DNA from: Gammaproteobacteria bacterium
GTDB lineage: Bacteria > Pseudomonadota > Gammaproteobacteria > HTCC5015
Assembly (NCBI GenBank): GCA_013817245.1
Contig: JACDDA010000001.1
Coordinates: forward strand, 62,001-126,000
Length of the DNA stretch: 64,000 bases
Direction: 5' to 3'
Shown: piece by piece, positions 1-64,000 of the stretch
How the letters are laid out: every line of letters begins with the position of its first letter
Position numbering within the stretch: position 1 is the first letter of the stretch
The notes under the pieces: generated by a model
The model's database searches: none
The model's input: the letters and a program-made list of their open reading frames with translations, nothing else
What the model was told of the DNA's origin: nothing
Made by a program: the position numbers and the translations under genes

Positions 1-284
1 TCAACACTGACGGTTTTACTCGGGCTACCGCGCGTACTCGTGCCTACTTTTAATTCGCTAACGCTTTTACGTTTTAAAGTAATGCGGCCATTGCCAGCGG
101 TGCTCACGGCGGGTTTACTGCCGTGGTTGCTGCGCAAATAATCTAACAAACGCATTTTTTCTTCGTTGCTGACGGAATCATCAACAGATGTTTTATTCAA
201 ACCAGCTTCCGAAAGTTGCTGCAACAGCCGCTCAGTTGGAGTACCAACCATTTCCGCGAGTTGCTTTACTGTGACGTCTGACAC
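1..284 (-). CDS. infB: Translation initiation factor IF-2, N-terminal part (cut by window edge)
   Basis: Reading the minus strand from a GTG at 284 gives MSDVTVKQLAEMVGTPTERL, the start of the IF-2 N-terminal helical domain. A purine-rich AAGGGGG ribosome site sits just upstream. Only about 94 codons lie in the window; the GTPase domain is outside. IF-2 brings formylated initiator tRNA to the 30S subunit. The gene follows nusA by 45 nt in the classic rimP-nusA-infB operon, with the initiator tRNA gene upstream of the same operon. Identification rests on the N-terminal sequence plus synteny. Confidence 0.93.
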   Translation of the reverse strand, partial: MSDVTVKQLAEMVGTPTERLLQQLSEAGLNKTSVDDSVSNEEKMRLLDYLRSNHGSKPAVSTAGNGRITLKRKSVSELKVGTSTRGSPSKTVSV

Positions 285-329
285 AATGCCCCCTTATGGA
301 CTCTGTCTGATTGTGCTACTAAACGAGCA

Positions 330-1820
330 TCAACCGGCTTTCTCTGTAAACCAATGTTCACGCGCTAACATGATCAACTTGGAAATGCGATCACGATCCA
401 ACGTACCATCTATATCAAGCACGTCATCAACGGCTTGTTCAGCTAAATCATCTAAAGTAACAATACTGTTTGCAGCTAATAAATTAGCCAGCGCTGTATC
501 CATACCGTCTAACGCTAATAACTCTGCAGTCGGTGCATTAGCTTCTTCTTTAGCAATTGCACGCGTTAATAAAGCATCTTGGGCTCGCGCTTGTAATTCA
601 CTCGCGATATCTTCGTCAAATTCGGCAATCGCAGTTAATTCATCTAACGCGATATACGCCACTTCATCTACAGTAGTGAAACCTTCTTGCACTAAAATTA
701 CGGCCACTTCTTCATCAACATCGAGTTGTTTCATGAAGAGATCTTGTAATTCGCGGGCTTCTGTTTCATTTTTTTGTTCAGCGGCTTTTTCATCCATGAC
801 GTTTAAAGTCCAGCGCGTTAATTCGCTGGCTAAACGTACATTTTGACCACCACGACCAATGGCTTGTGACAATTTATCTTCAGCAACAGCTAAATCCATC
901 GTACGAGTGTCTTCATCGACCACGATAGATAACACTTCAGCAGGTGACATCGCATTAATAACAAACTGCGCGGGATTATCGTCCCACAAAATAATATCAA
1001 CACGTTCGCCAGCTAATTCATTCGTGACTGATTGCACACGCGAACCACGCATACCAACACAAGCGCCAACCGGATCTAAACGGGGATCATGTGAACGCAC
1101 CGCAATTTTGGCGCGCATACTAGGATCACGCGAAGCGCCCATAATTTCGATCAAACCTTGACCTACTTCCGGGACTTCAATTTTAAACAGTTCAACTAAA
1201 AATTCAGGACAGGTGCGGCTAACAAATAATTGGGGGCCGCGTGCTTCTGCACGAACTTCTTGTAAATAACCGCGCAGACGATCACCCGGACGCACGGCTT
1301 CGCGAGGAATCATTTGTTCTTTAGGGACAAATGCTTCAGCGTTATTACCCAAATCTAAATAAACACTGCCGCGTTCCACCCGCTTAACAATGCCCATAAT
1401 AATTTCGCCGACTTTATTGCGATACGCATCAACGATTTGCATACGTTCTGCTTCGCGCACTTTTTGCACAATCACTTGTTTCGCGGTTTGCGCAGCAATA
1501 CGGCCGAATTCAACCGATTCAATTTGTTCTTCGATGTAATCACCGACTTGAATGCCAGGCTCTAATTCGTCAGCCGCTGCAAAAGTAATTTGCTGTTCAG
1601 GCGAATCTTGTTCGGCATCTTCAGCCAACACTTCCCAACGCCGAAAGGTTTCATAACCGCCGGTTTTACGATCAATAGTAACGCGCACATCAATGTCGCC
1701 CGGATGACGTTTTTTCGTCGCCGTGGCTAATGCGGTTTCCATTGCTTCAAAAATGACGGTTTTACTTACACCTTTTTCATTTGAAACAGCGTCTACTACC
1801 AATAAAATTTCTTTGTTCAT
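330..1820 (-). CDS. nusA: Transcription termination/antitermination factor NusA
   Basis: A 496-residue protein starting [18 protein letters not shown], the canonical NusA N-terminus that binds RNA polymerase. It is followed by an S1 domain (around residues 135-200, [20 protein letters not shown]), tandem KH domains ([22 protein letters not shown]) and two C-terminal helical acidic repeats (from about 370 onward), a gammaproteobacterial feature. The reading frame extends upstream to a TTG at 1832. The ATG at 1820 is preferred because GGAG lies 6 nt before it and it gives the family's N-terminus. It modulates pausing, termination and antitermination. It is 15 nt downstream of rimP and upstream of infB, so almost certainly co-transcribed. 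Confidence 0.98.
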
Positions 1821-1835
1821 CGATAACTCCAATCC

Positions 1836-2291
1836 CTAAAACTGCGGTACCAGCTTAGCTTTGTCGATTTGTTCAAATTCCAACTTAAATTCATCTTCAT
1901 CTACTTTAATCACTACATGACCATCTTGGACACCTAGCAATAGACCTTTAAAGTTGCGCCGTCCATTCACGTTATCGAACAAACGCACTTTAATTTGTTC
2001 GCCACTAAAGCGCTCAAAATCCCGTAAACGAAACAGCGGCCTATCTAATCCGGGCGAAGACACTTCTAGGTCATACGCACCACTGATTGGATCTTCTACG
2101 TCCAGTAAAGCGCTGACCTGCTTACTGACTCGCTCACAATCTTCAACCGTTAAACCATCGGGCTTATCTATATAGATGCGTAATACGGATTGGCCACCGT
2201 GTTGACCAAACTCAACACCCACCAATTCATATCCCAAGCCTTCCACCACTGGCTCCACCAAAACCCATGCTTTGTTGGCGCTACGACTCAA
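1836..2291 (-). CDS. rimP: Ribosome maturation factor RimP
   Basis: A 151-residue protein with the family signature VEPVVEGLGYELVGVEF near the N-terminus and the DVEDPISGAYDLEVSSPGLDRPL segment, in which the SSPGLDRPL stretch is diagnostic. RimP is needed for 30S maturation. Length matches the family (about 150 aa). The start is a TTG at 2289-2291; GAGGAG stands about 12 nt upstream, a rather long spacing, and no ATG is available that keeps the conserved N-terminus. It is the first protein gene of the rimP-nusA-infB operon, preceded by a structured leader and the initiator tRNA gene. Confidence 0.96.
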   Translation of the reverse strand: MSRSANKAWVLVEPVVEGLGYELVGVEFGQHGGQSVLRIYIDKPDGLTVEDCERVSKQVSALLDVEDPISGAYDLEVSSPGLDRPLFRLRDFERFSGEQIKVRLFDNVNGRRNFKGLLLGVQDGHVVIKVDEDEFKLEFEQIDKAKLVPQF

Positions 2292-2342
2292 GTGGTCTTA
2301 CTCCTCATTAATGCCGATCCCTCAAGATTAAGGAGTCGGCCA

Positions 2343-2363
2343 TAAAAAAAGGGCAAATGCCCT
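2343..2363 (-). terminator. Rho-independent terminator between tRNA-fMet and rimP
   Basis: On the minus strand AGGGC-ATTT-GCCCT is followed directly by seven T residues, a textbook intrinsic terminator. It lies downstream of the tRNA-fMet gene and about 50 nt ahead of the rimP start, so it would limit read-through from the tRNA into rimP-nusA-infB. Confidence 0.75.
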
Positions 2364-2488
2364 CTTCAACTTCTTCGAACTGCGACATTGCGCAGTACAC
2401 GAGGGCATCCCCGTTAATACGAAGGCCCCATAAAGGGGCCTGCGAACTTCAAAAACTGGCCACATTCAGCATGACAACTAAGTCATGC
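2357..2488 (-). promoter_or_regulatory. Structured leader with possible antiterminator, metY-rimP interval
   Basis: In minus-strand order the leader holds a hairpin GCATGAC/GTCATGC (2488-2469), a hairpin GGCCCC-TTTAT-GGGGCC (2440-2424), then ATGCCCTC (2408-2401), a small hairpin ACTGCG/CGCAGT (2396-2379), and GAGGGCAT (2364-2357). GAGGGCAT can pair either with the upstream ATGCCCTC (8 bp) or, as AGGGC, with the GCCCT arm of the terminator at 2343-2363. The two folds exclude each other, as in an attenuator. This is seen by eye. A regulatory role for rimP-nusA-infB expression is inferred, supported by the fact that this operon is known to be autoregulated through termination in E. coli. Confidence 0.5.
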
Positions 2489-2498
2489 ACAGAATATA

Positions 2499-2575
<77 letters not shown>

Positions 2576-2652
2576 TCAGGCAGCGCGCAGTCTAACCACT
2601 TGCCCCCCATTGATCAAGTTGATCTATGAGATTAAATAACATTGTTGTCACA

Positions 2653-3051
2653 CTAAGCTGATAGCCACGGTTGAATAAATGCAAACCACACACCGATTAA
2701 CAACACCACCACACTGAACCAATAAATTCGCCATGACCATTGGCGTGTACGCGCACACGCCAGCGACTCTGCTGCGCTTAAGCCCACTGGACAAGGCGCA
2801 TTACGATGCCGCCACTGCCAAAGACCATTACTCACTAACATGACCGCCGCAAAACTAAACACCCATTCTTTATATTCACTGAGTATCACTAATTGCGGCA
2901 CCGCGGTAATCAAACTCGATAACACCGCACCCGCACCTAAGGCGACTAACAATGCGGGCAACGCGCAACAAATCAGCGTGCTGGAACTCGTCAATAAAGA
3001 AAGTAACGATGACCAATAACTACTGTTTGTGTTTGATAAAGATATTTTCAT
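2653..3051 (-). CDS. MerT-like heavy-metal transport membrane protein
   Basis: A 132-residue membrane protein with three predicted helices. The first contains a Cys-Cys pair (STLICCALPALLVALGAG), a loop after the second helix holds two further cysteines (NAPCP and SLACA), and the third helix lies near the C-terminus. This layout matches MerT, which passes metal from periplasmic MerP through cysteine pairs into the cytoplasm. Its ATG overlaps the stop of the MerP-like gene (ATGA), so the two are translationally coupled. It is the last gene of a copper-type operon, with no merA nearby, so the cargo need not be mercury. Family assignment is by topology and cysteine placement. Confidence 0.7.
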   Translation of the reverse strand: MKISLSNTNSSYWSSLLSLLTSSSTLICCALPALLVALGAGAVLSSLITAVPQLVILSEYKEWVFSFAAVMLVSNGLWQWRHRNAPCPVGLSAAESLACARTRQWSWRIYWFSVVVLLIGVWFAFIQPWLSA

Positions 3052-3392
3052 TTTTTATTCTTCGCCGCGTATTCGGCTTTAATATCATCAACCGATTTTT
3101 CTACGGTTTCAAATTTCACTACCGCATAACCCGCATCGGCAATTTCTGATTTAATTAACGCTTCACTGACCGCTTGATTTGGTTTTGCCTCCACTGCCAC
3201 TATTTTTTGTTTCAAGTTCACGAACACCGCTTGAGTTTCTGGTAATTTCAATAAACGTTTTTCAATGCCTTGTGCACAAAATGCGCAAACCATGCCATTC
3301 ACTGTTACCAGCGTAGTGGTTGCAGCCATTGAAAAATTTGCTAATGCCGACAACACACAGATCATTGCTATTTTATTTACTAAAGTTTTCAT
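3048..3392 (-). CDS. MerP-like periplasmic heavy-metal-binding (HMA) protein
   Basis: A 114-residue protein with a Sec signal peptide (to about residue 23, ending SMAA) and one heavy-metal-associated domain carrying GMVCAFCAQGIEKRL, the GMxCxxC metal site. A lysine-rich tail follows (AAKNKK). Start at 3392 is chosen over an upstream codon because GAGGAG lies 7 nt before it. MerP-type proteins bind metal in the periplasm and deliver it to MerT, whose homologue overlaps this gene by 4 nt. It sits directly downstream of the copper genes, so copper delivery or sequestration is plausible. Confidence 0.82.
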   Translation of the reverse strand: MKTLVNKIAMICVLSALANFSMAATTTLVTVNGMVCAFCAQGIEKRLLKLPETQAVFVNLKQKIVAVEAKPNQAVSEALIKSEIADAGYAVVKFETVEKSVDDIKAEYAAKNKK

Positions 3393-3403
3393 AACAACAC
3401 TCC

Positions 3404-4057
3404 TCAAAAAATGTACATAAAATTAAAACGCGCTTGCTTCATATTAGAAACACCAGCTTCCACAAAATAACGGTTGTGAATCAACCGCAACATCGGTGTA
3501 ACTTCAGCTTCTTCCGAAAGACCTTGCATACGCCGTGCTTCGACAATAAACCATGGCTGAACTTCATCGTAATCTACTTCATAAAAAGAAAAACCCGCAC
3601 GTGCCGATGCGTAATCATGATCAATATCTTCAGCACGGTATGCACGAAAAGCTGACGCTAAATAAATTCGCGTTGTTTCATAGTCAAGCTGAATACCCGG
3701 CGTGTATAAAAAACGTGTGCCAGAAAAATCATTGCCTTCCAATGCGCCAATACCACCCACCAACCACACATTCGCTTGCGCATGTGGCAAATTCCATCTT
3801 TTCAATAACCGGGTATACGTGAGCTGCACAGCTTCGCGCTCTAATCGTTGATCATCCGATTGCATAGCAACGACTTCCACTCCGGCAGCATCTCGACTCG
3901 TAAGCGCATAATTCACGAATGCTTCTTGCCAATTGGGCGAAAAATCCCCCATCGACATGGCGCTTTCTTTAAAGCCCATGGGCCCTGCATAACTAATGTT
4001 ACTCGCCACAAAAAACCAGACGGCAGCCACTACTGCATGTCGTAAATAATTAATCAT
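3404..4057 (-). CDS. Putative outer-membrane beta-barrel protein of the copper operon
   Basis: 217 residues with an N-terminal signal peptide (cleavage near NISYAG). Short alternating segments fit beta strands, such as TRIYLASAFRAYRAE and RYFVEAGVSN, and the protein ends in ARFNFMYIF. A final aromatic residue is a usual sign of an outer-membrane barrel. A spacer segment near the N-terminus resembles that of CopB-type proteins in position only; I do not see a convincing CopB signature. The start overlaps the cusF-like stop (ATGA), so it is expressed with the copper genes. Function unknown; an outer-membrane role in metal handling is inferred from context. Confidence 0.6.
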   Translation of the reverse strand: MINYLRHAVVAAVWFFVASNISYAGPMGFKESAMSMGDFSPNWQEAFVNYALTSRDAAGVEVVAMQSDDQRLEREAVQLTYTRLLKRWNLPHAQANVWLVGGIGALEGNDFSGTRFLYTPGIQLDYETTRIYLASAFRAYRAEDIDHDYASARAGFSFYEVDYDEVQPWFIVEARRMQGLSEEAEVTPMLRLIHNRYFVEAGVSNMKQARFNFMYIF

Positions 4058-4353
4058 GGTGTCACCTTTTTTAGCTGTATTTCAGTTACCAATATTGCGC
4101 CATCTTCTTCGACGGCTTTAAATTGAATTTGATCGCCGAGTTTAATCGTATCTAACAAAGCAGCCTCTTTTACCTGAAAGACCATCGTCATCGGCGGCAT
4201 ATTTAAATTTTTAATTTCCCGATGTTTAATCGTGATGGTACTAGCCTCTACATTTATTTTTCGTACCTCGCCTAAGGTGAACTCATTCATTGCTGCATAA
4301 ACCGGCTCCACCAAAAAACCCATTAACAACACTGCTATCAGCATTTTTTTCAT
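4054..4353 (-). CDS. CusF-like periplasmic copper-binding protein
   Basis: A 99-residue protein with signal peptide (MKKMLIAVLLMGFLVEP) and a CusF fold. The metal site is recognisable as IKHREIKNLNMPPMTMVFQV: the histidine and the MPPMTM methionines match the His-Met-Met set of CusF. The tryptophan that caps Cu(I) in E. coli CusF is replaced here by Met or Asn. Three ATG codons occur in a row; the third (4353) is best placed after GGAG. CusF hands periplasmic Cu(I)/Ag(I) to a CusBA pump, but no such pump is encoded nearby. It is 32 nt after the oxidase gene and 4 nt overlapped with the next gene. Confidence 0.86.
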   Translation of the reverse strand: MKKMLIAVLLMGFLVEPVYAAMNEFTLGEVRKINVEASTITIKHREIKNLNMPPMTMVFQVKEAALLDTIKLGDQIQFKAVEEDGAILVTEIQLKKVTP

Positions 4354-4385
4354 CATCATTCTCCAAAATAAATATTTAAAAAACA

Positions 4386-5798
4386 TTAATGACCAGAATG
4401 GCCGCTAGGTTTACGAACTTTTACTTCAACATCTGGCGTATTGGTTTGCGCACGCGGCATTGCTTCACCGCTATTAGTAGATGATCGTTGTGGTTGTTGT
4501 AGTGCACCCGTATATTCAAATGCAACCGTCCCTTTAGGATGTTTAAACCAAGAAGGATTTTTATAATCACCCGGTTTTTGTTCGCGTCTCACTTTAAGCA
4601 CACTAAACATGCCGCCCATTTCCACACCGCCAAAAGGTCCTTTGCCGGTCATCATGGGTATTGTGTTATCCGGCAATGGCATTTGCATTTCTCCCATGTC
4701 CGCCATACCACGTTCCCCCATCACCATATAATCTGGAATTAATTGTGTGATTTTTTTTGCAACTTCTTGATGCGGTACACCGATCAAAGTAGGCACGTTA
4801 TGCCCCATCGCATTCATGGTGTGATGACTTTTATGACAATGAAACGCCCAATCCCCTTCTTCATTGGCGAGAAATTCTATTTGGCGCATTTGTCCCACGG
4901 CAATATCGGTTGTAACTTCTGGCCAACGCGCGCTATGCGGTATAGGCCCACCATCGGTGCCGGTGACAACAAATTCATGACCATGCAAATGCATCGGATG
5001 ATTTGTCATGGTGAGATTACCAATACGAATGCGTACCTTGTCATTGAGCCTTACATTCAACGAATCAATGCCAGGGAAGATACGACTATTCCAACTCCAT
5101 AAATTAAAATCGAGCATGGTCATGATTTTTGGTGTGTAACTACCCGGATCAATGTCATAGGCATTCAATAAAAAAACAAAATCTCTATCTACTTCTTCAA
5201 TCAATGGATGTTTTTCTTTTGGATGCGTAATCCAAAAACCCATCATACCCATCGCCATTTGCGTCATTTCATCCGCATGCGGGTGATACATAAAAGTACC
5301 CGGACGACGCGCTTCAAATTCGTAAACAAACGTTTTACCAGGCTGAATAGAAGGTTGTGTTAAGCCAGAAACACCATCCATGCCATTAGGCAAACGTTGG
5401 CCATGCCAATGCACGCTCGTATGTTCTGGCAATTTATTCGTCACAAAAATTCGCACACGATCGCCTTCTACTACTTCGATCGTTGGCCCTGGACTTTGTC
5501 CGTTATAACCCCATAAATGCGCTTTAAAACCGGGCGCCATTTCACGCACTACCGGCTCCGCAACTAAATGAAATTCTTTTACGCCGCGATTCATTCGCCA
5601 CGGTAAAGTCCAACCATTTAATGTCACTACAGGATTATAATCACGGCCTGTTTTAGGTATTAACGGCGGCATCGTATCCGGTTTAGTTTGCAAAACAGGT
5701 TCAGGCAATGCTGCTAACGCCACTTTACTAACAGAAGTGGCTGCTACTGCAGCTAATACCGCAGCACTGCCTTTAAAAAAATTACGTCTTGTTGTCAT
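4386..5798 (-). CDS. Tat-exported multicopper oxidase (CopA/CueO type)
   Basis: 470 residues. Residues 1-30 form a twin-arginine signal (TTRRNFFKGSAAVLAAVAA). All four copper-ligand motifs are present: HWHG at 130, HPH at 172, HPMHLHGH at 267, HCHKSHH at 320 with a methionine near 331. A methionine-rich stretch follows (about 370-400: MVMGERGMADMGEMQMP), as in copper-tolerance oxidases, and the tail ends GHSGH. Such enzymes oxidise Cu(I) to less toxic Cu(II) in the periplasm. It is transcribed after the TolC-like gene (25 nt gap) and before cusF-like. Shorter than CopA of Pseudomonas, so I avoid a firm symbol. Confidence 0.93.
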   Translation of the reverse strand: MTTRRNFFKGSAAVLAAVAATSVSKVALAALPEPVLQTKPDTMPPLIPKTGRDYNPVVTLNGWTLPWRMNRGVKEFHLVAEPVVREMAPGFKAHLWGYNGQSPGPTIEVVEGDRVRIFVTNKLPEHTSVHWHGQRLPNGMDGVSGLTQPSIQPGKTFVYEFEARRPGTFMYHPHADEMTQMAMGMMGFWITHPKEKHPLIEEVDRDFVFLLNAYDIDPGSYTPKIMTMLDFNLWSWNSRIFPGIDSLNVRLNDKVRIRIGNLTMTNHPMHLHGHEFVVTGTDGGPIPHSARWPEVTTDIAVGQMRQIEFLANEEGDWAFHCHKSHHTMNAMGHNVPTLIGVPHQEVAKKITQLIPDYMVMGERGMADMGEMQMPLPDNTIPMMTGKGPFGGVEMGGMFSVLKVRREQKPGDYKNPSWFKHPKGTVAFEYTGALQQPQRSSTNSGEAMPRAQTNTPDVEVKVRKPSGHSGH

Positions 5799-5823
5799 TT
5801 ATTTAATCTCCATAAAATACAGT

Positions 5824-7275
5824 TCAATGAGATCCTGTGGTCACAGATGATTTCATCTCGCTCGCAGAAAAACCACTCATGTTGGGTTTACCGATCATGG
5901 ACATTTGCAAATCGGTTTGAGATAACCAAAAATCTCGCTGCGCTTGAATATATTCATTGACCACCATAATTTGCGAACGCGCATCGGCTAGTAATTCAAA
6001 TACGCCGATTAACATACCGTTGTAACGCAAAACATTTTCTTCGGAAATTTGTTTTGCAGTAGGCACCATGTCATCACGATAATGACGCGCAATATCAAAA
6101 TTACTGCGATAAGAAAAATACGCTTCCCGCACTTCAGAACGTGCATTGATCGCTGCTTCCGCAGCTAAATTAATTTGTCGCATATAAACCGCCTCGGCTT
6201 TGGCAACTTTAGCGCCGCCCCAATCAAACAATGGCAATTCAAATGAAACCTCATAACCCTTTTTATATGGACCATCTTTTTGCCCTTCTAATATACGCAC
6301 TGGCCCTGCCTCTAAAACATTAATAAAACGTGTGGTTTTATTTAAACCTAAGTTTTTAGCGAGAGCCGCCGTTTCTATTTTTAGCATTTGTAAATCTAAA
6401 CGTTGCGCCATTGCGGTTTGCTCTATATTGGGCAAGTCATCCGCGGTTATTGGAAAATCGGGCAAACGTTCCGGCAATTGATAGTTAATTTGCATGCCCC
6501 ACAAACCTAAATAACGCGTCAATTGTTCACGGCTTGCAAGAGCAGCTTGGGTTGCACGCGCAACATTTAACACCGCATCCGCATAAAAACCATGTTCGCG
6601 CGCTTGTTCTAATTTATTAAAATTCCCCACTTGCGCCATGCGCCGCGCCAACTCCGCACTGGCATCCGCTGCTTGCTGTACTTGCTGCATATAACGTTGC
6701 GTTTGCGCGGCTGCCACCGCTCGGTAATAAGCTTTGCGGGTTTCTGCGGCAACGCGCAAAACCTCTAACGCAGTAGCACGTTGCGCTTGTTCAAAACGCC
6801 GCTTTTCAATTGCCACTACACGCGGCATTGTTACTAAAGAAAAAATATTAAATGTTAACGCTTGCTCTATCGTGTATTCACGCGTGCCATTTTCAGTGGC
6901 ACTTGCTTGCACTAAAGAAAGATGTGGATTAGTTAAACGCCCCGCTTGCACAAGATCGGCTTCGCTGATACCCAACTCATAATAAGCTGCTTGTAAACCT
7001 CGATTGTTTAACAACGCGATTTGCACAGACGTATCTACATCCAGAGGTTTTTCCAATAAATCAGTAACGCGCTGATTAATTATTTTTTTATCGGCGTCAC
7101 TTCTAGCCCATACCAAATCTTGGCTTATATAGGGAGTAGCCATTGTTTGCACAGCGTTAAAGCCATTATCAGAACTAAATGTTGCGCAGCCATTTAATAA
7201 AAATAACGGCAGGCCTATAAGTGAGAGCCGATAAAATCGATCACCACCGCAGAATTTTTTTAAATACATCAACAT
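5824..7275 (-). CDS. TolC-family outer-membrane efflux lipoprotein (CusC-like)
   Basis: 483 residues from the ATG at 7275, which follows AGGTGA and comes 1 nt after the upstream stop; a longer frame to 7359 would run back into that gene. The signal ends in a lipobox LFLLNGC near residue 30. Two TolC repeats are visible, each with a long coiled-coil region (for example ALEVLRVAAETRKAYYRAVA and ARSEVREAYFSYRSNFDIA) and the typical LLNNRGLQAAYYELGISEADL entry. TolC-family proteins form trans-periplasmic exit ducts and need a pump; no RND or adaptor gene is in the operon, so the partner must be elsewhere if it functions in efflux. Confidence 0.9.
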   Translation of the reverse strand: MLMYLKKFCGGDRFYRLSLIGLPLFLLNGCATFSSDNGFNAVQTMATPYISQDLVWARSDADKKIINQRVTDLLEKPLDVDTSVQIALLNNRGLQAAYYELGISEADLVQAGRLTNPHLSLVQASATENGTREYTIEQALTFNIFSLVTMPRVVAIEKRRFEQAQRATALEVLRVAAETRKAYYRAVAAAQTQRYMQQVQQAADASAELARRMAQVGNFNKLEQAREHGFYADAVLNVARATQAALASREQLTRYLGLWGMQINYQLPERLPDFPITADDLPNIEQTAMAQRLDLQMLKIETAALAKNLGLNKTTRFINVLEAGPVRILEGQKDGPYKKGYEVSFELPLFDWGGAKVAKAEAVYMRQINLAAEAAINARSEVREAYFSYRSNFDIARHYRDDMVPTAKQISEENVLRYNGMLIGVFELLADARSQIMVVNEYIQAQRDFWLSQTDLQMSMIGKPNMSGFSASEMKSSVTTGSH

Positions 7276-7276
7276 A

Positions 7277-7657
7277 TCATTCACCTGATTCTGTTTGATG
7301 GCCACGATGGGCATCATGCATAGAAGAATGATCCGCGGGTTTACTGATATCAGCCTCATCGGTATCAGCGCTTTCTACTTCACCCGCTGCTTCTGCGGCA
7401 TATTTGCGCCAACCGCCAAGAGCGGCTACATGATCATTTGCGGCTTGCCATGAAATTATTTTTTCATTTTCAAAAGCACGATATTGACTAAAAGAGGATT
7501 CATAAATGACATCACAGACGATGGCTGCAGCATCGAGCGGATCTGCGGACGCAGCATTCGATTCTTGCGCAAAGACATTCGACAAATTAATTAAAAGGCA
7601 CGCTGCAAATAAACAGGCGCTACGCAGGCCATAAAGGAAATAACTTTGAGTTTCCAT
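7277..7657 (-). CDS. Small secreted histidine-rich protein of the copper operon
   Basis: 126 residues with a hydrophobic signal segment (LRSACLFAACLLINLSNVFAQ) and a short acidic body. The C-terminal tail is rich in histidine and acidic residues (SKPADHSSMHDAHRGHQ). I recognise no family. The tail could bind metal, which fits the location 1 nt upstream of the TolC-like gene in the same operon. Coding is supported by the tight junction and the signal peptide. Product function unknown. Confidence 0.65.
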   Translation of the reverse strand: METQSYFLYGLRSACLFAACLLINLSNVFAQESNAASADPLDAAAIVCDVIYESSFSQYRAFENEKIISWQAANDHVAALGGWRKYAAEAAGEVESADTDEADISKPADHSSMHDAHRGHQTESGE

Positions 7658-7772
7658 AAAATTCTCGCATAAGAAACAAACCGCTCAAACGTAAAAAAAT
7701 TACACGCTCAAGGTTAATTAAACGATACAGAACAACAGCGCAGATGGAAGCTTGCGTATTGCCTACGGCGTT

Positions 7773-8201
7773 TTAGGCGAGGATATTGCGCGGGGGTCGA
7801 TCTAAAATATCGCTGACAACTGTAACAAAGGAGGCAGTTTCAACAACAAGGGGGCTAGGGTTAAAAAAGACAATAAAAGAAATTTTTGCATAACTTAGTA
7901 ATGCTGCGGCATGACAACAATCAGCACACGCGCTGCATTTATTACCTTGGTGTTTTGATTGCTGCGACGCGGCTGATTCATCTAGCGATGTTGCAGTCGT
8001 ATTTTCAGGTATAGATACTTTTGCCATCATGCCTTCGTGACACCCGCTCTTGATCATGACGGAGCTGTCTGGGCTAGCACTTTGCGTAACGGTAGTAGTC
8101 TTATTCATATTACAAAACAACATAGCGGACGCCGCCAAACCCTGCGTAGGGATGGCCAGCACCAGTAACCAAGCTATGCTCGTTCTGAGAAGTTTTAACA
8201 T
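7773..8201 (-). CDS. Small secreted Cys/Met-rich protein heading the copper operon
   Basis: 142 residues from the ATG at 8201, giving a clear signal peptide (LLRTSIAWLLVLAIPTQGLA). The frame stays open to 8303, but the extra part looks like promoter DNA. The mature part has FCNMNK, SGCHEGMMAK and a CSACADCCHAA cluster, then a hydrophobic segment and a DRPPRNILA tail. Similar small proteins with Cys clusters and an RPPR-type end occur at the head of copA operons; I assign no named family. Likely metal binding or sensing in the envelope. It reads divergently from the gene at 8357. Confidence 0.6.
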   Translation of the reverse strand: MLKLLRTSIAWLLVLAIPTQGLAASAMLFCNMNKTTTVTQSASPDSSVMIKSGCHEGMMAKVSIPENTTATSLDESAASQQSKHQGNKCSACADCCHAAALLSYAKISFIVFFNPSPLVVETASFVTVVSDILDRPPRNILA

Positions 8202-8356
8202 GCTTATAGCGTATACTAGGATATAAGGTTTTGCTGGGGTTTTTATCTTCCTCTGGACGAAACTTACCAGCGCGGGTAATGTAACGACAAAGCTCGCTTG
8301 CAAAAGCCAACGTAAGCTTTATGCTGGTTACACTATATTAGTGACGAGTGTTACAG

Positions 8357-9400
8357 ATGACTGAACAACGCAAAGGTCTATTACTGGGTCGCAGCGAATT
8401 AGTTTGCGAGCAAGCCGCCAGCGTGGTTGTGCCGGGTGTACTCGCATGTCAGTTAATTCAGTATCACCCTTCTGCAGACGGTAGTTTAATTGCGTTAGGC
8501 ATTCGTGATCTGCGCGACAATTATCAATGTTTAGATAGTTTTTATCATTCCAATAAAATCTCGCCCGTTATCACTCGCGTTCATGAAGAATTTATTTTAG
8601 AAATACGGAGTCTCAATAATCAATCCATCGAGCTGATGGTTTACGCAAACCCTCAAACTAAACCACTGTTGCTACGGCGCATAAAACGCCATGCGCGCAT
8701 TTTGCGTTTACTGGGTCTTGGTACAATTAGTTTGCTGGCCTTATGGTTAAGCACGGGTTTATTGTATGACGTGTTTGCAACCTTGCAATTTCAATCGACA
8801 ATTCGCGATTTCGCAACTGCCGAGCAATTACCACTTCCCGATTCTACGATATGGTTTGCGATTAAATCATTAGCGACCTTAATCGCTATCGGCGCGATTG
8901 TCGCGATGACGATACGCACAAGTTTTGAAGGTTTAATGTCCGCCAGTTTAATTTTGATCGGCATGTTGATGTACGAACAAGATCAAGATGAAAAAGCCCT
9001 AAAAGCGTTCGCGCAGCATTATCATTTAGCGCCGCTAACCGACAAACCTCATCCTCATATATATGGTGGGAATTATAAAAATCATGCCTTGTGGTTGTAT
9101 TACGTGCCGCCATTATCTCATAGCAATGCGGAAGTAACGCCCATTAGCGCCGGCTTTAGCGTATCCGGCAAAATCATTTTAAAATTAGCCAATAACACTA
9201 TCGATAATAATGTGCCTGCGCCTCGCAATAACACCAGCCCCGCTATTCAAACACTACCGAAGCATCGCATTTTGCGTTTTGCCGCGCATAACAGTGCACA
9301 AAACGATGGGTACAGTTATCTAGCGATTCGTCCGGCGCCTGACTCATTAGCGGAAATTGATTATTTAGCTAACGCCTTATATCAACAACACGGCCAATAA
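8357..9400 (+). CDS. Membrane protein of unknown function
   Basis: 347 residues from ATG 8357 (an in-frame GTG at 8348 is possible). A soluble N-terminal region (about 1-110) precedes three hydrophobic helices: LLGLGTISLLALWLSTGLLY, then IWFAIKSLATLIAIGAIVAM, and LMSASLILIGMLMYEQ. A soluble C-terminal half with a low-complexity Asn/Pro stretch follows. I recognise no family. It stands divergent from the copper operon and 50 nt before a diguanylate cyclase gene, so it could be co-transcribed with it. Codon use and length support a real gene. Confidence 0.7.
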   Translation: MTEQRKGLLLGRSELVCEQAASVVVPGVLACQLIQYHPSADGSLIALGIRDLRDNYQCLDSFYHSNKISPVITRVHEEFILEIRSLNNQSIELMVYANPQTKPLLLRRIKRHARILRLLGLGTISLLALWLSTGLLYDVFATLQFQSTIRDFATAEQLPLPDSTIWFAIKSLATLIAIGAIVAMTIRTSFEGLMSASLILIGMLMYEQDQDEKALKAFAQHYHLAPLTDKPHPHIYGGNYKNHALWLYYVPPLSHSNAEVTPISAGFSVSGKIILKLANNTIDNNVPAPRNNTSPAIQTLPKHRILRFAAHNSAQNDGYSYLAIRPAPDSLAEIDYLANALYQQHGQ

Positions 9401-9450
9401 ATTTCATACAAATAATATAAAGATTAAGTGTCTTTTGCCGCCAACTAGGC

Positions 9451-10452
9451 ATGCAAACCACACCCCATCGCGTTTATTTTGTTGATGATGACCCACAGTT
9501 TCTAGCGGGGCTAGGTCGACAATTAAAAAATCTTAACCCTGATTGGAAAATAGAATATCTCAGCAGTGCTGCCCGCATTCTCGAAGATCCACATGCCTTT
9601 GGTAATGCCGTCATTGTTTTAGATTGGAATATGCCTGGCCGCAGCGGCATCGACATTTGTGAACATTTGCGCATGGATAGTTTAAGTGCGAGCTTAGAAC
9701 GTCCTTACATTATTATTTTTACCGGCGCACAAAATAAAGATGCCGTCGTTACTGCGTTAAACAAAGGCGCAGATGATTTTATTAACAAGCCCGTTAATAC
9801 GCACGAATTAATCGCACGCATTCAAGTAGGCTTACGTTTAATTCGCGCACAACAACAAGTGCAGATGTACGCCAATCAATTACATCAAATGGCGTATACC
9901 GACCCCCTCACGGGCATTTCTAATCGCTGGCGTGGCAATGACGCATTGCACAACGAACTCGCGCGCGTCGGCCGCGGTTTACAATCATTAGCGATATTAT
10001 TAATTGACATAGACCACTTCAAAAACATTAATGATAAATTTGGTCACTTAGCAGGCGATTTGGCTTTGCAGACAGTGGCCACACAATTAAAACGTGGTTG
10101 TCGTGAATACGATGTTATTGCACGCTGGGGCGGCGAAGAATTCTTAGTCATTTGTCCGCAAATAGACGTATCTACTTTAGCGCAACTCGGCGAACGCTAT
10201 CGGCGACTGATTGTGCAACTCAATACTCAAGATGCCGATCAAGCGGGTTTATCCGTGACCGTTAGCATTGGAGTATGCGGAATTCAAAGTGGCACACAAA
10301 CCAGCGCAGAAACCATTATTGGACTTGCCGACCAAAAACTGTATGAAGCCAAAGAAGCAGGACGTAATCGCGTTTGTTATACATCTTTCGGAAAATCTAA
10401 TGACGTAATAAATGACGCCAATCAAATACGCGCGCCTTCATTACCAAATTAA
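9451..10452 (+). CDS. Response regulator diguanylate cyclase (REC-GGDEF)
   Basis: 333 residues: a receiver domain (1-125) with acidic pocket DDD at 12-14, phospho-acceptor Asp58 (VIVLDWNMPG) and Lys113 (INKP). A short helical linker (QQQVQMYANQLHQMAY) joins a GGDEF domain (150-310) with active site GGEEF at 227-231 and an RxxD inhibitory site (REYD, 218-221) five residues before it. Both halves look intact, so this should make c-di-GMP when phosphorylated and be feedback-inhibited. The architecture is that of WspR/PleD-like regulators. No histidine kinase gene is adjacent. It probably shares a transcript with the unknown membrane protein upstream. Confidence 0.94.
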   Translation: MQTTPHRVYFVDDDPQFLAGLGRQLKNLNPDWKIEYLSSAARILEDPHAFGNAVIVLDWNMPGRSGIDICEHLRMDSLSASLERPYIIIFTGAQNKDAVVTALNKGADDFINKPVNTHELIARIQVGLRLIRAQQQVQMYANQLHQMAYTDPLTGISNRWRGNDALHNELARVGRGLQSLAILLIDIDHFKNINDKFGHLAGDLALQTVATQLKRGCREYDVIARWGGEEFLVICPQIDVSTLAQLGERYRRLIVQLNTQDADQAGLSVTVSIGVCGIQSGTQTSAETIIGLADQKLYEAKEAGRNRVCYTSFGKSNDVINDANQIRAPSLPN

Positions 10453-10510
10453 TTTATTACATATGAGGGAATCACAATTTAATTTAACCCGGTAATTTCA
10501 ATAGCTTTTG

Positions 10511-11572
10511 CTAGGCATTTAATTTCCACTCAATATTTTCACCCGCTCGCAGCGGCACCAAACTATCTTGCCCACCTAAACTCAGTTCTTGCGGAACCGT
10601 CCAGGATTCTTTCCGCAGAGTAATTTTATTTTGATTACGGGGCAATTTATAAAAGTCTGCGCCATAGTGACTAGCGAAATCTTCTAAAGCATCCAACGCA
10701 TTCGCTTTTTCAAAAGCTTCGGCATATAACTCCATCGCCGCATGGGCGGTATAAATGCCCGCGCAACCACAACTGGTTTCTTTGGTATGACGTGCATGCG
10801 GTGCACTATCAGTACCTAAGAAAAATTTCTTATTATGGCTTGTGGCTGCGCGCACCAATGCCAAACGATGCACTTCTCGCTTTAAAATGGGCAAGCAATA
10901 ATAATGCGGTCGTATTCCACCCTGAAACATTGCGTTGCGATTGAACAACAAATGATGCGCGGTAATCGTTGCTGCTACATTATCGGGAGCACCCATTACA
11001 AACTGAACCGCGTCTTGTGTTGTGACATGTTCCAGCACAACTCGTAAACCTGGAAAATGTTCAACGATAGCCACTAAATATTTTTCAATAAAGACTCGCT
11101 CACGATCAAACACATCAATCTCAGCATCCGTCACTTCGCCATGTAACAACAATGGTAAATCATGCTTTTCCATCGCAGCTAACACCGGATAAATGCGTGT
11201 TAAATCGGTTACACCATTTTCAGAATTGGTCGTTGCACCGGCAGGATAATATTTAGCCGCGCGCACCACGCCGCTAGCCTTTGCGCGCGCGATTTCTTCC
11301 GGCTGCGTCATATCCGTTAGATACAACACCATTAATGGTTCAAATGTAGAGCCCTGGGGTCGTGCCGCAATAATGCGTTCGCGATACGCTATTGCTTGCG
11401 CAGTGCTTGTTACGGGTGGTTTTAAATTCGGCATCACGATCGCACGCGCAAATTGCCGCGCTGTATCCACGAGCACAGCACGCATCGCATCGCCATCACG
11501 CAAGTGCAAATGCCAATCGTCGGGCTGGATAATCGTTAAAGAACTTAGAGATGCTGTGGGAGTGGTTTTCAT
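10511..11572 (-). CDS. pyrC: Dihydroorotase, class II
   Basis: 353 residues, close to the 348 of E. coli PyrC. Metal ligands are visible in HLHLRDGD near residue 20-27, and the carbamylated lysine in [17 protein letters not shown]; further motifs LLLHGEV, EHVTT and LGTDSAPH are present. It closes carbamoyl aspartate to dihydroorotate in pyrimidine synthesis. The gene is convergent with the cyclase gene and stands alone between it and tRNA-Leu. pyrD lies elsewhere in the window, so the pathway genes are dispersed as usual in this class. Confidence 0.97.
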
Positions 11573-11838
11573 GCTGCATTATCACATAAGACGAACACAA
11601 AATAATCTGTTCCAGCTGACAAGAATATTATTAAAAAAAATGCTTTTCTTCAATAAGGGAAGGCTCTCGCCATGAGGATTCTGCCGTCTCACTATTAGTT
11701 ATTAGTTGACATTAAGAAACCCAGATCTGGTTCAACGATGATCATCAACTTATTTGAAAATAGAAACGCAGTGTTATGAGAATCAGTTGTTTATATTTCT
11801 AGCCAAGCTCCATAGCTTTTTATTTGATTAAATTAATG
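11573..11838. other. Intergenic stretch upstream of pyrC
   Basis: 266 nt between pyrC and tRNA-Leu. It must hold the pyrC promoter (minus strand) and the 3' end of the secG-tRNA-Leu transcript. AT-rich, with an AAGCT/AGCTT hairpin near 11800 that has its T-run on the plus side only. I see no open frame, no tRNA-derived direct repeat and no clear promoter. Confidence 0.5.
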
Positions 11839-11923
11839 TGGTGCCGACGGTGAGACTCGAACTCACACAGCTTACGCCACTACCCCCTCAAGATAGCGTG
11901 TCTACCAATTCCACCACGTCGGC
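11839..11923 (-). tRNA. leuU: tRNA-Leu (GAG)
   Basis: An 85-nt minus-strand class II tRNA with encoded CCA. The acceptor stem is GCCGACG paired with CGTCGGC. The anticodon loop TTGAGGG gives anticodon GAG, the long variable arm reads TGGCGTAAGC, and the T loop is TTCGAGT. Closely similar to E. coli leuU, which also lies directly downstream of secG. Only 38 nt separate it from the secG stop, so it is probably co-transcribed with secG. Confidence 0.97.
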
Positions 11924-11961
11924 AATATTACTTTTATTGCACTTAACTTTATTGCTGATTG

Positions 11962-12384
11962 TTACTGTGCAGGGGGTACGTCTGCAGGTGTAGCGGGCGC
12001 CGTATTTGATGCAGGTGCAACACCAAAACCTTCACCAGGAACATCGCCGCCTAATTCTTGTAAGCGCGTTTGAATTGCAGCATTGTCTTTTTGTTCTAGT
12101 GCGCGTTTTTGTTCGTACTGTTCAACTATGCTGCTGCCTTCTGCAGGTTGGCGATGCGATGATAAATAAGCCAACACTAAACAATTAGCAAAAAAAACAA
12201 TCGCTAAACCGGTGGTAAGTTTAGTTAAGAATGATGCTGAACCGCGCGCACCAAATACGGTTGCCGATGCGCCGCTACCAAATGCAGCACCCATGCTGGC
12301 GCCTTTGCCTTGTTGCAACAACACTAATGCAATAATAGAAATTGCAATTAAGGTGTGTAGTACTAATAATCCTGCATACAACAT
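11962..12384 (-). CDS. secG: Protein-export membrane protein SecG
   Basis: 140 residues. Two membrane helices flank the signature LLQQGKGASMGAAFGSGAS, which is diagnostic for SecG of the SecYEG translocon. The C-terminus is a polar, Pro/Ala-rich tail longer than in E. coli. ATG 12384 is preferred over the TTG at 12393, since CAGG stands 8 nt before it. It lies 5 nt after tpiA and before tRNA-Leu, the usual gammaproteobacterial order. Confidence 0.96.
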   Translation of the reverse strand: MLYAGLLVLHTLIAISIIALVLLQQGKGASMGAAFGSGASATVFGARGSASFLTKLTTGLAIVFFANCLVLAYLSSHRQPAEGSSIVEQYEQKRALEQKDNAAIQTRLQELGGDVPGEGFGVAPASNTAPATPADVPPAQ

Positions 12385-12389
12385 AGAGA

Positions 12390-13151
12390 TCAACCTGCCG
12401 CGTAATAAATATCTAAAAAGTCCTTCGCTTGCAGCGAAGCACCACCAATTAACCCGCCATCAATATCGGGCTGCGAAAATATTTCTTTGGCATTGTTCGC
12501 TTTAACGCTGCCACCATAAATAATGCGTACTGCTGCTGCAATAACAGCATCGTGTTGCGTGAGTCGTTGCCGAATAAACGCGTGCACTGCTTGCGCTTGT
12601 TCTGGGCTTGCGGTTTTACCCGTGCCTATTGCCCAAACAGGTTCGTAAGCAATTACGGCGTTAACAAATGCTTTGATCGTACTTACTTGCAAGGCCGCAT
12701 CTAATTGCTGCGCGATCACTTTTTCGGTAATACCTTGTTCGCGTTCCGCGAGCGTTTCGCCTACACACAAGATCGGAATTAATTTTGCATGTTGCGTCGC
12801 AACAAATTTTTGTGCGGTAAGTTGATCGCTTTCACCATAAACATGACGGCGCTCAGAGTGACCGATAATGACATAACGACAACCCACTTCTGCTAACATC
12901 GCCGCCGCAACTTCACCGGTAAATGCACCTTCGGCTTGTTCACTCACGTCTTGCGCGCCAACAATAATATTGCTGCCTTGCAGTTGTTGTGCAATTTCAT
13001 TTAAGTAAACAAACGGTGGGCAAACAACTAATTCGCCTGCTGCTGCATTATTTTGCAAACCCGTTTTAATTCCCGCGAGCAATGCTTGAATGCTGGCGCG
13101 TGAACCATTTAATTTCCAATTACCCGCCACTAGCGGAATACGCTTAGTCAT
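12390..13151 (-). CDS. tpiA: Triose-phosphate isomerase
   Basis: 253 residues, full length. Catalytic features are visible: NWKLNG (Lys near 13), IGHSERR (His near 95), AYEPVWAIGTGK (Glu near 165) and the phosphate loop IIYGGSVK. It interconverts dihydroxyacetone phosphate and glyceraldehyde 3-phosphate. The frame is open further upstream to 13184; the ATG at 13151 gives the family N-terminus MTKRIPLVAGNWK. Located between glmM and secG, an arrangement common in non-enteric gammaproteobacteria. Confidence 0.97.
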   Translation of the reverse strand: MTKRIPLVAGNWKLNGSRASIQALLAGIKTGLQNNAAAGELVVCPPFVYLNEIAQQLQGSNIIVGAQDVSEQAEGAFTGEVAAAMLAEVGCRYVIIGHSERRHVYGESDQLTAQKFVATQHAKLIPILCVGETLAEREQGITEKVIAQQLDAALQVSTIKAFVNAVIAYEPVWAIGTGKTASPEQAQAVHAFIRQRLTQHDAVIAAAVRIIYGGSVKANNAKEIFSQPDIDGGLIGGASLQAKDFLDIYYAAG

Positions 13152-13287
13152 TATTAGCTCATTCATTCCGTGGGCAAGATCCACCCTTAAGGGGCAGGAA
13201 TGGTACTCAGGGCAAGCTTATAAATCAATGCGGAATCTTGCGATAACCGGCGTCAATTTAAGCAAAACTCCATCAAAGCGGGATTTT

Positions 13288-14628
13288 CTAGGCGCGTCGA
13301 ACCGCGATCGCAATATCTTCTGCCAGGGTCTTCACTAAACCCGGATCTCGACCTTCGACCATCACTCGAATCAAGGGCTCAGTACCCGACGGACGCAATA
13401 ATACGCGACCACTGCTGGCCAAACGCTGTTCGGCCACCTGGAGCGCCGCTTGCACCGGTGAGTGCTGTAACACATCGCTGCTGTTTTGATGACTCGCCAG
13501 TGGCACATTGACCAAAATTTGCGGCAGTTTTTGCCAGCCTTTACGTAACTCCGCTAAAGACTGGCCGCTAGCAACAACGACCGCTAATACTTGCAAAGCG
13601 GCAACGATGCCATCGCCGGTAGGTGATTTATCGAGGCAGATAATATGCCCCGAGGTTTCACCGCCGACACACCAATTTTCTTGCTCTAACATTTCCAGCA
13701 CGTATCGATCACCGACTTTGGCGCGACGAAATGCGATATTCATTTCACGAAACGCTAATTCCAAACCGAAATTAGTCATTTGCGTACCCACGATGCCGCC
13801 CGCTAAATCACCTTGCGCTAAACGTTGACGCGCTAAAATAAATAAAATGTCATCGCCATCTAATACTTCACCGCTAGCATCAACCATGATTAAACGATCG
13901 CCATCACCATCCAACGCAATCCCAATATCAGCGCCTAATTCAAGCACGGTTTTTTGCAAAGTTTGTGGATACACGGCGCCGCAATGATCATTAATATTTA
14001 CGCCATCGGGTGTAACGCCAATGCTGGTAACGTGTGCACCTAATTCTGCCAACACTTTAGGCGCAATTTGATAAGTCGCGCCGTGCGCACAATCCACGAC
14101 GATTTTTAATCCACTCAAATCTAAATGCGATGGAAATTTCGATTTGCAAAATTCAATATAGCGTCCCGCCGCATCCACAATGCGCGCAGCTTTACCGAGC
14201 TGCGCAGACTCTACGCAACGCATCGGTTGATCTAATAATGCTTCAATGGCTAATTCCGTTGCATCGGGTAATTTTTTGCCGCTGTGCGATAAAAATTTAA
14301 TGCCATTATCGTAATAAGGATTATGCGATGCCGAAATCACTATGCCTGCGGACGCGCGCAAAGTTTGCGTAAGATACGCAATAGCGGGTGTTGGCATAGG
14401 ACCTAATAAACGAATATCAACACCCGCAGCAGAAAATCCTGCTTCTAATGCAGACTCAAACATATAACCTGAGATGCGCGTATCTTTACCAATCAACACA
14501 CGACCTTCACCGGGTTGACACAATACTTGTCCGGCTGCCCAACCGAGCTTCATGACAAATTCAGGCGTTAACATAGACTCACCGACTTTGCCGCGTATGC
14601 CATCGGTACCAAAATAACGTCGACTCAT
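13288..14628 (-). CDS. glmM: Phosphoglucosamine mutase
   Basis: 446 residues starting [16 protein letters not shown]. The phosphoserine loop [18 protein letters not shown], the metal loop [10 protein letters not shown] and the sugar-binding EENW..GGETSGH segment are all present, as is the C-terminal [12 protein letters not shown] phosphate site. It converts glucosamine 6-phosphate to glucosamine 1-phosphate for UDP-GlcNAc synthesis. It follows folP by 23 nt in the conserved ftsH-folP-glmM order. Confidence 0.98.
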
Positions 14629-14651
14629 TTTTTAATCCTTTGTTGCATTTT

Positions 14652-15503
14652 TTATGCGCTAAACGCTTGCCAAATTTTTAATGCATCGTTGGTTGCGCCA
14701 ACATCATGCACTCGCAAAATATGCGCGCCTTGCTGAGCCAAATAAAGCGCCGCGGCGACACTCGCGGATAAACGTTCATCAACAGCACGAATTTTTTGAT
14801 CATGCTGTACTAACGTACCCAAAAAACTTTTACGTGACACGCCGACTAATACGGCGAATCCTAAATTAACTATTTCAGGCAATTGTTTTACTAATGTCAC
14901 ATTGTGCGCAAGTGATTTACCAAAACCAAAACCCGGATCCAACATCATATGTTGACGCGCTAAACCCGCAGCTGCACAGGTGGTTACGCGATTTAACAAA
15001 AATTGTTTTACTTCACTCACCACATCATCGTAGTGCGGAGTTATTTGCATATTGGTGGGTTGACCCTGCATATGCATTAAACACACCGGCACATCCAAAG
15101 AAACCGCTGTCGCTAATGCACTCGGCATTTGCAGCGCACGCACATCATTTATTAAATGGGCGCCCGCTTTAATAGCCGCTTCCATTACGACAGGTTTGCT
15201 AGTGTCGACCGAAATCCACACATCGAAACACCCTGCTATGGCTTCTATAACGGGAATAATACGCGCTAATTCTTCATTTTCTGTGACAGTTTGTGCGCCA
15301 GGCCGAGTTGATTCGCCGCCGACATCTAAAAAAGTCGCGCCTTCTTGTAATAAACGTTCTGCTTGATATAAAGCATCGTCAACAGTTTGAAATTGACCGC
15401 CATCAGAAAAAGAATCAGGCGTGATATTTAAAATGCCCATCAGCCGTGGTTGTGATAACACCAACTGACGAGCACCCGATTGCAATGTAATAAATTCGCT
15501 CAT
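14652..15503 (-). CDS. folP: Dihydropteroate synthase
   Basis: 283 residues with the two family signatures LMGILNITPDSFSDGG and FLDVGGESTRPGA, and the C-terminal RVHDVGA. It joins p-aminobenzoate to dihydropterin pyrophosphate in folate synthesis and is the sulfonamide target. No insertions of the kind seen in resistant sul proteins are apparent. It lies 23 nt after ftsH and before glmM. Confidence 0.97.
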   Translation of the reverse strand: MSEFITLQSGARQLVLSQPRLMGILNITPDSFSDGGQFQTVDDALYQAERLLQEGATFLDVGGESTRPGAQTVTENEELARIIPVIEAIAGCFDVWISVDTSKPVVMEAAIKAGAHLINDVRALQMPSALATAVSLDVPVCLMHMQGQPTNMQITPHYDDVVSEVKQFLLNRVTTCAAAGLARQHMMLDPGFGFGKSLAHNVTLVKQLPEIVNLGFAVLVGVSRKSFLGTLVQHDQKIRAVDERLSASVAAALYLAQQGAHILRVHDVGATNDALKIWQAFSA

Positions 15504-15526
15504 GCGATTTAAGACAAAACTAAAAT

Positions 15527-17443
15527 TTAATGCAGACTAGCAGGATCACCAATCGTGCCGCTCGCATCCGCCGATTTATCTTCTTTAGAATCGGAAGAGC
15601 TACCGGATCCATCATTACCCCAATCTTGGGGCGGGCCCGGTTCACGACCTTCCATCACTGCATCAATTTGATTTTTATCAATCGTTTCATAACGCATCAA
15701 GGTTTCCGCCATAATGTGCAGCTTATCAATATTGCTTTGCAAAATAGTGACTGACCGCTGATAGTTTTGATCAATGATGGTACGCACTTCTTGATCAATC
15801 GCACGCGAGGTTTCATCGGCCAAATTTTTATGCTGCGTCATCGTGCGCCCTAAAAATACTTCGCCTTCTTCTTCGCCGTACGCTAATGGGCCCATCTTGG
15901 TAGACAATCCCCAACGTGTCACCATGTTGCGTGCAATCGCCGTCGCGCGTTCAATATCATTGGACGCACCGGTGGTTACGCGATCCGCACCAAAAATAAG
16001 TTCTTCGGCAATCCGTCCACCAAACAAACTTGAAATCTGACTATTCAATTTTTGTTTGCTAATGCTGTAGTGATCTTGCTCCGGCAAAAACATCGTTACA
16101 CCTAAGGCACGACCCCGCGGAATAATGCTGACTTTATAAACCGGATCATGCTCAGGAACCGTTAAGCCGACAATCGCATGACCTGCTTCGTGATATGCAG
16201 TTAGGCGTTTTTCTTCGTCATCCATCACCATCGAACGACGTTCTGCGCCCATCATGATTTTATCTTTCGCACGTTCAAAATCTTCCATTTCCACCGTGCG
16301 CTTGTTACTGCGCGCAGCAAACAATGCGGCTTCATTAATTAAATTCGCTAAGTCTGCGCCCGAAAATCCTGGCGTACCGCGCGCGATGATGGCGGGTTTT
16401 ACATTGTCCGACAAAGGTACTTTGCGCATATGCACTTTCAAAATTTGTTCGCGACCACGAATATCCGGTAACGGCACAATCACTTGACGATCAAAACGAC
16501 CCGGCCGCAACAAAGCAGGATCTAATACATCAGGACGATTAGTCGCAGCAATAATGATGACGCCTTCATTACCTTCGAAGCCATCCATTTCAACCAACAA
16601 CTGATTTAACGTTTGTTCGCGCTCATCATGACCACCGCCTAAACCGGCGCCACGATGACGACCGACCGCATCAATTTCATCGATAAAAATAATGCACGGT
16701 GCGTGTTTTTTGGCTTGCTCAAACATATCGCGCACCCGCGATGCGCCCACGCCTACAAACATTTCGACAAAGTCAGAACCTGAGATCGTAAAAAACGGCA
16801 CTTTCGCTTCGCCCGCAATGGCACGCGCTAATAAGGTTTTACCCGTACCAGGTGAACCCACCATTAATACACCGCGTGGAATCATGCCTCCGAGTTTTTG
16901 AAATTTGCCCGGATCGCGTAAAAAATCCACCAATTCACGGACTTCGTCTTTGGCTTCGTCTACGCCCGCCACATCGGCAAAGGTAACTTTGACTTGGTCT
17001 TCGCCCAGTAGCTTGGCTTTGCTTTTACCAAATGACATCGCGCCGCGACCACCGCCTTGGCTCATTTGACGCATCAAATACATCCACAAACCAAACAGCA
17101 GTAATAAAGGCAACAAATTAATAATAATCGCCCAAATAGGCGATGGCGCTTCTGGCTCTTTGCCGGTGATGCTGACATTGTGATCGCGCAGTGCTTTGAT
17201 CAAAGGGCCATTCAAGGTTTCAGGGTTATACACCGTGAACTCTTCGCCACTGGTTAATTTGCCCAAGATACGCGTACCTTGAAGCGTGACTTGCTCTACC
17301 GAGCCGCCATCCACACGATCAAGAAATTCAGAATAGCCCAGCGTTTGCGGAGCACCGCTTTGTTCATTGATTTTGGTAAACACCGTCCACAACACCAGAC
17401 CAATGACCAACCACAACAAAACATTTTTAATCAGCTCGTTCAA
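15527..17443 (-). CDS. ftsH: ATP-dependent zinc metalloprotease FtsH
   Basis: 638 residues. Two N-terminal membrane helices flank a small periplasmic domain. The AAA module follows with Walker [14 protein letters not shown], Walker [12 protein letters not shown] and the second region of homology [19 protein letters not shown]. The zinc site is HEAGH. TTG 17443 is the preferred start since AGGA lies upstream and it yields [13 protein letters not shown]; another TTG at 17461 is in frame. FtsH degrades membrane proteins and LpxC. It lies between rlmE and folP as in E. coli. Confidence 0.97.
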
Positions 17444-17652
17444 GGGGGAAATCCTATGCAAATGTTGAAAAACTCGCCAAGAAACTGTTTTAATGCCGGC
17501 GACGCGCTTGATAGACCAATGCTAGCACAGACCGTTCCTACGGACACTGAATCGGCGGAATACCGTTTCAGGAGGGAGAGATAAGGAAATGGGGACGATT
17601 AGTTATTTTTAAAGTAGTTGAATTTAAATTGGCTGGGTTCCAGCTAATTAAA

Positions 17653-18273
17653 TTAAGGCTTAAAGCCCGTCGCCAACACATAAACCTCTCGACTACGCGG
17701 CCTTGATGCGCGGGGTTTACGCACGTTCACCGCGGTAAAATGCTGCCGCAAATCGACCAAAAATTGTTCACTGCCTTCGCCCTGGAACATTTTGCTTAAA
17801 AACAGACCGCCCGGTCGCAGGACGCGGCAGGCCGTGTCATGAGCTAATTCCACTAAATACATAGCGCGGGGAATATCCACGGCGTCGGTGCCGCTCATAT
17901 TCGGCGCCATATCGGATAACACCGCATCTGCCTTATTGCCCCCCAAGGCCCTCAAAATAGTATCGAGCACCTCGGCTTCGCGAAAATCCCCTAAAACAAA
18001 TTGCACACCGGCCAAACCATTCATGGGCAATATGTCCGTAGCTAAAACTTTGCCTGGTTCGCCGACACGCTGCGCCGCGTATTGCGACCAACCGCCGGGC
18101 GCTGCGCCTAAATCCACCACGGAATGGCCAGGTTTCAGCAAACGGTATTTTTCATCCAACTCCATCAACTTATAAACCGCACGCGAGCGATAACCTTCAC
18201 GCTGCGCCCGCAACACATACTCATCATCGAAATGCTCTTTCATCCACCGCTGACTGCTTTTACTTTTCGCCAT
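17653..18273 (-). CDS. rlmE: 23S rRNA (uridine-2'-O)-methyltransferase RlmE
   Basis: 206 residues with the FtsJ/RrmJ fold. SAM motif [17 protein letters not shown], catalytic K-D-K-E residues within [36 protein letters not shown] and [16 protein letters not shown]. It methylates the A-loop uridine of 23S rRNA. ATG 18273 ([10 protein letters not shown]) is preferred to an upstream codon because GGGGAG immediately precedes it. Upstream of ftsH by 209 nt and divergent from yhbY, the same arrangement as in E. coli. Confidence 0.97.
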
Positions 18274-18336
18274 AACTCCCCATAAATCCAATTCTGCCTT
18301 CTGCTAAACTACGCGCCCATTATCAAAGGAAACACC

Positions 18337-18633
18337 ATGCCAATCTCGGTCGATCAAAAGAAATATCTGCGCGGCTTGCTACACGCCATTAAACCCGTGG
18401 TTATTATCGGCCAAAATGGCTTAACGGAGAACGTCAATGCAGAAATTGATGCGGCATTGACCTATCACGAACTAATCAAAATCAAAATCAGCGCTGAGCG
18501 CGACGAACGCGAAACCATCGTCGCTGCGATTTGCGAACAACATAACGCCGACCGCGTGCAATATATCGGCAAAATGCTGAGCTTGTATAAACGCAACAAA
18601 CAAAAACCTCGTATTACTCTTCCAAAACCTTAA
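18337..18633 (+). CDS. yhbY: Ribosome assembly RNA-binding protein YhbY
   Basis: 98 residues forming a single CRM domain: [20 protein letters not shown] near the N-terminus carries the GxxG-like loop, and [19 protein letters not shown] follows. A basic C-terminus ([13 protein letters not shown]) fits RNA binding. YhbY associates with pre-50S particles. AAGGA stands 7 nt before the ATG. It is divergent from rlmE, the conserved neighbour, and followed by tpx after 17 nt. Confidence 0.95.
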
Positions 18634-18650
18634 CCTACACAGGAATCATC

Positions 18651-19154
18651 ATGGCCAATATCACCTTACGCGGCAATCCCATTCATACCAACGGTGACTT
18701 ACCCAAAGTCGGCAGCACTGCCCCCGATTTCAAACTCACCAATCGTAGCTTACAAGATTTATCACTGGCCGATTTTGCTGGCAAACGTAAAGTCCTCAAC
18801 ATCGTGCCGAGTTTAGATACGCCGACTTGCGCAACTTCAGCACGCAAGTTTAATGAAAAAGCCTCTGCATTAAAAAACACCGTGGTGTTAGTTATTTCAG
18901 CTGACTTACCATTTGCGATGAAACGTTTTTGCGAAGTAGAAGGCTTAGCGAATGTTGAACCTTTATCATTAATGCGCTCGCGTCAATTCTTACAAGACTA
19001 CGGCGTCTTATTGCAAGACGGCCCATTAGCCGGCATCGCCGCGCGTTCAGTTGTAGTGTTAGATGAAAACAATAAAGTATTACATGCAGAATTAGTTGCA
19101 GAACTGAGCGAAGAACCTAATTATGATGCCGCATTAAAAGTATTAGGCGCATAA
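18651..19154 (+). CDS. tpx: Thiol peroxidase (2-Cys peroxiredoxin Tpx)
   Basis: 167 residues, family length. Peroxidatic Cys60 sits in [15 protein letters not shown] and the resolving Cys94 in [10 protein letters not shown], both as in E. coli Tpx. It reduces peroxides in the periplasm or cytosol at the expense of thioredoxin. An AGGA motif precedes the ATG. It may be expressed with yhbY and is followed by a strong hairpin at 19177. Confidence 0.97.
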
Positions 19155-19176
19155 TTATTTAATGTAACAACCCGCG

Positions 19177-19209
19177 ATTTGGCGTTACCGTATTCACGGA
19201 ACGCCAAAT
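19177..19209 (+). terminator. Hairpin terminator after tpx
   Basis: ATTTGGCGTT pairs perfectly with AACGCCAAAT, extended by CCG/CGG across a one-base bulge, with a six-base loop. The tail GCGTTTTC is only moderately T-rich. It starts 22 nt after the tpx stop. The strong symmetrical stem could also act on the minus strand, but no gene ends there. Confidence 0.7.
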
Positions 19210-19371
19210 GCGTTTTCAAAATCTTCAAATCTCTGTCGCATTTACTCCGATTAGAAATAACGCGATTTCAAACGTCACTTTTCTCTGTACACAATAACCT
19301 CAAGCGCGTCGCTTAAATGCCGCTAACGCTACTACAGGCTATTCACCTCATGCCTCACAAAAGGATAGTGT

Positions 19372-20841
19372 ATGCAACGTTATGACATGTTGGTCATCGG
19401 TAGCGGCCCAGCGGGACAACGCGCGGCTGTGCAGGCTGCAAAATTGGGCAAACGCACGGCGATTATTGATCAACGTTCACACGTCGGTGGTGTGTCGGTG
19501 CATACCGGTACGATTCCAAGTAAAACCTTGCGTGAAACCGTTTTATATTTAACGGGTTGGCGTCAACGCGGTATTTATGGCCGCAGTTATAAAGTCAAAC
19601 AACATATTTGTGCGCAAGATGTGATGCAACGTTTAGATGTCACGCTGAAACATCAAGTTGAAGTCATGCAGCATCAATTAAATCGTAATGGCGTAGATGT
19701 TATTGTCGGCAGCGCCGCGTTTCATAATCCGCATGAGTTACACGTTCAAGGTGCCGCCGGTGAAAGCACGTTGTACTACGGCGAACATATTGTTGTCGCT
19801 TGTGGCACCGAACCTTATCGCCCCAGTGATATTCCTTTTGATGGCAGTAGTATTTTAGACAGTGACGATATTTTAAAAATTTCGTATCTACCCAGAACTT
19901 TAACCATTGTCGGTGCGGGTGTGATTGGCGTGGAATACGCCACTATTTTTAGCGCGTTGGATGTTGAAGTAACTTTAATCGAAGGTCGTGATGCCATTCT
20001 CGACTTTGTTGATGATGAGATCATTGAAACCTTTGTACATCAAATGCGTGACAATGGCATGATCTTGCGTTTCAACGAACGTGTTAGCAGCATTAAAAAA
20101 ACCAGCGATGGCAAAGTTATCACCGCACTCGCCAGTGGCAAACGGGTGCGTAGTGACATGGTGCTCTACGCCGCTGGCCGTGTTGGCGCAGCCAAACATT
20201 TAAAATTAGAAAACGCGGGTTTAGAAGCAGATGTGCGTGGTCGTTTAACGGTGAACGCGCAATACCAAACGTCAATCAATCATATTTATGCCGCGGGTGA
20301 CATTATTGGTTTCCCAAGTTTGGCCGCAACGTCGATGGAACAAGGTCGCTTAGCGGCGTGTCATGCTTTTCAACATATAGCTCACAGTAATACTTCATTT
20401 TTTCCTTATGGTATTTACGCCGTGCCAGAAATTAGTATGGTTGGTCAAACGGAACAAGCGTTAAAAGAAGCTGGCATTCCTTATGAATCCGGCATTGCGC
20501 GGATTCGCGAAACTGCACGCGCACAAATCATGGGCTTACAAGATGGTTTGTTAAAATTATTATTCGCGATTGATGATAGGCGCTTGTTGGGCGTACATAT
20601 TGTTGGCGAAGGCGCGACTGAATTAATTCACATTGGCCAAGCGGTATTATCCTTAGGCGGTAAATTAGATTATTTTGTAGAAAGCACGTTTAACTACCCT
20701 ACCCTGGCTGAAGCCTACAAAATTGCAGCCTTAAATGCGTGGAATAAACTTGCTGCTTATTCAGCAACATCGGTTATCGACACTAATAAATCCCAAGAAA
20801 ATTCTATTGAAACCGGCAAACGGCGTTTAAAAACTGTCTAG
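19372..20841 (+). CDS. sthA: Soluble pyridine nucleotide transhydrogenase
   Basis: 489 residues of the flavin disulfide reductase family with FAD motif VIGSGPAGQRAAVQAAKLG, NAD motif IVGAGVIGVEYATIF and ATG-like IYAAGDIIGFPSLA. The redox disulfide CxxxxC is replaced (GGVSVHTGTIPSK), the hallmark of SthA rather than lipoamide dehydrogenase. It moves hydride between NADPH and NAD+. A purine-rich AAAGGA precedes the ATG by a few nucleotides. A Fur-family regulator follows after 20 nt, probably in the same operon. Confidence 0.95.
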   Translation: MQRYDMLVIGSGPAGQRAAVQAAKLGKRTAIIDQRSHVGGVSVHTGTIPSKTLRETVLYLTGWRQRGIYGRSYKVKQHICAQDVMQRLDVTLKHQVEVMQHQLNRNGVDVIVGSAAFHNPHELHVQGAAGESTLYYGEHIVVACGTEPYRPSDIPFDGSSILDSDDILKISYLPRTLTIVGAGVIGVEYATIFSALDVEVTLIEGRDAILDFVDDEIIETFVHQMRDNGMILRFNERVSSIKKTSDGKVITALASGKRVRSDMVLYAAGRVGAAKHLKLENAGLEADVRGRLTVNAQYQTSINHIYAAGDIIGFPSLAATSMEQGRLAACHAFQHIAHSNTSFFPYGIYAVPEISMVGQTEQALKEAGIPYESGIARIRETARAQIMGLQDGLLKLLFAIDDRRLLGVHIVGEGATELIHIGQAVLSLGGKLDYFVESTFNYPTLAEAYKIAALNAWNKLAAYSATSVIDTNKSQENSIETGKRRLKTV

Positions 20842-20861
20842 GCTATGGCTATAATGAGCAC

Positions 20862-21266
20862 ATGCAACACGACGCCATCATTAACTTATTAAACACGCAC
20901 AATATCTTGCCCACGCAGCAACGCATCGAGCTGGGACAGTTATTGTTTGCACGTGCTCAACATCTCAGCGCCGAGATTTTAATCAACCAATTAAAAACGC
21001 AAGGTAGTCGCATTTCACGCGCGACGGTTTATAACACCTTAAATTTGTTTGCGGATAAAGGTTTGTTAAATACCGTTCCTATTACACCTAGCCATGTTTT
21101 ATACGACACTAACACTGCACCGCATTATCATTTATACGATGCCAGCACCGGTGAGCTCACCGATATTGCGTGTGAACAAATACATATTGATCAATTGCCT
21201 AATTTACCGCACGGTTTGGTGATCGATCACATGGATATTATCTTACACATCAAAAACACGGTGTAA
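20862..21266 (+). CDS. Fur-family transcriptional regulator (Irr-like)
   Basis: 134 residues. The winged helix is clear in ISRATVYNTLNLFADKGLL, and the dimerisation part carries PHYHLYDASTGELTDI. Where Fur and Zur have a structural CxxC, this protein has no cysteine pair (only one Cys, near ACEQI), which resembles Irr-type members. Iron or peroxide sensing is possible but not shown by the sequence. It lies 20 nt after sthA, so it may be co-expressed with that redox enzyme and possibly control it. Confidence 0.88.
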   Translation: MQHDAIINLLNTHNILPTQQRIELGQLLFARAQHLSAEILINQLKTQGSRISRATVYNTLNLFADKGLLNTVPITPSHVLYDTNTAPHYHLYDASTGELTDIACEQIHIDQLPNLPHGLVIDHMDIILHIKNTV

Positions 21267-21290
21267 TATTCGCATTGACTCTTAGTACTG

Positions 21291-21302
21291 GCAGCTAGCT
21301 GC
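21291..21302. promoter_or_regulatory. 12-bp perfect palindrome before pyrD
   Basis: GCAGCTAGCTGC in the 90-nt gap between the Fur-family gene and pyrD. It may be an operator or part of a short 3' hairpin of the upstream gene, but it lacks a T-run. A TATAGT hexamer about 15 nt downstream could be the pyrD -10 box. Only the symmetry is seen directly. Confidence 0.3.
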
Positions 21303-21356
21303 TACGCACAAAAATCGCTATAGTGCGCATTCATCTCGTCATACACGTAAAACAAA

Positions 21357-22376
21357 ATGAATTTATATCACGGCTTACGACCTTTTTTATTTTCGCTCAA
21401 TGCTGAAACTGCGCATCATTTAACCTTGCAAGGTTTGCGCGCTACGCCGCCACACTTATTGCAAAAAATGTTTCCCGCGCCACCAGCGGATCCACAAGAA
21501 CTTTGGGGTTTGCGCTTTCCAAATCGCATTGGTCTTGCCGCGGGTTTAGATAAAGACGGCGAATGTATTGATGGCTTAGCGGCATTAGGATTTGGATTTA
21601 TTGAAATAGGTACCGTCACGCCACGCCCACAAAGCGGCAATCCAAAACCACGTTTGTTTCGTTTACCGGAACATCACGCCATCATTAATCGCATGGGATT
21701 TAATAACAAAGGAATTGATCACTTAATTCGCCAAGTACAACACGCGCAATTTCGCGGTGTATTAGGTATTAACATTGGCAAAAACAAAAGCACGCCCGAC
21801 GAGCAAGCCCTAGATGATTATTTGCATTGCTTGCACAAAGCGTATGCGCACGCCAGCTATATCACTATTAACATTTCATCGCCAAATACGCCGGGCTTAC
21901 GTAACTTACAACAAGCCGATGTGTTAGCGGTATTATTAAAAAGCTTATATCAGGCTCGTGACGTTTTAAAAGACCAACAAAAAAAATACGTACCACTATT
22001 AATTAAACTCGCGCCAGATTTAGATGCAACAGCTCTGACTGATATTGCAGCGGTATTAAATCAACAAGCGGTAGATGGCGTCATCATGAGCAACACCACG
22101 CTTAATCGCGAATTAATCGCACAACATCCTTTAGCACAAGAAAGCGGTGGTTTAAGTGGACAACCTCTTAAATCTTTTGCCGACCGTGCGCTAGCCACTT
22201 TACGCGGCGAACTTAACAACACCATTTCAATTATTGGCGTGGGTGGTATTCAATGCGGACAAGACGCAGCCGACAAACGTGCTTTAGGCGCAAGCTTAGT
22301 ACAAATTTACACGGGTTTAATTTATCGCGGACCGAAATTAATTAAGGAATGCAGTATTGCTATGGGTACAAATTAA
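21357..22376 (+). CDS. pyrD: Dihydroorotate dehydrogenase (quinone), class 2
   Basis: 339 residues. The N-terminal helix pair typical of membrane-associated class 2 enzymes (MNLYHGLRPFLFSLNAETAH) is followed by the FMN barrel with GLAAGLDKDGE, the catalytic-serine segment INISSPNTPGLRNLQ, LIKLAPDL and the C-terminal phosphate site GVGGIQCGQDA. It oxidises dihydroorotate with quinone as acceptor. The gene is convergent with the small gene at 22386, separated by 9 nt. Confidence 0.97.
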   Translation: MNLYHGLRPFLFSLNAETAHHLTLQGLRATPPHLLQKMFPAPPADPQELWGLRFPNRIGLAAGLDKDGECIDGLAALGFGFIEIGTVTPRPQSGNPKPRLFRLPEHHAIINRMGFNNKGIDHLIRQVQHAQFRGVLGINIGKNKSTPDEQALDDYLHCLHKAYAHASYITINISSPNTPGLRNLQQADVLAVLLKSLYQARDVLKDQQKKYVPLLIKLAPDLDATALTDIAAVLNQQAVDGVIMSNTTLNRELIAQHPLAQESGGLSGQPLKSFADRALATLRGELNNTISIIGVGGIQCGQDAADKRALGASLVQIYTGLIYRGPKLIKECSIAMGTN

Positions 22377-22385
22377 CTTTCAGAC

Positions 22386-22661
22386 TCAAGCGTCACCGGG
22401 TTTCCAATGGCCGAAGCTTTCTTGTACTTTACCGCGCTTTTTTAATTCTTCTTCTAATACATAATTAGAAAAACCAGTTAGCTGACTCATCACTCGCTTT
22501 AAGTCTTCTCCGGGCGCATCCATTTCTGCTACTACCACCGCCGTAATCGCGGCTAAATATTGCGCCGCCATAAATGGATCGCTGGCAGCCGCATCATGCG
22601 TGCTAACCGTTTGCATAATTGCTTTAATTAACTCACTGGATAACCGTAATTCACCGCTCAT
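22386..22661 (-). CDS. Small conserved-looking protein of unknown function
   Basis: 91 residues, probably all-helical and cytoplasmic (no signal peptide or membrane segment): AAITAVVVAEMDAPGEDLKRVMSQ and an FGHWKPGDA end. I do not recognise the family. It lies 33 nt after lptE on the same strand, at the place where holA stands in E. coli; it is far too short and unlike HolA. Coding is supported by the tight placement and good codon structure. Confidence 0.6.
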   Translation of the reverse strand: MSGELRLSSELIKAIMQTVSTHDAAASDPFMAAQYLAAITAVVVAEMDAPGEDLKRVMSQLTGFSNYVLEEELKKRGKVQESFGHWKPGDA

Positions 22662-22694
22662 AAAATATTCTCAATAATATTAAATTAAATTTTT

Positions 22695-27070
<4,376 letters not shown>

Positions 27071-27121
27071 GGCACTGACCTACTTTTATTGACGAGTTTG
27101 ACTGAATGCTGCTGCGCTATT

Positions 27122-28654
27122 CTACTGCTTAGCCGCACGCCCGCAAAACCGCTGATAATAAAAACCACCCACCAATGCGGCTATTACGCAAAATAATAAC
27201 AAGTAGTGACCTAAACGCACATAAGGCGTGGCACCCATTAATAAAGGCACATCTACAATTAACACGCCGGCTTGAAAAGATGCCAAGCGTGAAGTCACTG
27301 CGCCTTGCGGCGTAATCATCGCGGTAATGCCCGTGTTAGTAGCACGCAATAAATAACGACCACTTTCACGCGCACGAGTTTGTGCAATTTGTAAATGTTG
27401 ATAAGGCGCTAACGAATCACCAAACCATGCATCATTACTCACGTTCACCAGAAAATCCGCTTTAGGTAATTGTTCGCGGTAAACTTCATCGTAAGCTGAT
27501 TCATAACAAATCGTTACACCCACATCGACATCACCTACTAACAAGGGTGATTGTTGTGCGGGCCCATTATCAATATCTGACATCGGAATTTGCACAAAGC
27601 GATTCATAAAAGCTAATAAACCGCGCAACGGCATGTATTCTCCAAACGGCACTAAACGTTGTTTGTGATAAGCCTGCTTCGTATCAACAACTAACAAACT
27701 GTTGTAGTACACACCGGTACTGCGCTCATAAAAAAAGATGCCGGTTAATAAATGTCCGTGTCGCGGCAAGGTATGTAAATTCGTTTGAATGGTTTGCAAA
27801 TAAGGTTGAACGGTTTCCTGAAATGCAGGCAATGCGGTTTCTGGCCATAATAATATATCTACGTCGCCGACTGTTGCACTTAACTCAGCGTAACGCTGTT
27901 GACTGATCGGTAAACCTTGAGCACCTAATTTAATTTCTTGTCCTAAATTACCTTGCACTAACGCCACTCGCTTAGTGCTATTTTGTAATTGCGTCCATTG
28001 CACATCTTGTAACGCAAACGTTAGGAGTAACAAACCACCTAAACTAATCAACGCAGCCGACCAATAATTTGGTGTGCTAACCCATAATGCAATGCTCGCT
28101 GCACATAAAGCCACTAACGCACCACAACCAAACACACCAATCACCGGCAAGAATGCACCCAACGGTGATTCCGCTTGGCCATAACCCATCAATAACCACG
28201 GGAAACCCGTTAAGACATAACTACGTAACCATTCAGTCAATAACCACAATACTGGAATAGCCACTAACCAATATAAACGTGCATCGTAAATACGTTTACG
28301 TAAGTACGCAGCGAGCGCAGAAAATGCAGCAAAATAAGCCGCCATGGTTAAAATTAACGCAACCGTGATAAAACCGGCAACGAATGGATGCGCATCACCA
28401 AAATCATGCAAGCTGTTGTAAACCCAACTAATGCCTACGCCAAACATGCCGAGGCCAAAACAAAATCCATCAGCCGCCGCGGTGCGCGGAAGATTGCCCA
28501 TGCTCCATAACCACCACGCAGCTAACAGCAACGGTGCTAACCACCATGCACCAAAAGGCGCAAAACATAATGGCATAAGCGCGCCTAAAAAAATTAGGCA
28601 CAAGCGCCGCACCGATAACAGCGAAAAAATAATTATTTTCAAAAATTTCAACAC
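27122..28654 (-). CDS. lnt: Apolipoprotein N-acyltransferase
   Basis: 510 residues. An N-terminal block of membrane helices (starting FLGALMPLCFAPFGAWWLAPL) precedes a periplasmic nitrilase domain with the catalytic triad visible as Glu in LLWPETALPAF, Lys in KQRLVPFGEYMPL and Cys in VGVTICYESAYD; a last helix closes the protein. It transfers the third acyl chain to lipoproteins. Order corC-lnt is the conserved one. It starts 40 nt after corC. Confidence 0.97.
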   Translation of the reverse strand: MLKFLKIIIFSLLSVRRLCLIFLGALMPLCFAPFGAWWLAPLLLAAWWLWSMGNLPRTAAADGFCFGLGMFGVGISWVYNSLHDFGDAHPFVAGFITVALILTMAAYFAAFSALAAYLRKRIYDARLYWLVAIPVLWLLTEWLRSYVLTGFPWLLMGYGQAESPLGAFLPVIGVFGCGALVALCAASIALWVSTPNYWSAALISLGGLLLLTFALQDVQWTQLQNSTKRVALVQGNLGQEIKLGAQGLPISQQRYAELSATVGDVDILLWPETALPAFQETVQPYLQTIQTNLHTLPRHGHLLTGIFFYERSTGVYYNSLLVVDTKQAYHKQRLVPFGEYMPLRGLLAFMNRFVQIPMSDIDNGPAQQSPLLVGDVDVGVTICYESAYDEVYREQLPKADFLVNVSNDAWFGDSLAPYQHLQIAQTRARESGRYLLRATNTGITAMITPQGAVTSRLASFQAGVLIVDVPLLMGATPYVRLGHYLLLFCVIAALVGGFYYQRFCGRAAKQ

Positions 28655-28694
28655 AGATAAGAACCCAACAAAAAGTAGTTAACTATTTTTAATT

Positions 28695-29582
28695 TTATTC
28701 AGGATTCACGTTTGCTGACGACAACAAACGGACTTCCAGTCTATGCAAACGCCGTGAATCTGCGCTTAAAACTTTAAATCGCATCGCGGCGTTATCAATA
28801 TATTCACCACGTTTTGGCAAATGGCCAAATAAATTCGTGACCCAACCGCCAATGGTGTCCCATTCATCTTCATCAAATTCTGTTTTGAAGAATTCATTAA
28901 ATTCATAAAGCTCAGTTAAGGCGTTCACAACGTAACGATGTTCCGCCAGTTTACGAATATTTAAATCTTCTTCAGTATCATGCTCATCATCAATATCACC
29001 CACAATGGTTTCGATGACGTCTTCAATGGTAATCAAACCCGATACACCACCATACTCATCAATCACAATGGCCATATGATTACGACTACTGCGAAATTCT
29101 TTTAACAAACTGATTAAGCGTTTACTTTCCGGCACAAAAATCGCCGGACGCATTACGTCACGCAATTCAAATTCACTTTCACGACCAACATACGCCAATA
29201 AATCTTTAGCTAACAAAATGCCTTCAACTTCATCTTTGCTATCGCCAATCACGGGGAAACGGGAATGGCCTGAGGGAGTGACAATGCCCAATAGTGCATG
29301 CAAATTAGCATCGTGATCCACCACCGTCATTTGTGAGCGCGGAATCATGATATCGCGCACTTGCTCGTCAGTGACTTCGAAGACGCCTTCCAACATCGCC
29401 AGCGTATAACCATCCAATACTTCGCGTTGCGCGGCGGCGCGCAAAATATCGAGCAATTCTTCTTTATCTTGGGGTTCAACACCCATCACTTGGCCGAGCC
29501 GGACTAACCAGCTACGTGCGGGAGGTTTTAGCTTAACAATAACAGGAGCTGCGAGGTTATTACTCGGGGGTATTTCATTCAT
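28695..29582 (-). CDS. corC: CorC/YbeX family CBS-domain protein
   Basis: 295 residues from ATG 29582 (a TTG four codons upstream is possible; neither has a clear ribosome site). Two CBS domains (about 65-185: IMIPRSQMTVVDHDANLHAL and VMRPAIFVPESKRLISLL) are followed by a transporter-associated domain (YVVNALTELYEFNEFFKTEF and WDTIGGWVTNLFGHLP). CorC is linked to magnesium/cobalt efflux and, through its gene neighbours, to ribosome and envelope homeostasis. It sits between ybeY and lnt, the standard order. Confidence 0.95.
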   Translation of the reverse strand: MNEIPPSNNLAAPVIVKLKPPARSWLVRLGQVMGVEPQDKEELLDILRAAAQREVLDGYTLAMLEGVFEVTDEQVRDIMIPRSQMTVVDHDANLHALLGIVTPSGHSRFPVIGDSKDEVEGILLAKDLLAYVGRESEFELRDVMRPAIFVPESKRLISLLKEFRSSRNHMAIVIDEYGGVSGLITIEDVIETIVGDIDDEHDTEEDLNIRKLAEHRYVVNALTELYEFNEFFKTEFDEDEWDTIGGWVTNLFGHLPKRGEYIDNAAMRFKVLSADSRRLHRLEVRLLSSANVNPE

Positions 29583-29716
29583 GAGGGGTATCAAAATGCT
29601 GGTTACAGCACACTCTTATACATACTTTTGTGGGTTAATTTTGCCGTGTCACTGCGTCGCATGCAAGCATCATTCAGTGAAACATTCCTGTCATATTGCA
29701 AATAAATTTGCCTGCG

Positions 29717-30193
29717 CTATTCCGTTTCCACGTAGGGATTAGCAAAACCGCACGCCGCTAAGACCTGACATTCTAAATTTTCCATTTCGTCAGCGTCAGT
29801 GGCTTCTTCATGATCATAACCTTGTAAATGCAACAAACCATGCACCACCATATGCGCCCAATGCGCGGTTAGTGCTTTTTTTTGTTCCAGCGCTTCGCGC
29901 TGCACCACGGGCGCGCAAATAACGACATCGCCCAAAGGGCGCGATTCTAACTCTAGGTCGGATGGAATTTGCATAGGAAAAGACAAAACATTAGGCGCAT
30001 ACGCTTTGTGACGATATTGCTCATTAATAGCTGCCGCTTCTATTTCATCCACTATACGAATGGCCACATCCGCGATCACGGTGTCTTGATAAGCTGCTTG
30101 CGCCCATGCGGTTAACAGTGTCGCATCTGGAATATCTTTGGCTATGGAGACGATTTCGACATCAACCTGTAACACTGATGATGCCTTATTCAT
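29717..30193 (-). CDS. ybeY: Endoribonuclease YbeY (rRNA maturation)
   Basis: 158 residues from the ATG at 30193; the frame is open to 30250 inside phoH. The zinc motif HMVVHGLLHLQGYDHE, of HGxLHLxGyDH form, is complete, and NVLSFPMQIP is the second family signature. YbeY acts in 16S rRNA 3' processing and ribosome quality control. It overlaps the end of phoH by 8 nt, suggesting coupled translation. Confidence 0.96.
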   Translation of the reverse strand: MNKASSVLQVDVEIVSIAKDIPDATLLTAWAQAAYQDTVIADVAIRIVDEIEAAAINEQYRHKAYAPNVLSFPMQIPSDLELESRPLGDVVICAPVVQREALEQKKALTAHWAHMVVHGLLHLQGYDHEEATDADEMENLECQVLAACGFANPYVETE

Positions 30194-31178
30194 TTTTAGA
30201 TTTTTTATTCGGCTTTTTTTGTTCTTCAAAACGTTCATACGCATCCACAATTCGCTGAACTAAGGGATGTCGCACTACATCTTTGCTATTAAAAAATACA
30301 AAACTAACTTGTTTTTCATCGCGCAAAATTTCAATCGCTTGTTTTAAACCCGACATTCGCGAAATAGGTAAATCAATTTGAGTAATATCACCGGTTACAA
30401 CGGCAGTGGAGCCAAAACCAATCCGCGTTAAAAACATTTTCATTTGTTCGACCGTCGTATTTTGCGCTTCATCCAAAATAATAAAAGCATCATTTAACGT
30501 ACGGCCGCGCATATACGCCAGCGGTGCAATTTCGATAACATTTTTTTCTACCAAACGCGCAACACGTTCAAACCCTAACATTTCATATAACGCGTCGTAC
30601 ATAGGCCGCAAATAAGGATCAATTTTTTGCGCTAAATCGCCTGGCAAAAAACCCAAGTGTTCACCTGCCTCAACCGCAGGACGTACTAATACTAAACGAC
30701 GCACTCGTTCTTGTTCTAAAGCTTCCACGCCACATGCGACCGCTAAATATGTTTTGCCGGTGCCAGCAGGACCAATTCCAAATGTTAAATCGCTAGTTTG
30801 AATAGCGCGCACATATTCCAATTGATGCTCGCCACGTACTTCAATGGAACCGCGTCGCGATCGAATGGCAACACTGTCACCGCTGGCATTAGGCATTGAT
30901 GATGCTTGTCCCGTATTATGCAAATGCAAATGAATATTCGCTGGCGTAATCGTTTCGTCTTCACTGATGCGGTAGAGTGTTTTTAATAATTCACGGGCAG
31001 AACCAATGTCTACTGTGGGTCCCGTTAATTTAAATCGGTGACCTTTATTATTAATTTGAATACCCATCCGTTGTTCAATTTGTCGCAAATGCTGATCAAA
31101 TTGACCACAAAGATTTGCCAAACGAACATTGTCTTCGGGTTTAAGAATAAGATCTAAAGAATCTAATTTAGCGTTCAA
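30186..31178 (-). CDS. ybeZ: PhoH-family ATPase YbeZ
   Basis: 330 residues. Walker A reads GIGPAGTGKTYLAVA and Walker B FIILDEAQNTT; the LGFLPGDLAQKIDPYLRPMYD segment is the PhoH signature. An N-terminal KH-like region (about 1-80) and a lysine-rich tail (EEQKKPNKKSKNE) suit RNA contact. YbeZ partners with YbeY. It lies 30 nt after miaB and overlaps ybeY. Confidence 0.95.
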   Translation of the reverse strand: MNAKLDSLDLILKPEDNVRLANLCGQFDQHLRQIEQRMGIQINNKGHRFKLTGPTVDIGSARELLKTLYRISEDETITPANIHLHLHNTGQASSMPNASGDSVAIRSRRGSIEVRGEHQLEYVRAIQTSDLTFGIGPAGTGKTYLAVACGVEALEQERVRRLVLVRPAVEAGEHLGFLPGDLAQKIDPYLRPMYDALYEMLGFERVARLVEKNVIEIAPLAYMRGRTLNDAFIILDEAQNTTVEQMKMFLTRIGFGSTAVVTGDITQIDLPISRMSGLKQAIEILRDEKQVSFVFFNSKDVVRHPLVQRIVDAYERFEEQKKPNKKSKNE

Positions 31179-31208
31179 GTGCTTTTTATATCCGTTACCA
31201 ATTAAAAA

Positions 31209-32582
31209 TTATGCGCTTACGCGCTGCTGAATAACACTGGTGGTAGGTGCTTGCGCCAATCCCACATAACGACCGCGCAGCGAGTTTGTTAAGGCGCGAG
31301 TGATTTCCACGTCCACAAACTGTCCGATCATACTGCTATCGCCGGCGAAATTAACGACGCGATTATTTTCCGTGCGACCCGCAAACTCTGTCGCATCTTT
31401 ACGCGATGGTCGCTCTACTAAAATAGTTTCTACTGTCCCAATCATGGCATTACTAATCGCGTTGGTTTGTGCGGTGATTAACGCTTGCAGGCGCGCTAAG
31501 CGTTCGCGTTTTTCTTCGAACGGCACATCATCCGGCAAGTTGGCAGCTGGCGTACCCGGACGCGCACTATATATAAAGCTGTAAGAAAAATCGTAATTTA
31601 AATCTTCAATTAATTTCATGGTTGCCATAAAATCCATTTCCGTTTCACCCGGAAAACCGATAATAAAATCGGAAGACAAACTAATACCAGGGCGAATCTT
31701 ACGTAATTTACGGATGGTGGCTTTATATTCTAATGCGGTATGGCCCCGTTTCATGGCCATTAAAATACGATCAGAGCCACTTTGTACTGGTAGATGCACA
31801 TGATTTACTAGTTGCGGAATTTCCGCATAGGCTTGAATTAAATCATCGGTGAATTCAATCGGATGCGAGGTTGTATAACGAATCCGTGCAATGCCCGGAA
31901 TAGCTGCAACATAATGCAATAATAAAGCGAAGCTGCATATTTCATTATCATGCATACGTCCACGATAACCATTTGCATTTTGACCTAATAAATTTACTTC
32001 GCGCACACCGTGTTCAGTTAGTTGCGCAATTTCCGCAATTACGTCGTCTAAAGGTCGACTGACTTCTTCGCCGCGGGTGTAAGGCACTACACAAAACGTA
32101 CAGTACTTACTGCAACCTTCCATGATAGATACAAAAGCACTAGGCCCTTCGACGCGCGGCGCTGGCAAATAATCAAATTTTTCTATTTCGGGAAATGAGA
32201 CATCTACCACCGGAATATTTTTTAATTTTATTGAATCATACATTTGCGGCAAGCGATGCAAAGTTTGCGGGCCAAATACCATGTCAACATACGGCGCACG
32301 ATGACGCAATGACGCACCTTCTTGACTTGCAACACAACCGCCTACACCGATTACGATATTAGGATTTTTTTCTTTGAGTTCGCGCCAACGCCCCAAATCT
32401 GAAAATACTTTTTCTTGGGCTTTTTCGCGAATGGAGCAAGTGTTCATCAATAACACATCGGCTTCCGCTGGATCTTGCGTAACTTCCATTTGATGCGAAT
32501 GATTGAGCACATCCAGCATTTTCGCTGAATCATACTCGTTCATTTGGCAACCATAGGTTTTAATATAAACTTTACGTGTCAT
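31209..32582 (-). CDS. miaB: tRNA-2-methylthio-N6-dimethylallyladenosine synthase
   Basis: 457 residues. Three N-terminal cluster cysteines appear in [22 protein letters not shown] and GVGGCVAS. The radical-SAM motif is [19 protein letters not shown] (CxxxCxxC), and a C-terminal TRAM domain runs about 385-445. It adds the methylthio group at A37 of tRNAs reading UNN codons. It leads the miaB-ybeZ-ybeY-corC-lnt order and follows the sugar transferase gene by 48 nt. Confidence 0.97.
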
Positions 32583-32630
32583 AATTTATCTAATCGTTAC
32601 AGAAAAAAGATCATGGAAACACCTGAGAAT

Positions 32631-34025
32631 TTAATAGGCGTTTTTATGGACGAAACCTCGGAAGATGGTCATAACAATGATTTTAATATCAAACCACAGC
32701 GACCAATTCTCAATGTAATACAAATCACATTCGATGCGTTTTTGTAAGTCGGTATTGCCGCGCCAACCATTAATTTGCGCCCAGCCAGTAATGCCCGCTT
32801 TGACTAAATGTTTTTTCATATAGTCAGGAATTTCTTCTTTAAATTGATCAACAAAAATGGGGCGCTCTGGACGTGGACCCACAATTGACATATCGCCTTT
32901 CAACACATTAATAAATTGTGGTAATTCATCCAAACTCGTACGACGCAAAAAATGACCTAACGGTGTTGCACGTTGATCCCCGGATTTTGCCCAGACAGCA
33001 CCACTGTTTTGTTCGGCATCAATCGGCATAGAGCGAAATTTCAACATATAAAAAGTTTTACCATTCCAACCCATACGTTCTTGACGATAAAAAATGGGGC
33101 CAGGAGAACTGCATTTTACTAGGAGGGCTAAAGCCATCATCAAAGGCGCAATAATTAATAATATCGTCGCCGCTAAGAGACGATCTTCTATTGCTTTAAC
33201 CAATCGATTCACACCATCCATCGGTGTTACTGACAAATTCAACACCGGCATGCCAGCAACTTCACTGACTGAATGATTCAATAATTTAAAACCAAAAATA
33301 TCCGGCACATAACGAATGTCGGCGGTGCAATGACGTAAATCATGCAGCACTTTTTTCAAACGTTCTTCTTCACTGAGCGATAATGCAATCCATACTTGAT
33401 CCACATCAACACTGTGCTGTTCTAAAAAAGCGGGCACGCCTTCGTAACCACCAATTTGATTAATTTGCCAATGTGCAATCGATTCTAATAAATCATCGCC
33501 GCCAAACACCGCTTCAATACGGTAACCTGCCCATGGCGCTTGCATTAAATTGTCGATCACCACCTGCACACTTTCACCCGAGCCGATAACCACAATCCGG
33601 CGCTGATACCAGCCTAAACCGCGCGCCATAAATAACAATAAACGCAAACCCAAACGATAAAATATCAAACTAAACCAAGCCGTAATGCCCCAAAGACCAA
33701 ACCAGACACGAGAATATTCGGCGTTAGTTTTAGTCACCACCGCCAAGACCATCGCCCCCAATAAAACCGCGCCCCAGGCACAAGTAACTATACGCAGCTC
33801 AGCCAACATTTGGCTGCCACGCCACGTCCGATACATCCCGGCCGGTGGGAAAATAATGACTGCCAATAAGACCACCAGCAAAACCGCGGGGCGATAGCTT
33901 GCGAATTCGAAACCTGAATCACCCAAATACAGCGTATAGGCCAGCCACGCAGCCAAAACCAGCATCAGCGGGTCCAGGACACGCATGCCATAAGTCAAAA
34001 CCGCAGAATGATCGCGCAGACTCAA
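32631..34025 (-). CDS. Undecaprenyl-phosphate sugar phosphotransferase (WcaJ type)
   Basis: 464 residues starting at TTG 34025, with GGAG 6 nt upstream. Four N-terminal membrane helices, then a CoA-binding-like central region (RRIVVIGSGESVQVVIDNLM), then the bacterial sugar transferase domain with KCSSPGPIFYRQERMGWNGK, MLKFRSM, RRTSLDELPQFINVLKGDMSIVGPRPERP and KAGITGWAQ. This architecture loads the first sugar phosphate, usually glucose-1-P, on undecaprenyl phosphate. It is the only initiating transferase seen in the window and so the likely primer for the polysaccharide locus, from which it is separated by one divergent gene. Confidence 0.92.
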   Translation of the reverse strand: MSLRDHSAVLTYGMRVLDPLMLVLAAWLAYTLYLGDSGFEFASYRPAVLLVVLLAVIIFPPAGMYRTWRGSQMLAELRIVTCAWGAVLLGAMVLAVVTKTNAEYSRVWFGLWGITAWFSLIFYRLGLRLLLFMARGLGWYQRRIVVIGSGESVQVVIDNLMQAPWAGYRIEAVFGGDDLLESIAHWQINQIGGYEGVPAFLEQHSVDVDQVWIALSLSEEERLKKVLHDLRHCTADIRYVPDIFGFKLLNHSVSEVAGMPVLNLSVTPMDGVNRLVKAIEDRLLAATILLIIAPLMMALALLVKCSSPGPIFYRQERMGWNGKTFYMLKFRSMPIDAEQNSGAVWAKSGDQRATPLGHFLRRTSLDELPQFINVLKGDMSIVGPRPERPIFVDQFKEEIPDYMKKHLVKAGITGWAQINGWRGNTDLQKRIECDLYYIENWSLWFDIKIIVMTIFRGFVHKNAY

Positions 34026-34388
34026 AAACGACTCCAGCTAATTGGGTTACCGCGCCTTTACAGCAGGGGGGCGACAAGGCGCTTATAGTAACAAATCACC
34101 TTGTAAATAGTAGCCTTGTTGTAAAAAAGGCTTTGAAATTCAGCAAGATATATGGTTTTTAAAGCTACTGCCCGATGATCCAAAACCCCTTTGGACATCA
34201 GTGACAAAGCGTTGTTAAACCGTGATCGATACAAATAATCAATAAACAATTCACAGCCCTGTTCGTAGACACCGCCACCGCTGAATTAACGCGAGCTCAA
34301 CGCCTATTTAACCTCACCCACTCGTTTGTGTTTTAATACCACCGCCCTATTAAGAAAGCGGCACTTAAAAACTCACCTTACGGATCCA
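34026..34388. other. Divergent intergenic region between two sugar-transferase genes
   Basis: 363 nt between the WcaJ-type gene (minus) and the GT2 gene (plus), so promoters for both must lie here. A GGCGACAAGGCG / CGCC-rich patch stands near 34070. The short frame at 34058-34249 (minus) has no ribosome site or recognisable product and is left out. I see no tRNA, repeat array or clear terminator. Confidence 0.5.
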
Positions 34389-35318
34389 ATGCATCCCATG
34401 AAGCCCGCTCCAACTTTTAGCCTGATTGTCCCCACGTTTAACGGCGAATCCTGTATCACACAATTACTCTCTAGCATTCAGCAGCAAACCATACAGCCCG
34501 ACAAAATTGTAATCATTGATTCTTCTTCTGCCGACAAAACTGTATTGCTTGCTCAACAATTTACCACTCACATTGTCGTCATAGACCAAAAAGATTTTAA
34601 TCATGGTGCCACGCGGAATCGTGCTATCGAACACACTAATAGCGATATCCTGGTCTACATGACCCAAGATGCTTATCTGACAAATGAATTTTCATTAGAG
34701 AATTTGCTCAAAGTCTTTGAAAATCCCAAAATCGCCGCCGCTTACGGCAGACAATTACCACGCCCTCAAGCAGGTCCTATAGAAGCACACCATCGCTTGT
34801 TTAACTATCCACCGCATTCACATATAAAAACGTATACCTCCAAAGAAAAAAGCAGTATTAAAGATGCTTTCATGTCCAATTCTTTTGCCGCGTATCGCAA
34901 ACAAGCACTAAACAGCATTGGCGGATTTCCTAATGACGTGATTCTGGGCGAAGACATGTATGCAACTGCAAAACTACTACTCAATGGCCACAGCATTGCT
35001 TATGTCGCGGACGCCTTAGCAACACATTCACACGACTACAGTCTTATTCAGGAATTCAAACGTTATTTTGATATTGGCGTTTTTCATAGCCGCGAAAAAT
35101 GGATAACGAATGCTTTCGGAAAATCAGAAGGAGAAGGTAAAAAATTTATCATTTCAGAATGTGGATTTTTATTACGAGCCCGCTCAATGCTTCTACTTGC
35201 GGCTGTCATTCGAAATATTTTAAAGTATGCCGCTTACCGATTAGGAGCAATTGAAAAATATATTCCTTCTTTAATTAACTCCAAACTAAGTATGCACCAT
35301 GAATTTTTTAAAAAATAA
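34389..35318 (+). CDS. Family 2 glycosyltransferase (rhamnosyltransferase-like)
   Basis: 309 residues from ATG 34389 (a second ATG at 34398). GT-A signature FSLIVPTFNGESCITQLLSSI, sugar-nucleotide site IVIIDSSSADKT, and the HGATRNRAIEHT and LGEDMYATAKLLLNG segments. The combination FNHGATRNRA plus GEDMY is typical of rhamnosyltransferases using dTDP-rhamnose, which the rfb genes in this window would supply. It is the only gene of the polysaccharide locus on the plus strand and is convergent with the SGNH gene at 35500. Confidence 0.85.
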   Translation: MHPMKPAPTFSLIVPTFNGESCITQLLSSIQQQTIQPDKIVIIDSSSADKTVLLAQQFTTHIVVIDQKDFNHGATRNRAIEHTNSDILVYMTQDAYLTNEFSLENLLKVFENPKIAAAYGRQLPRPQAGPIEAHHRLFNYPPHSHIKTYTSKEKSSIKDAFMSNSFAAYRKQALNSIGGFPNDVILGEDMYATAKLLLNGHSIAYVADALATHSHDYSLIQEFKRYFDIGVFHSREKWITNAFGKSEGEGKKFIISECGFLLRARSMLLLAAVIRNILKYAAYRLGAIEKYIPSLINSKLSMHHEFFKK

Positions 35319-35499
35319 CCTCAACAATTATCGAGCCAAAAAATATAATGAACACCGCTAAAAGAATTTATTTAGCATGGTCCCCGCGTGACACAGAACT
35401 TTGAAATATGAACCAATGCAATATTGTCACGAACAAACATCATATTAAAATTGCATCATTATAAATCTAAGCGCACTACCAACTTACCGATAAAATATT

Positions 35500-36678
35500 T
35501 TATTTTTCATTTGTTCTATTTAAATAGGTTTTTATCTCATTGCCAATAAAAATAAAATTATAAGCCTTGGCCTTATAGTTAATATACTTAATATAATCAT
35601 CTATATTTCTATCATTTAATCTATGCTTATAGCCATGCATCCATTCGAGCATAGCTACATTAAGCTGGGGACGGTAATGAATCGTATCTTTATAATTTGC
35701 AATATCATCTAAAAAATCGAGCTCATCAAAACCATACACAGAAACGTTCTTATGCCCGCTCGTTTTTTTAACAGCGTACCGTAATTGAGCCAAATAACGC
35801 GCATAGTAAGTCGGGTTTGTTTGAGCCCACATAGCATAATTTAAACGAGAATACGGCGGATAGTACAAATAAAACTGTACACCAGGGTGTTCTTTAATAA
35901 ATCGCATAACATATTGATCAAAACAAGCTTGATCCTCCAGCTCCTGTCGAGCTAACTCGGTTTCATTTATTTGTGGAACACCTGATGTTTGTACGCGATC
36001 TGCATTCTCAACAATAGTTTTAAAGGCCTCTTGAATTTGCCAATTATTTTTAGCTGAAAACCAATTATTTATGCCGCCAAACCGTTCGCTATGGCTTTTG
36101 TCACTTGCCCACTCCGCCAAAGTATCTAAGGGCTTTAATTGCAGACAAACATCATGTTCTTTTAAAGAAGGGAAAACCTTGCTATCACAGGTTAGGTATG
36201 ACAAATATTTATTGCCGCCGTAAACCTTAATATCATCAAACGCATAATCATTATACAAATATCGATAACTACCTACTGGATAACTGGCAGAATACTCATC
36301 TATTTTCGCATAACCATCCATTGAAATAATAACGTTGTTAATTTTTTTATGCTTAAATAAAAAATCCAAAATCAAAGCACGCTCTGACAAAAAAGAAGCA
36401 TCGGCGGCTAAATTTACAAACCGCCCACCCCATAACTTTTCAGCATCTTTGGGATAAAAGTTGGCAGCGTGGCTTGTACCAATAATAATAGAATCAAATT
36501 CGGCATGCCTTATAATACCTGCGGCCTGCACTCGCAAGTCGCGAATAAAATATTCACCTCGCACCCACGGCGGATGAAATATCTGCAAAGGATCTACGAT
36601 ATAAAACATCAAGTGCTTGACTGAATATAAAATCAGCACACCCAAAAAAAATGAAATAAGATATTTTTTATGGCTCAT
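35500..36678 (-). CDS. Membrane-anchored SGNH-hydrolase-like protein (partner of MBOAT)
   Basis: 392 residues. One N-terminal anchor helix (YLISFFLGVLILYSVKHLMFY), then a periplasmic domain with SIIIGTSHAANF carrying the GxSxxxN nucleophile (Ser69) and a C-terminal DTIHY (DxxH pair). This is the usual SGNH order. It begins 5 nt after the MBOAT gene stop. Such pairs transfer acyl groups, often acetate, onto exported polysaccharide. The exact substrate is not visible. Confidence 0.75.
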   Translation of the reverse strand: MSHKKYLISFFLGVLILYSVKHLMFYIVDPLQIFHPPWVRGEYFIRDLRVQAAGIIRHAEFDSIIIGTSHAANFYPKDAEKLWGGRFVNLAADASFLSERALILDFLFKHKKINNVIISMDGYAKIDEYSASYPVGSYRYLYNDYAFDDIKVYGGNKYLSYLTCDSKVFPSLKEHDVCLQLKPLDTLAEWASDKSHSERFGGINNWFSAKNNWQIQEAFKTIVENADRVQTSGVPQINETELARQELEDQACFDQYVMRFIKEHPGVQFYLYYPPYSRLNYAMWAQTNPTYYARYLAQLRYAVKKTSGHKNVSVYGFDELDFLDDIANYKDTIHYRPQLNVAMLEWMHGYKHRLNDRNIDDYIKYINYKAKAYNFIFIGNEIKTYLNRTNEK

Positions 36679-36683
36679 ATATA

Positions 36684-38213
36684 TCAAAAATTAAAGTACA
36701 GAAACTCAGTCTCTTTGGAGAGTCCAAAAATTGCCCACACAAATAAAATCATAATAAAATATGCATATTTGGAAGATGGCTGCCAAACAAAACGGCTTCC
36801 TTTTCCCTCAAAATCTAGAGCTGGTTTTTGATTTCTCATGAATTCATATACATTAGGGAAACACCAAACTAATACTAATAATACAAGAATCCATTTCGCC
36901 GCAAGTTTTCCGGAAATTATTTCATTGGCGAAAAAATCTCCTGCCTGCACGCCCATTGCATTAAAAACATGAAGCGGAATATGGCTAGCGGTTATAATCT
37001 TATTCGATAACACTATACCATTCATGCCAATCATAGATTTTAATATTGAAAGCGCAACACTCCATGACTCTGCTCTAAAGAAAACCCATCCAATAACCAC
37101 ACAGAGAAAAGTCAGAGCGCCACTCAACCAACTTAAATGAAGGGTAACATTGAACGTCTGTTTCAAAGAGCGCCATAAATGGTTTATGATTAAATAAAAA
37201 CCGTGAAGCATACCCCAGATTAAAAAGGTTAACCCGGCTCCGTGCCACAACCCTCCTAATAACATTGTTATAAATAAATTAAAATAACGTCTCACCACCC
37301 CGCGACGATTACCGCCAAGAGGAAAATACAAGTAGTCGCGCAGATATCTAGATAAAGTAATATGCCAGCGATGCCAAAAATCTATAATACTGCTAGCTTT
37401 GTAAGGCGATAGAAAATTAATAGGCAACAAAACACCAAACATTCGAGCCAATCCAACGGCCATATCTGAATACCCAGAAAAATCAAAATAAAGTTGTAAC
37501 GTATAAGCTAAAGCACCCGCCCATGCCTCATATAGTGTTAAAACAACTCCGCTTTCTGCGGCTTCAAATATAGGGGTAGCATAAACAGACACCCCATCTG
37601 CCAGCACTACTTTTTTAAATAACCCTATAACAAATATTGTCAACCCAATCGAAAAATGCTCTGAACTCCATTTGTATACAGCACTATTAAAAAATTGCGG
37701 CAATAATTCTTTATGATGAACAATCGGTCCAGCAATTAACTGGGGGAAAAATAAAACAAACAAGCAATAGTGCAAAAAATTATATTCTTTAGTTTGGCCA
37801 TGATACGCATCTACAAGATAAGCTATCTGCTGAAATGTAAAAAAAGATATTGCCAATGGCAACATTATATCTTTGATAAAAAAATCAGTGCCATATACTT
37901 GGTTGAATTGCTCAATCATGAAATTCGTATATTTAAAATAACCTATCAATGCTAAATTGAGCGTGATACCAATGATAAGATAAATCTTCTTTATATAAGA
38001 CTTATGGAGTATCTGGCTCAATTTGTAATTAATGCTCATGGAGCCAATGATCAAAAGACTATATATTGGATTCCACCAAGCATAAAATATCAGCGACATA
38101 GCTACTAACCATAAAAGAGCTGCCGTTTGTCCCCAGTAACGAGCTGAACCAAAGTATCCAACTAATACAATTGGTAAATAACAGAATATGAATATGTATG
38201 AATTAAACAGCAC
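36684..38213 (-). CDS. MBOAT O-acyltransferase (AlgI/DltB-like), copy 1
   Basis: 509 residues, about ten membrane helices. MBOAT features: SFFTFQQIAYLVDAYHG, FPQLIAGPIVHHKELLPQF, DFSGYSDMAVGLARMFG, FWHRWHITLSRYLRDYLYFPLGGNR and the catalytic histidine in LLGGLWHGAGLTFLIWG. These carry acyl groups across the membrane to a periplasmic partner, here the SGNH protein just downstream. It is a distinct copy from the one at 59211, with moderate likeness only. Upstream lies 900 nt of degraded DNA with an IS relic. Confidence 0.92.
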   Translation of the reverse strand: MLFNSYIFIFCYLPIVLVGYFGSARYWGQTAALLWLVAMSLIFYAWWNPIYSLLIIGSMSINYKLSQILHKSYIKKIYLIIGITLNLALIGYFKYTNFMIEQFNQVYGTDFFIKDIMLPLAISFFTFQQIAYLVDAYHGQTKEYNFLHYCLFVLFFPQLIAGPIVHHKELLPQFFNSAVYKWSSEHFSIGLTIFVIGLFKKVVLADGVSVYATPIFEAAESGVVLTLYEAWAGALAYTLQLYFDFSGYSDMAVGLARMFGVLLPINFLSPYKASSIIDFWHRWHITLSRYLRDYLYFPLGGNRRGVVRRYFNLFITMLLGGLWHGAGLTFLIWGMLHGFYLIINHLWRSLKQTFNVTLHLSWLSGALTFLCVVIGWVFFRAESWSVALSILKSMIGMNGIVLSNKIITASHIPLHVFNAMGVQAGDFFANEIISGKLAAKWILVLLVLVWCFPNVYEFMRNQKPALDFEGKGSRFVWQPSSKYAYFIMILFVWAIFGLSKETEFLYFNF

Positions 38214-38702
38214 GTGCTTTCCTAGAAATTAATTATTGCAAAAAAATCGATGTGAATTAAATCCACGCTCACACAAGCTATGTCCAAACAAACATTCTAT
38301 GTCCAAACAAACATTATTAAATAACAAAATAATTTAAAAAGTATTAATGCATTTTGGTCAAAATCACATTGCCTGTAATTCACATTATGCATCTCCGAAC
38401 AAATAGTAGAAACAGGACGTAGATCTTTTAACTTGCTTGAAAATGTTTTACACAATATATTTTTAGATATTCAAAATAGTGTTCGGAAGCCCGTAATAGG
38501 TGCCGTTTCTTTTAATTGCTAAATTGCCTCACGTTGCCCTATCTTTTGATCTGAGAAGCCAAGAAGCCATGGAAAAAGGAGCTAACGTAAATACTCCTAG
38601 ACTATAAAGGCGATAAGACATATTCGAAGAAGGATTTGCTAACATAAGCCAAATTGCTTCAAATGGGAAAGCGTTATTTTACTCTGGATCGCTCCTGAAT
38701 CT
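38214..38702. other. Degraded AT-rich stretch upstream of MBOAT copy 1
   Basis: No intact gene in either strand. It holds a 19-bp tandem repeat at 38280 and many stop codons in all frames. One short frame at 38617-38705 (plus) faintly resembles the N-terminus of a TetR regulator (DIFEEGFANISQIASN) but starts after a stop and is too degenerate to call. Together with the transposase relic beyond it, the stretch looks like decayed mobile or accessory DNA. Confidence 0.5.
38280..38317. repeat. Tandem direct repeat, 2 x 19 bp
   Basis: ATGTCCAAACAAACATTCT is followed directly by ATGTCCAAACAAACATTAT, one mismatch. Only two copies, so not a CRISPR. It may result from replication slippage or be a paired binding site upstream of the MBOAT gene, about 70 nt before its start. 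Confidence 0.8.
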
Positions 38703-38989
38703 CTAGGCACTCTGCTGTTTCAAAAAATAATCCTTTTCAAATTCCATCGGTGATAAGTCAGTGTAGTTACTATGCCGCGTAGTGGAATTATAAAATAGCT
38801 CATTATAATTATATATATCGCACTTTGCCTTCGCACGGGTTTTATATACTTTTCGATGGATACATTTGCGCTTAAGCAACCCAAAAAAACTTCTACGCCA
38901 GCATAGCCCCAACAGTTACCTTTGTCACTCATCCGCGCCGCAAAGTTATGCGGCTTCAGCCATTCAGCAATCGGTAACAGGCTGCATTT
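38703..38989 (-). pseudogene. IS3-family transposase OrfB, C-terminal relic with frameshift
   Basis: Minus-strand reading gives, in two frames, AEWLKPHNFAARMSDKGNCW then GYAGVE, and in the next frame SFFGLLKRKCIHRKVYKTRA followed by YNELFYNSTTRHSNY and LSPMEFEK. This is the end of the DDE integrase domain of IS3 elements, where GNCWDNAxVESFFGLLK carries the last catalytic Glu. The frame shifts at about 38891, where one A seems missing from GTAGAA-AGTTTTTTT. The catalytic Asp part and orfA are absent, so it is a dead fragment. It marks past transposition at this locus. Confidence 0.85.
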
Positions 38990-39109
38990 TTACATACAAC
39001 CAAGCCTACCATATGACAGAAAACCGACATGGCAACAGTCGCCAAATAACCGGAAAACATCAAACGAGCCCGCATTACATTTAAATAATACGGGCCACTT
39101 AATACTTAA

Positions 39110-40150
39110 TCAGGGAGCCAACAAACTCTTCAAATATGACAATCTTAAGATATAAATAAAAAACCAAGAAAGCAGAAAAACTCCGACCGCGCGACATAAA
39201 AAAACAAAAACGGCAAAATGCCCACTAAAAGAATGTTCCATGCCCGCTGTATACCCATCAACAATCATAACTAAAAACAAATGAATAAAATAAATTCCAA
39301 AACTACACTGTGCTGCGGAATTTACAAAACGAGTTATTTTTTTATTTTCTACATTTTTTATAAGTATGGCCAAAACAAACATGCCAATAGCCATAAAAAC
39401 AATGCCGGGGGAAAAGTTATCGTAATATGCCGGCACCAATTGTCTAGAAGGCATACTCTCCACCGCTGTTCCAATCACCGTTATCAAATAACCTACCACC
39501 AATAAAAAAACTGCTTGTGGGTTACGGAGTTCAATTTTTTTTGAGCCGAGCAAGTGGCCAAGCATATAATAACCAACATAGCCAATGACCATTCCAGGGA
39601 CACCCATTACACTTACATTAAAATAGTGCTTAACCAGCATTCCAATCGACGAAAATAAGAACCATAACACCAAAAAATAGATAACAACCTTATCATCCGA
39701 AAACCTGACTAGCACTCGAAGAAAGGGTGTCACTAAATACAACCCAATCAAAAAATAGATAAACCACAAATGAAAATAGCTAGGAGTCCAAGCTATACTA
39801 AAAAAACCGATGATCGACAGCGGTTTTTCATTGCCTAGATATCCTGAAAATACTATGTACATCAAAGACCAGCCTATTAAAGGCACAATGATTTTTTTTA
39901 GCTTCCTCGGAATATCAGAAAACACATCAGACTCATGATCAAGTAACGCCAAATACCCACTAACCATAAAAAAAATAGGCACTGAAACCTGAGCAAATGA
40001 ATTCATTAAGTGCCCCGACCACCAAATATTCCTCATGTTTTCGGTGTACACATACAAACATTGACAGACTATATGTATAACTATTACGCCGAATATGGCT
40101 CCAACACGCAGGCAATCAACCCAGAAAAATCTTCCATCCGTGTTTTTCAT
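39110..40150 (-). CDS. Acyltransferase family 3 membrane protein (WecH/OafA-like)
   Basis: 346 residues with about ten membrane helices. The N-terminal motif is DCLRVGAIFGVIVIHI, giving the conserved Arg-His arrangement of the family, followed by VPIFFMVSGYLALL and the YFHLWFIYFLIGLYLVTP segment. Family members O-acetylate surface sugars or enterobacterial common antigen. Its 3' end abuts the IS relic but the frame is complete. A 219-nt gap separates it from the methyltransferase upstream, so it may have its own promoter. Confidence 0.88.
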   Translation of the reverse strand: MKNTDGRFFWVDCLRVGAIFGVIVIHIVCQCLYVYTENMRNIWWSGHLMNSFAQVSVPIFFMVSGYLALLDHESDVFSDIPRKLKKIIVPLIGWSLMYIVFSGYLGNEKPLSIIGFFSIAWTPSYFHLWFIYFLIGLYLVTPFLRVLVRFSDDKVVIYFLVLWFLFSSIGMLVKHYFNVSVMGVPGMVIGYVGYYMLGHLLGSKKIELRNPQAVFLLVVGYLITVIGTAVESMPSRQLVPAYYDNFSPGIVFMAIGMFVLAILIKNVENKKITRFVNSAAQCSFGIYFIHLFLVMIVDGYTAGMEHSFSGHFAVFVFLCRAVGVFLLSWFFIYILRLSYLKSLLAP

Positions 40151-40369
40151 AAAATATATTGACCTTTAAAAAATGCTTTGCTATGACTTTGAAATGCGCG
40201 CATTCCAAATTAAATTCTTCAATAAAATGCCTTCAACTCATGAGATTTGCATGCCTCAATGATTGAGGCAATTTTACCCTATCAGTAGCACTGAATTTAT
40301 TAGACCACTACAGGTCTTAAAAAATAACCAGCAAAAAACATAACATGTTTGACTTTAAAGAAAAAACAG

Positions 40370-41242
40370 TTAAATTTTCTTTGCAACGACCAATCTAGAG
40401 CCACCTATCGGAAAATTAAATCCTTTTTTGATTAATGCCAATTCCAAGCTCAGCATTCTAAAAAATAATGAATTTAACCAATGAGAAATTTTTAATTCAG
40501 AAGTTGCGTCAAACTTTTCTTTAGACGCCCTTTTCTGCACAATTCTAGAAACCAACATGGCAGGTAGCAAGGAAGTTACGAATGATGTGCTTCTTATAAT
40601 ATGGAATCCTGCTGCCGTTATTTTAGCGTGTATATCTAACGCAGAATAACGCCGCACATGGCACGCATATTCGTCGACAGGGCTCCACAGCCATGCATGT
40701 TGCGGTACCGTCAGCAACATATAACCTTCAGGCCGCAATGCCGTATGCACTTGCGCTAAAGTGCGTTCATCCTCTTCAATGTGCTCCAGAACATCGAAAG
40801 CTCCAATAACATCAAATTCTTCTTCAAAAGGAATATTTCTTGCATCCATCTGCATAAAATTGACAGATGGTAATCTCGCCGCTGCAAACGCAAGGCCATC
40901 TATAAAAATTTCGCTTCCTGAGATTGTTGAGTGGGGAAATTGTTTGGATATTCCAGATAAAACATATCCAGTACCACATCCAATTTCAAGAAAAGATTTG
41001 AAATTTTTGCAATACTTTTCGAGCCCCCAAAGAATTAATCTATTTCTAGCTTGAAACCAAAAATTAGCTTCTTCTAACCGGGCCAATTCTGAAAAATAAC
41101 TTGATTTAAATCCACCTCCGGCATGGGCCGAATCAGGAGCATAAGCATGAAAACCATTCATAAGAATCGGCTTAAATTTGCAACTTGGACAAGCAACCAT
41201 GGGCATGGCGTAATGCTCATTACAAGCGAGACAACGCTTCAT
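40370..41242 (-). CDS. SAM-dependent methyltransferase with N-terminal Cys-rich finger
   Basis: 290 residues. The first 25 residues hold CLACNEH and CPSCKF, a likely zinc finger. A class I SAM domain follows (FLEIGCGTGYVLSGISKQFP, then FDVIGAFDVLEHIEEDERTL and GYMLLTVPQHAWLWS). Similar proteins are common in O-antigen clusters beside GtrA-like genes. The substrate is unknown; a lipid-linked sugar or chain end is possible. Its start overlaps the GtrA stop by 4 nt (ATGA). Confidence 0.85.
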   Translation of the reverse strand: MKRCLACNEHYAMPMVACPSCKFKPILMNGFHAYAPDSAHAGGGFKSSYFSELARLEEANFWFQARNRLILWGLEKYCKNFKSFLEIGCGTGYVLSGISKQFPHSTISGSEIFIDGLAFAAARLPSVNFMQMDARNIPFEEEFDVIGAFDVLEHIEEDERTLAQVHTALRPEGYMLLTVPQHAWLWSPVDEYACHVRRYSALDIHAKITAAGFHIIRSTSFVTSLLPAMLVSRIVQKRASKEKFDATSELKISHWLNSLFFRMLSLELALIKKGFNFPIGGSRLVVAKKI

Positions 41243-41670
41243 TTCCTTTCCTTATTTAAAATATTTAAGTCAGGAAAAACAAAAAACTTAAAGCCAAGAA
41301 AAAGCAAAATAGCTACAACAAAAATTGCAATTGCCTGAACCCATTGATGAGCATATCCAAGTTTATCAACCATTATGATAAGCATTGCAAGATTAATAAG
41401 ATATCCAAAGCAGTGTACAACAGAGTAGCGAAATCCTGTTTCTAACAAATCACCTGTATATTTAAATGTTAATTTACGATTTCCAACAAAACCCATGCCA
41501 GCGCCCACTATATACAAAATAGTCATAGTTATCTTCGGCGAAGCCCCAAAATAAGTTATTAACAAATAAATTATATAGCCCGCAAAGTTGCTTACTATTC
41601 CCACCAGACCATAGTGAAATAATTGTTTAACGGAGTTTTGTTTTTTAGCAAAAATAAATATATCATCCAT
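41239..41670 (-). CDS. GtrA-family membrane protein
   Basis: 143 residues, four membrane helices: QLFHYGLVGIVSNFAGYIIY, ITMTILYIVGAGMGFVGNRK, FRYSVVHCFGYLINLAMLII and VQAIAIFVVAILLFLGFKFF. The GNRKLTFKY segment after helix two is typical. GtrA proteins are thought to flip undecaprenyl-phosphate-linked sugars to the periplasm. Works together, by inference, with the GtrB-like enzyme at 45736 and the GT-C enzyme at 47678. Overlaps both neighbours. Confidence 0.9.
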   Translation of the reverse strand: MDDIFIFAKKQNSVKQLFHYGLVGIVSNFAGYIIYLLITYFGASPKITMTILYIVGAGMGFVGNRKLTFKYTGDLLETGFRYSVVHCFGYLINLAMLIIMVDKLGYAHQWVQAIAIFVVAILLFLGFKFFVFPDLNILNKERK

Positions 41671-42586
41671 ATACTAACAGAGCCAAACCAAATCCCGTTT
41701 TACCATACCCATTTCCGTTATAGAGCATGTATCGTTCGCCTTTATGATCAAACACAAAAGGATATTCAATCATTTCAGAGTCCCATCCATCAGCGGAAAC
41801 ATCAATGCCTACCGCATCCAATGCCAAATTCCATTTTTCTCCATCCTTACAAACCGCGTATCCAATGCGATATTTTGCTCCTATACCACTACGGTAAGAA
41901 AACCACATTTCATAGCCTATTTCTATATTTCCCAGCACCGTAGGTCTTGAAAATGCTTGCGCTCTTCCCAGCTCATAAGGAACAGCTAAGCCTTCACGAT
42001 TCCAAGTATGTCCGTCCACAGAGGAAGCATATTGGATAACATGTAACATTTCTCCATTGCCTGCATCCCACGTTATCGTTGAGCCGTACCACATACTGTA
42101 GCTTTTCTCGTCTTGCTTTTTCACCCATGGATAAGAAAGGCTTATAGGATCAACATTGTCAGAAGTCATGAAAGGATATTCGGAATCTAGCTCTAAGCTG
42201 AGATCAGAGTGCACAATAAGTCGGCCTATATCGCCCCGCCAATGTCCATCTTTAGGATTTTGCCATCCCATAAAAAGCATATACTGTACGCCGTTCGCTT
42301 CATAACAATTGCCAATGCTTATCCCATCGCGATAGAAGCTTCCTTCTGATCCATGCTCAAAAAATGGATTCCTGTGCTCCTGAATAACTTTTCGACTCAC
42401 AATATCAATATCAACAGCACCGACTGAAGATCTGTTGTCAGCATCTCTACCGCTAAAAAAAATACGATAAACGTCTTTTTCAATAAAAACTGCTAAAGGA
42501 TTTGCAGCATGTGATAAAAGCTTAGGATGTCTATTAGCACCAAAAGGACAATAAAGTAAGCCGATTTTTTGCCACCGTCTTTTCAT
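41663..42586 (-). CDS. Predicted five-bladed beta-propeller, glycosidase-like protein
   Basis: 307 residues, no signal peptide. Repeated blade-like segments: VYRIFFSGRDADNRSSVGAV, VQYMLFMGWQNP, SYSMWYGSTITWDAG, GYEMWFSYRSGIGAKYRIGY and RYMLYNGNGYGKTGFG. This spacing is that of GH43/GH32-like propellers. Proteins of this type occur in surface-sugar loci without proven activity. Cytoplasmic location suggests a role in precursor handling or transfer rather than degradation. Its frame overlaps gtrA by 8 nt and the acyltransferase by 4 nt. Confidence 0.65.
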   Translation of the reverse strand: MKRRWQKIGLLYCPFGANRHPKLLSHAANPLAVFIEKDVYRIFFSGRDADNRSSVGAVDIDIVSRKVIQEHRNPFFEHGSEGSFYRDGISIGNCYEANGVQYMLFMGWQNPKDGHWRGDIGRLIVHSDLSLELDSEYPFMTSDNVDPISLSYPWVKKQDEKSYSMWYGSTITWDAGNGEMLHVIQYASSVDGHTWNREGLAVPYELGRAQAFSRPTVLGNIEIGYEMWFSYRSGIGAKYRIGYAVCKDGEKWNLALDAVGIDVSADGWDSEMIEYPFVFDHKGERYMLYNGNGYGKTGFGLALLVYG

Positions 42587-43251
42587 ATTTTTTTTAGCTT
42601 CGTGCTCGGCATAAGTGAACGGTTACTTGCTGTCCCGATGTAAAGCCCATCTGGTTCGGCATCAGCTAATAACAATGCGCCTGCACCAATTACACATCGA
42701 TCACCGATCGTGATGTGATCACGTAACGTTGCATTTACGCCAATAAAGCATTGTTCTCCAATCTCCACACCACCAGAAACAACTACGTGTGAAGCAATAA
42801 AACAGTGATCTTTTATAGTAGAGTGATGACCTATATGATTACCACTCCATAGCGTAACGTTATTACCTATAGTAACAAATGGTTGTATCGTGTTATCTTC
42901 AAAAATAAAACAGTTCTCTCCAATGCAATTGGCATCCAAAATAGTGGCACGAGAACTAATATAGCTGGCCGAACGATATCCCAGTGCCTTCACGGCTAAA
43001 TATTTTTCTTTTCTCACAGAGTTTAATTTAGAGTAACTGAGCGCTACAAAAACTTCATATTGGTCAGGAGAAAAGCGAGTGACGACCTCTTCAAAAGGAA
43101 TTACTGGAAGGTCACAGAAAATTGGTTCCGTTAAATACGCGGCATCAACAGTAAAAGCAACAACTTGGTATTGCGAATCAGAACTAAAATAAAAGTGCGC
43201 AAGTTGCGCAATTTCACCAGAACCAAATATTACCAAATTTTTTTTCATCAC
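42583..43251 (-). CDS. Sugar O/N-acyltransferase, NeuD/PglD-like left-handed helix
   Basis: 222 residues. The N-terminal Rossmann half (NLVIFGSGEIAQLAHFYF) and the C-terminal hexapeptide repeats (SSRATILDANCIGENCFIFE, VTIGNNVTLWSGNHIGHHST and CFIASHVVVSGGVEIGEQCF) are the PglD/NeuD plan. The His in GHHSTI matches the catalytic region. Such enzymes acetylate amino groups of UDP- or dTDP-linked amino-deoxy sugars; WecE product dTDP-Fuc4N is a plausible substrate here. Overlaps the propeller gene by 4 nt. Confidence 0.85.
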   Translation of the reverse strand: MMKKNLVIFGSGEIAQLAHFYFSSDSQYQVVAFTVDAAYLTEPIFCDLPVIPFEEVVTRFSPDQYEVFVALSYSKLNSVRKEKYLAVKALGYRSASYISSRATILDANCIGENCFIFEDNTIQPFVTIGNNVTLWSGNHIGHHSTIKDHCFIASHVVVSGGVEIGEQCFIGVNATLRDHITIGDRCVIGAGALLLADAEPDGLYIGTASNRSLMPSTKLKKI

Positions 43252-43254
43252 CTA

Positions 43255-45129
43255 TTAACCTGCGTGATCGACTAAATATATAACTGTGCACCGATCCACA
43301 GTGCTAGTCTTTAAATATTTATTTTTGACCAACAACTCCCAATCAGGTAAAGCTTGAAATTTTTGCGTATATTTAAAGGTATATAAACCAGATTTAGCCT
43401 GTTTTGCACTAAGATAGACTTTACTCAGATATGTGATCTTATCTTCCCATATTTCAAATTGACATATATCGGAGCCGATAGTGGCTCTTCGAAACTGCAA
43501 TGTATGGCCAAAATAGATACGATCAGATTTGTGCATATTTAACCGCGAACCTTCATCTGTAAATAATGGTACGCGTTCCTTAAAATCTAGACTAACTAAC
43601 GTGAACCAATTTTCAGCCATTCTTAAATCAGTATGATTAAATACATTAATCGGTGCTATACCATAATAATGCGCGGCCTCCCCTCTCGCATTAGCTTGAC
43701 TATTAAATCCAAGATAAGGCATCGGTATCGTTAAAAAGTAAAAAACCGTTAACGTCATCACATGCAAAATTACTACACTTGTCACTTTAGAACGACTATA
43801 GGATCTAGTAGAAGTTCTAATAAGTTTTTTTCTTGGTAACTCACAAATGCCAAATAATTCTAGTCTACGTTTGGCAATGAACCGATACATTACTGGGCCA
43901 ATTTTCAATGCTTTTCCGAGAAGCAGAAGGGGTAATAAAGGCCACAATAAAACCAATGATTTAGACAGCTGAATATAAAAATCATATCCGTACGTAAGCG
44001 TAGCCTTGTCTTCAATAAGACCATAAAGTTCCGTAAGTGATTGATCTCTTGTGATGCCATGACTCATGAGAATGTCTTGATTAGTAGAGGCTGGCTTTAA
44101 TTTAACGATTCCAAAAACATCAATGAATGTCACTACCTGAACAGTCTTGTCACACAAATTACAGCGGTCATCATAAAAAATTTGAATCGACTTATTTGCA
44201 TTTAATCCAAGAGTAGACCAAAAAATAGCAGCCCATAAAACAAACTCAATCTCTGCTAGAGATCCCAAATTCAATACAAAGAACGACAGTGAAAAAAATA
44301 AAATTCCAAAAATAACTATATAAGCACGAAAAATTCCACCCAAAATAACAAAGGGTAAAATCAATGCATACCAAGGCATTATAGACCACAGCGATATTTT
44401 GCCTAAATAAGTAAAATTTTCACTGGATGAAAAAAACACGATTAATTGTGCATACCATGATGACATGAAATTATTAGTTAATAGTAAAGGGCCCGCCACG
44501 CCGGTTGTCCACGCAGGTTCATTTAAATGTATAGCAAGCGAATACATGCAAAGAGCCCAATAACTTATGACTGCCCCAAATTTTGCTAACGCTATTTGTT
44601 CCGGAGTGGGGTCTCCTTCGTAATAAAACAAAAAATATTTGCTCTTCGGTACGAATTTAAGAATTTTTGCATCCAAAGAAATGTACTTGCCTGCATTTGT
44701 AAGTAACAATAAAAGAGAAACCATCGCGGCGATATCATTCCCCAATGTTGATTTTTCAACTACCTGGTCTCCTATTTGCCACATCCCCGCCATCAAAAAT
44801 ATGAATGCCCATTGAGTAAATAAACCCAATACCAAACATATTCCGCCAATTAATTCAGCGATACTCCATAGACCAACAGGAGAAAAATATTCAGAGGGAA
44901 GCAGGAATTGAAGAACAAAAAGACTCCTGATTACTAAAATGCCCCCGAATATGATTCTTAACAAAGCAAATTTATTATGCTCGTACCCAGAAACGCTTAA
45001 AAATACTCTCTTGGCAAGATATTCACCCAACTTCAACATCACGTTAGATAAAGGCGCACAATAACGAATGGCTAAATAGGATAGGACTAAAGTTAAAATA
45101 AAAAATATCAGTGCTTCATTCATGCTCAT
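43255..45129 (-). CDS. HTTM-DCC fusion membrane protein of unknown function
   Basis: 624 residues. About nine N-terminal helices (50-310) resemble the HTTM (vitamin K-dependent carboxylase-like) module: FALLRIIFGGILVIRSLFVL, LWSIAELIGGICLVLGLFTQ. A DCC domain follows with IQIFYDDRCNLCDKTVQVVT, a CxxC thiol pair at 323/326. Two further helices and a C-terminal soluble domain of about 140 residues come last. DCC proteins are thiol-oxidoreductase-like, and HTTM proteins are often next to them. A fusion within a polysaccharide locus is unusual, and the substrate is unknown. Coupled to the methyltransferase upstream by an ATGA overlap. Confidence 0.72.
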   Translation of the reverse strand: MSMNEALIFFILTLVLSYLAIRYCAPLSNVMLKLGEYLAKRVFLSVSGYEHNKFALLRIIFGGILVIRSLFVLQFLLPSEYFSPVGLWSIAELIGGICLVLGLFTQWAFIFLMAGMWQIGDQVVEKSTLGNDIAAMVSLLLLLTNAGKYISLDAKILKFVPKSKYFLFYYEGDPTPEQIALAKFGAVISYWALCMYSLAIHLNEPAWTTGVAGPLLLTNNFMSSWYAQLIVFFSSSENFTYLGKISLWSIMPWYALILPFVILGGIFRAYIVIFGILFFSLSFFVLNLGSLAEIEFVLWAAIFWSTLGLNANKSIQIFYDDRCNLCDKTVQVVTFIDVFGIVKLKPASTNQDILMSHGITRDQSLTELYGLIEDKATLTYGYDFYIQLSKSLVLLWPLLPLLLLGKALKIGPVMYRFIAKRRLELFGICELPRKKLIRTSTRSYSRSKVTSVVILHVMTLTVFYFLTIPMPYLGFNSQANARGEAAHYYGIAPINVFNHTDLRMAENWFTLVSLDFKERVPLFTDEGSRLNMHKSDRIYFGHTLQFRRATIGSDICQFEIWEDKITYLSKVYLSAKQAKSGLYTFKYTQKFQALPDWELLVKNKYLKTSTVDRCTVIYLVDHAG

Positions 45130-45755
45130 TTCCTTACGAGTATCGTGAATTCATATAATTCATAATCATGCAATAGAGCGACGTTACGAGAATAGCGTCT
45201 TTTACAAAAATCAAAAATAATACAAGGATCGGCGTAGTATAAATAGTCGCGCATTTTATTTTTATCAGAATAAGAAGTTAAACAGTTGAAAGAAAAACCA
45301 ATACGACTGGTTTTATCGAGCACATCAAGAGTATCTTCTAGATAAGACCGCCATTCGTTGTCGGGTCTTTCCAAACGAACATTAAATATCCCACTCGCTA
45401 TGCCGTAATCCGCAATTTCATCAGGATTACCAGACAACACAAACCGAGCATTAGACTTATTTTTATAACGCTGTTCGGCTGCTTGAATCATACTATCGGA
45501 GACGTCAATTCCAGAATAAGAGAAGTGTTGATATTTACACGCAAGATAATCATATAGTGCGCCATAGCCGCATCCAAGATCATTTATTGAAAATGGGTGG
45601 GTTGCATCAATAATTTTGCATAACTGCGCAAAACGTAACGTTTGACTTTCTTCTCCATTCCAATCAACTCCGCATGGGGTTTCTCCATGCTGAGTAAATT
45701 TAGTGCTGTAGTAATCAGCAATCTCTGCCAATAGATCAATTTGTGTTTTTTGCAT
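45126..45755 (-). CDS. SAM-dependent methyltransferase
   Basis: 209 residues. SAM site INDLGCGYGALYDYLACKYQ, then YSGIDVSDSMIQAAEQRY and a VLDKTSRIGFSFNCLTSYSD middle region. N-terminal MQKTQIDLLAEIADYYSTKF is common in WbmH-like methyltransferases from O-antigen loci. Substrate unknown; a sugar hydroxyl or chain terminus is likely by context. It overlaps the end of the GT2 gene by 20 nt. Confidence 0.85.
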   Translation of the reverse strand: MQKTQIDLLAEIADYYSTKFTQHGETPCGVDWNGEESQTLRFAQLCKIIDATHPFSINDLGCGYGALYDYLACKYQHFSYSGIDVSDSMIQAAEQRYKNKSNARFVLSGNPDEIADYGIASGIFNVRLERPDNEWRSYLEDTLDVLDKTSRIGFSFNCLTSYSDKNKMRDYLYYADPCIIFDFCKRRYSRNVALLHDYELYEFTILVRK

Positions 45756-46665
45756 AAATTTGCTTCACAATAGTATAAGGACGCTGTTTTATTTCAGAAA
45801 ATATTTTTGAAAGATAAATGCCAACCACCCCTATAAAAGAAATAATCATACCGCCTAACAACCAGATTGAAGCCATAACAGACGTCCAGCCGCTTAATGG
45901 TCGCGCAAGAAAAATCCAGTTAATTGTTAAGTAAGCGATATAGGTACTTGCAATTAGACAAATAGATAAACCGATATAAAAAATGCCAACTAAAGGAACA
46001 TTACTAAATGAAGTAACTGAATTAACTAACAATGACATTTTCCTACGAAGAGTATAAGTAGTTTCACTTGTACTGTGCTTTTTCACAATGTAAGGACATT
46101 GCTCAAAGCCAGTGATGTGCCAGAGCCCAGCCATAAAGACCTCTCTTTCTTTATGGAGCAACAAAGCATCAACATAACGGCGAGTCATCAGTCGAGCAGT
46201 CACAATATTTTCTGGCAAGGCTATACCTGTAAGAATTTTGAAGAAACGATAAAACCACTGACCACTCCAGCGCTCGAACCAACCACCCTTGCGCTTTTCT
46301 TGAATACCATATACAACATCACAATGTTGATTTTGCATTTTTTTGGCGAAGACAATCAAACACTCGGGCTCTTCTTCCAAATCGCTATCAAGCAGTAATA
46401 TCCAATCTCCTTTCGCATGCGCAAGTCCCGTCATCATTGCTTTATGATGTCCAAAATTACGCGACAGATCAACAACAACAACATGAATGTCACTATCAAC
46501 GAGTTGCACCGCAAGGTTCAGGCTGTTATCAGGCGAGCCATCGTTTACTAAAACAATTTCATAATCTTCATTTGCTAACTGTTTAGCTACAGCACTCGTT
46601 CGCTGATAAAATTCATTGAGGTAAGGTGCTGATTGGTAAAGCGTTGCAACAATAGAAAGCCTCAT
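45736..46665 (-). CDS. Polyprenyl-phosphate glycosyltransferase (GtrB/DPM1-like GT2)
   Basis: 309 residues from ATG 46665, 2 nt after the WbqC stop. GT2 catalytic part: LSIVATLYQSAPYLNEFYQR, YEIVLVNDGSPDNSLNLA, DLSRNFGHHKAMMTGLAHAK and LLLDSDLEEEP. The pattern DLSRNFGHxxA is that of dolichol/undecaprenyl-phosphate transferases. Two C-terminal helices anchor it in the membrane. It would make an undecaprenyl-phosphate sugar donor for the GtrA protein at 41239. Confidence 0.92.
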   Translation of the reverse strand: MRLSIVATLYQSAPYLNEFYQRTSAVAKQLANEDYEIVLVNDGSPDNSLNLAVQLVDSDIHVVVVDLSRNFGHHKAMMTGLAHAKGDWILLLDSDLEEEPECLIVFAKKMQNQHCDVVYGIQEKRKGGWFERWSGQWFYRFFKILTGIALPENIVTARLMTRRYVDALLLHKEREVFMAGLWHITGFEQCPYIVKKHSTSETTYTLRRKMSLLVNSVTSFSNVPLVGIFYIGLSICLIASTYIAYLTINWIFLARPLSGWTSVMASIWLLGGMIISFIGVVGIYLSKIFSEIKQRPYTIVKQIYAKNTN

Positions 46666-46667
46666 AA

Positions 46668-47357
46668 CTACACGTATCTCATATAGTGGCGCGCATCTTT
46701 CCCGCAATTAAAGAGCAAGTCTAAAATCGTAACGCCATGAGTAAACTCACCCCAAAGCTGGGGATATTCACGATACCCAGCATAATCAAACCAAGTCAAT
46801 GTAATACCCCTATCAGCAAACAGTTGCTCTTCAACATAACCTTTGGCTGCAGGACCGGAAATATATTCTGCACCGCCTGCCTGCACACATAAGTCAACTA
46901 AACGCTCTGTTTTACCTTCCAATAAAGAATATTCACATGAGTCAGTAATCTTAGTAGTTATACTCAAGTAAGTACAAATAGCCTCAATAAAATGGCGATT
47001 GAGTTGAGATAGATGAGTGTAAGACCCTGTCATATAAAGTGGCTCTAACCATGCTGCAATTTCATCAAAATGTGGTGCGCGCTTATAGTTCTGCAACAAC
47101 GCTTTCCAATGCGCTCCCGCCCATTCCAGACCATCGATCTCAGTTTCTCGAATTTTTTGGTAGTATTTACCTTTAACCATAACAGGCACAGTAAGCCACT
47201 GCACTCCCTGTGGAGTTTTAATTTGATTGCGATTGCGCCAGTCACGCCGTGTATATTGCATGTCATCGTACAAAATAAATTCGTCCACAGCCGCGATCAA
47301 ATCGAAATATCCTTTCCAGGGAATATAATTAGATTGTAAAATTGCGATTTTTTTCAT
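46668..47357 (-). CDS. WbqC-family protein
   Basis: 229 residues. Opens [20 protein letters not shown], the WbqC signature, and continues [39 protein letters not shown] and [10 protein letters not shown]. The family is found in surface-sugar clusters with amino-deoxy sugars; its reaction is not well established. Start 47357 chosen for the family N-terminus; 47366 is possible. It is followed after 2 nt by the GT2 gene and preceded by a 320-nt gap. Confidence 0.93.
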
Positions 47358-47677
47358 TCGGATCATTTTTCACTTTAAAATTTTTTATTTTCCATTTACG
47401 GAACTATAATTTCACTATGCCAGAGAAACTAATTTCGCATCATGACGAAATGATGCTTCACTTTAAATATATAATACAACCTGGAAAGGCTTTAAAATTA
47501 ATTCGCATTCCTTATTAAAGAATTAACATACCGTTATGAATAATTTGAAAGCTCTGCATGTAATCAATATTAAAATGTAATATGTCTAGTAAGTTTTACA
47601 TTCTTCTTAAAAGAATAAATTTGACTTGTAATGCGTAACTTTAGTCAATGCCTTTAAAACTAAAGTTAACATAATTA
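47358..47677. other. AT-rich intergenic stretch with inverted repeat (47636-47668)
   Basis: About 320 nt with no gene. TAACTTTAGT and ACTAAAGTTA form an inverted repeat with a 13-base loop just past the GT-C stop, a possible transcript end without a clear T-run. The remainder must hold the WbqC promoter; I see no confident -35/-10 pair. No repeats or RNA genes recognised. Confidence 0.5.
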
Positions 47678-49237
47678 CTATTTTTTAATATATATGCGAT
47701 AAATAGGCGACCACCTATCATCATAATAACGTTTGAAATTATTAATAAAATATTCATCAAGTATGAGATGTGTGTTGCGGAAACGCAACTCGTCTCGTCC
47801 ATCGAGCGGATAATCAAATATTATCACTAATTTGACGTCACTCGCTTTAATACGTTCAATTTCAGCCTTTTGGAATGCTTCACTGCGAGGAAACAAAACA
47901 TAAGTTTCCCATACCGGTGATTTGCGATTCAATACAGCATAGGCCCCCGGCCAAAAAGGCATAGCAACAAAACTTTCCCCATTTGGGGTAAATTCTTCTG
48001 TCAACTTTTTCAGCATCATTAAATCAGCGGCTTCACTCGGTACGACCTTAAATTGATCTGCGCCAATATTAATTTTGTTGCAAGTATGTTTTAGGCATAT
48101 CCAACTCGGTTGACCGGGAACGAGTATTATTAAACTGGTTACAAAAAGCAGTCCTACTATTGCTGCTTTGATTCTTATCGATTGATTTAATGACAATACC
48201 AAGATGCCAATTAATAAAGGCGGAATACCCGGTGCTAAATGATGCAAATCTGCTCTGGAATAAGCGTAGTGAGAATAAGGGAGCGCTAAAAATACTGATG
48301 CTACCAATGCTGGGGCCACTTGTTTTTCTTTCCATTTTCTCCATAAAACCCATGGAATCCCTAATATCCAGAATAATCCAATAGCAATAAAAGAAAATCC
48401 CAATAACAAACCTTGCAATATTTCAAAAAGAGGCAGCTGCCCAAAAGGAACACGCCATGGCCAAGGAATCGGAACGAATATATTCGTAGCTTGAGACTCA
48501 AACAAAAAAACAATGCTGTCTATAAAAGCCGAGGCAAATCCCGACATAGTAATTAACATTAATAAAACGGGAAGATATCCAATAAAAATCCCGCCGCCCC
48601 AGCAGAAAAATGCTTTTATAAAATTGATCTTGGTTCCATCGCGAATTGCCAAATATCCCATAACGCCGAGAGTAGCAAGCACACCATATACACCATGGTT
48701 TCGACCAAAAACTGCCGCTAAACCTACAATCAAGCCCGTTATGAAATACCTATAATATGACGGCTTATTAATAAGAAAAGTAAGAACGCCTATCAATAGA
48801 TAAGGCAAACAAGTATCAAAAAATCTATAGTTAAGAAATGTCCATAAAGCCAATGTTATTGTTACAGCCCCCAATAAAATGAGATTAGGCTGTACCTCTT
48901 TTTGAAAAATTGTTTTCAACCCGATAAAAAGACAGATGGCTTGGAAAATCGAAGTAGTTGCTCTTAAAGCCACCAACCCATTATCGCCCCATAAACCCAT
49001 TAAAGTCGCAGACCAATAATAACGGCCTGGATCGTAAGCCATAAAATCGCGAATAGGCACTTCTCCCACCATAACTCGCTGGACGCCATACCAAAGAAAA
49101 CCTTCATCCCATAACAAAGCCTGCCCATTATGACTTTGCCAAAGAAACATCCCTAATACCGTAACTATCGTTGCGAACAGTATTGAAACAGACTGCGGAA
49201 ATGTTTGACCCGCTAACTTGTCTATTTTTTTAATCAT
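47678..49237 (-). CDS. GT-C family membrane glycosyltransferase
   Basis: 519 residues, about eleven membrane helices. The first periplasmic loop carries LLWDEGFLWYGVQRVMVGE with an acidic Asp-Glu pair in the place typical of GT-C enzymes (ArnT/PMT-like), followed by RDFMAYDPGRYYW. A C-terminal periplasmic part runs from about 400. Such proteins take sugars from undecaprenyl phosphate carriers outside the inner membrane, which suits the GtrA/GtrB-like genes nearby. ATG 49237 is chosen over 49249, whose AAGG is too close. Confidence 0.8.
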   Translation of the reverse strand: MIKKIDKLAGQTFPQSVSILFATIVTVLGMFLWQSHNGQALLWDEGFLWYGVQRVMVGEVPIRDFMAYDPGRYYWSATLMGLWGDNGLVALRATTSIFQAICLFIGLKTIFQKEVQPNLILLGAVTITLALWTFLNYRFFDTCLPYLLIGVLTFLINKPSYYRYFITGLIVGLAAVFGRNHGVYGVLATLGVMGYLAIRDGTKINFIKAFFCWGGGIFIGYLPVLLMLITMSGFASAFIDSIVFLFESQATNIFVPIPWPWRVPFGQLPLFEILQGLLLGFSFIAIGLFWILGIPWVLWRKWKEKQVAPALVASVFLALPYSHYAYSRADLHHLAPGIPPLLIGILVLSLNQSIRIKAAIVGLLFVTSLIILVPGQPSWICLKHTCNKINIGADQFKVVPSEAADLMMLKKLTEEFTPNGESFVAMPFWPGAYAVLNRKSPVWETYVLFPRSEAFQKAEIERIKASDVKLVIIFDYPLDGRDELRFRNTHLILDEYFINNFKRYYDDRWSPIYRIYIKK

Positions 49238-49304
49238 ACAAAAACGCATCCTTGGTATAAAAAATTTAATTATTTAATAGAAAATCATTAACTATCGAAA
49301 AACT

Positions 49305-50435
49305 TTACAAAATATTAGAAAGTGCATTTACTACTTTATTTACATTCTCCATACCAATCCATAAGGGCAAACGCAATAAACGATCTGATAAATCTTCTGT
49401 ATGAGTCATATTTCCATGGGTTTTCGAATATTGTTTGCCCGCTATAGAAACATGGAGCGGGACATAATGAAAGACTGCATTAACGCCCTGTTTCTTAAGT
49501 CCATCAATCACTCTCATACGAGTTCCCAATGAATCTAGTAGCACATAATACATGTGGGCATTATGTTGACAGTGCGCAGGAATAATTGGCCGTCGCAATT
49601 TACCGGCTTTTTCCAACGATTCAAATTGTTCATGATATTGCGTCCAGAGCTCTAATCTTCGTTCTGTAATATTAAAAGCCTCTTCCATTTGCGCCCAAAG
49701 AAAAGCTGCAACAATCTCACTAGGCAAATATGAAGATCCGACATCAACCCAGGTATACTTATCGATTTGGCCGCGGAAAAATTGACTCCGGTTAGTACCT
49801 TTTTCACGAATAATTTCTGCTCTCTCTATGAAATTTTCATCATTAACTAACAAAGCGCCGCCTTCGCCAGAAATAATATTTTTTGTTTCATGGAAAGAAT
49901 ACGCTCCTAAATTTCCAATCGTACCCAGTGATCGATCTTTATAAGTCGACATAACACCTTGCGCAGCATCTTCTATGACGATGAGATTGTAACGATGAGC
50001 AATCTCCATAATGGAGTCCATTTCACATGCCACTCCAGCATAATGCACAGGGACAATCGCTCGCGTCCGTCCAGTAATCGCGGCTTCAATTAATGTCTCA
50101 TCAATATTTAATGTGTCAAAACGAATATCTACGAATACAGGTACTCCGCCTCGAAGAACAAAAGCATTAGCCGTAGACACGAATGTATAAGAAGGCATTA
50201 TTATTTCATCACCAGGCTGAATATTTGCCAGAAGGGCAGCCATCTCCAGCGACGCAGTACAGGAATGCGTAAGCAATGCTTTTTTCGTGCCTGTGATTTT
50301 CTCTAACCAAGCATGACAATTTTTAGTAAAGCGGCCATCTCCGGCTAGATGAGCGTCATGATGCGCTTGAGCAATATAATAGAGCTCACGCCCAGTCATA
50401 TAAGGTTTGTTAAAAGGAATAGAACTAACTGTCAT
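49305..50435 (-). CDS. wecE: dTDP-4-amino-4,6-dideoxygalactose transaminase
   Basis: 376 residues matching E. coli WecE through its length: LLTHSCTASLEMAALL, GDEIIMPSYTFVSTANAFVL, VPVHYAGVACEMD, and PLP Lys185 in SFHETKN, then EKGTNRSQFFRGQIDKYTW. It converts dTDP-4-keto-6-deoxyglucose to dTDP-Fuc4N. The substrate comes from RfbA and RfbB in this window. The companion WecD acetyltransferase and WecF transferase of the enterobacterial common antigen system are not present, so Fuc4N or a derivative is likely used in the local polysaccharide instead. Confidence 0.95.
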   Translation of the reverse strand: MTVSSIPFNKPYMTGRELYYIAQAHHDAHLAGDGRFTKNCHAWLEKITGTKKALLTHSCTASLEMAALLANIQPGDEIIMPSYTFVSTANAFVLRGGVPVFVDIRFDTLNIDETLIEAAITGRTRAIVPVHYAGVACEMDSIMEIAHRYNLIVIEDAAQGVMSTYKDRSLGTIGNLGAYSFHETKNIISGEGGALLVNDENFIERAEIIREKGTNRSQFFRGQIDKYTWVDVGSSYLPSEIVAAFLWAQMEEAFNITERRLELWTQYHEQFESLEKAGKLRRPIIPAHCQHNAHMYYVLLDSLGTRMRVIDGLKKQGVNAVFHYVPLHVSIAGKQYSKTHGNMTHTEDLSDRLLRLPLWIGMENVNKVVNALSNIL

Positions 50436-50487
50436 TCTTAATATCTCTTTTTTTAAAAGGAATTTTAAACTCTACTTTATAAAAATA

Positions 50488-51765
50488 TTAATAGAGTCTA
50501 TGAATACGTTTTGCAATACCGCTTACACCTTCGTTTTTAAAAATATTCCATGCTTTGTTAAATAGTTTTACCAGCATGCCGGGTGCTCTTAAAGATTCGC
50601 GCAAATGCCCCCAGGACGATATAGCGATCGCGCCCAACGTACTGCCTGCCTGAAATCCTGGAGTTAAAGCTTTTTGTATACGCATTAATTCTAAGGCTTG
50701 TTTTTTCGTGCTAAATAATTCAGGGTATTCTTTTTTGGCTCTTCTTTGCCACCATGTTTTATATCCACCATTCTCTACAGCAGAGTCAAAAGGGTTTGGA
50801 AATTTATGCTGCAAGTCCACACGCTCTCTATATATTAACCGTGCGTACGATGGTATTTTGCTGCCATCAGAAAAAGAACCAAAACTCCAAGGCACGGCAC
50901 TCAAAGGATCTTTGCTAAGCTCAGACGTCATGCCCGTGTACCAATTAACTAAATCGATCGCAGTATTATTATTATTGGAATTTTTTTGCATCATTACATG
51001 ATGAGCGCCACTATCAAACCCCGTGAAATGATAAAAGCCCAATGGTTTGCCATCAATTAACACCTCGCCATTTATATCACCTGTTACTACGCGTGTAGTT
51101 AAATTCCAAGGCGCAACATTAAACCGTGAAGACCGCAAAATATGTACACCCTCAAAAAAGGCCGGCGCCAAATCAATCCAGCGCTGATCTGTAAATAGGC
51201 CATTGGGGATTTCATCTCGACAAAAATAATATAAACGTTCAGCCCACCAATTAGCGAAAGTCTTTCCAATATCGGTCGGGCTCACAGCAATAAAACCCAA
51301 ATTATAAATACCGTGTTTAAGGCTGCATATCTCATTGTCCATGATCGCAACCAAACTTTTTTCGGGGCTTGTCTGGTGCGGAGTTAAAGCAATATTAAAA
51401 TCTTTCAAAGCTAATAGCACTTCTTCAAGCCTAGAAAAAACTACCATGTCTGGATCAAGATAAATAACGCCAGCGCAATCATCGCGTGCAAGCAGTTTTT
51501 TTAGAACAAATGGTTTAATGGCTGTCGACAACTCAACGATGTTATGACAAAAAGCCCAGCCCACGAAATCAGGAATACCTAATTCAGAAGCAGGGTGTAT
51601 TTCATCAAACAATTCATCGGACAAATCAATCCCTTCTGGAATCTCGTCCGAAAGAGCCAAATGGATCACCCACTCTGGATGCCACTTTTTAATAGAACGA
51701 AGCAAAACTCTTACTTTAGGAATATAGTTACAAGCCGCGCTTGTAAAGACATGTATTTTTTTCAT
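50488..51765 (-). CDS. GT-A type glycosyltransferase of unclear family
   Basis: 425 residues. An N-terminal GT-A domain carries IHVFTSAACNYIPKVRVLLR, the DxD metal site in GVIYLDPDMVVFSRLEEV, YNLGFIAVS and FTDQRWIDLAPAFF. The arrangement YLDPDM and LFTDQRWID is seen in GT8/GT77-like and fused O-antigen enzymes. The C-terminal 120 residues are helical and basic. AAGGA stands 8 nt before the ATG. It lies 52 nt ahead of wecE. Confidence 0.82.
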   Translation of the reverse strand: MKKIHVFTSAACNYIPKVRVLLRSIKKWHPEWVIHLALSDEIPEGIDLSDELFDEIHPASELGIPDFVGWAFCHNIVELSTAIKPFVLKKLLARDDCAGVIYLDPDMVVFSRLEEVLLALKDFNIALTPHQTSPEKSLVAIMDNEICSLKHGIYNLGFIAVSPTDIGKTFANWWAERLYYFCRDEIPNGLFTDQRWIDLAPAFFEGVHILRSSRFNVAPWNLTTRVVTGDINGEVLIDGKPLGFYHFTGFDSGAHHVMMQKNSNNNNTAIDLVNWYTGMTSELSKDPLSAVPWSFGSFSDGSKIPSYARLIYRERVDLQHKFPNPFDSAVENGGYKTWWQRRAKKEYPELFSTKKQALELMRIQKALTPGFQAGSTLGAIAISSWGHLRESLRAPGMLVKLFNKAWNIFKNEGVSGIAKRIHRLY

Positions 51766-51776
51766 AATAAAATCCT

Positions 51777-53378
51777 TTATAACTTATAAATTCTGTTTTT
51801 AAATTCAGCTAGATTTTTTAAAATATCATCAGGCGCTGTAGATTTTAATATTTGACCCTTAGCATAATCACGAACTAAATCAGCAGGAGCGCCTAAATCA
51901 AAACACGCAATGGGCACATCCATCGCCACCAATTCATGACAAACGTAAGAAAAAGTTTCGGCGCAAATTGAAGGGAATAAGAATATATCTATGCCAGAAT
52001 TCGCAATCAAATCAGGTAAATCAGCAGGTTTGTAGTTTCCTGTAACCGTCACTATGTTTACAGGCGCAATAGCATCTAACATGCCTATTACTGTTATTTT
52101 CGCCTCTGATCCCACTCGTAAAATCTCGTGCGCAAGCTCATTTACGACATCAGCGCCTTTGTGTTTTCCAATACTGCCCACAACACCTATATGTAAATGA
52201 TTAGCTGCTTTTAATGATACTTTATGCATTATTGTATGCAGAACGTGAGGAATAACTTTCCAGTTCTCATCCGACAATTTAGGATGCGCTTTTTTTAAAA
52301 GCCTCTTGGAAGCCTCGGAAAAAAGTGCTACTTGATCCGCAGCTTTTAATAAATAAGCACACTGCTCTCGCCAGTCCGTAATATTATTAACGGCTAACAT
52401 TCTCACGAAATCATCGTTATGGTGGGCAAGGCATGACGCGCACACCTTAGGATCAGGAATTCCACAATAACTACCCTCACTATTAATAAGAAAAGGACTT
52501 GGGCATATTAAAAAATAATCATGTAACGCAACAATAAATTCACAGTTTTGTTGTTTTTTTAAATTTATTAGAAACTCAAAACAGAGAATCGGCTCAGGAA
52601 AAGAAACCGCGCAATTATAAAGCATACTCGTTACATCTGCCGAATGTATAAAAGACAAAACATCTTCAATAGAATCGATACCATATCTCAAACGTTTTTT
52701 TTCTCTAAAAACGTCTAAAAAGTATTGCAATTTAATAATATCAAATCCCACAACAATAACCGCTTGCCCTACCGCTAGTTTGTTAGCGACGTACTCTTTT
52801 CGATATAAATTGGCTCCGCCGCCCAAATCATGATCAACAATTAAAGCGATCGCTTTGCCTTTCACTGCGCTTTGCACACGTTGTATAGAGGCGACAGGAT
52901 ATTTCCGGGCTGGCTTAGACATGTATTTTTTTATTTTGCTTATAAAAACGCTAACTTCCGCATTTCTTAATAGTTTTACAGCTTTATATAGTAATTTTTT
53001 ATAATTATGAAAGGTAGTGAGCCACCAATGAAACTTGTTTCTAAAAATCATACTCGAAAGATCTGCTGTTATTGTCTGTCCATTAGATAACCCCCAGTGC
53101 AATTCGGCGCTCAAGATATCTCTTATCTGCAAGCTACCCGACAATAAAGAAAATACATAAAACTCAGCACCAGTTCTGGCGGGGTACAGTAATGCAATAT
53201 TTTCTCTTTTAGAACTATACGAAATAGGAATTATTACGGGCGAACTATCAGACTTGTATCTCAAATAGAGAGAAAGACTTTCTACGCGAAGATCATTGTC
53301 AGGCATCACCCAACCAGACATAAAGACTCTGTCTTTGCGTATAACAAAGTTATCAATCTCATAATGTAGCATTGGCAT
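51777..53378 (-). CDS. Family 4 (GT-B) glycosyltransferase with extra N-terminal domain
   Basis: 533 residues. The first 150 or so residues form a beta-rich domain (MLHYEIDNFVIRKDRVFMSG) found in front of some GTs from complex polysaccharide loci. The GT-B part starts at about 175: ALIVDHDLGGGANLYRKEYV, later FIVALHDYFLICPSP, LHIGVVGSIGKHKGADVVNE and IFLFPSICAETFSYVCHEL with the Glu of the GT4 donor site. It ends 12 nt before the next GT gene. Donor unknown. Confidence 0.85.
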   Translation of the reverse strand: MPMLHYEIDNFVIRKDRVFMSGWVMPDNDLRVESLSLYLRYKSDSSPVIIPISYSSKRENIALLYPARTGAEFYVFSLLSGSLQIRDILSAELHWGLSNGQTITADLSSMIFRNKFHWWLTTFHNYKKLLYKAVKLLRNAEVSVFISKIKKYMSKPARKYPVASIQRVQSAVKGKAIALIVDHDLGGGANLYRKEYVANKLAVGQAVIVVGFDIIKLQYFLDVFREKKRLRYGIDSIEDVLSFIHSADVTSMLYNCAVSFPEPILCFEFLINLKKQQNCEFIVALHDYFLICPSPFLINSEGSYCGIPDPKVCASCLAHHNDDFVRMLAVNNITDWREQCAYLLKAADQVALFSEASKRLLKKAHPKLSDENWKVIPHVLHTIMHKVSLKAANHLHIGVVGSIGKHKGADVVNELAHEILRVGSEAKITVIGMLDAIAPVNIVTVTGNYKPADLPDLIANSGIDIFLFPSICAETFSYVCHELVAMDVPIACFDLGAPADLVRDYAKGQILKSTAPDDILKNLAEFKNRIYKL

Positions 53379-53492
53379 TACTCACAACGCATCATTTTAA
53401 AACTGTAATAATAGCGGGGCATGGAAAATCATAAATAAAAAATATTTTTTTATTTAAAAACAACAACGCTATATCTTTATATTTTTTATCGC

Positions 53493-54494
53493 TCATAACA
53501 AACCAGAGCCTTTCGCAATAAACTTTTTCAAATCTTCCGAGTTATCTATTTTTGCGCTTTTTATGTGACCATTTTGTTCAATAATATTAACTATTTTCAC
53601 CCACCGGAAGCCCGCCTTTTCGCAAGAGTAGAAATATATGCGCTCTATAACATGCGCCAATGTTTCATCTTTTTGTTTTTTTTCAGCAGGGAACTCTTCT
53701 AACATAAAATTGCAATCTAACAAGGGTTTAAGCGCAGCAGATCTACCCCAAAACATGGAGCCAGAAGGGAAGTCAATGCTACGCTGTTTCGAAATTGATA
53801 TGCCCATTCTCATGGCTATATCTTTACCTTGCTTGAAATTCAAACCCCAACCCACTCTTTTATGAAGTGTTTTATAATGCGGAGGGGCGATCATGCCTAA
53901 ATCAGGGTCGACTCGAAAAGCTTCAAACACGCTATACACTAAGGCTTCAGAACCTAAAAGATTCTGCAATAAATAGGTACGCCACTCACCTAACGATTCG
54001 GCATGTGGCGATTTTTTAGTGTGGATATGAAGAAAATATTCGTATTGGCCATAAACATCTTTGCAGGCTACCAACTTAGGCGCTATATCCCTACCACGAT
54101 TAGGCACTACGTGCACATCCACATGACCTTTGCGCCATTGCGCAAAGCCATTTTGAATATCGAGCTGTTTTTCTTTTGTATCAGTTGTTATGAACAAATC
54201 AAAAGAGTAAGGGATATTAAGCAGATAACCTCGGAACTCATCGGCCATATCAGGATAATACATATGACATATAACCGCTATATGCGGCGGTGTTTCCCAT
54301 TTATCAATAGCGTAATCCAACGGTACTGCAATACAATTATCAATGACAGGAGGTACGCCTATATAAGCAATGATTCCACGAATAGTCGCTATAATTTGAC
54401 CATTCATAATCAACGAAACCAATCGAACGGCATATCGCGAATATTTTTTAGTCATCATTGCCAGCTTTGGAAGGTCGTTAGATTCGGATTTCAT
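53493..54494 (-). CDS. RgpF-like rhamnan synthesis protein
   Basis: 333 residues from ATG 54494 (frame open to 54524, where GGAGGAGG lies; the real start is uncertain). RgpF features are IAVICHMYYPDMADEFRGYL, DLFITTDTKEKQ, HVVPNRGRDIAPKLVA, FLHIHTKKSPHAESLGEWR and SIDFPSGSMFWGRS. RgpF homologues act in assembly of rhamnose-rich polysaccharides, in line with the dTDP-rhamnose genes directly upstream. It is the first glycan-assembly gene after rfbC. Confidence 0.85.
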   Translation of the reverse strand: MKSESNDLPKLAMMTKKYSRYAVRLVSLIMNGQIIATIRGIIAYIGVPPVIDNCIAVPLDYAIDKWETPPHIAVICHMYYPDMADEFRGYLLNIPYSFDLFITTDTKEKQLDIQNGFAQWRKGHVDVHVVPNRGRDIAPKLVACKDVYGQYEYFLHIHTKKSPHAESLGEWRTYLLQNLLGSEALVYSVFEAFRVDPDLGMIAPPHYKTLHKRVGWGLNFKQGKDIAMRMGISISKQRSIDFPSGSMFWGRSAALKPLLDCNFMLEEFPAEKKQKDETLAHVIERIYFYSCEKAGFRWVKIVNIIEQNGHIKSAKIDNSEDLKKFIAKGSGLL

Positions 54495-54585
54495 ATCTAG
54501 GGCAATTAGCCCTCCTCCCAGCAATACTCATTATCTGTATTGGATATTGAATTTATTATAACTATATTTACATCCACAAAATAAA

Positions 54586-55134
54586 TCACGGGAAAAGCGC
54601 AGCTGCGGTTATAGTCATGCCCAATTGATCTTTACTAGATAATTGCGGCTCAATCATGCTAGGCCATTGAATCGCAATTATCGGATCATTCCATAAAATG
54701 CAACACTCTAATTCCGGCGCATAATATTCCGTGGTTTTATAAAGAAATTCAGCTGTAGCAGATAACGTTAAAAAGCCATGCGCAAAACCTTCTGGTACCC
54801 ATAATTGTTTTTTATTTTCAGCGGACAAAATTTCTCCAACCCATTGCCCAAAGGTCGGCGAGCTTTTACGAATATCGACAGCAACATCAAAAACTTCGCC
54901 TTCTATCACACGCACTAATTTACCTTGGGCTTTGGGTGACAACTGGTAATGCAGTCCACGCAAAACGCCTTGTTGTGATTTGGAGTGGTTATCTTGCACG
55001 AAACTTCTTTTAAGACCGGTTGCTTCTTCAAAAGCTCGTTGATTAAAGCTTTCAAAGAAAAAACCTCTTTCATCGCCAAATACTTTGGGCTCAAACAATA
55101 CAACATCTGGAATCGCTAGTTTTTTAGCTATCAT
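54586..55134 (-). CDS. rfbC: dTDP-4-dehydrorhamnose 3,5-epimerase
   Basis: 182 residues, family length. Signature residues: EPKVFGDERGFFFESFNQ, FVQDNHSKSQQGVLRGLHYQ (the catalytic His in GLHYQ) and WVPEGFAHGFLTLS. It epimerises the 4-keto-6-deoxy sugar at C3 and C5. Its ATG overlaps the stop of rfbA by 1 nt. It is the third enzyme in dTDP-rhamnose synthesis and last gene of the rfbBDAC set. Confidence 0.97.
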   Translation of the reverse strand: MIAKKLAIPDVVLFEPKVFGDERGFFFESFNQRAFEEATGLKRSFVQDNHSKSQQGVLRGLHYQLSPKAQGKLVRVIEGEVFDVAVDIRKSSPTFGQWVGEILSAENKKQLWVPEGFAHGFLTLSATAEFLYKTTEYYAPELECCILWNDPIIAIQWPSMIEPQLSSKDQLGMTITAAALFP

Positions 55135-56021
55135 TAGAAAATCTTCTCTTTCGTTAAACCCAATAAATATTGGCCATAACCATTTTTTGCTAGCGGCTTA
55201 GCTAATTCATGCAGCTTATTGTCATCGATCCAGCCGCGGCGCCAAGCAATTTCTTCTGGGCATGCGACTTTTAAACCTTGACGGCGTTCTAACGTAGCAA
55301 TGAATTGGCTTGCTTCTAATAAACTATCATGCGTTCCTGTATCTAGCCATGCATAACCGCGGCCCATAATTTCAATAGCTAATTGATTTTTTTCTAAATA
55401 CATACGATTAAGATCAGTGATCTCAAGTTCTCCACGCGGAGAAGGTTTTAAGGTTTTTGCAATGTCGACAACTTGTTCATCATAAAAATAAAGTCCGGTA
55501 ACTGCATAGTTAGATTTTGGTTTTAACGGCTTTTCTTCTAACGAGATAACGCGATTTTCACTATCAAATTCAGCGACCCCATAGCGCTCTGGATCATGCA
55601 CATGATAAGCGAATACCGTAGCGCCAGTTGTGCGCTGCATTGCACTATTCAACAAATGCTGGAACTCATGTCCGTGAAAAATATTGTCGCCTAAAACTAA
55701 AGCTGCGGGTGCTCCGTCTAAAAATTTCTCGCCTATTATAAAAGCTTGCGCTAAACCATCGGGGCTGGGCTGTACTGCATATTGCAAATTAATTCCCCAT
55801 GCGCTGCCATCACCTAATAACTGTTCGAAACGTGGTATGTCTTGAGGCGTACTAATAATTAAGATTTCATTAATCCCCGCCAACATTAATGAGCTCAGCG
55901 GATAATAAATCATCGGCTTATCATAAATAGGTAATAACTGTTTAGATATCGAGGTTGTCACAGGATACAGTCGTGTGCCTGAACCACCGGCAAGAATAAT
56001 ACCTTTTCTTTTTTTCATCAT
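55134..56021 (-). CDS. rfbA: Glucose-1-phosphate thymidylyltransferase
   Basis: 295 residues. Nucleotide loop [20 protein letters not shown] with [17 protein letters not shown], then [13 protein letters not shown] and [19 protein letters not shown]. Complete length for RmlA. It makes dTDP-glucose, the entry to both dTDP-rhamnose and (through rfbB and wecE) dTDP-Fuc4N. Overlaps rfbD by 4 nt and rfbC by 1 nt, indicating tight coupling. Confidence 0.98.
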
Positions 56022-56917
56022 GATTTCTCTAAAGTTTCTCTAAGCATACGATTAACGCCTATCTGCCAGGCAGGCAACACCAGTTCAAATGTGCTGCATA
56101 ATTTATTAGTATTTAACCGCGAATTATGCGGCCTTGCTGCGGGTGTTGGAAAAGCAGTTGTTGGAATTGGGGTAATGGCTTCATTTGCTACTTTTAACTC
56201 CACATGGAGTGCACGCGCACCATCAATTACAAAATGCGCATAGTCATACCAAGAAGTTTCACCCTGTGCAGCCAGATGATAAATTCCGGCAACATCCTTT
56301 CGCATGTGCGAAAAACGAATAGCATGAGCGGTGACATCAGCGATTAACTCGGCACTTGTAGGCGCACCAACCTGATCATTGATAACGGTCAAACGATCCC
56401 GTTCACGCGCTAAACGCAACATCGTTTTAGCAAAATTAGCACCACGTGCCGCATATACCCAACTAGTGCGAAATATCAAATAGCGATTGCAGTTATTTAT
56501 AATAGCCTGCTCACCGTCATACTTTGTTTTGCCATAAACATTAAGCGGGGCTACTGCATCGCCTTCTAACCAAGGCTTGTGACCGGCGCCATTAAACACA
56601 TAGTCCGTAGAATAATGAATCAACCAAGCGCCCAACTCATGAGCGGCCTTAGCTAGCACACCGGGTGCTAATGCATTAATGGTGTGCGCTAGAACCACTT
56701 CCGTTTCAGCGTTATCTACTGCTGTATACGCTGCAGCATTAACAATAATATCTGGTTTTATTTTATAGACTGTCTCTGCAATGCCGAGCAAATTAGTTAA
56801 ATCCCCGCAATAATCTTTACTGTGCCGATCTAACGCAATCAATTCACCCAACGGTGCCAGTGAACGTTGCAACTCCCAACCAACCTGTCCATTTTTACCT
56901 AAGAGCAAAATCTTCAC
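56018..56917 (-). CDS. rfbD: dTDP-4-dehydrorhamnose reductase
   Basis: 299 residues. NADPH motif [18 protein letters not shown], the catalytic Tyr/Lys in [25 protein letters not shown] and [11 protein letters not shown]-type substrate region. It makes dTDP-L-rhamnose from the epimerised ketosugar. It sits between rfbB and rfbA with 4-nt overlaps on both sides. Confidence 0.97.
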
Positions 56918-57984
56918 GATACGCGCTCAGAATAATTTTTCTCGATCCATTCACGATAAGCACCTGATTGAATGTTCTCCACCCAATATTGATTATCAAG
57001 ATACCACTGCACTGTTTTACGAATGCCAGTTTCAAATGTTTCCGCCGGTTTCCAGCCTAGTTCTTTATAAATTTTAGTAGCATCAATTGCATATCGACGA
57101 TCATGTCCTGGCCGATCTTTAACAAAAGTAATTTGTGTTTTGTATGATGCACCGTCTGTACGCGGGTGTAACTCATCTAACAAGGCGCATAATATATGGA
57201 CGATATCTATATTGGGTTTCTCATTCCAACCACCAATATTATACGTTTCACCCAGCACACCTCTGAGCAATACTTCACGAATCGCCGCACAATGATCACC
57301 CACATATAACCAATCACGCACATTCAGGCCATCGCCATAAATGGGTAGAGGTTTACCGGCTAATGCATTATGAACAACAAGAGGAATCAGTTTTTCTGGA
57401 AATTGGTAAGGGCCATAGTTGTTAGAACAGTTTGTCGTTAAGACCGGCAGACCATAAGTATGATGATAGGCGCGCACCAAATGATCACTTGCCGCTTTAC
57501 TTGCTGAATAAGGACTATTGGGCTCATATTGTTTTGTTTCAACAAAAGCGTGATCCGAATCAGATAAAGAACCGTACACTTCATCAGTAGAAACATGTAA
57601 AAAACGAAAACTGCGTTTTTTATCATCGGTTAATTGATTCCAATACAATCTGGTCGATTCTAATAAACGAAACGTACCGACAATATTGGTTTGTATAAAA
57701 TCCTCAGGCCCGTGTATCGAACGATCGACATGGCTTTCCGCAGCAAAATGAATAATGGCGCGCGGCTGATAAGTATTCAGTAACTTTTCAACAAGCACAG
57801 CATCTGCGATATCACCTTGCACAAACTGATGGCGCTTATCGCCTTGCAAACTCGCCAGCGTTTCCAGATTGCCGGCATATGTCATTTTATCCAGGTTAAT
57901 TACAATTTCTTCATTCTCACGCAGCCAATCCAAGACGAAATTCGCCCCAATAAAACCTGCGCCACCCGTCACAAATATAGTCAT
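56914..57984 (-). CDS. rfbB: dTDP-glucose 4,6-dehydratase
   Basis: 356 residues. NAD motif [19 protein letters not shown], the catalytic Thr-Asp-Glu in [11 protein letters not shown] and the YxxxK in [26 protein letters not shown] is also typical. It forms dTDP-4-keto-6-deoxyglucose, shared by RfbC and WecE. It is the first of the rfbBDAC set, with a 118-nt gap upstream that may hold a promoter, though a convincing -10 box is not visible. Confidence 0.98.
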
Positions 57985-58102
57985 ACCGCATTCTCATCCT
58001 GTTATAGAAAATTGATTTTTTACCTAAAACCAACAAAAGTGGTTGCTGAAAAAAAACCAATAACTTCTATGTCAACACACTAAAAACGTCATTTAATTAA
58101 AC

Positions 58103-59209
58103 CTAAGGTACATCGCTTAGAAACCTTTCAACTCTCTCTTCAATAACAACATCGGGCTTCTCTACATTTACATAATGCTCTAATACTTTCATGTCATCTG
58201 CAAAACGCCACAGATATACCACTTTTTTGAAATTCAAAGCCAATGCTTCCAACCCATACGCATATGAATCATGAAATATTAAAAGCTTCAACTGCCCATC
58301 GCACTCAGTCGCCTGTGGAGGAAGACCTCTGAATTTGAAGCCATAAGATTGAACAGGAATATTCTGATCACAAGATTGCATTTTTGGATTGTCAAAAAAG
58401 GGCGCATCTTCTCTTATGTTTTTATCAAGCCCTAACATTACGGCCAAATCACCGGATTCTGGTCGAGGAGACCATATAAAGTCGTCATTCAGATATGAAG
58501 CAGGAGATATCGACGGAATTCTTTGGTGTAGCTTTTTCTCTATTTCATAACGCGCAACACTTGCGCCCAAGCGATTCCAATGTGTATCTGTCTTATAGTA
58601 TACAAGGGTTGATTTTTTTACTTCCAACAAAGCCGGTGCCAAATCTAGAACATCTACTTTCGTATGTTTTTGCAAATAACTAAGCAACTGATCCTTTCTA
58701 GACTCTTTTTTTGTTTGCAGAAACCAGTCCGGCATAAATTCAGAATAAATAGTATGCGAGTTCGGTGGGATTACAAACAAATAAACGATGCCTCGTTGCT
58801 CTAGCCATTGTCGCTTTTGCTCTAAATGTTGCGCCCATTTTTGCAATTCATCCTCAGTAAAGGAGGTGGAATACTGATCAATAACTGCGTCACCGGCATA
58901 AAAATACCAACCGTTTTTTCCCTCTATAACCTTTTTACTAGTCGAACTCACCCCCAACAAATTAAGAACCTTATTATATGAACCCACCAGTCTTTCTCTA
59001 TAACCAAAATGATCATTAAAATAAGACGTGTAATCTTTAACGAAAAAATCCAGGGTTTTAATCGAGCTAAATTCAGGCTTTTGCGCCAACGTTCTCTTTT
59101 CATTTGGAGAATATATTTTTTTATCAGCAATAAAAAAACCATATAATGGAAGCCATAGAAATGAAGAAAAAATAATCAATAAAACTAAATCGCTTATTTT
59201 TTTTGGCAT
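58103..59209 (-). CDS. AlgJ/AlgX-like SGNH acyl-transfer protein
   Basis: 368 residues from ATG 59209, which comes 1 nt after the MBOAT stop. One N-terminal anchor helix (VLLIIFSSFLWLPLYGFFI), then GKNGWYFYAGD, LFVIPPNSHTIYSEFMP, YYKTDTHWNRLGASVARYE with the Asp-x-His pair, and LLIFHDSYAYG with the nucleophile serine. This order (DxH before Ser) is that of AlgJ/AlgX, which differs from the SGNH protein at 35500. It would receive acyl groups from the MBOAT copy 2 and acylate the polymer in the periplasm. Confidence 0.85.
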   Translation of the reverse strand: MPKKISDLVLLIIFSSFLWLPLYGFFIADKKIYSPNEKRTLAQKPEFSSIKTLDFFVKDYTSYFNDHFGYRERLVGSYNKVLNLLGVSSTSKKVIEGKNGWYFYAGDAVIDQYSTSFTEDELQKWAQHLEQKRQWLEQRGIVYLFVIPPNSHTIYSEFMPDWFLQTKKESRKDQLLSYLQKHTKVDVLDLAPALLEVKKSTLVYYKTDTHWNRLGASVARYEIEKKLHQRIPSISPASYLNDDFIWSPRPESGDLAVMLGLDKNIREDAPFFDNPKMQSCDQNIPVQSYGFKFRGLPPQATECDGQLKLLIFHDSYAYGLEALALNFKKVVYLWRFADDMKVLEHYVNVEKPDVVIEERVERFLSDVP

Positions 59210-59210
59210 A

Positions 59211-60659
59211 CTAAAACCTGAAATAAATAAAAGGATTATAAGTGCCTGCAGCAATCAACAAGACACACAAATAAAACAAAGCAATTAATAAAAAGACTCT
59301 AGCAAAACAAAACATCGGGTATGCAAGATACGTCAGGCTGCCTCTTTGAGCATATTCCGAAAATTTATAAAAAAAGTTGCTTGCCAGAGGTGTCGCCGCA
59401 ATAACTCCGCACCCTAACATCAAGATCGCTTTTGTATCTAAGTATCTGGAAGCCACATAACTTGGCATTCCATTGCCACCTATAAACATTGCCGACAAAT
59501 AATCAATCGCATGGGGTAAATCATCAGCTTTAAAAAATACCCAACCTATCATTACCAGCAACATTACATATATTTGCGGAAGGGGCGTCCACAACTTATC
59601 AAGCAACTTTATTAGCCCCAATCTTTCAATAATTAAATAGCATCCGTGCAATGCACCCCAAATTACAAAGTTCCAACTGGCGCCATGCCAAAACCCACAC
59701 AGCAAAAATACAATCCATAAATTCACATACACACGCCAAGCACTTACTTTATTGCCGCCCAAAGGAATATACAGATAATCTCTAAACCAATTAGATAAAG
59801 AAATATGCCAGCGACGCCAAAACTCCTGGATGGAACGAGAGATATATGGATAATTAAAGTTTTCTAAGAAATGAAATCCAAACATTCGTGCCAGACCTAT
59901 TGCCATGTCTGAATAACCGGAAAAATCAAAATAGATTTGCAAGGTATAACAAACTATACCTAACCATGCCGTACTAAGAGACATCTCGCCCGCAGGTAAA
60001 GCAAAAATCTGATCTGCAATTTCTCCTAGTGTGTTAGCAATTAATACTTTTTTTGCTAGCCCAATAATAAATCTTTGTATGCCGCTGGCAAAAAGTTCAG
60101 CGTTAACATAACGGCTAATAATTTGTTTCGATACATCATGATAACGGATGATCGGGCCTGCCACTAACTGCGGGAACATAGAAATATAAAGCGCCATATC
60201 CGCCAAACTACGCTGCGCTTCAGCTTTCTTACGATAGATGTCGACCAAATAAGAAATCGAATGGAATGTAAAAAACGATATGCCTAAAGGTAAGTGGACT
60301 GGCATCAATTCAACTGCGGGCAAAGACAAACCTAAGAATAACTGATTGAAGCTATCAACAAAAAAGTTAGCGTATTTATAATAAGCCAGTAAAATTAAAT
60401 TGCCGCTCACAGCCAGAAACAGCACGGTTTTAGCGCGGTTCTGCTGGGAATTTATTTCACGTCCAATCCACAATCCAAAAATATAATTAAAAAGTATCGA
60501 AACCAACATTACAAAAACGTAAGCTAGCTCACCCCAAGCATAAAAAAATATGCTTGCTGCGGTTAAAAACATATTTTTTAGCCGCCACGGTAATACAAAG
60601 TAAATCGCCAAAACAACAGGCAAGAAAAAAAACAAAAAAATTGCTGAACTAAAAACCAT
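59211..60659 (-). CDS. MBOAT O-acyltransferase (AlgI-like), copy 2
   Basis: 482 residues, about ten membrane helices. Family motifs: LPLGISFFTFHSISYLVDIY, FPQLVAGPIIRYHDVSKQI, DFSGYSDMAIGLARMFGFHF, EFWRRWHISLSNWFRDYLYI and catalytic His in LCGFWHGASWNFVIWG. Closer to classical AlgI than copy 1. Starts with AAGG 7 nt before the ATG, 82 nt after ssb. Paired with the AlgJ/AlgX-like gene. Confidence 0.94.
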   Translation of the reverse strand: MVFSSAIFLFFFLPVVLAIYFVLPWRLKNMFLTAASIFFYAWGELAYVFVMLVSILFNYIFGLWIGREINSQQNRAKTVLFLAVSGNLILLAYYKYANFFVDSFNQLFLGLSLPAVELMPVHLPLGISFFTFHSISYLVDIYRKKAEAQRSLADMALYISMFPQLVAGPIIRYHDVSKQIISRYVNAELFASGIQRFIIGLAKKVLIANTLGEIADQIFALPAGEMSLSTAWLGIVCYTLQIYFDFSGYSDMAIGLARMFGFHFLENFNYPYISRSIQEFWRRWHISLSNWFRDYLYIPLGGNKVSAWRVYVNLWIVFLLCGFWHGASWNFVIWGALHGCYLIIERLGLIKLLDKLWTPLPQIYVMLLVMIGWVFFKADDLPHAIDYLSAMFIGGNGMPSYVASRYLDTKAILMLGCGVIAATPLASNFFYKFSEYAQRGSLTYLAYPMFCFARVFLLIALFYLCVLLIAAGTYNPFIYFRF

Positions 60660-60741
60660 ACACAGACCTTCAGGTTATTATCGCGGCACACTAAAACTTA
60701 TGATAATAAAAAACATGATTTTTCTATTTAATGAAATAAAA

Positions 60742-61194
60742 TCAAAAAGGAATGTCGTCATCAAAATCATCAGCGCTGCGCATAGGTGGTTTTTCACTAT
60801 AATTATCACCGCTATTATTTGCAGTATTGTCATAAGACGCGCTACGCCCGCCACCAGAACCACCGCCTAACATTTGCATATCACCGCCCACAATTTCAGT
60901 GGTATAGCGATCTTGGCCTGACTTATCTTGCCACTTGCGTGTTTGCAAACGACCTTCTATATAAACTTGCGCGCCTTTCTTTAGATACTCACCCGCAATT
61001 TCAGCAAGCCGCGCAAATAATACAATACGATGCCATTCAGTTCGTTCTTGTTTTTCGCCGGAATTTTTATCTTTCCAGCTCTCAGTTGTCGCCAAGCTTA
61101 AGTTAGCAACCGCTGCACCGCTGGGCATATAACGAATTTCAGGATCTGCACCTAAATGCCCCACTAAAATAACTTTATTAATTCCTCTTGCCAT
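60742..61194 (-). CDS. ssb: Single-stranded DNA-binding protein
   Basis: 150 residues. OB fold from [20 protein letters not shown] through [20 protein letters not shown], a Gly/Ser/Asn-rich linker (about 110-135), and the acidic tip [11 protein letters not shown] that recruits repair proteins. Strong AGGAGG ribosome site 6 nt before ATG. In related bacteria ssb stands next to the MFS gene and uvrA. Here wzm-wzt come between ssb and MFS. No LexA box is visible upstream. Confidence 0.98.
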
Positions 61195-61223
61195 CGTCGC
61201 CTCCTAACTTTATTCAAATGAAT

Positions 61224-61934
61224 TTAAAATATGCCTTGGTCTATTATTTTTCCGTGATCTAAATGCACATAACGCTGGCAAAACTGCTTGGCTTGACCAG
61301 CGTCATGCGTTACTAAAATTAATGTCATCCCTTTGTTACGCAATTGTTGAATTCTCTCGAGGCATTTGTCTTTAAATGCCTGGTCTCCTACCGCTAAAAT
61401 TTCATCAGCCAATAAAATATCCGGCTCCAAATGCACAGCAACAGAAAATCCCAGCCTTGCGTACATGCCAGAAGAATAATTTTTTACCGGCACATCAATA
61501 AAATTACCTAACCCAGAAAACTCAACAATATCATCCAACTTGCGACGAGTTTCTTCATTCGAAACCCCGAACAAACTCGCATTAAGAAATATATTTTCTA
61601 ATCCCGTTAAATCAGGATGAAAACCCACGCCTAATTCGATCATGGGTACGATACGCCCCTGCGTTTTTATTGCGCCACTAGTGGGCTGCAAAATGCCTGC
61701 GATGATCTTCAGTAACGTACTTTTGCCTGAGCCATTGTGTCCTAATAAAGCTACCGCTTCGCCTTGTTTGATAGACAAAGACACTTTATCCAGCGCGGTA
61801 AAATTCTCACGACGTTCGCGCCATCGTTGTTTAAACCAACCAATTATTTTGGCTTTTAAACGATATGAACCATTATGTGTTAGCACAAACTGAACGCTAA
61901 CATTATCTACGATAATTGCTAAGGGAGCATTCAT
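61224..61934 (-). CDS. Polysaccharide ABC transporter ATPase (short Wzt)
   Basis: 236 residues. Walker A LLGHNGSGKSTLLKIIAG, signature YSSGMYARLGFSVAV and Walker B ILLADEILAVGD; ELGVGFHPDLTGLENIFLNA is typical of Wzt/KpsT-type exporters. It ends soon after the D-loop region and lacks the C-terminal carbohydrate-recognition domain present in O9a-type Wzt. It works with the permease upstream, which it overlaps by 4 nt. Confidence 0.94.
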   Translation of the reverse strand: MNAPLAIIVDNVSVQFVLTHNGSYRLKAKIIGWFKQRWRERRENFTALDKVSLSIKQGEAVALLGHNGSGKSTLLKIIAGILQPTSGAIKTQGRIVPMIELGVGFHPDLTGLENIFLNASLFGVSNEETRRKLDDIVEFSGLGNFIDVPVKNYSSGMYARLGFSVAVHLEPDILLADEILAVGDQAFKDKCLERIQQLRNKGMTLILVTHDAGQAKQFCQRYVHLDHGKIIDQGIF

Positions 61935-62710
61935 AACTTATCAACCAAATAAGGAACTCGAGTTTTATATACCCACAAACCCGCGCCTAACACAGAAAAT
62001 GATAATGCGGTAATTGCCAGCATTATGGTTATTGAAGGATATAAGCCATAAAACAATACATCTCGCATACTCGACATATACCAACTTAATGGATTTAACA
62101 TGACGACATGCTGTACTTTTTCAGACAACATACGTGGCTCATACAAAATTGCACTAGCCCAAAATAATACTTGTAACCCGATCTCAACCAAATGTTTAAT
62201 GTCTCGCAAAGAGACGTACATCACACTCAACAGTAAACTCAAACCAATAATCAACGCGAAATACAGCGTTACTATTACCGGATATAACCACAGTGTGTGG
62301 AAAGGAATTTTCCCACCTAAGGGCACGTAACTCACGCAATAAATCATCATTGCTACGACCCAAAACACAACATTGACACCAAAATTAGATAATGGAACTA
62401 AAATACGGGGAAAGTTTACTTTTTTTATGAGATCACCATTACTCGTCAACGACTCACTCGCTTGACTGATTGATTGCGCAAACAACGACCAATGCAAAAT
62501 TCCGGTTAATACAAACAATGCAAAATTAGGTTGCCCACTTGGAAACACATACGTAAAAACAAAATAATAAACAAGTGTGAAAATTAATGGGTTACCAAAC
62601 GACCATAAAAAACCCAACAACGCACCCATGTAACGTACTTTGACTTCTTTACGTACTAAATTAAAAAACAAATCTCGGTAACGCCAAATATTTTGTGGTG
62701 TTTGATTCAT
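61931..62710 (-). CDS. Polysaccharide ABC transporter permease (Wzm-like)
   Basis: 259 residues from ATG 62710; the longer frame to 62821 reads into the MFS gene and is rejected. ABC-2 permease: FNLVRKEVKVRYMGALLGFLW at the N-terminal interface helix, six membrane helices and LNPLSWYMSSMRDVLFYG near the end, the usual Wzm/TagG features. It should export lipid-linked polysaccharide across the inner membrane. It is 8 nt after the MFS gene. Confidence 0.94.
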   Translation of the reverse strand: MNQTPQNIWRYRDLFFNLVRKEVKVRYMGALLGFLWSFGNPLIFTLVYYFVFTYVFPSGQPNFALFVLTGILHWSLFAQSISQASESLTSNGDLIKKVNFPRILVPLSNFGVNVVFWVVAMMIYCVSYVPLGGKIPFHTLWLYPVIVTLYFALIIGLSLLLSVMYVSLRDIKHLVEIGLQVLFWASAILYEPRMLSEKVQHVVMLNPLSWYMSSMRDVLFYGLYPSITIMLAITALSFSVLGAGLWVYKTRVPYLVDKL

Positions 62711-62718
62711 AACATTAC

Positions 62719-63936
62719 TCAATGAGAAACCGAGATAGGCGCGGAGATTAATGCTGCACGTTTCCACGTCATCCAAATCGCTAATACCGCCCAAACAGCA
62801 ATCATGGCGATCATTAACCACAATACGCCACCCTTAAACTGTTGATAAATAGCGCCTGCGAGCACGCCGCCGGCAAAGCTGCCTAAAAACTGGCTAGTAG
62901 AATACATGCCTAGCGCCGCACCTTTGATTTCCGGTGCAACATGCCGCGAAATGGTCGAAGGTAAAATCGCTTCTAAAGTGTTGAAGCCCGCAAAAAAAAC
63001 GAGCAACCCAAAACACACCGCCCATAAATGCTGTCCTGCTAACTCGGCAATCAGTGTACCAATTAACAATGCGCCGATAGCTAAACACATCAGTGTCGCA
63101 CTGCGTTTACGTCGTTCGAAATACATCAACGCAGGCACCATTATCAACAAAGCGAATAACATCACGCCTAAATACACTTTCCAATGCTCTGCCAAAGAGA
63201 GGCCCATACTGGTTAATTTCAGTGGAATCGAAAAAAAGCAGGCGGTAAGCACGAGATGTAAAACAAAAATCGAAAAATTTAAATACCACAAATAAGCATC
63301 CCGCCAGACGGTACTCAACGGGACTTGTATAGCTTGCGTAATCCGCACGGGCGAAGGCACCGCCCACACCACCAATACCAAGGCTACCAATGACAATGCA
63401 CCCGTCACCCAGAAAATCCCAGCACCGCCAATCCATCCATATAATAGTGGGCCCATGATCAACGCCACCACAAACGACAAACCAATGCTCGCGCCAATAA
63501 AAGCCATGACTTTAGAACGCTGTTCATCACGGGTCAGGTCCGCCGCCAAAGCTAAAACGACACCCGCCACCGCTCCACAACCTTGCAACGCCCGCCCTAC
63601 CAATAATTGGGTCATCGTATGGGCTTCAGCCGACACATAACTACCCACCGCAAAAAACAATAAACCTATTACAATCACAGGCTTACGTCCTACTCGATCT
63701 GACAACCAACCTGCTGGAATCTGCAAACAAGCCTGCGTCAGGCCATAAATACCCATCGCCAAGCCCATGCCAAGAGCGGTCGCACCGACCAAGTCTTGGG
63801 AATATAAAGCCAAAACTGGCAAGATCATGAACAAACCCAACATACGGGTGGCGTACACAAACGACAACATCAGGGCGCTGCGGCGCTCCAATGCATTCAA
63901 CTTAAAACTGGTGTTTTCCGGCTGTTCAGCAATCAC
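62719..63936 (-). CDS. Major facilitator superfamily transporter
   Basis: 405 residues, twelve predicted helices. The loop 2-3 motif GWLSDRVGRKPVIVIG and FVYATRMLGLFMILPVLALY at the start are typical of drug/proton antiporter-like MFS genes found between uvrA and ssb in Pseudomonas and relatives. Start is GTG 63936, since an upstream ATG runs into a stop. A C-terminal extension after helix 12 is short. Substrate unknown. The upstream 64 nt to the window end hold no other gene. Confidence 0.92.
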   Translation of the reverse strand: MIAEQPENTSFKLNALERRSALMLSFVYATRMLGLFMILPVLALYSQDLVGATALGMGLAMGIYGLTQACLQIPAGWLSDRVGRKPVIVIGLLFFAVGSYVSAEAHTMTQLLVGRALQGCGAVAGVVLALAADLTRDEQRSKVMAFIGASIGLSFVVALIMGPLLYGWIGGAGIFWVTGALSLVALVLVVWAVPSPVRITQAIQVPLSTVWRDAYLWYLNFSIFVLHLVLTACFFSIPLKLTSMGLSLAEHWKVYLGVMLFALLIMVPALMYFERRKRSATLMCLAIGALLIGTLIAELAGQHLWAVCFGLLVFFAGFNTLEAILPSTISRHVAPEIKGAALGMYSTSQFLGSFAGGVLAGAIYQQFKGGVLWLMIAMIAVWAVLAIWMTWKRAALISAPISVSH

Positions 63937-64000
63937 TAGCTACATTTATCCTAGATAGCATCCCATCCACAAACAGATAGGCCACCAACTTTCTTATAAA

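Follow-up and report, generated by a model that had tools for sequence, protein, structure and literature searches.

The locus analyzed here, a 64,000-nucleotide stretch of gammaproteobacterial DNA (hereafter the window), raises the question of what a single protein that joins an HTTM-like membrane module to a DCC domain and a further C-terminal domain does within a polysaccharide gene cluster. HTTM and DCC proteins are known families, and HTTM, DUF393 and DUF5819 genes occur as neighbors on plasmids. The mechanism of the HTTM protein considered in work on linaridins is unclear (PMC9927463). A previous sequence-only reading of the window proposed a redox or lipid-modifying step on a polyprenyl-linked glycan or on its carrier. 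In this study, the protein, its gene neighborhood and its relatives in bacteria and temperate phages were compared.

Domain organization of the HTTM-DCC protein

The protein is encoded by a single frame of 624 residues with an ATG start (43255..45129). The frame had been recognized in the sequence-only reading, which did not give its strand; it lies on the minus strand, as do the features described below for positions 40370 to 57984. The DCC domain proposed in that reading, with the motif CNLC at residues 323–326 (44152..44163), was likewise recovered: a DCC1-like thioredoxin-type domain occupies residues 317–427 (43849..44181; PF04134, E = 7.3e-15), scoring 56.6 bits against a Pfam gathering cutoff of 27.8, and the CNLC motif lies at its start. 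PF04134 matched nine of nine members of the alignment of close relatives (A1), and a CxxC near the start of the domain is kept in every DCC-bearing relative.

This frame provides the only PF04134 match in the 2.27-Mb genome, in which no 16S gene was detected. Across the phylum, DCC matches were found in 63 of 200 genomes, nearly all within short frames, and the present frame (631 codons from stop to stop) is the longest DCC frame among the matches listed for these 200 genomes, which makes the fusion unusual. It is nevertheless more than a chance event, since relatives with 40–51% identity over the full length exist in other genera; one scan of 84,980 species genomes yielded eight relatives. 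Such close full-length relatives are rare: a scan of 398 genomes of the phylum matched only the window's own copy, and the gene is present in five of 148 Rhizobium species.

An extra C-terminal domain had also been predicted, and the conserved block at residues 448–624 (43258..43788) agrees with this, comprising the last transmembrane helix and about 150 conserved residues. Nine close relatives share the stretch YGIxPIxVFNxxDLRMAENWF in this domain, and Cys556 and Cys614 are invariant among them. From charge distribution and hydropathy, the sole basis of this topology, it is proposed that the DCC domain sits in a strongly basic cytoplasmic loop and is followed by the last helix and a periplasmic C-terminal domain. 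Structure prediction had been suggested as a check on the earlier reading; AlphaFold2 gave a poor model from the full protein and nine relatives (pLDDT 51), which was for this reason not used in a fold search. The C-terminal domain alone gave a partial model (mean pLDDT 72) with no match in the PDB or BFVD (best Foldseek E of 0.53 and 0.09, respectively; best Z of 3.1), a result compatible with a known as well as a new fold, and phmmer and profile searches against PDB sequences found no direct match to the HTTM-DCC protein.

Membrane module and the lysine-to-histidine change

The membrane module, at about residues 46–303 (44221..44994), had been described as carboxylase-like. Pfam does not see this likeness, as PF05090 did not reach its gathering cutoff in any of nine relatives or anywhere in this genome; profile–profile comparison does. 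Against ten HTTM proteins, hhalign gave probabilities of 96–98.6% and E values of 2.8e-9 to 1.4e-15 over about 240 columns, whereas ten unrelated polytopic membrane proteins from the same loci, used as controls, gave 0.5% or less. On these profiles the module is a remote HTTM relative. An HTTM profile in turn found human γ-glutamyl carboxylase (GGCX; E = 6e-18), and in this alignment the invariant HTTM lysine pairs with K218, the second lysine of the GVKK stretch in GGCX. K218 serves as the base for deprotonation of vitamin K hydroquinone, and catalysis is abolished by the K218A substitution (PMC12589487).

At the corresponding position the window protein has His201 (44527..44529), within the motif S-x3-H-x5-W-x2-G. 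The motif occurs in all 15 clade members with an intact N-terminal part, with the histidine invariant; in one of them (L009) it was read from alignment A1, the residue script having printed another stretch there. The ten HTTM proteins have an invariant lysine in the equivalent S-x3-K-x5-W-x2-G stretch, and two outgroup sequences read likewise. Because the motif spacing is equal, the difference is taken to be a replacement of lysine by histidine, although one hhalign output opens a gap at this position, against the ungapped reading. Residues R58, G102, S151, D153, W207 and G210 are common to the clade and the HTTM proteins. A Methylococcaceae copy (L013, 9916–9989) has an out-of-frame internal deletion, either genuine or an artifact of assembly, that removes the protein as far as about residue 206; with its N-terminal part missing, it was left out of the conservation counts. 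The DCC domain is itself absent from three clade members.

The glycan cassette

The coupling to a methyltransferase gene, that of a putative sugar methyltransferase in the sequence-only reading, was confirmed: the HTTM-DCC start, ATGA, overlaps by four bases the stop of a gene for a class I SAM methyltransferase (45126..45755). Next to it are genes for a polyprenyl-phosphate glycosyltransferase of the GtrB/ArnC type (45736..46707; E = 2e-45 to GtrB, PDB entry 5ekp, and 8e-38 to ArnC, 9hwj) and a WbqC family protein (46668..47366; PF08889, E = 1.8e-82). A large membrane protein without a family match is encoded upstream of WbqC (47678..49249) and, judging by its position alone, is possibly a periplasmic glycosyltransferase. 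It is followed, in the direction of rising coordinates, by a WecE-type dTDP-4-amino-4,6-dideoxyhexose transaminase (49305..50435; NCBIfam TIGR02379, E = 8e-190), by RmlA, a glucose-1-phosphate thymidylyltransferase (55134..56021; TIGR01207, E = 1e-157), and by an RmlB-like dTDP-glucose 4,6-dehydratase (56914..57984) with Pfam dehydratase/epimerase matches and kin in the L010 and L013 cassettes. On the other side of the HTTM-DCC gene are genes for a NeuD/PglB/VioB-type acyltransferase (42583..43251; TIGR03570, E = 5e-54), a conserved cassette protein (41663..42586), a GtrA-type flippase (41239..41670; PF04138, E = 1.5e-17) and a second class I SAM methyltransferase (40370..41242) with orthologs in L007, L011 and L016.

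The conserved protein at 41663..42586 has no Pfam or NCBIfam match and only weak glycoside-hydrolase-like ones; its weak PDB matches are to a conserved periplasmic protein and a GH43 enzyme. It is found in every core cassette, with 65–73% identity retained in several. Two genes at 61224–62821 of the window are related to the Wzt and Wzm genes of another locus (L095), and the polysaccharide of the window may therefore leave via an ABC transporter.

The glycan setting extends to the relatives. Glycan genes lie within 10 kb of the gene in ten of 11 independent cellular loci of the clade, the eleventh (L009) having only cassette-type methyltransferases on the stretch examined, so that homologs are not found mainly outside glycan loci, the outcome that would have spoken against the earlier reading. 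Most close relatives, in several proteobacterial lineages and on rhizobial plasmids, keep a recurrent cassette. It consists of WbqC, the GtrB/ArnC-type glycosyltransferase, methyltransferase A, a NeuD-type transferase, the glycoside-hydrolase-like protein, a GtrA or SMR-type protein, methyltransferase B, WecE, RmlA and RmlB; a PhyH oxygenase and a 612-residue membrane protein are frequent extras. Six independent genomes have their best GtrB/ArnC-type glycosyltransferase within about 7 kb of the gene: in three (G000, G487 and G492) it is the sole copy at E = 1e-15, at a distance of 0.6 to 6.3 kb, and in the three others (G486, G489 and G490) the distance is 0.6 to 4.5 kb. The neighboring 612-residue membrane protein (L011, 7755–9593), to which no family was assigned, matches precisely the four plasmid records that the HTTM-DCC query matches. 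No link could be established between its family and the large membrane proteins that the window and L007 encode upstream of WbqC.

A view of the gene as essential to the cassette was abandoned. Plasmids of Peteryoungia and Azospirillum have the core cassette without it, and the cassette of Rhizobium Q54 has only a fragment matching residues 542–605. As cassettes exist without an intact gene, it is regarded as accessory to precursor synthesis rather than part of it, and the precursor can probably be made in its absence. The Q54 remnant, of the C-terminal domain, lies between GtrA and a methyltransferase gene (L080, 16608–16778).

One clade member (in genome G917) stands outside the cassette and is accompanied by two methyltransferases, Wzt with a Wzt C-terminal domain, Wzm, a glycosyltransferase and a PMT_2 protein; this is an O-antigen-type export locus. 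Around an outgroup relative with the lysine (L036), no glycan locus was found. Another relative that retains the lysine, on a Hymenobacter plasmid (L071, 4801–8450), lacks the DCC domain and is flanked by genes for a DegT-type aminotransferase and an acetyltransferase. Neorhizobium SHOUNA12A has a second, rearranged cassette (L035, 1743–13413) with a DCC-less paralog (L035, 9249–11429) that is nearest to the phage type.

Phage copies and the tailspike block

Genes of this family were found in three temperate Rhizobium phages (L070, 2227–4344; L088, 8947–11028; L089, 8830–10914), the sample obtained from a scan of IMG/VR and a tblastn search of GenBank phages. In all three the gene stands alone on the opposite strand, between the tailspike or tail-fiber gene and the lysis genes, with neither gtrA nor gtrB beside it. 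The IMG/VR scan gave one full-length relative (G890), which is 41% identical to the window protein, includes the DCC domain and lies on a contig of 41 kb on which frames resembling integrase, clamp, portal and capsid genes were recognized by reading the sequence rather than by a family search; its neighbors are an endolysin gene (PHROG 1224) on one side and a tail-fiber gene (PHROGs) on the other. The tblastn search gave RHph_N28_2, whose isolation host is R. etli N731, and RHph_TM3_3_14B, isolated on T3_14. Both have integrase and repressor genes, and their copies lack the DCC domain and lie between a lysis gene and the tailspike, which in RHph_N28_2 has a pectate-lyase-type domain. No related viral contigs were recovered when the DCC-less phage protein was used as the query. 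The phage copies fall in two separate places in the tree (support 100/99 and 100/100), and phages therefore probably acquired the gene at least twice.

RHph_N28_2 and RHph_TM3_3_14B have in common a 4.7-kb block of tailspike and HTTM genes with 72.6% DNA identity (84% for the tailspike protein and 72% for the HTTM protein), whereas the rest of their genomes (67 against 71 predicted ORFs) gave two weak matches, an integrase (37%) and a tail fiber (26%). A further phage, RHph_TM3_3_3, is 80–86% identical to RHph_N28_2 over most of the flanks and 75% identical next to the block, and the similarity ends at the block itself: the first 192 tailspike residues remain (51% identity) and a 93-codon frame replaces the HTTM gene. 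In all three phages that have it, the gene is thus an expendable one that adjoins a receptor-binding gene, and a relative with the same backbone does without it. The exchange of a tailspike together with one particular membrane protein suggests that both concern the same receptor.

Proposed function

Taken together, the evidence leans slightly toward an enzyme of the inner membrane whose substrate is a surface glycan or the polyprenyl-linked precursor of one; phages would have borrowed it to change a receptor. The position of the phage gene beside a host-recognition tailspike suggests that the protein alters the bacterial surface, although a gene so placed could act otherwise than on glycan. 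We are more hesitant, at somewhat less than an even chance, about the wider proposal that the HTTM proteins of this clade form a new class of enzymes for the modification of surface glycans, in which histidine replaces the carboxylase lysine. Bacteria would use them in a pathway of lipid-linked decoration, and temperate phages, in a module with the tailspike, for lysogenic receptor conversion.

Since the glycosyltransferase matches GtrB and ArnC, the enzyme families of the cassette point to a probable product, a 4-amino-4,6-dideoxyhexose that is acylated, methylated and linked to polyprenyl phosphate. RmlA, RmlB and WecE would make the dTDP-4-amino-4,6-dideoxyhexose, and the NeuD, WbqC and methyltransferase proteins would N-acylate and methylate the sugar. 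The ArnC/GtrB-type glycosyltransferase would then load it onto polyprenyl phosphate, and GtrA or the SMR-type protein would flip the linked sugar across the membrane. At the periplasmic face, the HTTM core and the C-terminal domain may modify this precursor or the recipient glycan, with His201 as the putative catalytic residue in the pocket that in GGCX contains the lysine responsible for quinol deprotonation. The DCC domain would be an optional helper inserted into the cytoplasmic loop ahead of the last helix. In phages, the borrowed enzyme would alter the receptor bound by their own tailspike.

Several other explanations account for parts of these observations. Both a GtrB-type enzyme and a flippase of the GtrA or SMR type are encoded in the cassette, the third Gtr membrane protein of serotype-converting phages is classically a variable one, and N731, the host of RHph_N28_2, carries a plasmid-borne cassette of this kind. 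The protein might accordingly be the acceptor-specific glycosyltransferase of such a system, which would take the sugar off polyprenyl phosphate and attach it to the O-chain in the periplasm, with phage copies redirecting the lipid-linked sugar of the host. This appears unlikely in view of the HTTM-like membrane core and of the phage copies, which have no adjoining gtrA or gtrB; moreover, a better candidate for the role, another large membrane protein, is encoded in most Rhizobium-type cassettes, and the G917 locus has PMT_2. If phage copies instead blocked DNA entry by superinfecting phages, cellular copies having an unrelated role, the solitary phage gene on the opposite strand would be explained, and proteins for superinfection exclusion are commonly membrane-bound, with their genes among the late ones. 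However, the glycan loci of the cellular relatives and the exchange of the phage gene along with the receptor-binding tailspike make this improbable.

The DCC domain bears on the two remaining explanations. A membrane assembly or redox-maturation factor, which would leave glycan untouched and use the DCC domain to control disulfides in another cassette enzyme, is consistent with retention of the CxxC wherever the domain is present, with the HTTM and DCC proteins that accompany DUF5819 proteins in plasmid gene sets, and with the SdpB-family maturation proteins, which are HTTM relatives. It is nonetheless rather improbable, as three clade members lack the domain and phages have the gene without the remaining cassette. 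The redox role for the domain in the earlier reading is weakened by the same three members and by the charge distribution, which places the domain on the cytoplasmic side. An explanation in line with that reading, in which quinol drives carboxylation of the polyprenyl carrier or a redox step on it, has in its favor the remote homology to HTTM proteins, and through them to GGCX, together with the thioredoxin-type domain. A carboxylase-like reaction is disfavored because the lysine matching K218, essential in GGCX, is replaced by the invariant histidine, and with the DCC domain also dispensable such a step seems very improbable.

Comparison with known systems

The clade resembles several known systems in part. 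It retains profile-level homology and the six common residues with HTTM proteins (PF05090), and it differs from them in escaping the PF05090 model, in the histidine, in its fusion to DCC and C-terminal domains, and in its occurrence in glycan loci and phages. With GGCX, to which it is tied through the HTTM profile, it has in common a membrane core followed by an extracytoplasmic domain; however, it has no equivalent of the catalytic K218, and the sequence gives no sign of the carboxylase luminal domains. The HTTM/DUF5819/DUF393 sets, which include the SdpB family, contain an HTTM protein, a DCC protein and a protein with a helix and a soluble domain as separate genes or part-fusions, whereas here they form one polypeptide, with no toxin-like neighbor recognized. 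Its C-terminal domain resembles DUF5819 (PF19136) in layout and is not detectably related to it (hhalign probability 0.4%, with a test profile of only six sequences).

Phage serotype-conversion genes (gtrABC and oac) offer the nearest parallel to the phage copies, as they are expendable genes of temperate phages beside a receptor-binding tailspike with cellular kin in glycan loci. They belong to other protein families, and the likeness is one of gene context. The literature searched, outside which many subscription papers lie, gave no function for bacterial HTTM-DCC fusions, and the histidine clade, its cassette and its phage module appear to be undescribed in it. The question is open to direct test with the cultured phage RHph_N28_2 and with the cassette of Rhizobium johnstonii 3841, whose HTTM-DCC gene lies on the chromosome (873185–875230). 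If phage copies do convert the receptor, one more family would join the short list of serotype-conversion enzymes, and the HTTM superfamily would gain a glycan substrate.

Another possible glycan modifier is the annotated acyltransferase encoded close to the lysozyme gene of RHph_Y1_10, a related Rhizobium phage (L097, 7740–8297).
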